This document shows positions 1 to 64,000 of a DNA stretch of 64,000 bases, piece by piece. The stretch lies in contig CM049322.1 of assembly GCA_026874595.1 (NCBI GenBank), positions 30,257,340 through 30,321,339 of the forward strand, read 5' to 3'. The DNA comes from Sipunculus nudus (lineage: Eukaryota; Annelida; Sipuncula; Golfingiida; Sipunculidae). Both the position numbers and the translations under genes were made by a program. The notes under the pieces were generated by a model. The model was not told where the DNA came from, made no database searches, and saw nothing but the letters and a program-made list of their open reading frames with translations. The number at the start of each line of letters is the position of its first letter. The first letter of the stretch is position 1.

Positions 1-12
1 GTACTTTCTAAG

Positions 13-164
13 CACCAGAACTAACTCAGCAGAACACAAATGACATCCCAGATACGACAACACAGGCAGCAAATGAACAACTGGATGACTCCAAGCCTTT
101 AACGAGAACGTCAAAAGGGAGGAAGGTGCAAAAACCAAAGTACCTGAAGGATTATACAGAATGA
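13..164 (+). CDS. possible terminal exon of an unidentified gene (partial)
   Basis: An open frame runs from a possible splice acceptor (TTTCTAAG, AG at 11-12) to a TGA at 162-164. The translated tail is polar and basic and ends in KPKYLKDYTE. Tails of this kind (basic, then a P-x-[YW]-L-x-D-Y motif) are common at the C-termini of retroelement polyproteins and some domesticated derivatives, but nothing else of the protein is in the window. It lies 135 bases before the ATG of the TatD gene on the same strand. It could be the last exon of a separate gene or chance. The splice site and frame are seen in the sequence; the gene assignment is inference. Confidence 0.3.
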
Positions 165-299
165 TTGATGGAGTAACCTACTTAAGTCAACAAGATTAAG
201 GAGCTGCCTGAGTTGCAAATTCAAAACTAACTTAGTTAAGAAGAGATGTTTAAAGAGGCCAAGGGCTAACTGTTTCATTTTGTCTTTAGGTTCAAGACA

Positions 300-1746
300 A
301 TGGACCCCTTGTCAGAAGCAGCATTTGTTCCTGACTATGAAGAAGAGTCACCAGCTGATAATCCGTCAGAAATGACAGACATGAGAAACATTCTAGTGAA
401 CCAGACTCAAGATTCTCACAGTAGTCATGGCCAGGTCCCCAAAAGGCCAAGATGGCGCTCAAAGACCTGTCCATTATGCAAGACTGTTACCAAACATCTT
501 GGGAGACATGTTATCTGTAATCACTGTCCCTGGTGGTTAAAGATTGAGACAGCATGCTGGACCTGTCGGCAGCAGGAGGGGTGTCAAAATGCCATTGACA
601 AGTTTCACTCCCATGGGGGTGAAGGAAACTTAAAACCAGGAGCGGAGAAAGAATGGACCAAGTGGGCCAAAGAACTAATAGTGCTACTCACAGAGGAGAC
701 CGGTCAGGGCACACCAGCTGGCTTACTTGATTGGGTGAAAGAGAAAAAGTATGTTGAGGGACAGGGTTCAGGTGGATTTTCCAACAGTGAGGAAAAAAGG
801 CTACGGGAGCTGTCAGAGACACATGCTTGGGTGACATATGAGACCTTAGATACGCGCCCCCATAATGCTGTTGCTTGTATATTGCACTGGGAAATTTTGC
901 TTAGGATCCTACAGGATTTACCAGAGTCAGTTCAGCAACAGGTTTGCTTGCTCAATAAGGACTTGGTATTGATTGACTCCCATTGCCACCTTGATATGCT
1001 CTTCAAACACGAAAGGCTCAATTCACTGTCCGAATACATACCCAAGTCCTTACATATAAAGTTGCTAGGTGCTGTGGCAAATTTTGTATATCCCAGTCAT
1101 TGGGCACGTTACCGGCAAGTCGCCCAGGACCCAAGGGTCAAAGTCGCATTTGGATTACATCCGCGTTGCATAAGAAAGGTATCCAAAGTTGATGTGAGAA
1201 TCAGGGAATTGGACAAGTTGCTAGCAACACCAGAATGTATTGTATTTGGGGAGCTCGGATTAGAGCACACTAAAACCAGCAAGGAGTCCCAAACAGCACA
1301 AACAGAATTCTCGGGAAAGGCGTTTGACCTATTTTAAACAACACCATAACGTGCCTGTATTGATCCTGCATTGTCGTGACCCAGGGACAGGGATGGCTGC
1401 AGGACGCACACTGCAGCTCATCGAGGACAAGGAACTAGCTAGTGCCAAAATTCACCGCCATTGCTTTTCGGGGGATGAGTTAGAATTACAAGAGTGGGCA
1501 AGAGCCTTGCAAAATTGTTATTTTGGTTTTACGGGGACAATTTTCAGGAAGCAGTCTACAAAATCGGCGGTTATGTATGTACCGGAGAACCGAATCCTGC
1601 TCGAATTGGACTGCCCTTATCTGGCAGCTTCTCCTTGGGACATCTCACCAACAGCTTCTAAGGTTGCCTCACTTCGCTCATGTTCAGTCTCAGAGCTTAT
1701 CGCACAGTGCAACAGCAATGCCTCAAGTCTGTATGGCCATTTTTGA
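300..1746 (+). CDS. zinc-finger-like / TatD-family nuclease protein, broken by one frameshift
   Basis: Two overlapping frames (300-1337 and 1324-1746) together encode about 480 residues. Residues 57-76 hold a Cys/His cluster (C57, C60, H66, H70, C73, C76), probably a zinc finger, followed by a linker to about 220. The TatD domain of about 260 residues follows, the usual length for the family. The first frame has H228-x-H230-x-D232, GLHP at 285-288 and GELG with E318. The second has the later metal ligands in LHCRD (1369-1383), HCFSG and LELDCPY. TatD proteins are metal-dependent DNases/phosphoesterases on a TIM barrel; activity here is inferred only. The break falls in the T-run and stop at 1332-1337 (TTTTAA); one extra T would explain it. 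No other stop interrupts the domain, so this may be an assembly error or a very recent pseudogene. A splice acceptor (TGTCTTTAG, AG at 288-289) lies just before the ATG, so a 5' untranslated exon is likely. Confidence 0.8.
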
Positions 1747-2132
1747 AAGGGTGATTACTTATTAGCAGTTCTTTTTATACTATATAAGGTCTTTTATTCC
1801 AATTGACATAGTTGGCGGCTAAGAAGGCTATCCCTATGTCATCATTGGATTCTGTAGTTTCTGTTTTTTGCAAGAGCTTTCTGCTTGATATTTAAGCAAG
1901 TGGCCTGTTCAGCCTGTTATACTATTGTTGATGCAGTTCCTATTTCATAGCCTTACGTTCAGTTGTGTCAGCGTGTCACTGTTTAATTTATTTGCTGTTG
2001 TCATAATGATGAAACTTGAGGTGCCAGCAGTTGGAATGCACCGTTTATAGAATGTCTCCTACCATTATCATAAATATTTGTTCCCCTTACGTGTTTTCTC
2101 ATAAATAGTCTGTTTTCAAGTTTCTGCTACAG
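1747..2132. other. no gene recognised between the TatD gene and a possible exon
   Basis: AT-rich sequence follows the TGA at 1744-1746. I see no canonical AATAAA soon after the stop and no repeat family from elsewhere in the window. Confidence 0.4.
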
Positions 2133-2287
2133 TAAGACGCATTTCAGAAAAGGGGGAAGAGTGTGGTAGATTTTGGTTGACTGCCTCAGTAGATAGCAGT
2201 CTCCGGGATGATCGAGAGCTACCTCCGGGTTTTGGTGGAGACGACCCTGACCTTGACCCCTCGGAAGAAGAAGACCGCATGGCTTGA
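2133..2287 (+). CDS. possible acidic C-terminal exon
   Basis: An open frame follows a good acceptor-like site (TTTCTGCTACAG, AG at 2131-2132) and ends at the TGA at 2285-2287. The predicted peptide ends in a Pro/Gly stretch and an acidic tail (DDPDLDPSEEEDRMA), which looks more like coding sequence than random AT-rich DNA. No domain is recognised and there is no upstream exon to join it to. It may be a relic or chance. Confidence 0.22.
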
Positions 2288-4415
2288 TTGGATCATACCC
2301 ACGGAAGTACTGACAACTACTTCTTCCCACGCTGAGGATACTTACCCGACATTATCAGGAGTAAGTGTTATAGTAGAGTAAGATATGATCTACCACACAT
2401 GTTTGCCTATAACAGGCTATTCATTGTTGTAAGGAATAGTACTGCATTAAATGTTTGTACCTTTTAAACATAAAATCTTACCACTAATACCAGAACTTAT
2501 AACTCCTTTTTACATTTCATCCATGTCAATTTCTCAAATCAGTTTCATTCGCTGCCTATATTCATAAAAAATTCATACTGTATACCGCAGACCGCCTGCA
2601 TATATATCGCATATACCGTGCGCCCGGTATAAACGCTGCTTTATATTGATATCGCTCTCAAAACCCAGTCACCGTGCATGCATGGCCCAGGGATTAAATA
2701 TGGAAAATGTGTCTTGGTCATGATAATCCTTTAAAGTCATACGGCGGAGTCAGTCTCCGTCATGATACATGCAGGACAAATGAATAAAATGCATTTGCCA
2801 ATCTTAAATTAGAAGCTATAGCGTATATATATAGTGACGGTGACACAGTGAAAGTAAAATATAAAGACCAAAGATGCGGACTTTCGATATGCATGCGCAT
2901 GGTGTATTCAAAATGACGAGAAACCATGCAGGTGGACAAATTAGACTGAAATATAATTGTACCTTTCCATTGGTGTAAGATAAGATTTAAAAGACGCAGG
3001 TATACAAATATATCTATATTGCAAAATGTTTGATGGCTTTGTCTCAAACTTGCCCCTTTCGAAGACCTAAAATACCACAGGGTATTTTTACCCACCCGAC
3101 TTTGTCATTTTCACGTTTGATTGACAGTTTTATTAGCACACAGAAATTTTCCTATCACACAAAAGATTTTAGCGGAAAGACAGCACACATCATGTGGCCA
3201 ACCAGGCGGGGATTCGGAGTGAAAATTACTACTTTAAATTGGCACCTATCACATTAATCAACAAAGGATATCATTTACAATGTTCGGGAACCGAACGACA
3301 TGTATAATTGCAAGGTGTAGGTCATGGTCCGCGTCTCCACAGCTGACGGGACTGGTGAATACAAAATAAATAAATAAACAAACACCCAAGGGATCATAAC
3401 TTATTAGAAGTTTTTGGAACATTCCAGGCGCTTCTTTAGAATTATTGAATTGTTGCTGCATGTTGTTTTATAATTAACTGGAACTCTGCATCTCCGTGGA
3501 ATCACCACCTTGCAGCCTCGGGAGACCGCATCCATAAGCTGAAGTTTTATCAGCAGTGCATGACTTCTGCATTCTGACTATATGAGGGCTTAAATGTACA
3601 AAGTTGCATACGGAGGTTACCAGATTAGATATATAATATTTGAAGTTAGGTCTCGTGTATACATCTAGTTAACCAAGGAATTGTGCGTCTCAAAATTATT
3701 AAATAAATTTCCTACTTTTCTTCAAGTGAAGTTGAATTGAATAAATGTAATTATATATTATATTTCCATTTTATATTAATTTCATAACGTAATTATGCTT
3801 CATTTAAATGTCACTGAAATAAAGTGCAAATTGAAGACCTGGATAAGTAAGTGCATAAAGATATGTACGTGCAATTTTCCTCTAAGATACCAGAATGTAC
3901 TGCTATGAAATCATAGTAACTAGGCATAATTTTGATAGGCATTGTTGGACATACGTAGGCCTATATATTTGAATAACATAACATACATTAAAATGTACTG
4001 TGAAAAACATGTTTCTTTGGTGTTACTTCACAGTTTAGTATTGTTTTCCCACGTATATAAACTTTGGTATTATGTGCATTATCCCAATAGCACATTTCAA
4101 AAACACCTTTCCAACAATAAAAAATATTGATTTTCCGTTATTTTATATTCTTGTTAATAACGATTTGTTTACATTAATGTGCATATGTATTATATATGTA
4201 ATGAATTATTGTTCTACTATCTAAGTACTATCAGTGTTCTCATTGTTTCTGATCCCTGCGGGAAAGAATCCATTCTAATGCATATACATATATTGCATGA
4301 CGTGAAAGGATGTTTCCAGGTAACTCCAACAAACAACCCCCCCCCCCCCCCCAAAAAAAAAAAAAAGAATAATTCGACCGCCAGTCGGCACTGCATCTCA
4401 TGATGCCTCTTATAA
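2288..4415. other. gene-free AT-rich stretch
   Basis: No gene or repeat family is recognised. A homopolymer pair lies near the end: 16 C at 4337-4352 directly followed by 14 A at 4353-4366. Confidence 0.5.
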
Positions 4416-4512
4416 TAAACACGCCAGACACTCACGTGAACCTTGTCCATTTAAAAGACTTTACAAAGTAAACACGCCAGACCCAGTCACGTGAACCTTG
4501 CCGATGTAAAAG
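4416..4512. repeat. two tandem copies of a ~53-bp sequence with CACGTG
   Basis: The core AAACACGCCAGAC followed by TCACGTGAACCTTG occurs twice, at about 4,417 and 4,470. Each copy has a perfect CACGTG E-box. CRE-like TGACGC (about 4,570) and a GGGGCGGG box (about 4,790) follow, so this short region is promoter-like. No gene starts here that I can identify. Confidence 0.45.
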
Positions 4513-4969
4513 TAGATGCGATTGGGTGAGAAAAGTTTGCAGCGTCAGTGCGTCATCGCTGGCTGAGGGATGACGCGGTTGAATTGGACCATTCAGGAAA
4601 GAAACCCAAACAGACGTGTCGTCTTGCATCTTAATTGCCCAGTAAAAGTTTTATTTTTATTTTTCCGTTATATTGACTAGATAGGTTAATCCTGCGACTT
4701 AAGTCCGCAAAACCGCGTCATTAATGTACCTTGTGTGCTACACATTGCTGAATTCACTCATTATCGCTCAATCACCGTCAGCCGCGGAGGGGCGGGTACT
4801 TCAAAAGAAATTGCATGGATACCCTCAATTAGGAAAATAACAGTTTTCACAAGTGTAAGACATATTTGTTTTGATTTTTATTTCAAATTTTAGTACATTT
4901 GCACTGTTTAGAATGGGAAAGATTTGGATATATCAACGTTTATTAAGGCTAATCGTTGATCAAACCAAG

Positions 4970-6350
4970 TGCACACCTGTTTACCTGTCGCACCTGGATT
5001 TTTACCTGTGCAGATAAACGCGACAGACCAACTTAACAGCAATTTTATTATTGCATGAAATGTAAAAAAACAGAGTAGACACAATTTTCCAGATTTATTT
5101 TATAATCCGTCGGCGATTTGTTTTTGCCTGCACATGCTAAAATATATTAATTTGACATAAAAAGGTATATTACAGGTAACCAGATAATTTGTGCAATTTA
5201 CACCCATAAATTATATATTTTGCACATTGGACAAAAGTAAATAGTTTTTATTGCGATGTTCCTTATAACAAGTGCAATATATAATTTAAATTTAAAAAAT
5301 GAGAATTTACCTTTATTTACCTGATCTTACCTGTGCAGGTGAGTAAACTTTTACAGGTAGAAATTGGCAAAATTAAAATGCACAAGTCTCATGGCTGTGC
5401 AGTTAATTAATGCTTCTGCATATTGTTTTGACTCCTTCAAAAATTTCCTTTCCACTTTCAAAATGAAAAGTTGTCTTTATATTCTGTACTTACAAAGGTA
5501 ATTAAATATGTTTAAGATCAAAGGTATCATTTCAGGTAACCCAATAAATAGTGCAGTTAGTACCTGTAATTCATAAATTTTACATATGGCACTCAAAATT
5601 AAGTTATTACATGTATAAAATATACACTTCATTAAAAAATAATTTACCTGGATTTACCTGAACTCACCTGTACAGGTGAGTATGTTTTTATGTGTAACTG
5701 TAACCAAAATTATCAATTTATGTTTTACATGTCTAAAAATCAAAATATAATGGTTTTACACAGTTAACACTTGTTTATCCATATTCTCACCAGCCACTTT
5801 TCAGCATGATTTTGTCACTGTCACAGGTAATTAGATCAGTTGAAGAACAAAGGTACTATTCACATAGGTAACTTAATTACTGTATTAAAAGCACCTGTTC
5901 TTACATCAAAATTAATTATACAGTCCATAAATAGAGAAGGTATTAATTTATAGTAACTATAATGATGAACAAGGTGTTTGCGTACATATTCAGAAAAAAA
6001 AATAATTTACCTTTTCTTGCCTGTACAGGTAAACATATGTGTTATATGTTAATAGTCATAGAATGTGCTCTTTTGGTCAGCAAGCTTTTCAGGTGAAAAA
6101 TATATGATTTCCACAGAAAAATCCAATTTTTTCGTCGGTGGTTCCCTTTCCAGTGTTAAACTAAATCATTTACCTTTATCTTACCTTTAATTTATAATTA
6201 CCTTAGAGTGAAAAAAAATCCTTACATTTCCAATTTTTTATCAAATGGTTCATGGGTTACCTGAACAGGATGAAAGGGGTCATTTTGGTGATATAACAGT
6301 GAGTGGAAATACAGGTAGTACAGATTTACCTGTTTTTACCTGTATATACC
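4970..6350. repeat. degenerate ~340-bp tandem repeat with ACCTGTACAGGT palindromes
   Basis: Clusters of TTTACCTG and a central palindrome recur at about 4,975, 5,318, 5,646, 6,007 and 6,320. The best copy is CACCTGTACAGGTG at about 5,667. A second motif, CAGGTAAC followed ~20 bases later by a GTACC or CACC, recurs between them (about 5,175, 5,534 and 5,867). The units are diverged and AT-rich, and I saw no coding potential. Confidence 0.6.
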
Positions 6351-6974
6351 TTAGTTACATACATATCAAACCAGGTATGTAGAAAATAAATAAAATAACA
6401 TGAAGGACATATACCTGACAGTAAAAGCTGAAAATTTCACAAAGATACCTTTAACGGTTACTGAGTTAATGTCTCTTATATAGATTCATGTCAAAATGTG
6501 GAAAAAATGCAAAATAAATCTGAACAGTACGAGTGTGACAATCCACAGGCTATAAATCTGAACAGTAAAGGGTTAATGTAATAATCAACATTAATTTTGG
6601 AAATTATTTTTATTATATATTTTAATAAATATGGTTATGTATAGTTCACAAGTAATACATTTATTAATTTTTACAAAATATTATATAATTAATGTAATAA
6701 TTAACAATTTTTTTAAATTTTATATTTTTATTTTTTTTTTTATAATTTAAGTAATAAGAAACTTAACTTACATGGTTATTGTTATGGCATATTTAAATTA
6801 TATATGATGTGGGCTGCTGCTGATTATTTACATGATAATTTTGTTGTCAATATTAATAATTTGAAGTGAAACTGGTATTAGTAATATTAGCAATGTAGTA
6901 TTTTAAAAAGACAAAAGGGGACTGAATATAATGTTAAATTACATTAATTAATATATATGATGTTTAATTACCAA
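6351..6974. other. very AT-rich gene-free DNA
   Basis: Long A/T runs and TAT/ATA repeats. Nothing recognisable. Confidence 0.5.
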
Positions 6975-7775
6975 ACAAGGCCTACAGGCCTAATGCGAAC
7001 CTGTGCAATGAGAATACACCAGGTATAATGCTTCAATGCTGGACCATTACTTTTCAAGAACATGTGTAACATGTACATGAACAATGCAAGTACTAAACAC
7101 TTAGAACAAGAAACAATTAAACAAACATCACTGCTTCAATTCTGGCATGGGTGGACACAACACAAAAACTAGAATATGGGTAGTCAACAAGCGACTACGT
7201 GTATCCACCAAAATCAGAGTAGGAAAGGTGAAGTGAGGCATGGATTGAGTGGCAAGGGGAAATAGAGTGAGGTGTGTTGCATAATAGCCTGGATGTCTGC
7301 AGCCGATATGTGTATGTAGGTTGCGCCTTCTACCCCAAAATCCAGAAAGCTGTCCAAGATGTATAAACATGCAAAATTTTAGGCAGATAAGTCAAACCAC
7401 TACTGAGATATGAGTGATTTTAGCCATGGCAGAAAAACAGACGGGTGCTATGCAAAAATAGTGGCAGATGGCGCCACCAGTTTTGCGTATGATTAAGAGC
7501 TATGTGAAATCTATACATGCAAAATTTTTGCCAAATCGGTCAAATGGTTCCTGAGATATGAGCTTGAATGTCTGCAGCGTAAATTTGAATGTAGGTGGCG
7601 CCACCTGTCATAAAACAAGAAAGCTGTCAAGGATGTATACACATGCAAAATTTCAGGTGGATTAGTCAAACCACTGCCGAGATATGAGTGATTTTATCCC
7701 AAGGCAGATGAACAGATGGACGCTGTGCAAAAAATGGTGGCAGATGGACACCAGTTTTGCGTATGATAAAGAGCT

Positions 7776-10733
7776 ATGGCTTCTGTGGCTCAGGGGTAGA
7801 GCGCAGGGCTCAAAGCCGGGAGATCGTGAGTTCGAATCTCAGCCGAGCCGGTGAGATTTTTCACGGTCGACCCCTACCCAGGGTGGGTGCTCTGCAGGCC
7901 CAATGGGGAGACTGTACCCAACAGTCGGGTTTCACTCACAAAACGAATGCACCTTTCGGGGGTTCCTCGGTGTTATGATGGGGATGAGACACACCCAGGA
8001 CCCGCAGGAGTGAATCACCAAGCCTGGTTGACCCCAGAGCATTGTGTGCAAGCCCCTGTCACGGAGTCCGAAACCGGAATGGAAATTCTGCGGTTGTATA
8101 TAGACTTAGTTAAGCAAGCATTAAAACAAGGGACCTATGGGTCACGACGCTCAGCTGTTATATATGATAACAAAATATTTTTTTAGAAATGAGGCACATG
8201 CTGGTTTTGTGTGGTAATAAATATAAGCTGTATTACGAGTTGTATGTATGATTTTCGTAGTATCTTTGGAGACAGGGAAGAGGATTGATTTCATTTATTT
8301 TATTAACAAATGGAGTGCTATTGTCACACAGATTTTGACTTGGCCATATAACTTATAAGCAGAACATATAATATAAGAGTTTAACTATTTATTAAAAAAA
8401 TTACAAATATTGTCCCAAATATAATTTTTATTAAAAATAATAAGAGAATCATATGATTTTTTAAAATGAAATATAACTGATATGATTATTAAAATAATAT
8501 TAAAGAATATATTCATGAATGCATTCATGAATACATTTTGAAAGTATTTGCATGAGTATTCATATACTTTCATTTTTACCTGAATTCCCATTCTTTATGC
8601 AAGAAATTTTATAATGGAGTACATAATCATATACGTATTTAAATACAATTACAAAGTATCTGCACCATGTCTGGTATTTATTCAGTTTTCACCAAACAAT
8701 GATTTTGAGAATCCAGAATATACAAAATTCACACATTTAAATAATGATCATAAGTACCTGGTTTTATGGCTTTTATTTATATTAAAAAATAACTGTAAAA
8801 AATTCATTTTGGACTAATTTCACATCAATGTACACACTAGACACAGTGGGAATCTAGATTAATATTATCAACTGCATCTTTGTCTATCATTAATTTCCTT
8901 CATATAATCCCTAATGATTAGTAATGAATAATGTGATTTACTTCTTTAACATTAAAAATGAACTGAAAATGCCATAGGTGACTGCATGGTGTTATTTGGA
9001 ATATGTGACATTCTACCCATCGATACAAGATTCTTATATCTTCAGTAACTGCAAGTTAATTTCCTGTTATTATAAACTAACAAATTCCTTTTCTATTTTT
9101 CTTTAATTTTTTATTAAAAACCAAGAAAAATTTATTAATTTATTGTTTATTGTTATGTTGTTGGTTAAAACAACTAGATGAGTTGGGTTGGACACCTGGA
9201 TCAACTGTGGCTGGCCATAATCTACCTGGATTCTCGCCTCAAGCGTGCATAATTTGATGAAAGGTCAACAAGGTCAACATACAGGTGACTCAAGAGGGGC
9301 TGGAGAGAGCCAAAGTCTGACAGGGTCTCATAAAAAACATTAATAAAAGCTACAATATTTGGCCAATTTCTTTCAGCTTTCTAAACTAAAAAGCTGAAAT
9401 CCTTATGTGTGCATGATATGAAAATTATATCAACAGTGCTCTCAGGAAACAAACGTGCCATGGTCACAGTTGGGCAAAATTTAAGGTACTAATTTTATAT
9501 TTATACTAATAACTTATAAAATTTGAAAAATTCAGAACTAATTTTGGGTATTCAATTGAATCTTGATTAAATAATGTTACATCCCTGACAATAAAATCTC
9601 TAGCTTCAGCAATGCCCTTGTTAAGGGAGTAAATATATTTCTTGATTTTTTACAAAGTGCATTATGTTTGGGCCCATAACTTAAAAAAAATACACAATAC
9701 TGACATCATTTCTGGCATGTGCATAGCGAATGTATAGAAAAATATGTATATTATATATGATCAAAGTCAGATCAGTGGTTTTGATATTAGGCAGTTTTAA
9801 AGTGTAACAATGAGTTTTTAATGGAAAAATGAAGTTTTTCATTGATATCTCGAAGGAATTAAGTCCTAGTGACCAAATTCTTGGCATGGTAGGGGATTTT
9901 GGAGAAATCTAACTGTATGCCAAATTTAAGGAACTTAGAGCTGAAGCTCGGGAGCCGAGCTCTAGCAAGCTGCATAACACTAGCAATATGTGACATGGTG
10001 CTTGAAAACTTGAATAAAATCTACAGTTTTTGATCAACTGGTTTCAAATTTTTGGTGTTAACAGTTGAAATGCTAACAAAAACATGCTGTGAAAATTAAA
10101 TCCACAGCAGTTACAGCAAAAAAACATGCCATGGTCAAAGTTGGGCAAAATTTAAGGTACCAATTTTTTATTTTTGCTAATATTTTAAAAAATTTAAAAG
10201 ATTTTGATCTAATTTTGGGTATACAATTTAATTTTGATTAATAAAAGTAATATTACTGGAAAAAAGTGCTTAGCTTTAACAAGTTTTGTGTTAAGTGATA
10301 AAATTTCTTTCCTGATTATTTACAAAATGCATTATGTTTGGGCCCATAACTTTTTTAAATTATATAATACAGACCTAATTTCTGGCATGTACATAGGAAT
10401 TATATTGAGGATTATTTATAGGAAATATGAGGAAAAACAGATGAGTGGTTTTGATATTAGGCAGTCCTGAAGTGTGAAAATAGGTTTTTAATAAAAAATT
10501 GAGGTTTTTCCTTAATTTCTCAAAGGAATGAAGTCGCAAAGACCCAGTTTTCGGCTTGGTAGGAGATCTTGGGGACATCTAACATTATGCTGAATTTTGG
10601 ATTCCTAGGTCTTACGGTTTCAAAACGTGCCACATCTACGGACGGACGGACGGACGGACAGACAGACGGACTTATAGTCAGCTGAACTAAAAATGGAGGC
10701 TGTTACCTCCACCAAAAAAATTTAAAAAAAAAA
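7776..10733 (+). mobile_element. tRNA-derived SINE, split by element A1
   Basis: The head (about 7,776-7,850) is tRNA-like. It has an A box (TGGCTCAGGGG), a D-stem GCTC/GAGC, a B box (GTTCGAATC) and a partly paired acceptor stem. The body continues to 8,125 and resumes at 10,690 after A1 with GGAGG/CCTCC and an A-rich tail (about 10,715-10,733). The insertion is flanked by a direct repeat, AAAGAGCTATGG, at about 7,768-7,779 and again after the tail. That is as expected for LINE-mediated retroposition. A functional tRNA is unlikely because the anticodon stem is poorly paired. Confidence 0.65.
8126..10689 (+). mobile_element. A1: 2.6-kb Helentron-like element inside the SINE
   Basis: It starts ACAAGGGACC and carries GCTCAGCTG near the start. 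It ends with (ACGG)n (about 10,640-10,670) and TCAGCTGAACTA, the degenerate 3' end; the 5' arm of the terminal hairpin has been lost. The 3' half holds two ~670-bp related units (from about 9,450 and 10,125). Two similar copies, A2 and A3, are in the window. Short open frames shared by the copies are low-complexity and not supported as genes. Confidence 0.65.
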
Positions 10734-11310
10734 GAGCTATGGGAGATCTATACACATGCAAAATTTCCGGGGGATATGTCAAACCAGTCCTGAGATATAA
10801 GCCTTAATGTCTGCAGCATATACATAAATGTAGGTGGCGCCAGCTGCCACAAAATCCAGAAAGCTATCCCAGATGTATAAACCTGCAAAATTTAAAACAA
10901 ATATGTCAAACCACTGCCGAGATATGAGTGATTTTATGCCCCGGCAAACAAATAGACCGATGCTGTGCAAAAATGATTGCAGGTGGCACCACCAGTTTTG
11001 CGTATGATAAAGAGCTAAGTGAGATCTATAAACATGCAAAATTTTTGCCAAATCGGTGAAATGGTTCCTGAGATATGAGCTTGAATGTCTGCAGCGAAAT
11101 ATGAATGTAGGTGGCGCCACCTGTCATAACAAGTGACCCATGGGTCATGACGCTCAGCTGACCGGGAAGTGATTCGCAAAAGGAAATTTTATCACCAGAA
11201 TGGTAGTATATACCCATTCAACTGAAGCATCAAACAGATTAACCAACAGGCCAAGATTTAGTCTGTATTTATATATCTCAAAAATAGAGAAAAATGTGTA
11301 AACTTTTAAA

Positions 11311-12483
11311 ACTAGAATACGGGTAACCGACAAGTGACTACATGTATCTGCCAAAATCGGATAGTGAGGCATGGATTGAGTGGCAAGGGGAAATAGAGTG
11401 AGGTATGTTGCATATTAGCATGGATGTCTGCAGCCTAAATGTGTATGTAGGTTGTGCCACCTACCACAAATCCAGAAAGCTGTCCAAGTTGTATACACCT
11501 GCAAAATTTTAGGCAGAAAAGTCAAACCACTACATGTATATGAGCGATTTTTGCCCATGGCAGACAAACAGACAAACACTGTGCAAAAATCTTTGCAGGT
11601 AACCCCTCCAGTTTCGTGTATGATAAAGACCTATGTGAGATCTAAACACATGCACAATTTTGGCCCAATCGGTCAAATGGTTCCTGAGATATGAGCTTGG
11701 ATGTGTCCAGCGTTAATTAGAATGTAGGTGGCGCCACCTATCATAAAATCAAGAAAGCTGTCCACGATGTATAAACCTGCAAAATTTTAGGCAGTTATGT
11801 CGAACCACTACAGAGAAATGAGTAATTTTAGGCCACGGCAGACTAACAGACAGACGCTGTGCAAACATTGTAACAGGTGGCGCCAACATTTTTTGTGTAT
11901 GTTACAGAGCTATCAAAGGGCTACATTTGTATAAATTTTATTTCCTGATCGGTCAAACGGTTCCCGAGATATAAGCTTGGATGTCATCAGCGTGAACGTG
12001 AACGTAGGTGGCGCCACCTGTCATAAAATCAAGAAAGCTATCCTGGAAGTATACACATGACGAATTTCAGGTGAATTAGTCAAATCACTGCAGAGATATG
12101 AGTGATTTTAACCCAAGGCAGATGAACAGATGGACACTGTGCAAACATGGTTACAGGTGGCGCCACCATTTTTTGTGTATGTTATAAAGCAATCCAAGGG
12201 CTACATTTGTATCAATTTTATTTCCTGATCGGTCAAACGGTTCCCGAGATATGAGGGTTTATGAGTGGAAACAGACCCACAAATGGACACTGGATAGAGA
12301 GGAAAGGTCAGAGGTCAATGCAAATTGGTTAGGCACCAGTTCACATGTGACCCGATAATAGGTGTAAGTTTGGGAAAAATCGGTCCATTAGTCTCCGAGG
12401 AGCTCTCTGGAAACGAACGCCGCCATGGCGGAGGAACTCGGTCAAAAACATAGTATCCGCAAAACTTTGTTTTGGCGGATACA
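11311..12483 (+). mobile_element. G: J-like element inside I1
   Basis: It starts ACTAGAATAC, with subterminal TGTATCTGCCAAAA at about 11,343. It ends in a hairpin at 12453-12482 whose 3' arm is TTTTGGCGGATAC. The body has GGTGGCGCCACC-type repeats related to J. Flanks are A-runs on both sides, with no target duplication visible. Confidence 0.6.
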
Positions 12484-14456
12484 AAAATACAGGTGGCTCC
12501 ACCAGTCTGCAGAAACTAATAAAAACACTTAATGGTCAATATCCATGCAAAAAATCATGGTGATCTCTGCATTAGTTGTTCAGATGCTTCAGTTTTTGTA
12601 TCAAATTGTCCATTATTCTGAGGGATACTTCGGAGTCCTATAGCTTGAAGGATATGGGTAACAGAGACCTAATTTCAAGTTTCCACAGGCACCTTTCATG
12701 GGCCTCCTTGCATGACAAGAATGAAGATTCTAGGTCCAGTTGTTGCGATTTGTACCCTGTTGACAGATAACCACATCTTTAAAGGTCTCAAAAAAAAGAA
12801 AAAAATTCTTAAAAATTTGAAAAAAAAATAGAGGTGGCACACCCAGTCTGCAGAAACTGATGGAACAGCTCATGATCAATATGTTTGCCGAAAATCATGA
12901 CCATCAGTGTTGTAGTTATTGAAATACTGCAGTTTTTGTATCAAATTTTCCATTATTCTGGGGGGGGGGTATTTTGGACCCATACAGCTTAAAGAATATG
13001 GGTAACAGAGACCTAATTTCAAGTTTCCATGGAGACTTTTCATGGGTCTCCCTGTGTGTCAAGAATAAAGATTCTTGGTCCAGTTTTTATGATTTGTGCC
13101 CTGTTAACAGATGTTCATATCTCTAAAGGTCTCAAAAATACAGAAAAATTTCGTAAAAAAAAAACGAACAAATACAGGTGGTGCCACCAGTCTGCAGAAA
13201 CTTATGAAACACTCCATGATCAATATCCATGCAAACAATTATGGTTATCTCTGCATTAGTTGTTCAGATACTTTAGCTTTTGTATCAAATTTTCCATTAT
13301 TCTGATCTGTACTTTGGAGTGCCATAGCTCAAAGGATATGGGTAACAGAAACCAAATTTCAGGTTTCCATGGAGACTTATCATGGGTCTCCCTGTGTGTC
13401 AAGAACAAAGATTCTAGGTCCAGTCGTTACGATTTGTACCCTGTTGACAGATAACTACATCCTTAAAGGTCTCAAAAATGGAGAAAACAATTCGTGAACA
13501 TTGAAAAATACAGGTGGCGCCACCAGTCTGCACAAACTGATGAAACATCTCATGATCAATATGTATGTCGAAAATCATGACCATCAGTGATGTAGTTAAT
13601 GAGATATTGAAGTTTTTGTATGAAATTTCTGACTATTCTGGGGGGTAATTTTGGGCCCCATAGCTCGAAGGATATGGGTAACAGAGACCTAATTTCTGGT
13701 TTCCATGGAGACTTTTCATAGGTCTCTCAGTGTGTCGAAAATGAAGATTCTAGGTCCAGTCGTTACGATTTGTGCCACGCTAACAGATGACAGCATCCTC
13801 AAAGGTCTCAAAAATAGAGGAAAAAATCGTAAAAAATCAAACAGTACAGGTGGCGCCACCAGTCTGCAGGAACTGATCGAACAACTCATGATCAATATAT
13901 ATGCCAAAAATTGAAGACCATCAGTGATGTAGTTATTGAGATATTGAAGTTTTTGTATGAAATTTTTTACTATTCTGGGGGGTACTTTGGGGCCCCATAG
14001 CTCAAAGGATATGGGTAACAGAGACCTAATTTCTGGTTTCCAAGGAGATTTTTTATGGACCTCTCAGTGTGTCAAGAATTAAGATTCTAAGTCCAGTCTT
14101 TATGATTTGTGCCTTGTTAACAGATGTTCACATTTTTAAAGGTCTGAAAAATAGAGAAAAAAATTCGTAAAAAATCGAAAAATACAGGTGGCGCCACCAG
14201 TCTGCAGGAAGTGATGTAACATCTCATGATCAATATGTATGCCAAAAATCATGACCATCAGTGAAGTAGTTAATGAGATATTGAAGTTTTTGTATGAAAT
14301 TTTTGACTTTTCTGGGGGGTACTTTGGGGCCACATAGCTCAAAGGATATGGGTAACAGAGACCTAATTTCTGGTTTCCAAGGAGATTTTTTATGGACCTC
14401 TCAGAATCCCAAGTTACAAGGTTCTAGGTCCAGCGGTTACGATTTGTGCCTGGTTA
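12484..14456 (+). repeat. ~337-bp tandem array of I1
   Basis: Six units at a spacing of 333-345 bases. Each has a GGTGGCGCCACC-type palindrome, the phrase AGTCTGCAG and a later GGATATGGGTAACAGAGACC block. Two to three further units occur at 29.86-30.68 kb and two at 39.72-40.55 kb. Confidence 0.7.
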
Positions 14457-16659
14457 ACGGACGGACAGACGGACAGACGGACAGACGGACGACGGACAAA
14501 GAGTGATCGCTATAGCTCAGATGACTTTCAGTCAGCTGAGCTAAAAATTAAGAAAGCTGTCAAGGATGTATATACCTGCAAAATATCAGTTGGATAAGTG
14601 AAACCACTGCAGAGATATAAGTGATTTTATCCCGATGCAGATGAACAGATGGACGCTGTGCAAAAATGGTTACAGGTGGCACCACCAGTTTTGCGTATGA
14701 TAAAGAGCTATGGGAGATCTATAAACATGCAAAATTTTGGCCCAACTGGACAAATGGTTTCCGAGATATAAGCTTGGATGTCTGTAGCTAAAACATGAAT
14801 GTAGGTGGCGCCACCTGTCATAAAATCAAGAAAGCTGTCCAGGATGTATACACATGCAAAATTTCAGGTGGGCAAGTCCAACCAATGCAGAGATATATGT
14901 GTTTTTACCCTAAGGCAGATAAACAGTTGGATGTTGTGCAATGATTGTGACAGGTGGCGCCACCATTTTTAGTGTTTGTTATAAAGCTTTCCAAGGGCTA
15001 CATTTGTGCAAAATTTTTAGCCTTATCAATCAAATGGTTCCCGAGATATGTGGGTTTATGTGTGGAAAAAGACGCACAAATGGAAGCTGGGCAGAGAGGA
15101 AAGGTCAGAGGTCAACCAAAAATGAGGGCGCAGCAGTTCACATGTGACCGATCATAATTCGGAATTTTAAAAATTCTACCCAGTGGTTATGGAGGAGTTC
15201 TCCGGAATCCTTTGTGGCGATGGCGGCAGCGTCGGTGTCCGTCTGAAAACATAGTATCCGCAAAACTCTGTTTTAGCGGATACAATGATTGTAGCTGGCA
15301 CCATCAGTCTTATATACAACCAAGAGATATATACATATGCCCAATGTCAGACTGATATGTCAAACCCCTCCTGTGAAATAAGCAGGTACATACACTGTGC
15401 AAAAGTCAATGTAGGTGGCACCACCTGTCTTGTAAATGAGAATACCATCAAAGACGCATAGACAGGTATCAGTCCAATACATCAAATTTCCCCAGAGTTT
15501 GATGCACTGGGCTGACAAGGCTTAGGTGAGTAAGGCAGTTGCCCCCAAGTGACCTGTGACAAATTGCTGCCTCAAGCTACTGCACTGAGTGAAATCTTGA
15601 CCTGCACCTGGCTAGACTGAGTGAACTTTTGACCTGTACCTGGCTGCACTGAGTGAACTCTTGACCTCTTGCATAATCTGACACAGGTACCATTAATGAC
15701 AATTATTATAAGAATTTATGTAGGGATTATTCTTGTAATATATTTATCAAACTGGCATCAGTTGCATCAGTCGAAAAAAGTTTCGAAGTTTATAACTCAT
15801 ATAGGAAGATACAGCAAACTGGCTAAGTTCAGCTTCCTGTAACTCAGCCAAAAAGCACTGAATCAATACCATTTGAACAAACTTGAATTATCAACATCTG
15901 AGGATAATTAATGTGTGAGATTTAAGAATTTAGCCCAGTGGTTTTTGAGAAGAAGATCTTTGTAGCCACTGAGCTAAAATGGGCTGTTATGGCATATGAC
16001 TAAATTCAGCTTCCTATAACTTAGCCAAAAGTCACTGAAAAGAGACCATTTGAACAAACTTCAGAAAGCACTACCCTAGGATCATTTCTGTGTGATATTA
16101 AACATTTTGGCCATATGGTTTCAGAGAAGAAGATTTTTGTAGCCCTCAGTGTGATACAGGCACTAATGACCCCGTAACAAAAAGGCCGATGCAGGTGGCG
16201 CCACCAATACCTCAATTTCAGATATGACCTATGTGACCAACATTGGCATAAAATTTAGTGATGATAGCTCCAGCCGTTTCTGAGATTGTAATTTTAATAT
16301 GCTTTTTTGCACAGTTAACAAAGTTCAACCTCCTGTAACTCAGCCAAATATCTCCAAACTGGAACCATTCGAACAAACTTGAGAGAGATTGTTCCAGGGA
16401 TCATTTCTGTGAAATACTGGACAATTTGGCTGGACAGTTTCGGAGGAGAAGATTTTTAAAGCTTTTTTTAGCTTTTTCCCTATAAAACCTAAGAAAATGC
16501 AGTTAGAAAAAAATAAACAAAATCCGATATAGTTTTTTGGATGACTGACAATTTGCAAAAAAATTGGTGATGCTAGCTCCTGCCATTTTTGAGATAGCTA
16601 TGGTTAACGTACAGACGACGCACGACGCCGCACCATCGCATAAGCTCACAGGTTCGCTA

Positions 16660-17397
16660 AAAAAGGAATAGTGTATCAAAGTCCATCATAAATACTGATA
16701 CCCTACATATTTTGTACCAGAAGCGTACATGTTTTGACTGTTAACTGTCTGGGTGAAAAGAAACATTTGAACTAGTTCAACCAACTAATTTGTTCTGTTT
16801 GTCCTGTAAGGATTATCAAATAGGATGATTGTTTATGTTAATGTGTAACATACTCTTTAAATAATGAAGTAATATCTATCTAGACTTATCTATCTATCTA
16901 TCTATGATTGATTCAGTATGCAAGTGGAAGACTTCCCCCCCCCCCCCCCCCCCCCCGAGATTTGCTCTTCATAATATCTCATAAATGTGCTTCAGTATAC
17001 CTCTTGTTACTCTCTAATTGCCATATAATAAATACAATTACAAATTATCTTTCTTGGTATAAATTATTAGTGATTTTTACAACTCCAAGGTTGTTAAGAA
17101 AACTAGGAAGAAAATAAAGATTAATTTTTAGCAAATAATTGGTATGATATGGATGCTGTAGACAGATGAAACACATTAAAGGTGCAAGTAATAATCAAAT
17201 ACCTATTTAATAATTCCATTTCCAAAATTAAAGTTATTATTACATTAATATTATAATATTCTGTAAATATTAATAAATATATAACCTGTGAACTATATAT
17301 AACCATTCAGTGTTAAAATATTGGAAATATGACTGAAAAAATCTTTCATATGTCAATTACAATGCATAATATATTAGGAAATTAAATCAGATCACTA
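16660..17397. other. gene-free stretch with simple repeats
   Basis: Contains an interrupted (TATC)n at about 16,870-16,906 and a run of 22 C at 16,935-16,956. Otherwise AT-rich with nothing recognised. Confidence 0.5.
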
Positions 17398-17690
17398 TTT
17401 TAATCTCGCCTAGGCAGATTTTAAACTTGCCTTATTGATATCAGACGGATTTTAAACTCGCCTGGATGATACCAGGCGAATTTCAAACTTGCGGTAGGCA
17501 AGATTAAAATCCTGGCCTGCTCCATGTTGGATTTTAATCTCACCTAGGCGAGACTGCAATTGTGATCTTGTCTAGGCGAGTTTAAAATCTGTCTAGGCGA
17601 GATCATAATCGCAATCTAGCCTAGGTGAGATCCAAATTGCAATCTTGTCTAGGCCAATTAAAAATCCGCCTGGATTTCAATCTTGTCTCT
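17398..17690. repeat. degenerate array of CTAGGCGAG / CTCGCCTAG motifs
   Basis: The words CGCCTAGG, TAGGCGAG and TTTTAAAC/TTTAAAATC recur about every 25-35 bases in both orientations. No similar sequence was seen elsewhere in the window. Confidence 0.55.
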
Positions 17691-19319
17691 GACATATATA
17701 TGTATGTTTGTATGTCTACTATTTGGCCCCCAAATGAATAACATAAAGTCTTCTGAGCTAAAGCAGTATTAACTACTCCAACTGTTCAAACTCACCTGAT
17801 GAAGACTGGATCCATAACACTAACATTAACCAGATGGATATCTGCATCTTGAAAATAGTATCTTCTTTCACCTGCAAGAAAGTATAAAAAATCCATAAAC
17901 TTATTCAGAATAAATTTTAATTTATTCAACAAACCCAAAATTTGTCACATGCAGTGACCAGAATATTGACAACTGTGAGTTTCTTCTGTGTGTTTCACTT
18001 CTGAGTTTGCAAGAGAATTTCACCAGGACTTCACTGGATATAGAGCTCAAGAACTTTCTAGGTCTAATTTTCACCATTAATGTGTATCTAGTAGCAAGTA
18101 TTTTAAGTGAATGTGGCATTTAAACTATCAATTCAGAATATTCATAAATAAACAATATAATCAGTATCAATGCAGGGTATAATTTACTTTTCAAAATTGC
18201 CTAGCAGTGGTAGCTAATCAATTTACAAAATGATTAGCAAGTACTTCAATTTGATTAGCATGTTTGTGTGCGGGAGGTGATAGTCATTGAATTCAATATA
18301 TATTTTTTAAACCAAGGGTTTAACCCATATACATTTCCAATTTTGGCCTTACATATTATTACCGATAGTTACAGCCAGAATTTAGATATATATATATATA
18401 TATATTAAGTTTAAGGCAAGACAAAGGGTGGGGTGCGTTGCTGATTAGCCGAGGGCAGGCAGCGGTCAACAGCTGGTAATTATAGGTCTATACTTAGCGT
18501 CCGTATGCGTGGCGGTCAGGCAATAGCACCCTATACCTATATTTGGAGCGGCACCGCTGGTGTCCAGCAGTTTGCCAGCACTGACCAGGTGAGTCACCGA
18601 TGGGTCAGTCTAAGTAGTTCGTAGGTAAAACGTGTAATAATAACTTAATTATGTACGAGATAAATGTAGTGTCAGGTAATATTATTTATATTAGAAAGAG
18701 TTTTATAAGTCAGGAATAATAGTAATAAGCCAAGTTAGGTTGTACATTCGCGTTACGGTTTTAAGTTTGGAACTAATTAATACGGGTCTCCCCTGTTGTA
18801 TTTATAGGAAGACCCTCGTACCTCTCATTGCTATGTTTGTGCATGTTCATATATGGAGCCATGTAACATCTGTACGGAAACTACAAATAGACTGAGCGTG
18901 GGACCATGGTCAGTTCCCTACTACCATCCAAGCTTAAGTACTGCCCGACTTCAGTGGGAGCTGACCTGGGCCGGCCTCGGAGAAACAAGAATAAAGAGCA
19001 TGACTACAGAATCTTCGGTTGTTCCTGGACACGGGTGATTGAATGAATGTCACCGTTAAAGTACGGTAACAATATTCAGTAGATAGTTTCTGGAACGAAG
19101 ATATGAAAAGAGGTGGGGAGGAGGAGGGAAAAAAAATAAATAAAATTCATAAGTTAAAAAATGAAGATGCCTTTTTCCATATCAATTTTACAAATGATGA
19201 AATGAATAGATAGGAGTTATATGTGCCCTTCTTCAGTGTCTAGTGCAATAAAGTATTCTCAGTATCTGCAGGAGATCCTCTTTACTTTCTGAAAGGGCTG
19301 GTAAAAATACTTATCTAAA
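17691..19319. other. stretch without a confirmed gene
   Basis: Holds an (AT)10 run at 18,386-18,405. The part at about 18,418-19,036 is less AT-rich. It has a donor-like CAG/GTGAGTCA near 18,590, a 61-codon open frame (18,853-19,035) and an AATAAA at 18,990-18,995. It could be part of a gene or an LTR, but I found no domain, LTR pair or primer-binding site. Confidence 0.3.
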
Positions 19320-21926
19320 ACAAGGGACCTATGGGTCACGACGCTCAGCTGTTATATATGATAAAAAAATATTATTTAGAAATGAGGCACATGCTGGTTT
19401 TGTGTGGTAATAAATATAAGCTGTATTATGAGTTGTTGTTGTTTAGCTTATGTATGATTTTGATAGTACCTTTGGAGACAGGGAAGAGGATTGATTTCAT
19501 TTATTTTATTAACAATTGGAGTACTATTGTCACACAGATTTTGACTTGGCCATATAACTTATAAGCAGAACATATAATATAAGAGTTTAACTATTTATTT
19601 AAAAAAATTACAAATATTGTCCCAAATATAATTTTTATTAAAAATAATAAGAGAATCATATTTTTTTTCAAAATGAAATATAACTGATATGATTATTAAA
19701 ATAATATTAAAGAATATATTCATGAATGCATTCATGAATACATTTTGAAAGTATTTGCACGAGTATTCATATACTTTCATTTTTACCTGAATTCCCATTC
19801 TTTATGCAAGAAATTTTATAATGGAGTACATAATCATATTCGTGTTTGAATAAAATTACAAAGTATTCACACCATGTCTGGTATTTATTCAATTTTCACC
19901 AAACAATGATGTTGAGAATCCAGAATATACAAAATTCACACATTTAAATAATGATCATAAGTACCTGGTTTTATGGCTTTTATTTATATTAAAAATAACT
20001 GTAAAAAATTCATTTTGGACTAATTTCACATCAATCTACACACTAGACACAGTAGGAATCTAGATTAATATTATCAACTGCATCTTTGTCTATCATTAAT
20101 TTCCTTCATATGATCCCTAATGATTAGTAATGAATAATATGATTTACTTCTTTATCATTAAAATTGAACTGAAAAATGCCATAGGTGACTGCATGGTGTT
20201 ATTTGGAATATGTGACATTCTACCCATCGATACAAGATTCTTATATCATCAGTAACTGCAAGTTAATTTCCTGTTATTATAAACTAACAAATTCCTTTTC
20301 TATTTTTCTTTAATTTGTTATTAAAAACCAATACAAATTTATTAATTTGTTGTTTATTGTTATGTTGTTGGTTTCTGTTGGACACCTGGATCAACTGTGG
20401 CTGGCCATAAGCTGCCTGGATTCCTGTATGCCTCGCCTCAAGCGTGCATAATTTGATGAAAGGTCAACAAGGTCAACATACAGGTGACTCAAGAGGGGCT
20501 GGAGAGAGCCAAAGTCTGACAGGGTCTCATAAAAAACATTAATAAAAGCTACAATTTTTGGCCAATTTCTTTCAGCTTTCTAAACTAAAAAGCTGAAATC
20601 CTTATGTGTGCATGATATGAAAATCATATCAACAGTGCTCACAGAAACAAACGTGCCATGGTCACAGTTGAGCAAAATTTAAGGTACTAATTTTATATTT
20701 ATACTAATAACTTATAAAATTTGAAAAATTAATAACTAATTTTGGGTATTCAATTGAATCTTGATTAAATAATGTTACATCCCTGACAAAAAAATCTCTA
20801 GCAATGCCCTTGTTAAGGGAGTAAATATATTTCTTGATTTTTTACAAAGTGCATTATGTTTGGGCCCATAACTTAAAACAATTACGCAAAACTGACATCA
20901 TTCTGGAATGTGCATAGAGAATGAAAAATAAGTATATTGTTTATGATTAAAGTCAGATCAGTGGTTTTGTTATTAGGCAGTCTTGAAGTGTAACAATGGG
21001 TTTTTAATGGAAAAATGAAGTTTTTCATTAATATCTCGAAGGTATTAAGTTCTAGTGACCAAATTCTTGGCATGGTAGGGGATTTTGGAGACATCTAACT
21101 GTATGCTGAATTTAAGGAACTTAGAGCTGAAGCTGGGGAGCTGAGCTTTTGCAAACTGCATAACACTAGCTTGATGTAAACAATATGTTACAAGGTGCTT
21201 GAAAACTTGATTAAAATCTACAGTTTTTGATCAACTGGTTTCAAATTTTTGGTGTTAACAGTTGAAATGCTGACAAAAACATGCTGTGAAAATTAAATCC
21301 ACAGTACTTACAGGAAAAAAACGTGCCATGGTCAAAGTTGGGCAAAATTTAAGGTACCAATTTTTTATTTTTATTAATATTTTAAAAAATTTAAAAGATT
21401 TTCATCTAATTTTGGGTATACAATTTAATTTTGATTAATTAAAGATATATTACTGGAAAAAAGGTCCACAGCTTTAACATTTTTTGTGTTAAGTGATCAA
21501 ATATCTTTCCTTATTTTTTTCAAAATGCATTATGTTTGGGCCTAGAACTTTTTTAAATTAAATAATACAGACATAATTTCTGGCATGTACATAGGAACTA
21601 TATAGAGGAATATTTATGGTAAATATGAGGAAAAACAGATGAGTGGTTTTGATATTAGGCAGTCCTAAAGTGTGAAAATAGGTTTTTAATAAAAAATTGA
21701 GGTTTTTCCTTAATTTCTCAAAGGAACGAAGTTGCAAAGACCCAGTTTTCCGCTAGGTAGGAGATCTTGGGGACATCTAACATTATGCCGAATTTTGGAT
21801 TCCTAGGTCTTACGGTTTCAAAACGTGCCACATCTACGGACGGACGGACGGACGGACGGACAGACGGACGGACGACGGACAATGGACCACGACTATAGCT
21901 CAGATGACTTATAGTCAGCTGAGCTA
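19320..21926 (+). mobile_element. A2: complete copy of the 2.6-kb A element
   Basis: The left end is ACAAGGGACCTATGGGTCAC with GCTCAGCTG at about 19,343. The right end is a hairpin at 21896-21926: arms of 14 with one A/G mismatch, loop TAT, then AAAAA. An (ACGG)n stretch (about 21,838-21,880) lies just inside. The body is very similar to A1 and A3. Two ~670-bp internal units occupy the 3' half. No coding region is supported. Confidence 0.7.
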
Positions 21927-24009
21927 AAAATCATGACTTTTTACTTTTAATTTAAATAAACTTTCATTGATTTAATTAAACTGTAAATAAATAAATTATT
22001 TTTGCTAAATTAACATTTGTGTAAAACAAATCAGACAACTTTCTTACTGAAAAAGCTGGAAAGTTTAAAATGACCTGTATAGGAGACTAATTACAAAATT
22101 AACAGTTAACTTTGAAGTATGTTATATGGTCAGTGGAAATACAAAGCTTACAACAAATAAAAGAAAGAATTTGTCAGACAAATGAAAATAGCCATGCAAT
22201 ATACCATAAAGAAAACAAACACACATTAGACCAATGTCAAGGTTCATCAGGGTCACCCAGTCAGATAGATCAAGAAAAAATAAAAGCAACCAGCACTTTT
22301 TATTTAAAATATCAGTGAAATTATCTTTTAGATCTGATTTCAGTCATTAAAAAACAACTCAGAAAAAAATATAAAAAGCAAAGTATATCAAATGAAGTAA
22401 AAGTTTAGCCCTCAGAAATGTAAACAATTGCAAATAAAAAATCAAGCAAATATAAAAAATATTGCAAACCAAAATATATAACGATGACCATTATTTTAGA
22501 ACTTTTTGCCACAAGGTTCGTACATCTAACACTGACGGAAGTTTAAGGAGTCCTTCAAGCAGCGGCTTAACGCGGTAGTGGTATAACGCGGTATTGGCCA
22601 CTCTAAATAACGCACACGCAGGTGCCTGATGCTATATTTAGCATTTCATTTTGTGAGAATACAGGATATCGCTAATGCAGCTTCTCGTGTAGATGTAGGA
22701 GAAGAACGACCAGCTGGTGCAGCCGGAAGCATGTTTGTGCAGGCAAGCGTGATTCAGCCGGACACTCATTAACACGGACGAAACTGACAGTCTACACTTT
22801 GTTAGTTTATACGCCCTATGGAATCTCTTTAATTATTATGATCATTAAATAAATTCGTGAGGTTATAATTGTTTCAAACCATAATGTATCATATTTCAAG
22901 GAAACTTTCAAAATATATGACGTTTATCAATGACTAAAGACCCTGTGTAAGTTTCCCTTGTATCAGCCGCTACAAGGCAGTTGATTCAAGATCAAATTCT
23001 AATGCAAACTGTGCCGAATGCAGAATTATCTTATGTCTTTTCATGTTCTGTATTAAGGTTTAGCACGGCAAAATAAATCTGATGAATAATAAGCATCAGG
23101 ATAATCGGCAATTAAAAACACTATGTCCAGTGCCCACACTGCTGTGTTGAATGAATGGGCTGGTCAGGCTGGACGCTAGGGGGCACTAGTTGTTTGCCTG
23201 CAGTTTTTCAAGCAGGCAGTCATTTACTGCCTCCACACACTAGATTATCGCTATAAGAAATATCCCGTATTTGATTGACAGTTTATTTGCTTGTGCCGAC
23301 CTTTCAGGGCTTCAGCGCGAATGGCGGTAACATGACCCCACCCAGCAACCCCAGAAAGAGAGCCAATCAGAGATCCATAATATACTACACGCATGTGTTT
23401 ACTTTGTTTCATTCATGTGATTTCATGGCAGGAAATAGTCTGTGTGCAACAGTTCCAGAGCTGGCAAATGCGATGCTAAAAGAATACATACATCAATCGG
23501 ATACCCACATTACTGAAATTACTGAATTTTCATAATGAAAACCTCGTAGTTACATGTTCGCAGCCATTTTAACGAAGATATTTAAATAAAGGTAATATAA
23601 GAAACAATTGCAAATGATAGGGATAGTTATCAGCTGATAAAAACAAAGACAAACATGAAGTTTTCCCTGAAATCCAAGCAGTATAACAAAATGTCAACGA
23701 TCGAGTGTCTCTAACTGTCGAGCATCTCACAAAATTGAAATTAGACGGATGTCATCATTGGCTTGACACTAATACCGGTGGTGGTGCCTAGTGGCCGGTT
23801 TGATAGACTGTTAATACATGTGTGAACGGTCGGATGCTGCGTACTTGTTGCTGCTGAATAACGGACGCCTGTGGAATTCTTATTTTATTTTTGGAAATCA
23901 GAAGTGAATGAAATGTTCAGCACGGATAATCATACAAATAATTTTAGTTCGCAGTGACTGCAATGCAAATTTTCGTTTGCTTTGCAGGACTTTCAAATTG
24001 ATTAGCAAA
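21927..24009. other. apparently unique region, no gene identified
   Basis: No repeat family of this window occurs here. Around 22,560-23,560 the sequence is richer in G+C and CpG. It includes a CCAAT box within GAGCCAATCAGAG (about 23,360) and an 86-codon frame (23,275-23,532) without a recognisable domain. It could be a regulatory region or exon of a host gene, but this is not established. Confidence 0.3.
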
Positions 24010-24530
24010 TGGTGATGGGTGCCCTAATAAATTATTCCCTGTCAATGTGATTTAAACATACATTAAAATCTCCACCTATGACTACCTTCAAATCATCATC
24101 ATGGCAGTTTTCTCTGATAACAGTATTAAAATTTTCATAAAATTGCACTTGCTCTGTCTCTGTGTTTGGAGCATATATGTTACATAAGAGGAACAGACAT
24201 TCTTGAATGATGCATTTCAATATTATATATCTACCATCTTTGTCTACAATCACATCTTTAAACTTATATTCTAAGTTTTCACCAACAATTATCATAACCC
24301 CTTTACTGGAAGTTGTTCCATGAGAAAAATACATGGGACCTCTTCATTGCTTGGACCAGCTATTTATGTCTTTTTTTTTACTATGTGACTCTTGAAAAAA
24401 ACCCACCCCTTGTACCCACCATGTTTATGAAACCAATTAAAAATATTTCTTCTCTTTTCATATTTCCTCATTCCTCTTACATTCAAAGAGATTATATTTA
24501 CCCAATTTGCTTTATTATACACAGCCATCT
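24010..24530 (-). pseudogene. LINE endonuclease (APE domain) fragment
   Basis: On the minus strand the translation starts near 24,510 with an L1-type opening (ISLNVRGMRKYEKRR). It loses frame near 24,370, then continues from 24,334 with KGVMIIV, NIYAPN and GDFNVCLNHIDRE. NIYAPN and GDFN are hallmark motifs of the apurinic/apyrimidinic-type endonuclease at the start of ORF2 in non-LTR retrotransposons. The copy stops just after GDFN and lacks the rest of the endonuclease and all reverse transcriptase. It is truncated, frameshifted and inactive. Confidence 0.8.
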
Positions 24531-24747
24531 ATGAAGTGATGTAAGAATTTACATATCATACTCCGTGTTTCTCCAATTAATTAACTATTTCTACAATTTG
24601 CATCCATTACAAAGATAACACAGACAAGTACTTGACAAACACATGTAATATGAATAATGGTAAAAAGCATGAACTTTCAATTAAACCATAGAGGTATTTT
24701 GGCCTGCTTCTTCTCATTACTATCCTAGCATAGCAGTAATTATTAGA

Positions 24748-26430
24748 ACTAGATGTGTCGGAACGACACGAATGCCCCCGCCTGGGACAAATTAGAAACA
24801 TTTGTTAAATTTTGTAAAAATTTTTTAAGTTCAGGAAGTGTTGTATGGTCCAAAGTAGGTCAACAAGGGCAAAATGCAAACTCGATCTGTAAAGGGTCAT
24901 TATCAAGCAACACACCAAAAATCAGGCCAGTATCTGCAGGCATTGTGAAAAAAAGTCCATATATGTGCATTTTTCATGAAATTTCTGTCTTTCATGAAAT
25001 TTTCTATGTTCAGGATCTGTCATATGGTGAAAAATAGGTTAACTGGGACGAAACAAGAACTCGATCTGTAAGTGGTCATTATGCGGCCACAGACCAAACA
25101 TTAGGCCAGTATCTGTAAGCATTGCATTGCGAAACTAGAATATTAGCAAAAGTTGATAATCATTTATAAATTTAAATTGGAGAGGTATATACCATGTTTC
25201 ATAACAATCCACCAAATGCTTCCTGAGAAATAAGCTCCTAAGTTTTTTTCTATACTAAGCTCTGTGACCTTGAAAAGTAGGTCAAGATCACCCATCTTTG
25301 AACTTGACCAAGATTTTGTAAATATAATGCAATAGCACTGAAGAAATGAAGTTCCTGTGTTGAATACCTTTGGAGATATCCTGCACAAAAGGCCATAATT
25401 GAAAAAATCCGATAAAATTTCATTAAAAAATCAGAAATTGAAGGTGGCGCCACCAAAATTGTGCAGCACATACAGACCATCAGTCCCAATGATCATAGTA
25501 AGTTTTGTGAAAATCCACACAATGGTTCCTGAGATATAAACTTCTGAGTGTTTTTCTATAATCAGCTCTAAAATGTAGAAAAATGGGTCAAGGTCACCCA
25601 TCTTCGAACTTGACCGAGATTCTACGATATACATCTTCACTGATGAAATAAAATTCCAACTGTGAATCCTTTTAGAGATATCCCGCTCACAAGGTAAAAG
25701 CTAACAGACGCGGAACGGACAGACACCGGACAGACAGATGGACAGACAGACAGCTTGGGTGACGACAATAGCTTATCAGCCTATGAGCTGAGGGCTAAAA
25801 ACGGCTGTACATGTGTATTTGTCATAAAAATTTCTATTTTTCATGAATTTTTCTAAGTTTAGGAGCCGTAAAACCGTCAAAAGTAGGTCAACCGGGACAA
25901 AACGTGAACTCGATCTGTAACTGGTCATTATCTGCCCACACACCAAAAATCAGGCCAATATCTGCAGGAATTGCGAAAAAAAGTCTGTACATGTGTATTT
26001 GTCATGAAAATTTCTGAAATTTTCTAAGTTTAGGAGCCGTAAAAAACAATCAAAAGTAGGTCAACCGGGACGAAACGCGAACTCGATCTGTAACTGGTCA
26101 TTATATGCCCACACACCAAAAATCAGGCCAATATCTGCAGGCATTGCGAAAAAAAGTCCGTACATGTGTATTTGTCATGAAAATTTCTATTTTTCATGAA
26201 ATTTTCTAAGTTTAGAGAGCCGTGAAACGGTCAAAAATAGGTCAACCGGGACGAAACGCGAACTGGATCTGTAACTGGTCATTATCTGCCGTCACACCAA
26301 AAATCAGGCCAATATCTGCAGGCATTGCGAAAAAAAGTCTGTACAACTGTTTGATTTCGGAATGACGGAATGATGGAATGACGGACATGGGTAAAACTAT
26401 ATGCCCCGGCCACTTTGTGGCGGGGGCATA
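24748..26430 (+). mobile_element. L: Helentron-like element with ~180-bp repeats, carrying O
   Basis: It starts ACTAGAT, then a hairpin GTGTCG-GAA-CGACAC (24755-24769), then subterminal ATGCCCCCGCC (24772-24782). It ends in a hairpin at 26401-26429 whose 3' arm (GGCGGGGGCAT) is the exact complement of the subterminal repeat. The body is tandem ~180-bp units around ACTCGATCTGTAA (about 24,881, 25,060, 25,910, 26,090 and 26,266). O interrupts it at 25134-25797. Part of another copy is at 49.8-50.2 kb. Confidence 0.65.
25134..25797 (+). mobile_element. O: short Helentron-like element inside L
   Basis: It starts ACTAGAATAT and ends with a (GACA)n stretch and an imperfect hairpin, then GGGCTAAAAA. 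Removing it restores the L unit (GCATTGCGAA joined to AAAA then CTGTACATGTG), matching neighbouring uninterrupted units. It holds one GGTGGCGCCACC at 25443-25454. The terminal repeats pair poorly, so the end assignment rests mainly on the restored site. Confidence 0.55.
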
Positions 26431-26613
26431 AAAAGAATGACCCATGGGTCATGACGCTCAGCTGACTGGGAAGAGATTCCCAAAAGGAAATTTTATCATC
26501 TAAATGGTAGTATATACCCATTCAACTGAAGCATCAAACAGATTAACCAACAGGCCAAGATTGTGTGTGTATTTGTATATCTCAAAAATAGAGAAAAATG
26601 CGTATACTTTAAA

Positions 26614-29600
26614 ACAAGGGACCCATGGGTCACGGCGCTCAGCTGATCGTGATTGGACCATAAATGTTTCTCCACTGTGATACTATATCGAGTCGATAAA
26701 GCTTATGAATATCATGGACATGTTGGGCTATTATAAAGGAATGTAATGTAATATGTGAGTAAATGATAAATGAAATAACCTGACTGATGGATTAATAGAA
26801 TCATATATAGTGGTTTATTTTTTATTTATTAAAGAGGTGTAGAAAATTGTGATATATTTGAGCAAATATGAATGCAATGACAGCAGGAATAAGCAGTAGT
26901 AGAATGATGATAAGGCTATTTGTTGAAGGATCTAAAGTGTATGGTAGTCTGCAAGCTTTCAATTTGACAGATATGATGTTATGATTAACTATGCTGATGA
27001 AGTGATTCATGAATTTGTGACTGTATGACACAATATCTCTTTAGTCTTGACAAGGTACATTATTGTGATGCCAACTATGTCTACATATTACACAATATTG
27101 ACATAATTTCTGGCATGTACATAGGTACCTATGGACGAATAGTTATACAAAATATTAAAGTATGAATATATCTGATTCATCTTGTTCTTGCTTACTGAGG
27201 CTGACTTTGGGATGGGGTTCGGAGAAGGGAAAAGTGAGGGCAGCACGAAGGTGGATGTAGAAATATTCTATTGTAATGTTTTTCATTTATATAAGAATAT
27301 GAAAAGCTAAGAGGAAAGGGGCCCTCCTACTTGGTTATAGTAAAGTTCTAAATATATGATTGCAAACTAATACTCTGACAAGACTGTCATGAAGAAAAAC
27401 AGTAAAAGTTTTGAGATACTGTAATGTATGAAAATTTACAGATGGAAAATTTACAGATGGACAGGCAAGTGGACAGAATGGACTAATACCTTTATTTCAC
27501 TTTCAAGGGAATAATGCATTTAAGTTTATATATAAGCCTTTTTTTTTTTAAGCATATCCACTTTTTCCATTAAGAAGTTTTTATCTGAATCATTTTTTTT
27601 ATTTACAGGTTTTATAAATTTTAAATGAAAAAACCTGAAAATATAAGTTAAAATATTAGAATTGTTGCAAAAGTTGCAATCATTATATATACAGAGTAAA
27701 AAACTGAAACTATAAGTTAAAATATTAAAATTGTTGCAAAAGTTGCAATCATCATATATCCAGAGTGTAGCTCATATTGGGTCATATTATGCATACACAT
27801 ATATTTTATTATTTTTAAATCATAAATGTTTAAACTGAATTTAAAAGAAAATAATGCCACAACATGGCATCTACAAGAATATTCCTTGAATCACTATTAA
27901 AAAGTTTTGCACATTGGAGTTTTCAGTACCTGCTTAATTTTATTCACCAAAATAAAATAAAATATTCAGTAAATTTGATAAAATAAAACATCTTTTCAAA
28001 TAAAGTATACATACTGTTGGTTGAATGAGAAACAAACAATATCATTGTGCTAATTACTATCCAAGTTTTAATTAATTACTGAAATTAATAGTCAATTTCA
28101 CACCTTGTGAAGTTTTTACTCCTCTGAAGTAAGGAATTACTTATCTCATGAACATCCACACTTTCATAGCAATACACCACTTTGTGGACACAATTAAATG
28201 TACACTTTAATCATTGTAACCCTGATGGTACAATACAAAATCTAAAATGTAGCATAGCCTAGAATAAGAATGAATCACATACAGAAAATAATAACATTCA
28301 TCTAGTTTATGCACCATCTGGGGGGGGGGAGGGAGTGCAGAGCAGAGGGGAAGCCTGCTGGTAGTGGCCAAGCTGACCCAAGGCAAGCTGCCTGGGGTGG
28401 GTTACATAATGCAAGTGAAGGCTGTACTACTAGATGGGCTAGATGTAAACAACACTTGACATGGTGTATGAAAACATGAATAAAAGCTATTCTTTCCAAT
28501 CAATTTCTTAGAAATTTCAGATTTTAAAAGATTAAATCCTTATGTATATATGCTGTGAAAATTAAATCAACAGTGCCAAAGTTGGACAAAATTTAAGGTA
28601 TTGATTTTTTATTTATGCTAATAACTTGAAAAATTTGCAAAATTCAGATCTAATTTTGGGTAAACAATTGAATCTTGATTAAATAAAGTTATATTCCTGA
28701 AAAAGTCTCTAGGTTCAGCAATTCTCATGTGAGTAAATATATTTCCTGACTTTTTAACAAATTGCATTATGTTTTTGGCCCATAACTTCAAAATAATACC
28801 CAATACTAACCTAATTTTTGGTATGTTCATAGAAAATGTATTAAAGAATGTGAATCCTAAATACGATCAAAAACAGATCAGTGGTTTTGATATTAGGCAG
28901 CCCTGAAGTGTAACAATGGCTTTTTTTATGGAAAACAGAGTTTTTTTTTCCCTTAATATCTCGAAGTCCTGAACAAAGTCCTAATGACCCAATTTTTGGT
29001 ATGGTAGGAGATTTTGGGGACATCTAAAATTATCTCAACAGCCTGGGGAGCATAGAGATGTGCACTGAATGACCTACAGTCATCAAAGTGGACTGCTTGA
29101 CAATGTAAGGGAATACAACAAGAGCCTCCAAAAAAATTCAATAACTAGCCTAATTTTGCAGCTTTTATTTTCAAATTTCAGATTTTAATAGATAAATCCT
29201 TATGTATACATGCTGTGAAAATTAAATCCACAGTACTTACAGGAAAAAAACTTGTCATGGCCAAAGTTGGGCAAAATTTAAGGTACCAATTTTATATTTT
29301 TGCCAATATTTAAAAAAATTTAACAAATTTTGATCTAATTTTTGGTATACAATTAAATTTTGATAAATATAAGTTGTATTACTGGAAAAAAGTCCCTACC
29401 TTTAACACTTTTGGTCTTAAGTGACCAAATATCTTCCTGATTTTTTTACAAAGTCCATTATGTTCATAATTTTTTTAAATTATATAATACTGACTTAATA
29501 TCTGGCATGTACATAGGAACTATATAGAGGAATATTTATGGTAAATATGAAGAAAACCAGATAAGTGGTTTTGATTTTAGGCAGTCCCGAAGTGTGAAAA

Positions 29601-29851
29601 TAATTTTTAATAAAAAATTGAGGTTTTTCCTTAATATCTCAGGGGAACAAAGTCCTATTGACCCAATTTTTGGCATGGTAGGAGATTATGGGGACATCTA
29701 ACTGTATGCCGAAATTCAGATTCGTAGGTCCAACGGTGTCGAAACGTGCCAGTCTTACGGACGGACATCCAGACGGACGGACAGACAGACGGACGGACGA
29801 CGGACAATGGACCATGACTATAGCTCAGATGACTTATAGTCAGCTGAGCTA
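26614..29851 (+). mobile_element. B1: 3.2-kb Helentron-like element inside I2
   Basis: It starts ACAAGGGACCCATGGGTCAC with GCTCAGCTGA and ends with (ACGG)n and the hairpin TAGCTCAGATGACT / AGTCAGCTGAGCTA near 29,821-29,851. Its 3' half is related to A elements and its 5' half differs. A reversed copy (B2) is at 36.7-39.6 kb and an interrupted fragment (B3) at 50.8-57.0 kb. Short open frames shared with B2 follow from repeat copying. Confidence 0.7.
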
Positions 29852-30680
29852 AAAAATGCAGGTGGCTCCACCAGTCTGCAGAAAATAAATAAAAACACTT
29901 AATGGTCAATATCCATGCGAAGAATCATGGTGATCTCTGCATTAGTTGTTCAGATACTTCAGCTTTTGTATCAATTTTTCCATTATTCTGAGGGATACTT
30001 CAGAGTCCTATAGCTTGAAGGATATGGGTAACAGAGACCTAATTTTAGGTTTCCACAGACACTTTTCATTGGCCTCCCTGCATGACAAGAAATAAGATTC
30101 TACATCTAGTTGTTACAATTTGTGCCACGTTAACAGATGACAGCATCCTTAAGGGTCTCAAAAATAGAGAAAAAAATTCAAAAAATTGAATAAAATACCG
30201 GTGGTGCCACCAGTCTGCAGAAACTGATGAAACACTCCACGATCAATATCCATGCACACAATTATGGTGATCTCTGCATTAGTTGTTCAGTTGTATCAAA
30301 TTTTCCATTATTCTGAGGGATACTTCAGAGTCCTATAGCTTGAAAGATATGGGTAACAGAGACCTTATTTCAGGAATCCATGGAGACTTTTCATAGGTCT
30401 CTCAGTGTGTCAAGAATGAAGATTCTAGGTCCTGTCTTTATGATTTGTGCCCTGTTAACAGATGTTCACATTTGTAAAGGTCTCAAAAATAGAGAAAACA
30501 ATTTGTAAAAAAATAAAAAAATACAGGTGGCGCCACCAGTCTGCAGAAACTGATGAAACATCTCATTATCAATATGTACACCATAAATCATGACCATCAG
30601 TGTTGTAGTTATTGAGATACTGCAGTTTTTGTATCAAATTTTTCATTATTCTGGGGGATATTTTGGAGCCATACAGCTGG
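29852..30680 (+). repeat. I-type ~337-bp tandem units of I2
   Basis: Two and a half units with GGTGGCGCCACC-like palindromes and AGTCTGCAG, continuing I2 after the B1 insertion. The array breaks off inside a unit near 30,680. Confidence 0.65.
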
Positions 30681-30742
30681 TAGGTGAATGGGCATCTTTA
30701 AAACTCGATATCATTGGTCTAGGTTTGCCTTTTCTTACCATA

Positions 30743-33195
30743 ACAAGTGACCCATGGGTCATGACGCTCAGCTGCCAAGCATGACCTGCGACATCATGGG
30801 CTGCAATTCACAACTTCTAGTAAAATTGTTGCTGAACCTATATGCCAATTTTGTTTAAACTTTCTACATTGCCATAAATTCTTATCATATATGTCTGGTT
30901 AAAACATAGTGAATGATGGTCTGAGGCAAAATGTATGGTTGTTGAGCTATCAGGAACTAATCCCACAGCTTGCTCGATACCTGTCAGTCTCAAAAGGAAT
31001 ACCACACAGGCCACATATAAGATCAAAATATAGCAAAAGATCAAGGAAATCCATGCAAGAATTATTGTGAAACGGGTGCTTCCATATTAATTTATATTCA
31101 ATACAAGCCAACTGTACTGAGCTTTCATAAATGATGGTCAATATATTAAGAAATCTTTGACCCAATGCAAGATTACATTAATATACATCCCACTGCATTC
31201 ACTTTAATAGTTCTTGAGATAAAATGTTCCAAAGGAATTTAAAGATGGCGTCCTGGTGGCCATATTGGATTTCTGACAGGTCGGAAATTGAACAACAAAC
31301 ATCCTCTTAAAGGGACCAAACATAAAAAAATCACAGAAACTGTCCTGGCAAAAGGATTTCTAAAATGGCTACCTGGCAGACATAATGGTTTTCTGACAAG
31401 TCACACATCCTCCAATAAGACACTAAACTTGTAGCAATTGCTTCAAAGAATGTAACAGTTATGAATGTCCAAAACAATTCAAAAGGCATGATCAGTATGG
31501 AGAGCTCTCATATCAGATTTATGAACATGCAAATGTAAAAAGTGCAAGTCCAATTTGTTTTAATTATCAGCTTGCTATTCAATGGGGTCAGCAGGGTAGG
31601 TAAACTGTAAAACCTAAAAGAAAAGAAATGCAGAAAGCATCACTAAGAGTCTTGTAATCAAATAAAGCCATCCTAAATCCAGGTACAGACCCACATATTA
31701 TCAGAACAAACACTTGTAGGTATATCTGATGATTTGTATAATAATATTCAGATATCTAGAAAACTAAGTTTATTGCTATGATTCCATGATATATACTGCA
31801 AAATGTTCCAATCATTTTATAAATCAGTAGCTAAACTTAACACTTAACTCTCATAGTCTTAATGCCTGGCCAAAGCATTCCGGCAACAGTGTTTTTGTTA
31901 TGCACTAATGATATATCCTTATCACTCCATGAGCTGATACAAAAGGGAGTCATATATCACAAGTGTCACTGACAATTATGGGCACATAGTGATATGTACC
32001 AGTTGTGAGTGCCATATGGTTATATATACAAGAAAACAAGAAAAATAGAGATGGTCTACAAAATAAGTTATTGTGAACATCCCTGACCTATGACCTTGGC
32101 CTTTTGCCCACATATCAACTGGATTCTTTCTAAATGATGGGTAACTACTAACCACTTACATCTGGCTGGGTGTAATTTATACTTGGCAACCAATGAGTGA
32201 ATAACTTAGACCTTCAACCTTTAACCTCCTGACCAGCTGACCTCAAAATCAATCGGTTATTTCTTCATGCAAAAAGACCCATAAATATGAAGTTTGAATC
32301 AAATTCAGTGATGCATAGATGTGGCATATGTGAAAGACTGAAGGTTTGGGTTGAACAGTTTCACTTGAAATATGTTCACAAGCATTTAGAACAATATTGT
32401 GACCTTGACCTTTGACCTTTTGAACTCAACATCAATAGGCTTCTTCTCCTATTGGTTGGTAAGCCATATATGACAGATGGAAAGTATAGATTGAAAAGTT
32501 TGCTGAAAATGACTCCATACAAGAAGAGGGTGCTGTGAACTTGACCTTTGACCTCAAAATCAACAGGTCTTTTCCCCTGTTGGCAGAGAAGCGATATCAG
32601 TGCTGAAAGGTTTGGAATGAAAGGTCTTGCTTGAACTGTGTCCACAACCTTTTCAAAGAAGTGGATCCTGTGACCCTGACCTTTGACCTTGTGACCTCAA
32701 CATCTATAGGATTCTTCTCCCACTTAGTAGGTGAGCTATATGTGAAAGATCAAAGAATTGGGATAAAAGGTTTGGCTTAAAATGCATCCGGAGGCTTTTC
32801 AAAGAAGTTGTTTCTGTGACCTTGACCTTTGACCTTGTGACCTCAAAATAATTATGGATCTTCCCCTGTTAGTAGGTGAGCTGTATTTAAAGATGGGAGG
32901 TTTGGGATGAAAATTTTGGCTAAAAGAATTATTTCTGGGGGGTGCAAACACACCCTATAACTTCAAGAATATAGGTCGCAGTGACCTAATTTCAGGTTTG
33001 CAAGGAGATCTTTTTAGAACCTCTAAGACTGCATAGGGTTCATGGCCCTAGCCCCTATGGTTATGATTTGTGCTCTGCTAACGGATGGACGGCCAGCCGG
33101 ACAGCCGGCCAGACGGCCGGACGGACGGACAGACGGAAGGACGCCGGACAAAGACCCATCGCTATAGCCCAGCATGACTGAAAGTCAGCTGAGCT
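30743..33195 (+). mobile_element. H: Helentron-like element with TGACCTTTGACCT units
   Basis: The left end is ACAAG, TGACCCATGGGTCA and GCTCAGCTG. The right end has a (GACGGCCG)-type microsatellite (about 33,080-33,140) and a hairpin (about 33,163-33,195) ending CAGCTGAGCTA. The right half (32,080-32,940) has about six diverged units of 130-145 bases with GACCTTGACCTTTGACCT or variants. A mid-part (31,230-31,400) holds two copies around GGCCATATTGG. No gene. Confidence 0.6.
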
Positions 33196-33473
33196 AAAAA
33201 CTGGCATTTAAGTCGACCTCGCATATAAGTCGAGTATAAATTTTCAGGGTAAATATCAAGTAACAGGTCTGAAGCAGCATACATGACCATCGAGAGTAGT
33301 GTGACAGGCCACTTGGGAAAGGCGAATTGTATGACTGACCACTCGTTTTTGACATTCATACCACTCTAATTTTTTTAAAATGTAAAAATGTCATTTGTTT
33401 TGTTGTGCAATCTATTTAAAAGTTATTGGGCATCATAAAGACTCTAAGATTAATAAATATAACAGGTCGATAC

Positions 33474-33865
33474 TATGGCTGAAACGGGTACAAAATTTTG
33501 GACTCGAGTACCCCAAAGGCATTACCCGACTCGGACTCGAGTACTCGTTACCATGGCAATGCTGTGAAGATAAAACGAACATCTGTTTACCGATGCAAAA
33601 TATGCATAAATATGACTTAGTGACGGCTTAACTTTATCACAACGAAGGAATAGATATATGTCATAACAGGACCTCGGTTAATTTGACTATCATATGGTTA
33701 GAGCCCTAAGCCAGGCTACGACAAAGGATATATAATCCTACAGACTGTCCTAAAATTTGCAGTAAAATACATATATGCATGCACATCCAAGAGGACTCGA
33801 GTCCAAATCTTGGACTCGAGTACTCGGTAAGTATGACCCAGACTCGAGTACTCCTTTCAGCCCTA
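33474..33865 (+). mobile_element. 392-bp hAT-like MITE
   Basis: It is flanked by a perfect 8-bp direct repeat GTCGATAC (33466-33473 and 33866-33873). The ends are TATGGCTGAAACGGGTAC and, reversed, TAGGGCTGAAAGGAGTAC. Inside the inverted ends GACTCGAGTACTCG recurs. An 8-bp duplication and TAGGGCTGAAA-type ends fit the hAT superfamily. It has no coding capacity. Confidence 0.75.
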
Positions 33866-34161
33866 GTCGATACTTTTGAGTATTTTGCAGAAATGAAGAC
33901 CGTCTGACACCCAGAATCGGCAGGTGCGCGATAATAGAACAGCCAAGGATTTCTCACACTTTCCGTCATTGCTCATTTATTTTAAACTTCTAATGATTGT
34001 TTGTGTGAAGATATCAATAAAAACATGACTAATTAAGCGTGTTACTAAAACAGGATTATCGCGGACTTCTCTACATCTTATATAATATAAATTGAAAAGA
34101 ACGCGCGAAGTTAGGACCAAGCGAGTCGCCTGAAAAGGCTGTGACAGTGTAAGCTGTCCTC

Positions 34162-36540
34162 ACGTCAAGGAAATTCATAGCGTATTCGACATTCCAGGTT
34201 CGAGATTCAGATTCAGAATACTCCCCCATTGCTCCAAAAGCCTCTATCTTTCCGTGCCCTCTAAACGGGGATTCCAAACCTCATCAAGACGTCAAGGAAA
34301 TTCATAGCGTATTCGACAGGGTTACCGTGAAACGGAGCAAGCTATCCTTCTTCAGAATTATACAGAGAAGTTATCAGAGCAGCACAAACGGCCGTTTTAG
34401 AGCAGCAGCCAACCATATCTAGGTCCAAATCGACGCATATATCTAGCGATATTTACGGCCTCTTTTCTGTGACGAATGCCATGTACCGGCAGACTATATA
34501 GTTTTTTTTTCACCGTCATGTTGGGAATCAAGTCAAAGCCCTCACCCCTGGCTCTCAGGCCCAATAATTATTAGAGCGGCACAAAAAGCCGTTTTAGAGC
34601 AGCGGCCCGCCATTATCTCGAAAAGGGCAAAATATTAGGAACATTGCTTATACAGCCCCCCACGGGTCACAACCATCTTTTTTTCAAGGTTGTCTTTCCC
34701 ACCGATCGACAGCCCGTCCACTCCGCCCTCACATCCCATGATAATTAGAGCGGCACAAACGGCCGTTTCAGAGCAGGCCTCCATTTTGATATTCGCCGAA
34801 AATAGGGCACAAATCGATGCTTTAACGGCCCCAGAGCCAAATTATCGTTTTTTCAAGGTCACCTTGCATACCAGTCGATACCTCGACCATACCACCTTTC
34901 CATCCAATAATAACTAGAGCGGCACAATAAGCCGTTTCAGAGCAGTGCGCCATTTGGATATTCGGCAATCTTCCCATGGAACCCAGAATAACACACACTT
35001 CCCTATTCTGACCGCCGCAGGCCCGCTATCGTGTTTTCGATGCCATGTAGGGTATCAAGCCAAAGCCCACACCTCTGGCTGTCCGGCCCAATAAAAATTA
35101 GAGCGGCACAAAGAGCCGTTTTAGAGCAGCGCCCTGCAATTATCTAGAAAAGGCCAAAAATATTGTGAAACATCGCTTAAACGGCCCCCCATGGGTCCAT
35201 CCATCATTTTTTCAAGGTCGTCTTTCCCACCAATCGACAGCCCGTCCACTCCGCCCTCACATCCCATGATAATTAGAGCGGCACAAACGGCCGTTTCAGA
35301 GCAGGCCTCCATTTTGATATTTGCCGAAAATAGGGCACAAATCGATGCTTTAAGGGCCCCAGAGCCAAACTATCGTTTTTTCAAGGTCACCTTGCATACC
35401 ATTTGATACTTCGCCCATCCCGCCTTCACAACCAATAAAAACTAGAGCGGCACAAAGAGCCGTTTCAGAGCAGTGCGCCATTCTAAAATTCGCCGATCTT
35501 CCCATAGAAGCCAGAAAAACACACACCTCGCTATTCTGACCACCGCAGGCCCGTTAACTATCGTTTTTTCGAAGCCATGTTGGTTATCAAGTCAAAGCCC
35601 AAACCTCTGGCTGTCCGGCCCAATAATTATTAGAGCGGCACAATAAGCCGTTTTAGAGCAGCGGCCCCAATTATCTAGAAAAGGCCAAAAATATTGGGAA
35701 CATCGCTTATACGGCCCCCCATGGGTCACAACCATCGTTTTTTCAAGGTCATCTTTCCCACCGTTCGACAGCCAGTCCACTCCGCCCTCACATCCCATGA
35801 GAATTAGAGCGGCACAAGGGGCCGTTTCAGAGCAGGCCTCCATTTTGATATTCGCCGAAAATAGGGCACAAATCGATGCTTTAAGGGCCCCCAAAGCCAA
35901 ACTATCATTTTTTCAAGGTCACCTGGCATACCAGTCGATACCTCGACCATACTGCCTTCCCATCCAATAATAACTAGAGCGGCACAAAGAGCCGTTTCAG
36001 AGCAGTGCGCCATTTGGATATTCGCCAATCTTCCCATAGAAGCCAGAAAAACACAGTCCTCGCTATTCTGACCGCCGCAGGCCCGCTAACTATCGTTTTT
36101 TTGACGCAATGTTGGTTATCAAGTCAAAGCCCACACCTCTGGCTGTCCGGCCAAATAATTATTAGAGCGGCACAAAAAGCCGTTTTAGAGCAACGGCCCG
36201 CAATTATCTAGAAAAGGTCAAAAATATTGTGAACATCGCTTATACAGCCCCCCACGGGTCACAACCATCGTTTTTTCAAGGTCGTCTTTCCCACCGATCG
36301 ACAGCCCGTCCACTCCGCCCTCACATCCCATGATAATTAGAGCGACACAAAACGGCCGTTTCAGAGCAGGCCTCCATTTTGATATTCGCCGAAAATAAGC
36401 TACAAATCGATGCTTTAACGGCCCCCAGAGCCAAACTATCGTTTTTTTCAAGGTCACCTTGCATACCTTTTGATACCTCGACCATACCGCCAATCTACCG
36501 ATCGACAGCCCATAAACTCCGCCCTCACATAAAATAATAA
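34162..36540 (+). repeat. left foldback arm, 12 modules in a ~530-bp higher-order repeat
   Basis: Module starts lie near 34,376, 34,573, 34,746, 34,915, 35,099, 35,273, 35,443, 35,631, 35,804, 35,974, 36,162 and 36,338. Three module types (followed by GCGGCC, AGGCC and GTGCGCC) alternate in fixed order with a period of 528-532 bases. Confidence 0.75.
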
Positions 36541-36746
36541 TTGACCTGAAGGCGAGTGCGTGATCGACAGGTCTATTAGTCAATCAGCGAACGTGATTGT
36601 TGGACTGAAACGAGGATATATATTTTTTAATTTGCAAACCAATGTGTCTAAAAATAGCATTTTATTCAGAATTTAAAATTTATAATTTATCCATGAATTG
36701 GGTCGTTTATTATCAAATTTTGCTTACTAATAGGTTTAATTATATT

Positions 36747-39582
36747 TAGCTCAGCTGACTATAAGTCATCTGAGCTATAGTCGTGGTCCATTGTCTGTCG
36801 TCTGTCGTCTGTCCGTCTGTCTGTCTTGCCGTCCGTCCTTCTGTCCGTCTGGATGTCCGTCCGTAAGACTGGCAAGTTTCGACACCGTTGGACCTACGAA
36901 TCTGAAATTCGGCATACAGTTAGATGTCCCGAAAATCTCCTACCATGCCGAAAATTGTGTCTATAGGACTTCGTTCCTTCGAGATATTAAGGAAAAACTT
37001 TTTTTTATTAGAAATCTATTTTCACACTTCAGGACTGCCTAATATCAAAACCACTCATCTGGTTTTCTTCATATTTACCATAAATATTCCTCTATATAGT
37101 TCCTATGTACTACCAGATATTAAGTCAGTATTTTATAATTGAAAAAAGTTATGGGCCCAAACATAATTGACTTTGTAAAAAAATCAGGAAGATATTTGGT
37201 CACTGAAGACCCAAAGTGTTAAAGGTAGGGACTTTTTTCCAGTAATACAACTTAAATTAATCAAAATTTAATTGTATACCAAAAATTAGATCAAAATCTG
37301 TTTAATTTTTTTAAATATTGGCAAAAATATAAAATTGGTACCTGAAATTTTGCCCAACTTTGGCCACGGCACGTTTTTTTCCTGTAAGTACTGTTGGTTT
37401 AATTTTCACAGCATGTATACATAAGGATTTAATCTGTTAAAATCTGAAATTTGAAAATAAAAGCTGCAAAATTAGGCTAGTAATTGAATTTTTTTGGAGG
37501 CTCTTGTTGTATTCCCTTACATTGTCAAGCAGTCCACTTTGATGACTGTAGGTCATTCAGTGCACATCTCTATGCTCCCCAGGCTGTTGGCATAATTTTA
37601 GATGTCCCCAAAAATCTCCTACCATACCGAAAATTGGGTCATTAGGACTTCATTCCTTCGAGATATTAAGGAGAAAAATACTCCGTTTTCCATAAAAAAA
37701 GCCATTGTTACACTTCAAGGCTGCCTAATATCAAAACCACTGATCTGTTTTTGATTGTATTTAGTATTCACATTCTTTCATACATTTTCTATGAACATAC
37801 CAAAAAATAGGTCAGTATTGGGTATTATTTTGGAGTAATGGGCCAAAACATAATGCAATTTTTTAAAAAATCAGGAAATATATTTACTCACCTAACATGA
37901 GAATTGCTGAACCCAGAGACTTTTTTTCAGGAATATGACTTTATTTAATCAAGATTCAATTATTTACCCAAAATTAGATCTGAGTTTTGCAAATTTGTCA
38001 AGTTATTAGCATAAATAAAAAATCAATACCTTAAATTTTGTCCAACTTTGGCACTGTTGATTTAATTTTCACAGCATATATACATAGGATTTAATCTTTT
38101 AAAATCTGAAATTTCAAAGAAATTGATTGGAAAGAATAGCTTTTGTTCATGTTTTCATACACCATGTCAAGTGTTGTTTACATCTAGCCCACCTAGTAGT
38201 ACAGCCTTCACTTGCATTATGTAACCCACCCCAGGCAGCTTGCCTTGGGTCAGCTTGGCCACTAGCAGCAGGTTTCCCCTCTGCCCTGCTCCCCCCCCCC
38301 CAGATGGTGCATAAACTAGATGAATGTTATTATTTTCTGTATTTGATTCATTCTTATTCTAGGCTATGCTACATTTTAGATTTTGTATTGTACCACCAGG
38401 GTTACAATGATTAAAGTGTACATTTAATTGTGTCCACAAAGTGGTGTATTGCTATGAAAGTGTGGATGTTCATGAGATAAGTAATTTCTTACTTCAGAGG
38501 AGTAAAAACTTCACCAGGTGTGAAATTGACTATTAATTCCAGTAATAAATTAAAACTGGGATAGTAATGAGCACAATGATATTGTTTGTCCCTCATTCAA
38601 CCAACAGTGTGTATACTTTATTTGAAAAGATGTTTTATTTTATCAAATTTACTTTTATTTTAAAAAAATAGGATTATATATAAACTTAAATGCATTATTC
38701 CCTTGAAAGTGAAATAAAGGTATTAGTCTATTCTGTCAACTTGCCTGTCCATCTGTAAATTTTCATATGCATCACAGTATCTCAAAACTTTTACTGTTTT
38801 TCTTCATGACAGTCTTGTCAGAGTATTAGTTTGCAATCATATATTTAGAACTTTACTATAACCAAGTAGGAGGGCCCCTTTCCTCTTAGCTTTTCATATT
38901 CTTATATAAATGAAAAACATTACAATAGAATATTTCTACATCCACATTCGTGCTGCCCTCACTTTTCCCTTCTCCGAACCCCATCCCAAAGTCAGCCTCA
39001 GTAAGCAAGAACAAGATGAATCAGATATATTCATACTTTAATATTTTGTATAACTATTTGTCCATAGGTACCTATGTACATGCCAGAAATTATGTCAATA
39101 TTGTGTAATATGTAGACATAGTGGGCATCACAATAATGTACCTTGTCAAGACTAAAGAGATATTGTGTCATACAGTCACAAATTCATAAATCACTTCATC
39201 AGCATAGTTAATCATAACATCATATCTGTCAAATTGAAAGCTTGCAGACTACCATACACTTTAGATCCTTCTACAAATAGCCTTATCATCATTCTACTAC
39301 TGCTTATTACTGCTGTCATTGCATTCATATTTGCTCAAATATATCACAATTTTCAACCCCTCCTAAATAAATAAAAAATAAACCACTATATTTGACTCTT
39401 TTAATCCATCAGTCAGGTAATTTCATTTATCATTTACTCACATATTACATTACATTCCTTTATAATAGCCCAACATGTCCATGATATTCATAAGCTTTAT
39501 TGACTCGATATAGTATCACAGTGGAGAAACATTTATAGTCCAATCATGATCAGCTGAGTGCCGTGACCCATGGGTCCCTTGT
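36747..39582 (-). mobile_element. B2: reversed B element in the foldback loop
   Basis: The plus-strand left edge is TAGCTCAGCTGACTATAAGTC, split here only for description: the terminal hairpin spans about 36,747-36,777. The right edge is GACCCATGGGTCCCTTGT at 39565-39582, so the element reads on the minus strand. It matches B1 over most of its length, including the GGGGGG tract near 38,290 (reversed relative to B1). Confidence 0.7.
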
Positions 39583-40619
39583 TTTACAAATTATTTAGTA
39601 TTAATTTAAAATTAATTTATTTTGCTATTTGCTATATAAGCACAACATGGCAAAAAGTGATCGACGGACAAAAGGTGATCCCTATAGCTCAGATGACTTT
39701 CAGTCAGCTGAGCTAAAAATTGAAAAAATACAGGTGGCGCCACCAGAATGCAGAAACTGATGAAACATATCATGATCAATATCCATGCAAAGAATCATGG
39801 TGATCAATATAATAATTGTTCAGATACTTGAGCTTTTGTATCAAATTTTCCATTATTCTGGGGGGTACTTCGGAGCCCCACAGCTTAGAGGTTATGGTAA
39901 CAGAGACCTAATTTCAAGTCTTTAAGGAGACTTTTCATGGGCCTCTCAGCATGTCAAGAGAGAAGATTCTAGGTCCAGTGGTTACGATTTGTACCATGTT
40001 AACAGATGACCGCATCTTATGAGGTCTCAAAAATAGAGAAAAAATTCGTAAAAATAAAAAAAATACAGGTGGCGCCACCATACTGCAGAAACTGATGACA
40101 CATTCCATGATCAATATCCATGCAAAGAATCATGGTGATCACTGCAATAGTTGTTTAGATACTTGAGCTTTTGTATCAAATTTTCCATTATTCTGGGGGG
40201 TACTTCGGAGCCCCATAGCTCAAAGGTAATGGGTAACAGAGACCTAATTTCAGGTTTCCAAAAAGACTTTTATGGGCCTCCCTGCATGTCAAGAGAGATG
40301 ATTCTAGGTGTAGTCGTTACGATTTGTGCCCTGTTAACAGATGGCCGCATCTTAAGAGGTCTTGAGCTTTTGTATCAAATTTTCCATTATTCTGGGGGGT
40401 ACTTCGGAACCCCATAGCTCGAAGAATATAGGTCACAGTGACCTAATTTCAGGTTTACAAGGAGAATTTCCATAGACCTCCCAGGATGTCAAGTAAGAAG
40501 ATTCCAGTTCTAGCGGTTACGATTTGTGCCCTGTTAACTGAGAGACGCCCGGACGGCCGGACGGACGACGGACAAAAGGTGATCCCTATAGCTCAGATGA
40601 CTTACAGTCAGCTGAGCTA
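39583..40619 (+). mobile_element. I-type element remnant in the foldback loop
   Basis: One 3' hairpin end lies at about 39,685-39,715. Two I-type tandem units follow (about 39,735 and 40,065), then a complete 3' hairpin at 40589-40619. The final AAAAA adjoins the foldback arm in the run of T (read on the other strand) of its ATCGTTTTTTCAAGG motif. The left end is missing. Confidence 0.5.
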
Positions 40620-42179
40620 AAAAACGAAAGTTTGGCTCTGGGGACCGTTAAAGCATCGATTTGTGCCCTATTTTCGGCGAATATCAAAATGGAGGCCTGC
40701 TCTGAAACGGCCCCTTGTGCCGCTCTAATTCTCATGGGATGTGAGGGCGGGGTGGACGGGCTGTCGATCGGTGGGAAAGACGACCTTGAAAAAAAGATGG
40801 TTGTGACCCGTGGGGGTCCGTATAAGCGATGTTCCCAAAATTTTGGCCTTTTCTAGATAATGGCGGGCTGCTGCTCTAAAACGGCTTTTTGTGCTGCTCT
40901 AATAATTATTGGGCTGGAGAACCAGAGGTGTGGGCTTTGACTATACCCAACATGGCGTCGAAAACACGATAGTTTGCGGGTCTGCGGCGGTCAGAATAGC
41001 GAGGAGTGTGTTTTTCTGGCTTCTTTGGGAAGATTGGCGAATATCAAAATGGCGCACTGCTCTGAAACGGCTCTTTGTGCCCCTCTAGTTATTATTGGAT
41101 GTGAAGGCGGGATGGGCGAGGTATCAAATGGTATGCAAGGTGATCTTGAAAAAACGATAGTTTGGCTCTGGGGTGTGTTAAAGCATCCATTTGTGCCCTA
41201 TTTTCGGCAAATATCAAAATGGAGTCCTGCTCTGAAACGGCCGTTTGTGCCGCTCTAATTATCATAGGATGTGAGGGCGGAGTGGACGGGCTGTCGATCG
41301 GTGGGAAAGACAACCTTGAAAAAACGATGGTTGTGACCCGTGGGGGCCGTATAAGCGATGTTCCCAATGTTTTTGGCCTTTTCTAGATAATTGCTGGACG
41401 CTGCTCTAAAACAGCTTTTTGTGCCGCTCTAATAATTATTGGGATGGACAGCCAGAAGTGTGGGCTTTGACTTGATACACAACATGGCGTCGAAAAAAAC
41501 GATAGTTTGCGGGCCTTTGGCGGTCAGAATTAATAGGGAGGTGTGTGCTTTTCTGGCTTCTATGGGAAGATTGGCGAATATCAAAATGGCGCACTGCTCT
41601 GAAACGGCTCTTTGTGCCGCTCTAGTTATTATTGGATGTGAAGGCATGATGGGCGAGGTATCGAATGGTATGCAAGGTGACCTTGGAAAAACGATAGTTT
41701 GGCTCTGTGGGCAGCGATTTGAGCCCTATTTTCGGCGAATATCAAATTGGAGGCCTGCTCTGAAACGGCCGTTTGTGCCGCTCTAATTATAATCGGGTTG
41801 GAAAACGAAGGGTGTGCACATGTGGTTAAAGTTGAAACCCAACATAACGGTGATAAAAAAAAAAAAAAAAAACCGATATAGTCTGCCGGTACATGGCATT
41901 CGTCACAGAAAGGAGGCCGTAAATATCGATAGATATATGCGATTTGGACCAAGATATGGTTGGCTGCTGCTCTAAAACGGCCGTTTGTGCTGCTCTGATA
42001 ATTGCTCTGTATTATTCTGAAGAAGGATGGCTTGCTCCGTTTCACGGTAACCCATGATGAGGCTAGGAATCCCCGTTTGGAGGGCACGGAAAGATAGAGG
42101 CTTTTGGAGCAATGGGGGAGTATTATGAATCTGAATCTCGAACCTCGAATATCGAATACGCTATGAATTTCCTTGACGT
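40620..42179 (-). repeat. right foldback arm, 8 modules
   Basis: Inverted modules (CTCTGAAACGGC...GTGCCGCTCT) lie near 40,696, 40,870, 41,056, 41,226, 41,400, 41,592, 41,755 and 41,967. The last ~380 bases match the outer part of the left arm with few differences. Confidence 0.7.
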
Positions 42180-42188
42180 GCTGTCCTC

Positions 42189-43088
42189 AGCTTGGTCATA
42201 TCCCTGGATCAAGGGCAGGAATTTTATTATCAGAGATTTTTATTATACATTCTGAGAAAACACAAGGCCGTAAACGACAGTTTTATTCAAGTTTTAATTA
42301 ACTCAGGTCTTCCTTGCCTCCACAGACGGACGCACTAATGAACAATTACATGCGATATAACTGCATATATGCAGGGTAGGTATCCAGCATAGCAAACCGC
42401 AGTGAGAGCACGGAAGCCAAGGCAACACGTGGACAAAACGTCAGTTGTTCTTTGATCAAACTCCGTTTTCCTATCTTTTTGATGAAAGTTTTCGTGAATG
42501 AATCATATATTTCACATTCTGTGGAGTACTAATTTTGACTAAGTTTTGCAGGTTTTGTGTTCGTTTGTTCATAGCGATATCGATGTCAGGTTTGAACTTC
42601 GGTCTATTTTTTTCCCCGAGCTTTGCTCAGGGCCGCAGTCATTCACTACGATTTGGGGTGATTTTTAAGTAGGAACTTCCGAACAGAGTGATAATTTCCA
42701 CCGCATATAAGTACACAGGTGAACAGCGTGACCTATTTTGGGCTTCTTGGGACAGGCAGCCATCCTCGTAACGAGTGAGCGCTAATCGGTGCTGTAATCA
42801 GCCTTTTTGTCGCCTGTCTGTAGTTCAGATACCACGGCCCACAGGCCATTACCGTTTACATGTTTGCAAACTTACGCAAGCACCAAACGTTTTTTGTGGG
42901 GAAATACTGTAACATAATTGGATGTCAAATACACGGGGGATGATGCCCTGGATAAAATCCCAACTGATTACGCAATACTCGTGCCTCTTGCACTCGTACT
43001 TAATCGCCCGTGAATGAAGCTCATTATAGCTAGAAGCAGGTCATTTCCTGGTTGTCATCAACCATGTAAATTGCAAACATTTTAATAT
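42189..43088. other. stretch with no recognised feature
   Basis: Apparently unique sequence beyond the foldback duplication. I see no gene or repeat of this window. Confidence 0.4.
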
Positions 43089-43594
43089 ACTGCATTATCC
43101 AAATGAAAGAACAGCGTGAATGGTCAAAATTTGAAAAAAAATAGGAAACCTTATTAGACTGTATTTTTGGACCGAAAGGGGGGCTTGTGTACCTGACTTC
43201 ACCGTAAACGGATATCTAGTTGTCGATCAGTTAAGACATTCAGGCCGGCTGTTTGACTAAGTTCATGCAAAATTTTGCCTCTCAGGCAAATATCAAAATA
43301 TCAAATATCTTTCCTGATTGTTTACAAAATGCATTATGTTTGAGCCAATAACTTTTTAAATTATATAATACAGACCTTATTTCTGGGATGTACATAGGAA
43401 CTATATAGAGGAATATTCATGGCAAATATGAGGAAAAACAGATGAGTGGTTTTGATAATAAGCAGTCCTGAAGTGTGAAAATATGTTTTAAATAAAAAAA
43501 TTGAGATTTTTCCTTAATTTCGCAAAGGAACAAAGACGCAAAGACCCAGTATTCGTCTTGGAACGAGATCTTGGGGACATCTAACATTACGCCG
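43089..43594 (+). repeat. N1: dispersed ~500-bp repeat ending in an A-element fragment
   Basis: Nearly the same sequence recurs at 47,798-48,272 (N2). The first ~200 bases include GACCGAAAGGGGGGCTTGTG. The rest is a piece of the A-element 3' half, ending in GGAGATCTTGGGGACATCT-like sequence without the microsatellite or hairpin. Confidence 0.65.
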
Positions 43595-44011
43595 AACCAT
43601 GTAAATTGCAATATGGGTATTTCTACAAAAAATGTCGCATTTCATGTCCCGAAACTATATATTTGTTACTGAGAAATTAGCAAATGCTAAAAATGAAATG
43701 AATAACCATTCAGATTGTTGCTAAAGATATAACCATTATTATGAGATAAAAATAATTTAAATTGGGGCAGAAATACATACAGGAAAAAAGCTGCAAATGT
43801 TACAATACCCTTAAATTTCCGTTGTCCCTTTCTCTCGGATCTAAAATTCAAAACAGCGTTTTTCTGTAACCACTGTTCCATTTACATAGATTTTGTTTTC
43901 CACATTGTCACAGGGGTGAAAGTTTATAAAGATGATAATTTTGCTTGATTTTTCCTGACCGTTTTGTTTTTAATACAAAAATTAGGATATAAAAAGGATG
44001 TCTCCCAAAAT

Positions 44012-44990
44012 ATACTCGACACCGTTACCTGACCTTTTGACCTTGCAGCGCGTGAACAGAAACCACTTTGCTGATGCAGGGAGCAGCGTTTATTAGAGTT
44101 CAGGAAAATTTTATACACATAATCCACAATTTAATTTAGTAACTGTCATATCAGTGTTCTCTGTTAATCATTAAAGAGTTAAAAAATCACCGTATATGTT
44201 TATTTGGACTCGACACCGTTACACCTGCGAAAAATTAACCGTCACATATAACACTTTGAAAATGGCTTCCTCTTGTTGCTCATGTAGTGATAACTCGTGC
44301 TGCCCTCTTAGGGACGGTATGGAAGTAATTTTTGTCCTGCATTTGACGTAAAGATGAAAAAATCTCAGCACCGTTACCACTCAAACCGTTACCTGCATGA
44401 AAAATAACGGTGTCGAGAGCAAGGCAACGGTGTAGAGAACTTGGTATTAAATCCAAATTATTGAAATAGAATTTGAAACATATTTTGGCCTAAATATTTT
44501 AAACATTTGCGTTTCTTCTGCTTGTTTTAATACATAATACTGGTATTCAAGTAGTCACTACGGTTATTTTTACTTCAGAAGCTCGACTCAGTTACCTATG
44601 CTCAACACCGTTATCTATGCTTAACGCCGTTACCTAGAGGATTTAAAACCATGTTTAAATTTTATTTTTCTGTGCATTCAAAAAAATTAACAAGGTATTT
44701 CGACTCAAATTCTGAAGGTAGATGTACCAAAGTACTTTGTCCGGTAAATCCCTACAAATGCACCCCTCTGAAAGCAAAAATAGGAATAGAGACAATTTTT
44801 GTTTTCAAAAGTTAATTAAAAATAAGAAAATATATTCTTTTTACGCACTTTTTTTGTTAAATTCATAACTGAAATTTATGTTTTGATTTTATCAAAATTA
44901 ATTTTAATTTTATCGAAAATCACAAAAAATCTAGTCAAAACAATTTCTGAAATGTGCAAGTGAGATTCTACTGCGTGTCACGGTGTCGAG
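44012..44990. repeat. cluster of CTCGACACCGTTACC motifs in both orientations
   Basis: CTCGACACCGTTACCTG (about 44,016) and variants occur near 44,209, 44,369, 44,384, 44,583, 44,605 and 44,625. The reverse form AACGGTGTCGAGA or a variant occurs near 44,406, 44,427 and 44,976. Spacing is irregular and the DNA between is AT-rich and unrelated. Confidence 0.55.
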
Positions 44991-45030
44991 AAAAAGGTTC
45001 ATATTTTACCCTTACCTGGACTATTTATAA

Positions 45031-47642
45031 ACAAGGGACCTATGGTTCACGGCGCTCAGCTGTTATATATGATAAAAAAATATGATTTAGAAATGAGGCA
45101 CATGCTGGTTTTGTGTGGTAATAAGTATAAGCTGTATTATGAGTTGTTGTTTAGCTTATGTATGAGTCTGATAGTACCTTTGGAGACCGAGAAGAGAATT
45201 GATTTCATTCATTTTATTAACAAATGGAGTACTATTGTCACACAGATTTTGACTTGGCCATATAACTTATAAGCAGAACATATAATATAAGAGTTTAACT
45301 ATTTATTTTAAAAAAATTACAAATATTGTCCCAGATATAATTTTTATTAAAAATATTAAAAGGATCGTATTATTTTTAAAATGAAATATAGCTGAAATGA
45401 TTATTAAAATAATATTAAAGAATATATTCATGAATGCATTCATGAATACATTTGGAAAGTATTTGCACTAGTATTCATATTCTTTCATTTTTACCTGAAT
45501 TCCCATTCTTTATGCAAGAAATTTTATAATGGAGTACATATTCATATTCGTATTTAAATACAATTGAAAAGTATTCCCACCATGTCTGGTATTTATTCAG
45601 TTTTCACCAAACAATGGTGTTGAGAATCCAGAATGTACAAAATTCACACATTTAAATAATGATCATAAGTACCTGGTTTTATGGCTTTTATTTATATTGA
45701 AAAAAATAAATATAATATATTCATTTTGAATAATTTCACATCAATGTACACACTAGACAAAGTAGGAATCTAGATTAATATTATCAATTGCATCTTTCTC
45801 TATCATTAATTTCCTACATATGATCCCTAATGATTAGTTATGAATAATATGATTTACTTTTTTATTATTAAAATTGAACTGAAAAATGCGATAGGTGACT
45901 GCATGGTGTTATTTGGAATACGTGACATTCTATCCATCGATACAAGATTCTTATATCATCAGTAACTGCAAGTTAATTCCCTATTATCATAAACTAACAA
46001 ATTCCTTTTCTATTTTTCTTTAATTTGTTATTAAAAACCAATTAAAATTGATTAATTTATTGTTATTGTTATGTTGTTGGTTAAAGCTACTAGATGAGTT
46101 GGGTTGGACACCTGGATCAACTGTGGCTGGCCATAAGCTGCCTGGCTGCCCCAGTATATGCCTTGCCTCAAGCGTGCATAATTTGCTGAAAGTTCAACAA
46201 GGTCAACATACAGGTGACTCAAGAGTGGCTGGAGAGAGCCAAGGTCTGACATGGTCTCATAAAAACATTGATAAAAGCTACAATTTTGGCCAATTTCTTC
46301 AGCTTTCTAAACGAAAAAGCTCAAATCCTTATGTGTGCATGATATGAAAATTATATAAACAGAGCTCACATGAAACAAACGTGAAATGGTCAAATTTGGG
46401 CAAAATTTAAGGTACTAATTTTATATTTATACTAATAACTTATAAAATTTGAAAAAAAGAACTAATTTTGGGTAATCAATTGAATCTTGATTAAATAATG
46501 TTACATCCCTGACAAAAAATCTCTAGCTTCAGCAAGCCCCTTGTTAAGGGAGTAAATATATTTCTTGATTTTTTACAAAGTGCATTATGTTTGGGCCCAT
46601 AACTAACTTCAATCAATTACGCAATACTCACATCATTTCTGGCATGTGCACAGAGAATGTATAGAAAAACATGTATATTATATATAATTAAAGTCAGATC
46701 AGTGGTTTTGATATTAGCCAGTATTGAAGTGTAACAATGGGTTTTTAATTGAAAAATGAAGTTTTCATTAATATCTCAAAGGTATTAAGTCCTAGTGACC
46801 AAATTCTTGGCATGGTAGGGGATTTTGGAGACATCTATTTGTATGCCAAATTTTAGGAACTGAGAGCTTAAGCTGGGGAGCTGAGCTCTTGCAAACTGCA
46901 AAACACTAGCCTGATGTAAACAATATGTTACATGGTGCTAAAAAACTTGAATAAAATCTACAGTTTTTGATCAACTGGTTACAAATTTTTGGTGTTATCA
47001 GACAAAATGCTAACAAAAACATGCTGAGAAAATTAAATCCACAGTACTTACAGGTAAAAAAACGTGCCATGGTCAAAGTTAGGCAAAATTTAAGGTACCA
47101 ATTTTTTATCTTTGTTAATATTTTAAAAAATTTAAAAGATTTTGATCTAATTTACGGTTTACAATTTAATTTTGATTAATTTATATTACTTGAAAAAAAG
47201 TCCATAGCTTTAACATGTTTTGTGTTAAGTGATCAAATATCTTTCCTGATTTTTTACAAAATGCATTATGTTCTGGCCCATAACTTTTTAAATTATATAA
47301 TACAGACATAATTTCAGGCATGTACATAGGAACTATATAGAGGAATATTTATGGTAAATATGAGGTAAACAGATGCGTGGTTTTGATATAAGACAGCCCT
47401 GAAGTGTGAAAATAGGTTTTAAATAAAAAATTGAGGTTTTTCCTTAATTTCTCAAAAGGAACAAAGTCGCAAAGACCCAATTTTCGGGTTTGTAGGAGAT
47501 CTTGGGGACATCTAACACTATGCCAAATTTTGGATTCCTAGGTCTTACCATTTCAAAACGTGCCACATCTACAGACGGACGGACAGACGGACGGACAATG
47601 GACCACGACTATAGCTCAGATGACTTATAGTCAGCAGAGCTA
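45031..47642 (+). mobile_element. A3: third copy of the A element
   Basis: It starts ACAAGGGACC and ends with a shortened (ACGG)n (about 47,574-47,597) and a hairpin whose inner arm reads CAGCAGAGCTA, one change from A2. The body aligns with A1 and A2 throughout. It lies between the two N repeats. Confidence 0.7.
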
Positions 47643-47797
47643 AAAAAGGAAACTGAAAAGTGCACTACTTGCATTATTTTACAATTCTAACGATATTTTT
47701 CTACAAATTAAGTTTTGTTATATCAAATTCAAGATAAAAAAAAAATCACCAATAAAACCCTTGAAATACGACGTTTTCTGTAGAAGTACCCATATAT

Positions 47798-48272
47798 ACT
47801 GCATTATCAAAATGAAAGAATAGCGTAAATGGTCAAAATTTGAAAAAAAAAATCGAAAACCTTATTAGACTATTTTTGGACCGAAAGGGGGGCTTGTGTA
47901 CCTGACTTCCTCGGAAATGGATATCTAGTTGTGGATCAGATAAGACATTCAGGCCGGCAGTTTGACTAAGTTCATGGCAAATATCAAAATATCAAATATC
48001 TTTCCTGATCATTTACAAAATGCATTATGTTTGAGCCAATAACTTTTTAAATTATATAATACAGACCTTATTTCTGGGATGTACATAGGAACTATAGAGG
48101 AATATTCATGGCAAATATGAGGAAAAACAGATGAGTGGTTTTGATATTAGGCAATCCTTAAGTGTGAAAATAGGTTTTTAATAAAAAAATTGACGTTTTT
48201 CCTTAATTTCGCAATGGAACAAAAATGCAAAGACCCAGTTTTCGGCTTGGAAGAAGATCTTGGGGACATCTT
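47798..48272 (+). repeat. N2: second copy of the N repeat
   Basis: Matches N1 (43,089-43,594) from ACTGCATTATC to GGGGACATCT with small indels, including loss of a short CTCAGGCAAA-containing segment. Confidence 0.65.
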
Positions 48273-48545
48273 ATTGAGTATTGATAGCTATTATTTATAA
48301 TCCATGTACAGCAGTCTTTATATATATACCCACAGAGAGCTGTATACCTGTGATTGTAAACATTGCCTGGCATGAGGAATATCTAAAATCATAAATCTAC
48401 ATTTTTTTAAAAGCTTTTAAAAAACATTCTTGTCAATATTAACCATAGATAACCTGAAATCTAAATGTTTAGAGGCATGATGTAATGGATGCTGATAAAC
48501 AGGTGCAAGACTAGATGTATTTGCTTCACACAGCTTACATATATG

Positions 48546-49597
48546 GTAATATGACTCAATTCAATCTTTATAATTCAGCCAAAATTCATTCTTTGGAAAC
48601 ATAAAAGACAATTATTATAAGAATTATCCAGGGGATTATTCTTGTAAAATATTAAACAAATCTGCCTCAGTGGTGTCAGTCAAAAACGTTTTACAGGTTT
48701 ATAACTCATTTGGGAAAATACAGCAAAATGGCTAAGTTAAGCTTCTCATAACTCAGCCAAAAATCACTGAACAAAAACCATTTGAAAAAAAACTTGAATT
48801 ATCAACATCTAAGGATAATTAATGTGTGAGATTTAAGAATTTGGCCCAGTGGTTTTTGAGAAGAAGATCTTAGTCGCCACTTAGCTAAAATGGGATGTTA
48901 TGGCATATGACTAAATTCAGCTTCCCATAACTCAGCCCAAAGTCACTGAACTAAGGCCATTTAAACAAACTTCAGAAAGCACTACCCTAGAATCATTTCT
49001 GTGCGATATTAAACAATTTGGCCATATGGTTTCAGAAAAATAGTTTTCTGTAGCCGTCAGTATGATACGGGCACTGATGACCCCCGTACAAAAAAGGCCG
49101 ATGCAGGTTGCGCCCCCAATACCTCAAATTCAGATATGACTCATGTGAACAACATTGGCATAAAATTTGGTGATGATAGCTCCAGTCGTTTCTGAGATTG
49201 TAATTTTACTATGCTTTTTTGGACAGATGACTAAGTTCAACTTCCTGTAACTCGGCCAAAAATCACCAAACTTAACCCATTCGAACTAACTTGAGAAAGA
49301 TTGTTCAAGGAATCGTTTCTTTGAAATATTGGACAATTTGGCTGAACAGTTTCGGAGAAGAAGATTTTTTAAGCTTTTTTAGCTTTTCCCAATAAAATCT
49401 AAGAAAATGCAGTTAGCCAAATAATAAGCAAAATCTGATAGAGTTTTTTAGATGACTAATTTTTGCATAAAATTTCGAGATGCTAACTCTTGCCGTTTTC
49501 TAGATAGTATGGGTTAACGTACAGACGACGGACGCCAGACACCGAACGAAGAACGCTGGTCGACCCCACACAATCGCATAAGCTCACAGGTTCACTA
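48546..49597 (+). mobile_element. K2: left-truncated copy of the K element
   Basis: It aligns with 15.69-16.66 kb of K1 and ends AAGCTCACAGGTTCACTA at 49597, followed by AAAA. The subterminal complement has one change from K1. No left end was found upstream. Confidence 0.6.
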
Positions 49598-49600
49598 AAA

Positions 49601-50195
49601 ATGGGTCAAGGTCACCCATCTTCGAATTTGACCGAGATTTTATTGATATACATCTTCACTGATGAAATAAAATTCCAACGGTGAATCCTTTAAGAGATAT
49701 CCCACTCCTAAGGTAAAAGTTAACAGACGCGGGACGGATGGACGGACGGACAGACGGACAGCTTGGGTGACAACAATAACCCATCAGCCAATGAGCTGAG
49801 CGCTAAAAAAGGCTGTACATGTACATTTGTCATGAAAATTTCTATTTTCTATTTTCTAAGGTTTAGGAGCCGTAAAAGAATCAAGAGTAGGCCAACCGGG
49901 ATGAAACGCAAACTCAATCTGTAAATGGTCATTACCTGCCCACACACAAAAAATCAGGGCGGTATCTGCAGGCACTGCGAAAAAAGTCCGTACACGTGAA
50001 CTTGTCATGAAACTTTATATTTTTCATAAATTTTCTATGTTCAAGAGCCGTAAAAAGGTCTAAAGTATGTCAACCGGGAAAAACGTGGACTCGATCTGTA
50101 ACTGGTCATTATCTGCCATCACACCAAAAATCAAACCAATATCTGCAGGCATAGTGAAAAAAAAGTCCGTACATGTGTATTTGTTATGAAAATTT
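49601..50195 (+). mobile_element. fragments of O and L elements
   Basis: The first ~200 bases match the end of O, including the (GACG)n stretch and GAGCGCTAAAAA. Then follow about two L-type units with the CTCGATCTGTAACTGGTC phrase or a variant. No right terminal hairpin is present. Confidence 0.55.
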
Positions 50196-50760
50196 TGTCA
50201 CGATGCTGGCCATCGTCAATGCAATCATGAATGTGTCTTGTGATAAATATTATTTATTTTGCTGGGGAAATGCATGATTTATGTATAATATTCCGAATGT
50301 ATGTAAAGATGAGTTTATGCACCTGTCTAAACAGCGTTGTAGGAAACCTCTGGTCGCTAATTAACTAATTAATCGGTGTTGGCTTCCAAGTGAGCAGGTT
50401 TCCTTCCTTCGACATACTTCTATTTTTCATGATAAATGTCCAGTAACAAGAATTAGCTGTGTAAAAATAGCGTATAATGTCGTTAAAACCTGGGAATGTT
50501 GTGATTTTGTATATATACGGTACATTGAAATGCATTCATGTGGGGCTCATGAAAAACCCACTTATCGTCAACCAACTGTTGAAATATAACAATATTAAGG
50601 GAATAAGTAATATTCAAGTTTCATAAGAGCCGTCGTGTCCATGCCCAGCAGCACCAATCTCGCTTTGTATAAACCGGCACGCCCAGTCTGACCACGCCAA
50701 TCCCGACCAAGTCCAGGAACTGCTCGCCCATCCCGACCGCGCTCATTACGACTGACGCCA
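50196..50760. other. stretch with no recognised feature
   Basis: No gene or repeat family of this window. A locally C-rich part (about 50,640-50,760) has repeated CCCGACC-like words but no convincing period. Confidence 0.4.
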
Positions 50761-51073
50761 GCAAGTGGACAGAAAGGACTAACACCTTTATTTCACTTTC
50801 AAGGGTATAATGCATTTAAGTTTATATTTAAGCCTACTTTTTTAGCATTTCCACTTTTTCCATTAACAGTTTTTATCAGATTCATTTTTTTTTATTTACA
50901 AGTTTTATAAATTTGTAATAAAAAAAAATCTGAAAATATAAGTTAAAATATCAGAATTCTAAGTTGCAATCATTATTTATCCAAAGTGTAGCTCACATCA
51001 GGTCATATTATATACAAACACATATATTTTATTATTTTTAAATCACAAATGTTTAAACTGAATTTAAAAGGAA

Positions 51074-52082
51074 ACTAGATGTGGTCGGACAATGATCCTC
51101 AGAGGGCCCCGCGTTTCTGCAAGTGATGGACTATTTTATGGGTGAAAAATTAATTTAAATTTGAAAAATATGACAAACAGAAACAGGTTTAATCCATATG
51201 CATGAGGGAAAAAATCCTACTGGATCAAATGATATTAAAGAAGATGAGTCTGAAATATTGTGTGCAATAGAAAATCACCAAATGTAATCTGTAGGCCATA
51301 TTTGATTTTGAGCCAGTCTGTAATTCAAAAGGTCTGGAGCCCTCAATGATCCCTGTGAAATTGGGAAAGCTGCAGTAGGTTGTTGTTAAGTAATTAAAGT
51401 TATTATGTGCGAAAGAAAAACAGCCATCAGGCCGTGGTGGCAATATTGAAAATTCCAACAGGTCTGTAATTCAACAGGTCTGGATCCCTTATAGGTACCA
51501 ATCATCCCTGTGAATTTGGGGAACTGCAGGAGGTTGTTGTTGAGTTATTGCGCGCAAAAGAAAATCAGAGATTGGGCTGTAGCAGCCATATTGGAATTCT
51601 GACAAGTCTGTAATTCGATAGGTCTGGAGCCCTAACAGGTACCAATCATCCCTGTGAATTTGGGAACGCTGCAGTATGTTGTTGTTGAGTTATCGCTTGC
51701 GAAAGAAAATCAGCGAATTGGCTGTGGCAGCCATATTGGAATTCTGACAAGTCTGTAATTCGATAGGTCTGGAGCCCTCATAGGTGCCAATTGTTCCTTT
51801 GAATTTGGGAAAGCTGCAGTATGTTGTTGTTGAGTTATAGCGCGTGAAAGAAAATAAGCAATAGGGCTGTGGCGGCCATACTGGAATTTTGACAAGTCTG
51901 TAATTCAATAGGACTGAACCCTCATTGGTACCAATCAACCCTGTTAATTTGGGAAAGCTGCAGTATGTTGTTGTTGAGTTATCGCGCGTGAAAGAAAGTG
52001 TCACTGACGGAAGGACAGATGGATGAAATGACGAAAGGACACGGTGATCACTATAGGGCACTCGCTAGTCAAGCGGGGCCCA
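51074..52082 (+). mobile_element. M: Helentron-like element with ~150-bp repeats
   Basis: It starts ACTAGATGTG with subterminal GGGCCCCGC (51104-51112). It ends in an imperfect hairpin (52056-52081) whose 3' arm GCGGGGCCC is the exact complement of the subterminal repeat. The body has five or so ~145-155-bp units with GCCATATTGGAATTCTGACA or similar and TGTTGTTGAGTTAT. It sits in B3 without a visible target duplication. Confidence 0.65.
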
Positions 52083-52281
52083 AATAATGCCACAACATGG
52101 CATCTTCAAGATTATTCCTTGAATCACTATTAAAAAGTTGTGTACATTTGAGTTTTCAGTAAATGCTTAATTTTATTCACCGAAATAAAAGATTAGGTAA
52201 ATCTGATAAAATAAAACCATCTTTTCAAATAAAGTATACACACTGTTGGTTGAATGAGGGACAAACAACAGTATTGTGCTA

Positions 52282-55200
52282 ACTAGACATTTCTTGGCAC
52301 CGCAGGTGCCAGAGTATCCCCAGACATATTAGGCCCCCCTCCTACAAGAACAGACCCCCATTTTTAGCAGCATACACTTGGCATATTTATTGTTTATTCC
52401 ATCTAACGATCCACAATCTTGTTGAAGATGTTGGTCCTGTGACCTTGATCTTTTTAAAGATGTGTCCTGTGACCTTGACCTTTGATCTCACAACCCCAAA
52501 ATCAATTTGGGTCTTGCTTTTCCAATGGGACATATGCAAGTCAAGTTTGAAATCTATACATCAATAAAGCAGGAATTATCATCCAGAAACTTATTTTTGG
52601 ACAGATGGCTCCTGTGACCTTCACCTTTGACCTTGTGACCTCAAAATTGATAGTGTTCTTCCTCTTTTGGCAGGAGAACTATATGTGCAAGATGAAAGAT
52701 ATGAGATGAAATGTTTGGCTGAAAATGCATCCACATTTTTTTAAAGATGTGTCCTGTGAACTTGACCTTTGACCTCATGACCCCAAAATCAATTTTGGTC
52801 TTACTTTTCCAATGGGACATATAGGTTTGAAATCCATACATAAATAAAAGCAGGAATTATCATCCAGAAACTAATTTTTGGACATATGGCTCCTGTGACC
52901 TTCATCTTTGACCTTGTGACCTCAAAATTGATAGTGTTCTTCCTCTCTTGGCAGGAGAACTATATGTGCAAGATGAAAGATATGAGATGAAATGTTTGGC
53001 TGAAAATGCATCCACATTTTTTTAAAGATGTGTCCTGTGAACTTGACCTTTGACCTCATGACCCCAAAATCAATTTTGGTCTTACTTTTCCAATGGGACA
53101 TATAGGTTTGAAATCCATACATAAATAAAAGCAGGAATTATCATCCAGAAACTAATTTTTGGACATATGGCTCCTGTGACCTTCATCTTTGACCTTGTGA
53201 CCTCAAAATTGATAGGGTTCTTCCTCTCTTGGCAGGTGAACTATATGTGCAAGATGAAAGATCTAAGATGAAATGTTTGGCTGAAAATGCATCCACATCT
53301 TTTTAAAGATGTGACCTTGACCTTTGACCTCATGACCCCAAAATCAATTTGGGTCTTGCTTTTCCAATGGGTCAAATACAAGTCAAGTTTGAAATCCAAA
53401 CATCAATAAAAGAAGGAATTATCATCCAGAAACTAATTTTTGGACAGATGGCTCCTGTGACCTTCACCTTTGACCTTATGACCTCAAAATTGATAGGGTT
53501 CTTCCTCTCTTGGCAGGTGAACTATATGTGCAAGATGAAAGATCTAAGATGAAATGTTTGGCTGAAAATGCATCCACATCTTTTTAAAGATGTGACCTTG
53601 ACCTTTGACCTCATGACCCCAAAATCAATTTGGGTCTTGCTTTTCCAATGGGTCAAATACAAGTCAAGTTTGAAATCCAAACATCAATAAAAGAAGGAAT
53701 TATCATCCAGAAACTAATTTTTGGACAGATGGCTCCTGTGACCTTCACCTTTGACCTTATGACCTCAAAATTGATAGGGTTCTTCCTCTCTTGGCAGGTG
53801 AACTTTATGTGCAAGATGAAAGATCTAAGATGAAATGTTTGGCTGAAAATGCATCCACATCTTTTTAAAGATGTGACCTTGACCTTTGACCTCATGACCC
53901 CAAAATCAATTTGGGTCTTACTTTTCCAATGGGTCAAATACAAGTCAAGTTTGAAATCCAAACATCAATAAAAGAAGGAATTATCATCCAGAAACTAATT
54001 TTTGGACAGATGGCTCCTGTGACCTTCACCTTTGACCTTGTGACCTCAAAATTGACAGGGTTCTTCCTCTCTTGGCAGGTGAACTATATGTGCAAGATGA
54101 AAGATCTAAGATGAAATGTTTGGCTGAAAATGCATCCACATCTTTTTAAAGATGTGACCTTGACCTTTGACCTCATGACCCCAAAAATCAATTTGGGTCT
54201 TGCTTTTCCAATGGGTCAAATACAAGTCAAGTTTGAAATCCAAACATCAATAAAAGAAGGAATTATCATCCAGAAACTAATTTTTGGACAGATGGCTCCT
54301 GTGACCTTCACCTTTGACCTTATGACCTCAAAATTGATAGGGTTCTTCCTCTCTTGGCAGGTGAACTATATGTGCAAGATGAAAGATCTAAGATGAAATG
54401 TTTGGCTGAAAATGCATCCACATCTTTTTAAAGATGTGACCTTGACCTTTGACCTCATGACCCCAAAATCAATTTGGGTCTTGCTTTTCCAATGGGTCAA
54501 ATACAAGTCAAGTTTGAAATCCAAACATCAATAAAAGAAGGAATTATCATCCAGAAACTAATTTTTGGACAGATGGCTCCTGTGACCTTCACCTTTGACC
54601 TTGTGACCTCAAAATTGACAGGGTTCTTCCTCTCTTGGCAGGTGAACTATATGTGCAAGATGAAAGATCTGAGATGAAATGTTTGGCTGAAAATGCATCC
54701 ACATCTTTTTAAAGATGTCCTGTGACCGTGACCTTTGACCTCATGACCCCAAAATCAATTTGGGTCTTGCTTTTCCAATGGGACATATACAAGTCAAGTT
54801 TGAAATCCATACATCAATAAAAGCAGGAATTATCATCCAGAAACTAATTTTTGGACATATGGCTCCTGTGACCTTCACCTTTGACCTTGTGACCTCAAAA
54901 TTGACAGGGTTCTTCCCATCTTGGCAGGTGAACTATATGTGCAAGATGAAAGATCTGAGATGAAATGTTTGGCTGAAAATGCATCCACAGTATCTTTTTA
55001 AAGATGTGTCCTGTGACCTTGACCTTTGACCTCATGACCTCAAAATCAATTTGGGTCTTGCTTTTCCAATGGGACATATATAAGTCAAGTTTGAAATCCA
55101 TACATCAATAAAAGCAGGAATTATCATCCAGAAACTAATTTTTGGACATATGGCTCCTGTGACCTTCACCTTTGACCTTGTGACCTCAAAATTGATAGGG

Positions 55201-56851
55201 GTCTTCTACTCTTGGCACGTGAACTATATGTGCAAGATGAAAGATCTGAGATGAATTGTTTGGCTGAAAATGCATCCACAATCTTTTTAAAGAGGTTTCC
55301 TGTGACCTTGACCTTTGACCTCATGACCCGAAATTCAATTCCTGTTTTGCATTTCCAATGGGTCAAATACAAGTATAGTTTGAAATCCATACATCAATAA
55401 AAGAAGGAATAATCATCCAGAAACTAATTTTTGGACATATGGCTCCTGTGACCTTCACCTTTGACCTTGTGACCTCAAAATTGATAGGGGTCTTCTTCTA
55501 TTGGCAGATGACTTATATGTGCAAGATGAAAGGTCTGAGATGAAATGTTTGGCTGAAAATGCATCCACATCTTTTTAAAGATGTGTCCTGTGACCTTGAC
55601 CTTTGACCTCATGACCCCAAAATCCATATGGGTCTTGCTTTTCCAATGGGACATATATAAGTCAAGTTTGAAATCCATACATCAATAAAAGCAGGAATTA
55701 TCATCCAGAAACTAATTTTTGGACATATGGCTCCTGTGACCTTCACCTTTGACTTTGTGACCTCAAAATTGATAGGGGTCTTCCACTCTTGGCAGGTGAA
55801 CTATATGTGCAAGATGAAAGATCTGAGATGAATTGTTTGGCTGAAAATGTATCCACAATCTTTTTAAAGAGGTTTCCTGTGACCTTGACCTTTGACCTCA
55901 TGACCCCAAAATCCATTTGGGTCTTGCTTTTTCAATGGGACACATATAAGTCAATTTTGAAATCATTACATCAATAAAAGCAGGAATTATCATCCAGAAA
56001 CTAATTTTTTGACAGAAAGCTCCTGTGGCCTTGACCTTTGACCTTGTGACCCCAAAATTTATATGGATCATCCATTATTGGCAAGTGAGCTATATATTCA
56101 AGATGGAAGACCTGGGATGAAATTTTGGCTTAAAATGCATCCACAGTATCTTTTAAAATGCCAGTCCAGTGACCTTGACCTTTGACCTCATGACCCTAGT
56201 CCTTTAGGGTTCTAACTTTAGTGGTGGGCCATACATAAGTCATGTTTGAAATCCATATGGCTATCAACACTGGAGATATCATAAGAGGTGTGTGATTTTC
56301 ACCATATATGGCAATATTCAAGGTCAAGGCCACTATCATAGGAAAGCTCATGACCCCAATTTAAATAAGCATCATCCCATAACCCATACCTATGTATATG
56401 CATAATATAAAAGAAATCTGTCCATTAGTTTTTGACTTATAATGCACACAGTGCTGTAAGGTGGCAATTTTGGGGGTATTAATCGGAACGAAAACAAGTA
56501 AAGAATAATAGGTGGCGCCACCAGTTTCTGGAACATGACAACCCTATCCATGATCTTCCATCAACTTGATTTTGGGATAAATCCATGCAAGATTTCTTGA
56601 GATATTGAAGAATTTGTGGGATTTTCCTCAAAATTGGACCTATTCAAGGTCAAGGACACTCTCCTAGTAAAGGTCATGACCTCATTTTAAATAGGCGTCG
56701 TCCTCTTACCCATATCTATACATATACCAAGTTTGGTAAAGTTCCGTGAAATATTTTTTGGGTTATCGCGCCAACAAGATTTATATGCGGCGGCGGCGGC
56801 GGCGGGACCGGTATGAAAACATAGTATCCCCCGACTTTGTCTGGGGATACA
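52282..56851 (+). mobile_element. F: 4.6-kb Helentron-like element carrying the 281-bp satellite array
   Basis: The left end is ACTAGACATT, a hairpin GGCACC-GCA-GGTGCC (52296-52310) and subterminal GTATCCCCAGACA (52314-52326). The right end is a hairpin at 56824-56850 whose 3' arm TGTCTGGGGATAC is the exact complement. Between them are the tandem array, one GGTGGCGCCACC (56511-56522) and a (GCG)n stretch (56,787-56,805). Removing F restores GTGCTA|ATTACTAT, as in B1 near 28,050. Confidence 0.75.
52435..56250 (+). repeat. 281-bp tandem array, about 13 units, rich in AGGTCA half-sites
   Basis: Units recur at 281-290 bases; those between about 53,060 and 54,700 are nearly identical. Each unit is two related halves of ~145 and ~135 bases, beginning GTGACCTTGACCTTTGACCT and GTGACCTTCACCTTTGACCT. 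On the other strand the first contains AGGTCAAAGGTCA, a perfect direct repeat of AGGTCA spaced by one. Open frames of 67 codons in several units are a by-product of repetition. Confidence 0.8.
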
Positions 56852-57017
56852 ATTACTATCTCAGCTATAATTTTTACTGGAATTAATAGTCAATTTCACA
56901 CCTGGTGAAGTTTTTACTCTTCTAAAGTAAAGACTCACTTAACTGATGAACATCCACACTTTCATATAGCAATACACAACTTTGTGGACACAATTAAATC
57001 TGCACTTTAATCATTGC

Positions 57018-57999
57018 AGGGGCGTGTTTAGAGGGGGGCGCAACAGGCGCGCGCGCCCCTCTAAAATCTGTTCAATAAATTTTAAGGGGGCACCCAATTT
57101 CGTAAATTATCAGGGCGTGCCTTAACCCTTTGCAAAATAAGCTAACAAAGTTGTATTTGTAAGGCCCAGGGCATAGTTTAAACTTTCAATTTAATATCAG
57201 TACAATAGGATGACACGCTCTTGTAGCTATGTTGAACAAAAGAAAATACTCATTGGAAGCTGCTGCTCATGCACAGGTCAAGGAACACGACAGTCCTGGT
57301 GGTTACTCATTAAATACCGGTTCCGTGATTGTTTCAGGTATACGGTAACGTCAGTGTGTGGTGTTCAATCCCCGCTGGTTTTATCTAATTTAATTAACCT
57401 TAATTAAAGCATGCGCTATATGAGCGGTGAGGTCAGCAGTTACACCGTAAAAGGGGCACGACCGGTCCAAGGGGTGCCCGATCGACCAGGATATTCCTTT
57501 AGAGTAGAATAATAAATTTTAATAAGCTTAGAGACCCCGCAAGGGTCGATATATATATAGAGCGATAGAAATGCGCATCCCGTTTTTCATTTGAGAAACA
57601 TGTATATATATGTAGTTTTTAATCCAAATAGAGGGGTCTTAATTAAAAGACCTTTACCGGCCAGGAATTTCCTATAGAGTCCAATGAAATGTTTGAAAAT
57701 GTAAAAGTCTCACTTGATTTTATTTTAGGAATTCCCAATGTAGCACAATAAAAAGCTTGAAAATGGTGAAGACACATGTTTTACGAAATGTAAATATATA
57801 ATTTCTAAAGTGAGTAACCAAAAGAGCCCAGGCCCTCCAGGTGTTATTTATGTTAAGAACATCAGAAAATACTTAAAAAGTTAGAAACTCTCTTTGGCTT
57901 TTTTGTCAACTCCTATTTATAAAGCTATCATCAGGACGACTCAAAGGAGCCCGGCTATATGCTTGTTAATGCGGAACTTTTTTTTCTCTTTGGTGTTAG

Positions 58000-58043
<44 letters not shown>

Positions 58044-58494
58044 ATCGGCAGTGAACGAAAGGGATTTGGACCCATGAGTTTCGAATGTCTGAAGTTTCGA
58101 GTTTTCTAAGTCTGAAATTTAAGTTGTTCATTTGTCTTAAATAGCATTAGCCAGGATGCCTGTCGAGTGTTTGTTTATTGGCATCTGGTTGGCTGCTTGT
58201 CACATCATACGCACGTTTTTTTTCAGCGGACAAGGAACCGCCATCTGGAGTCTAAATATATCATAAACGGTGAAAGCTGGCAGCTTGAAAATCAGTTGCT
58301 TCTTTAAAAGCACAAGATTTCCGCTGCCTCAGGAGCGTAGCCGTCATTGCATTCTCAAGTTGTTAAGTGATTCAGTTTATAATAAATTCACCATATTACG
58401 CTCCAAGTTCAATTCAACTTTAGGTTATCCATACCAAGTAATTACTTCACAGTTAATCTAATTATTAAGTTATTGACTACACAACGAGCAGTAC
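57018..58494. other. gene-free stretch; possible DNA-transposon end at its start
   Basis: At about 57,019 CAGGGGCGTGTTTAGAGGGG begins abruptly where B3 stops and contains GCGCGCGCGCCCCTCTAAA. CAGGGGCG starts are typical of hAT-type elements, but I found no matching right end. A 38-base (AT)n run lies at 58,003-58,040. No gene recognised. Confidence 0.35.
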
Positions 58495-58725
58495 TCTTAA
58501 AGTGGTAACTCGTATTTTCATCTTGGGGACTGGTTCCGGCTAGTTTATACACGTTAGCGGCTTGTAATTGACCACTAAACCAGGCGCAAATCACTCGTCA
58601 AGTGATAATGTGGGCTCTCGTATTTGCATCTTGACGACTGATAACGACTCGTTTTTGCACGTTCGCGAGTCATAATTGCCCACTAGGCAAGTCACAAATC
58701 ACTCGTCAAGTGGTCAAAAACTGGC
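58495..58725. repeat. two tandem ~110-bp units
   Basis: CTCGTATTT-CATCTTG and AAATCACTCGTCAAGTG occur in the same order twice, the latter near 58,587 and 58,695. The copies are about 75-80% alike by eye. Confidence 0.55.
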
Positions 58726-59300
58726 AAATCCTATATATGCCTTGTCAGAAAAAAATCGTGTAAAATCAAATAGTGCGTTTATGACAAGGAAAAAGTAATC
58801 TAAAGGAGTACTTTATTCGAATGACCAAGAAATTCAGCTAAATACTATGTTTTAGTATGTAAACAAGACTCACTTTTAAAACTTTGCAACCCTTGCGCTT
58901 GAAACTGTCTCAGAATCTGAAACAATGAACTGCGTGACCTTTGCTCGCTGAGCCAACACAGCCCGTTACCACTGGTTACACAGGTGGCTGCCGGCCAGCC
59001 GTGGCTGGGGTAAAACCCAGAGCAGACATCATTCCCTGTGTATCACTGTTTATAAGTATAATACATATTCTTCTAGTCAACATTTAAAGTGGACAAACAC
59101 CGTCTAAGTGGTATGTTATATGCGTATTTGATAAGAATATCTTTATTTCTAAACGAATATGACATTTTCAGACTAAATAAAAGAATTTAATTATCATGTG
59201 GAATGTCTCCAGTTTCATCAAATCATCTTCTAGGGCTCCCGCACAGCGTAGCGTAGTAAGAGAGGACAGGTGCTAGGGCTGGGTATTAACAAGCAATGTC
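58726..59300. other. stretch with no recognised feature
   Basis: No gene or repeat recognised. A moderately G+C-rich part lies near 58,960-59,020. Confidence 0.4.
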
Positions 59301-61444
59301 CCGAAAAGTGAAATAATCAATTTTGGCTGGCCCACTAAAACGCTCGGTGGCGGTCCCCCTAAACACCCAAAATACCGGTGTTTTGGGTATCTGTGACAAA
59401 ACATCACGAAGCACCCACTTCAAACCTGAACCCAAAAGGTTACACCAATCGATAAATAATCATCATATGATATGGATGTATATCTGCAATTTTGTTTCAT
59501 AAATTTATGACATAAAGATAAAAATGAGTGTTTCGTGCCATGATTGGTTCACCGGCACCCACTGCAGCCATTAATGCCAGCTATGACCCTGCCCCCTACC
59601 GGCGCAAGTCGCAATCAGGCAGCGCACTTGTCAGTTGTACAAAACACCATTGCTTTCTTTTATTTTACAGAATAGTGGCACAATATCGCATTAATATATG
59701 CAACAGATGATGATTTATTAACTGATACCAGTGTTTTGCTTCAAGATCGAATTTAAAAGGGTGTTTCGTGGTGTTTCGTCACACGTACCCAAAATACTGG
59801 TGTTTTGGGGGTCAGACTAATCACCCAATCGGACCCAATCATACCCCATCGAACCCAATCAGACCATGTTAAATACAAATTACCCTTAATGAATCATATT
59901 TTCTCTTCAGATAATTACAAAAAAGGGTCTTATTTAATGTTTCAATTATGTTTTTTACAACAAAAATACGATCTGTTACTTTTATTTTATATTGTGATAA
60001 GGTAGCCCCTAATATTTCTGTTGCAAATGTTAAATTTGAAAATAATATAAATTCTAATCCCATTTCAAACATGTACAAATACCCATCAAAAGGAACAGAA
60101 AAATGAACTAAGCAGATCCAATCTAACTTTTGAATATAAAGATATTCCTTTATAAAATATTTTTCACAAAAGAAACTAAAATTTTTTTTTTTTTCTCAAT
60201 GAAAGTGGTATATTGAGGTGTTACATCCATTCTGACAAATTTGAAACGGGGCGGGGGGCAAACTGCAATCATAATACAACCATAGGAATAACCATCATGT
60301 ATAAAATTAAATATAAAAATAATTTCATTCATGATAAAAAAGTGACACCTGAAATTAAACCAATTTGTACATTAATCTAAGGGATAAGATGATATATATA
60401 AGTAAACAGGGTATCTAAAATTTATATATTCAAGTCCCATTTGTCAGATGGGGACTGATACTCATATTCCACATTTTCACATCTTGTGCCAGTATTTGTT
60501 TTTTTTTCTGTCATATGAATTTGTATATTTGTTACAATTGGGTCTTTTTTTCTACTGGATACAACTGTGTACTAGTACAATACTTATATGTGTGTGTATA
60601 ATTATCAGAAATATCACCCAAGTATGACCAAAGTATATGCAGGTGAGGCAATCGGCAAGATACACTGGTCAAGTTTATAAGGTAAACATAGGAGTAATAG
60701 TTTTTGAAGTACAGTGAGCCTGTGAAATAAGACCAGCCAGAATGTGTGTGTATGTCTTTGTGTTTGTAATGAGACTGAATTTGAGATTGTATTTTATAGA
60801 TTTGTATGAAAGGTTGAACATCTCAATACAGTTTTCCTCTTGTGAAAATATTTTTTAAGGGATATGTTTATATTCCATGGTCCGATTGGGTCTGGTTGGT
60901 TAAGTTTTTCATTCTCTTTTGGTGGGTATAAATTTGTGCATGTATGGAACGGGATTAAAATTTATATTATTTTCAAATTTAACGTTTGCAACAGAAATAT
61001 TAGGGCAAGCGACTCTTTGCTGAGTGGTACCACCGAGCGGGTCCACCTAAACGCCCAAAACAGGGGTCAGACTAATCACCCAATCGGACCCAATCGTATC
61101 CTATCGGACCCAATTGTACCCCATCAGACCCAATTGTACCCCATTGGACTATGTTAAATGCAAATAATCCTTAATGAATCATATTTTCTCTTCAGATAAT
61201 TACAAAAAGGTCTAATTTAATGTTTCAATTTTGTTTTTTACAACAAAAATACTATCTGTTACTTTTATATTATACTGTGATAAGGTAGCCCCTAATATTT
61301 CTGTTGCAAATGTTAAATTTGAAAATAATATAAATTTTAATGAATATAAATTTTATCATGAATGAAATTATTTTTATATTTAATTTTATACATGATAGTT
61401 ATTCCTATGGTTGTATTATGATTGCAGTTCCCCCCCCCCCCCCA
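59301..61444. repeat. mosaic of direct and inverted repeats with a 10-bp minisatellite
   Basis: The segment 59,803-60,062 recurs directly at 61,056-61,340. Part of it (60,005-60,113) recurs inverted at 60,893-61,006. The segment 60,247-60,340 recurs inverted at 61,351-61,430. A minisatellite of AATCGGACCC-like 10-mers starts both direct copies (59,822-59,866 and 61,066-61,150). CCCAAAATACCGGTGTTTTGG-type hairpins occur near 59,370. It ends in a C-run (61,430-61,444). This is probably a disrupted non-autonomous element. Confidence 0.55.
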
Positions 61445-61791
61445 AGCGTGAAGGCTCGGCACCTCGACAGCGTTCGGCATTAAGACCAAACCGTATGGTA
61501 TGGTAATGGTAACATTGGTATATATCTGCATCTGTGCTGTAGATAAACTAAGACTAGTAAGAGAGCATTTGAGCCTGAATCTAAATACCTTATGAACAAA
61601 ATAAAAAATATTACTGCCTTCCGGGATATATTCTTAACGTAACTTTGGGGTAACTTACGCGCATTTTTTCCTTGACTCCCCGTAATGTAAATCCACAACT
61701 TTTATATTCCTTCTTAAGTTGTGTTCATGTCCCCTCACTGGTGTGCATGTGAGACCCGGAAATAACAGCACTGCCAATCGGGAATCTTCGC
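61445..61791. other. stretch with no recognised feature
   Basis: No gene or repeat family of this window is seen before the TIR element. Confidence 0.4.
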
Positions 61792-63225
61792 GGTTGTTAC
61801 TAAAACGCGTGCACGCATGCGTGCACGCGCGCGTGCACGCAGATTCACACTGTTTAAAAATATGCTAAAACGCGTGCGGCCCTGGGTGCGGACGGTGTAC
61901 AAATTAACTTAAATTTTGCAAAAATCAATTTAATTATTATAAATGATCAAAATATTATAGTCAAGGGCACGATGAAAGTAATTATTCAACTACAACCCAA
62001 TTTGTTTTCGATCGTTTACCGCATGGGGTCCTGGACTGTAGCGAGACACTTCCGGAATTGTTACATCTAAAACATCAAATATTTTACATCTTTATTTTTT
62101 TTAAGTATTCCGCCTGCAGTTAGTCCCGTTCTTTCTATGATTATGGATGAATGTGTATTTAAGAGTTTTTAAAGGCCTATTTACAATATTTAACGCAAAT
62201 TATAAACAAAAGAAATATTCGGTAATATAAACGGAAAGTATACTTTTAGAGAAAAAAAGGTTATATAATGAAAGATGGTAACAACAATACAACAACAATA
62301 CAAAAACTTAAATACACAAAATAACAGGATCTCGCTAACATTCAAATAAATAATTATATCACTTAATTATTTCAAGAAGAATATTTGATGTGTCTGTTTT
62401 TTAAATGAAAAAAAAATTATATGCTACTAGAGTCACAAAGAGGCGATTTTGTAAAAGCCCATTCTATTTACTTTAAACATATATTTGAATTATTTTTTTC
62501 CCTGCCCGTGGCTATGCCCATTTCCATTTTACAAATAGCACGTACATCTATGTTTTCATTGCATCTTACACAAATTTATTTTGCAATAAATTATATTAAA
62601 AAAAATTATATCTGGCAGATATATTTATATATACTTAAAATTTGACATAAGTTCACTACGAGTATATTTCTAATTCTCTCAGAAAAAAAAACAACAAATA
62701 TCAAATAAAAAGTAATAAGATGAATAATTAAAAATTTGTTCTAAATGTCCGGAATTGAACATAGCCAGGATTTAAATTAATATAAAACTGATTTATTGGT
62801 CCTCTTAATGCTGTAAGCTACAAATTTTGTATGTTGAATCGGTATTCACGAGGCCTGATAACATGCATTCATAATAAAATACATTTTTTTTTTATTTAAA
62901 AATTGTATTTTTTACACATTCAATTACCATTTACAATAAAACTATACAAAAACTCAATTAATGAAACTAAAATTGAATATGAACTTATGAAGTATATGAA
63001 TCTTTCAGTCAAATCAATGGGGTTTTACTTGTATGATGACCTGTAATATGTCTTTCACTTTGACGGTGTGGTAATATACAAGATTTAAGTTGATTTATGC
63101 TTGATATAAGTTCATTTGTACACCGTCCGCACTTTGGGCCGCACGCATTTTAGTAGGTTTGTTAAAATGGAAATCTGCGTGCATGTGTGCGTGCACGCAT
63201 GCGTGCACGCGTTCTGGTAACAACC
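61792..63225. mobile_element. 1.43-kb transposon with ~115-bp inverted repeats
   Basis: Left repeat about 61,792-61,910 and right repeat about 63,112-63,225. The outer ends are GGTTGTTAC and GTAACAACC. AATCTTCG directly flanks both sides (61783-61790 and 63226-63233), an 8-bp duplication that may be 9 with one change. The repeats contain GCGTGCACGCATGCGTGCAC, strongly alternating purine-pyrimidine. The interior is AT-rich with a 74-codon frame (62,421-62,642) lacking any known domain. Superfamily uncertain (hAT, P or Merlin all make 8-9 bp duplications). Confidence 0.75.
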
Positions 63226-63310
63226 AATCTTCGTGTGGTCTCGGAGCAATCGACCAATCACCGTACACTGGCGTCATCTGGGTATAGCCAATGATACTGA
63301 TAACGGGTCT

Positions 63311-63572
63311 AGTCTCTCCAACAGACGCCAGGTGCCGCTACCGCTCTTGCACCAGTACGTCTGTTATTGGACCCCAGTAAAGACAAGTAAACAATATTGT
63401 TTGGTTGTGTGGCAAAAATAATCCACTTTTGCTTGTCTATTGCAAGGGTGGTAGAGTAGGGGTATTCCTTGCGCATGCCAAACAACACTTCCGTTCCTAA
63501 TAAAAATGGCGTCCAATAACAGACGTACTGGTGCAAGAGCGGTAGCGGCACCTGGCGTCTGTTGGAGAGACT
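63311..63572. repeat. 61-bp perfect inverted repeat with 140-bp spacer
   Basis: The arm 63311-63371 is the exact reverse complement of 63512-63572. The right arm lies inside a short open frame with an ATG at 63506-63508 (22 codons, stop at 63572-63574). Sequence just outside is also partly shared (TAACGGGTCT at 63301 and again after 63574, in the same orientation). Confidence 0.8.
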
Positions 63573-64000
63573 AATAACGGGTCTGGCCTCCAATCTAGAC
63601 TGGTACCCTGCTCTATTAAGGCCCTCAGCCAAGCATAGAGACAGGCGTACAACGCCATCTTAAGTACTCCCAGTTGCAACTCCTGACCTACCTGTAGACT
63701 GGTTCCAACTCCAGCCTGCACGCTCATACCGATTGTCATGGACGCTCACGCGATCTTGGCTGGTTATCCGTGAAGATTTCTTATAAAATTACTTTCTTTA
63801 GTTATTTATAGTTTCCAAATATTGAAAAATAAGTTGTTGCACAAAAAGTCACTGATGGATGTATAGATGATACGATATACTGAATATTTGATATTCCACT
63901 GTACGGGGCATTGGTTTATTATCAATATCTATTAATCTAATCATTAATGTCACAAGAAATGTACAGCCAACTTTTGACAACTTCTCTGAGCAAGCAAAAT
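63573..64000. other. window end, no gene recognised
   Basis: Minus-strand sequence from 63,739 downwards is open for 80 codons and has a donor-like CAG/GTAGGT near 63,690, but no domain is recognisable. Confidence 0.3.

Follow-up and report, generated by a model that had tools for sequence, protein, structure and literature searches.

The 64-kb window, the whole stretch of Sipunculus nudus DNA analysed here, contains copies of several families of small elements, designated F, L, A (A/I), G, the G-like J, and M. Each family has an interrupted hairpin and a short repeat far from it (Table 1). An earlier note had quoted the hairpins and far repeats of F, L, A/I, G, J and M from the sequence, and all are present in the window where it had located them. 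A scan of the window for stems that contain GC and are interrupted no more than twice returned 14 hairpins, compared with none in each of five block-shuffled copies; 11 of the 14 belong to these elements, and none of those 11 is fully paired. The window copy of M is too damaged to be detected by a GC-stem scan. An exact-repeat finder run at looser settings gave 90 matches against 76 in a reversed-order control, so that the finder alone is no evidence. A loose search for G/J-type far repeats gave eight matches in the window against an average of 3.97 in shuffles, and the far repeats at 7201 and 11344 carry two changes. In family F, the far repeat is the exact complement of the outer hairpin arm, and in all four F copies read the flanks diverge at or just past the tabulated 5' terminus.

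Table 1. Hairpins, far repeats, palindromes and termini in the 64-kb window (window coordinates; the slash in CTAG/TT and CTTG/TT marks the element end).
Family	Feature	Position	Strand	Remarks
F	Hairpin, true 5' end	56824..56850	-	8 bp, A.G mismatch (C.T on +), 3 bp, 3-nt loop; consensus among 2,354 genome places
F	True 5' terminus beyond hairpin	56851..56854	-	Last base placed to within one nucleotide
F	Far repeat, true 3' subTIR	52314..52325	-	GTATCCCCAGAC
F	Perfect palindrome beside true 3' terminus	52295..52311	-	TGGCACC/GGTGCCA
F	True 3' terminus	52281..52287	-	CTAG/TT on minus strand
L	Hairpin	26400..26430	-	8 bp, C.C mismatch (G.G on +), 5 bp, 3-nt loop
L	Far repeat, true 3' subTIR	24772..24782	-	ATGCCCCCGCC
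L	Perfect palindrome near true 3' terminus	24755..24769	-
L	True 3' terminus	24747-24753		CTAG/TT
A/I	Hairpin	21896..21926	-	8 bp, C.T mismatch (A.G on +), 5 bp, 3-nt loop
A/I	(ACGG)n beside hairpin	21836-21880
A	Hairpin	14513..14543	-	Adjoining microsatellite 14457-14498
A	Hairpin	29821..29851	-	Adjoining microsatellite 29757-29798
A	Hairpin	36747..36777	+	True orientation on plus strand; then (GTCY)n 36792-36864
A	Hairpin	39685..39715	-
A	Hairpin	40589..40619	-
A subfamily	Hairpin	33165..33196	-	One-base insertion in place of mismatch; one extra mismatch
A	Far repeat, true 3' subTIR	11152..11162	-	GCTCAGCTGA
A	Palindrome at far repeat 11152	11134-11147
A	True 3' end	11128-11133		CTTG/TT
A	Far repeat	26456..26467	-	GCTCAGCTGA; nearest downstream hairpin 29821-29851
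A	Far repeat, additional site	26637		GCTCAGCTGA
G	Hairpin	12453..12482	-	8 bp, one bulged base, 5 bp, 3-nt loop
J (G-like)	Hairpin	15254..15283	-	Bulge base altered, bulge retained
G/J type	Far repeat	11344..11357	-	GTATCTGCCAAAAT (consensus GTATCCGCCAAAATC); true 3' end 11310
M	Hairpin	52056..52081	-	This copy with further changes; consensus 4 bp, A.G mismatch (reader strand of the earlier note), 6 bp, 3-nt loop
M	Far repeat, true 3' subTIR	51104..51112	-	GGGCCCCGC

Some further features of the window concern the arrangement of the copies. The interior of the F element (52448-56196) is filled by 13 copies of a 281-bp unit with 94% matches. At 26430-26456, an L terminus is followed by a few bases and then an A terminus, and a similar adjacency occurs at another locus in the genome (L022), which suggests insertion beside element ends. 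Between 34671 and 41650, repeated units carrying AACTAGAGCGGCAC or a near copy lie on both strands, apparently as a large inverted repeat.

The elements are best read as non-autonomous Helentrons of the HINE/DINE-1 kind. On the strand used by the earlier note, one end, placed like the other from copies with differing flanks, has, in order, (A)ACTAGA or ACAAG, a palindrome and the far repeat; at the opposite end, the hairpin is followed by just 4-5 nt up to the terminus, and in family A a microsatellite lies immediately inside it. Reverse-complemented, this is the published order of parts in HINE, DINE-1 and Helitron2, so that, judged from the sequence layout, the true orientation is the reverse complement of that in the note and the defective hairpin is the 5' hairpin. 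Three features bear on this polarity: one terminus has a subTIR in a hairpin and the other a subTIR followed by a palindrome, as in the published 5' to 3' order; in family A, a GTCY microsatellite adjoins the hairpin (14457, 21836, 29757 and 36792); and the other end, reverse-complemented, reads palindrome and then CTAG/T or CTTG/T, as at Helitron 3' ends. By these same three features, what the earlier note had taken for a 3' hairpin, perhaps with a part in termination, lies at the opposite end of the element. Since some Helitron2 and Helentron elements, in the portions of the literature covered, have their Rep gene in the reverse direction, the direction of open reading frames alone would not settle polarity. 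A polarity check is needed before a transposon hairpin is named a terminator.

The remaining terminal features can be described in the same orientation. The true 3' ends are CTAG in F, L, G and M, and CTTG in A; canonical Helitrons end in CTRR after a hairpin. The subTIRs measure 11-13 bp in F, L, A, G and N (a sixth family, described below) and only 9 bp in M, where the HINE criterion is about 11-15 bp, and the HINE feature of a 5' subTIR near the terminus with an adjacent partial inverted repeat is present once the elements are read in reverse complement. The palindrome that follows the 3' subTIR is perfect, at 6-7 bp, in the F, L and A window copies; it is also found in N, is imperfect in M, and is present in the G consensus with decay in the window copies. 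HINEs insert between TT without target duplication; in the nine copies inspected here by eye at each end, all of them occupied sites, the flanks are T-rich. Canonical Helitrons (Helitron1) start with 5'-TC and lack a 5' hairpin; these elements start with a T-run or TTG and possess one.

The genome also encodes Helentron proteins. There are 143 matches to Helitron_like_N, seven of them in open frames of more than 2,000 codons, and both Helentron gene loci examined encode Helitron_like_N, a PIF1 helicase, Exo_endo_phos and OTU. No element ends were found at these two loci, where the similarity between copies stops near the stop codon; Exo_endo_phos was found in two of two genes examined, and no autonomous gene could be tied to the ends of the small elements. 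Helentron genes lie at C11:50.38 Mb and C4:36.17 Mb. Those at loci L041-L044 encode DUF6570, OTU, Helitron_like_N, PIF1 and Exo_endo_phos, and a tandem-repeat region occurs in their N-terminal coding part. On contig C5, an M hairpin lying 5 kb from a match to Rep was considered as a possible autonomous element and ruled out, as its own far repeat lies between the two.

The hairpins were then followed through 1.43 Gb of genome, with patterns that fix the outer stem bases and allow any base at the defect site in either arm; the M pattern, unlike those of the other families, fixes the partner base. These exact-pattern counts, which are lower bounds, are 2,354 for F, 25,020 for A, 3,548 for L, 5,842 for G and 28 for M, and the reversed patterns gave no matches except four for L. 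A stricter first 5'-end pattern for F gave five matches. Defect bases were tallied by hand in the first 100 matches listed per family, all on contig C1, and in all 28 for M. For F, ten were set aside as other families or indels, about four in 100 of the F-pattern places being of G type, and the 90 alignable matches listed have C in 79, T in seven, G in one and A, the paired state, in three. Among the first 100 A places listed there are 92 with A, three with T, one with G, three of an insertion subfamily and one other; in the single place with a Watson-Crick pair at the site, the stem is damaged and it is the partner base that has changed. The pair is restored in two and replaced by a G.T wobble in another two of the first 100 L matches listed, and the G bulge is fully repaired in none of 100. 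In M, all 28 have A at the site, in a pattern that fixes the partner base. The defect is therefore the consensus state in five families counted genome-wide, and the fully paired consensus hairpins that were looked for as the outcome contrary to the earlier note are absent from F, A, L, G and M.

Counted from the stem base, the defect lies at 8 bp in F, L, A and G, at 7-8 bp in N and at 4 bp in M. The earlier note had placed the mismatch at the junction of two stem segments, which is true by definition. On the true strand, the defect base on the subTIR side is C in A, L, G and M, C or G in N, and A in F. Dead copies decay, often through CpG changes, and the defect site decays in them about like its neighbours; per-site conservation within copies was for that reason not used, and the constancy of the defect is shown between families rather than within copies.

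Family N was seen as two hairpins of the same build near a Helentron gene. Each has a one-base deletion, at a different place in the two copies, and one of the hairpins continues head-to-tail into a far repeat that has the full sequence. The kind of defect also differs elsewhere: an insertion replaces the mismatch in the A subfamily (window 33165 and three of the first 100 A places listed), and in J the bulged base has changed from G to A with the bulge kept. These changes from mismatch to insertion or deletion indicate that, at the family level, the defect has been renewed in kind and not removed.

Other DNA was also surveyed. In 29 kb of element-rich DNA, all seven A hairpins have the mismatch, but six of these also occur in the genome listing for A and so add little independent weight; no new family was found there. 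A random 140 kb contained no new family with both ends, one A hairpin (L011) and an M-like far end (L014). Locus L014 also has, at 7365-8554, a long, nearly perfect palindromic repeat of GGCTAAACAGCCGGCA and its complement, which is unlike these families. The family A hairpin pattern has no matches in the viral contigs and prokaryote genomes searched, nor does a DINE-1 hairpin pattern in the viral contigs.

The far repeats were sought with patterns that leave free the site corresponding to the defect. Genome-wide there are 2,039 places for F (six in the reversed control), 4,275 for A, 2,607 for L and 4,802 for G. In the first 100 listed, the base matching the hairpin arm is present in 97 for F, 99 for A and 89 for L, and none of the first 100 G far repeats listed has the one-base deletion of the hairpin arm. 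In all six families the far repeat follows the intact arm and not the defective one, M being judged from three copies and N from one. This agreement corresponds to 1/64 if either arm were equally likely and the families independent, a figure that is weaker if F and G, and A and N, share ancestry.

The proposal of the earlier note that the outer arm has a weaker local and a stronger distant partner is upheld at the level of family consensuses. By nearest-neighbour DNA parameters at 37 C (proteins, supercoiling and salt correction being outside the model), the defect costs the hairpin 2.9-5.4 kcal/mol, and when hairpin and end-to-end pairing are compared, the duplex of arm and far repeat is the more stable in each of the six families, with intramolecular closure left uncounted. 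The joint of a head-to-tail circle was folded in the same way, using ends from one or a few copies for M and N. On the true strand, the energy of the junction minus that of the hairpin is -3.2 kcal/mol for F, -0.1 for L, -1.4 for A, -2.3 for G, -1.2 for M and -1.2 for N. With a repaired hairpin the same differences become -0.3, +5.2, +3.4, +2.0, +3.9 and +3.1. Repair would thus be predicted to lock five of the six families, the F joint depending barely at all on its defect. On the opposite strand the sign is mixed (F -3.5, L +1.4, A +0.2, G -1.9, M +1.0, N -0.3).

When the natural state was ranked for favouring the junction against all single substitutions of the hairpin arm, a comparison applied also to G and N although these have deletions, it stood on the true strand at 19/36 (F), 5/42 (L), 4/42 (A), 15/42 (G), 6/33 (M) and 9/45 (N), and on the other, in the same family order, at 5/36, 9/42, 21/42, 4/42, 20/33 and 11/45. 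In the model, then, the rank of the real defect on the true strand appears just mildly above chance. Any mid-stem change shifts the balance about equally, and energy alone therefore does not explain the position of the defect. Head-to-tail joints do occur in the genome, with four matches for L and F and one for N. At C3:44234900-44236400 (L046), head-to-tail L elements lie 842 bp apart with two joints that have no extra bases, and the far repeats of these elements have a changed base at the site.

Helentrons are abundant DNA transposons of flies and bivalves and, to our knowledge, it is not established how they decide where transfer ends. It may be that the defect leaves the 5' subTIR free to change partners, from its neighbour to the 3' subTIR and back, in a near-balanced two-state structure, a reading whose chances we put a little short of even. 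The 5' subTIR would fold on its neighbour into a hairpin, a second subTIR lying just before the 3' palindrome; on the displaced single strand, the 5' hairpin would form first because its partner adjoins. With the arrival of the 3' end or head-to-tail joining, the two subTIRs would come to lie about 22-37 nt apart around the joint, and the hairpin, weakened by its defect, could release the 5' subTIR for pairing with the 3' subTIR. The subTIR duplex might then stack on the 3' palindrome, so that the joint forms a short single-stranded bulge which Rep could cut or seal. If the hairpin were perfect, the 5' end would instead be expected to stay trapped. The modelled energies are consistent with such a switch function for the asymmetry of the arms. 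The bolder formulation, in which the one-base defect is a tuned thermodynamic device and Helentrons detect the completion of rolling-circle transfer by strand exchange, is rather doubtful. If it is true, six families with rewritten stems each hold the circle joint within about 3 kcal/mol of balance, and a strand-exchange switch is perhaps present in DINE-1 of flies too.

A different role for the defect is conceivable, in which the HUH domain of Rep reads the unpaired base of the 5' hairpin and so distinguishes the 5' end and the correct strand; the far subTIR, which has no local partner, need not then carry the defect. There is a precedent in TnpA_REP, an HUH enzyme that contacts the conserved mismatch bulge of E. 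coli REP hairpins and whose activity, in the covered part of the source, was severely affected or eliminated by correction of the mismatch (PMC8266576). The near-constant position (8 bp in F, L, A and G, 7-8 in N) and the recurrent base on the subTIR side (C in A, L, G and M, C or G in N) point in the same direction. However, neither the base on the partner side nor the kind of defect is constant (A.G, C.C, C.T and bulges), F has A on the subTIR side, and the M defect is 4 bp from the base. Moreover, the same portion of that source describes a second REP group that is perfectly paired and bulge bases that are no more than moderately selected (PMC8266576). Recognition by Rep also leaves the agreement of the far repeat with the intact arm, in six of six families, unexplained. 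We regard it as a serious possibility but incline against it, and the switch and Rep recognition could both hold.

Other explanations give the defect no function. The host might lose perfect palindromes of 12-14 bp, or these might block replication, so that a defect without a role of its own is what survives. A fully perfect family consensus is indeed seen in none of the six families, but this account is improbable given that F, L and A keep perfect, though shorter (6-7 bp), 3' palindromes, that repaired single copies persist (for example, two of the 100 L copies listed), and that the position of the defect is non-random. It is very improbable that all families have kept, without selection, the accidental defect of one ancestral hairpin. 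F and G have GTATCC and the flank ACATAG in common and are therefore probably related, but A, L, M and N have otherwise dissimilar stem sequences; arms and far repeats were therefore rewritten together, and the defect stayed across mismatch, insertion and deletion. Private mutations of the window copies, further examples of which do occur in the J and M copies, have next to no chance of being the explanation, as the defect is in the consensus of every family counted.

The exchange of pairing partners can be set against several known systems, in which the element kind, the interrupted local repeat and the idea of competing pairings are already in print, as far as the covered portions of those papers go. 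DINE-1/INE-1 of Drosophila likewise has a GTCY microsatellite in the 5' block, a palindrome after the 3' subTIR and T-rich targets; in the 12 flies described, the 13-bp subTIRs are alike at both ends, with one mismatch in D. mojavensis, and the local repeat beside the 5' subTIR is called "partial and/or interrupted" (Yang & Barbash 2008, PMC2374699). The sequences are unrelated to those studied here, and within the covered text no analysis of that interruption by position or function was found (PMC2374699). The Cg_HINE elements of the Pacific oyster combine an 11-12 bp subTIR with a 7-12 bp complementary inverted repeat, a GTCC/GTCY microsatellite on the left, a subTIR and palindrome on the right, and central satellite-like repeats (Vojvoda Zeljko 2020, PMC7492417). 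The oyster subTIRs mostly differ from each other by one mismatch, whereas the subTIR consensuses here agree across the defect site; unlike the elements of this genome, those of the oyster were not found, in the covered part of that account, to be reported with a fixed single defect (PMC7492417).

Helraiser resembles the present elements in its CTAG-3'/T end (also CTTG-3') after a 3' hairpin and in its head-to-tail circles. It is a canonical Helitron starting with 5'-TC, its 3' hairpin serves as a terminator, and no subTIR or 5' hairpin was found mentioned in the covered sections (PMC4778049). Bacterial REP/TnpA_REP offers a conserved mismatch bulge in a single-strand hairpin together with an HUH enzyme; a distant repeat pairing across the mismatch was not found mentioned in the portion covered (PMC8266576). 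Helitron2 shares asymmetric terminal inverted repeats, hairpins at both ends, a 5' subTIR in the 5' hairpin and compensatory changes, and its authors suggested that the 5' hairpin is undone when the subTIRs pair with each other and that this pairing determines where replication ends (Bao & Jurka 2013, PMC3627910). Its 5' subTIR lies 0-2 bp from the end, compared with about 4-5 nt here; its RepHel has no endonuclease, a domain present in the two Helentron genes examined in this genome, whose link to the small elements is putative; and no hairpin defect was found described in the part of that paper covered (PMC3627910).

Neither a fixed single defect, nor its scale, nor an effect of it on the joint was found in the covered portions of this literature. 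New relative to those portions are a single, fixed defect at nearly one position and its change of type between families without repair; tens of thousands of small rolling-circle transposons in the Sipunculus nudus genome have such hairpins. In the folding model, the defect would also leave the two states of the circle joint almost balanced (-0.1 to -3.2 kcal/mol). A built-in imbalance of pairing may thus help a transposon to sense the meeting of its two ends, and the predicted locking of the joint on repair of a fixed defect supports the competing-pairing suggestion made in 2013 for Helitron2 and allows a one-base experiment.
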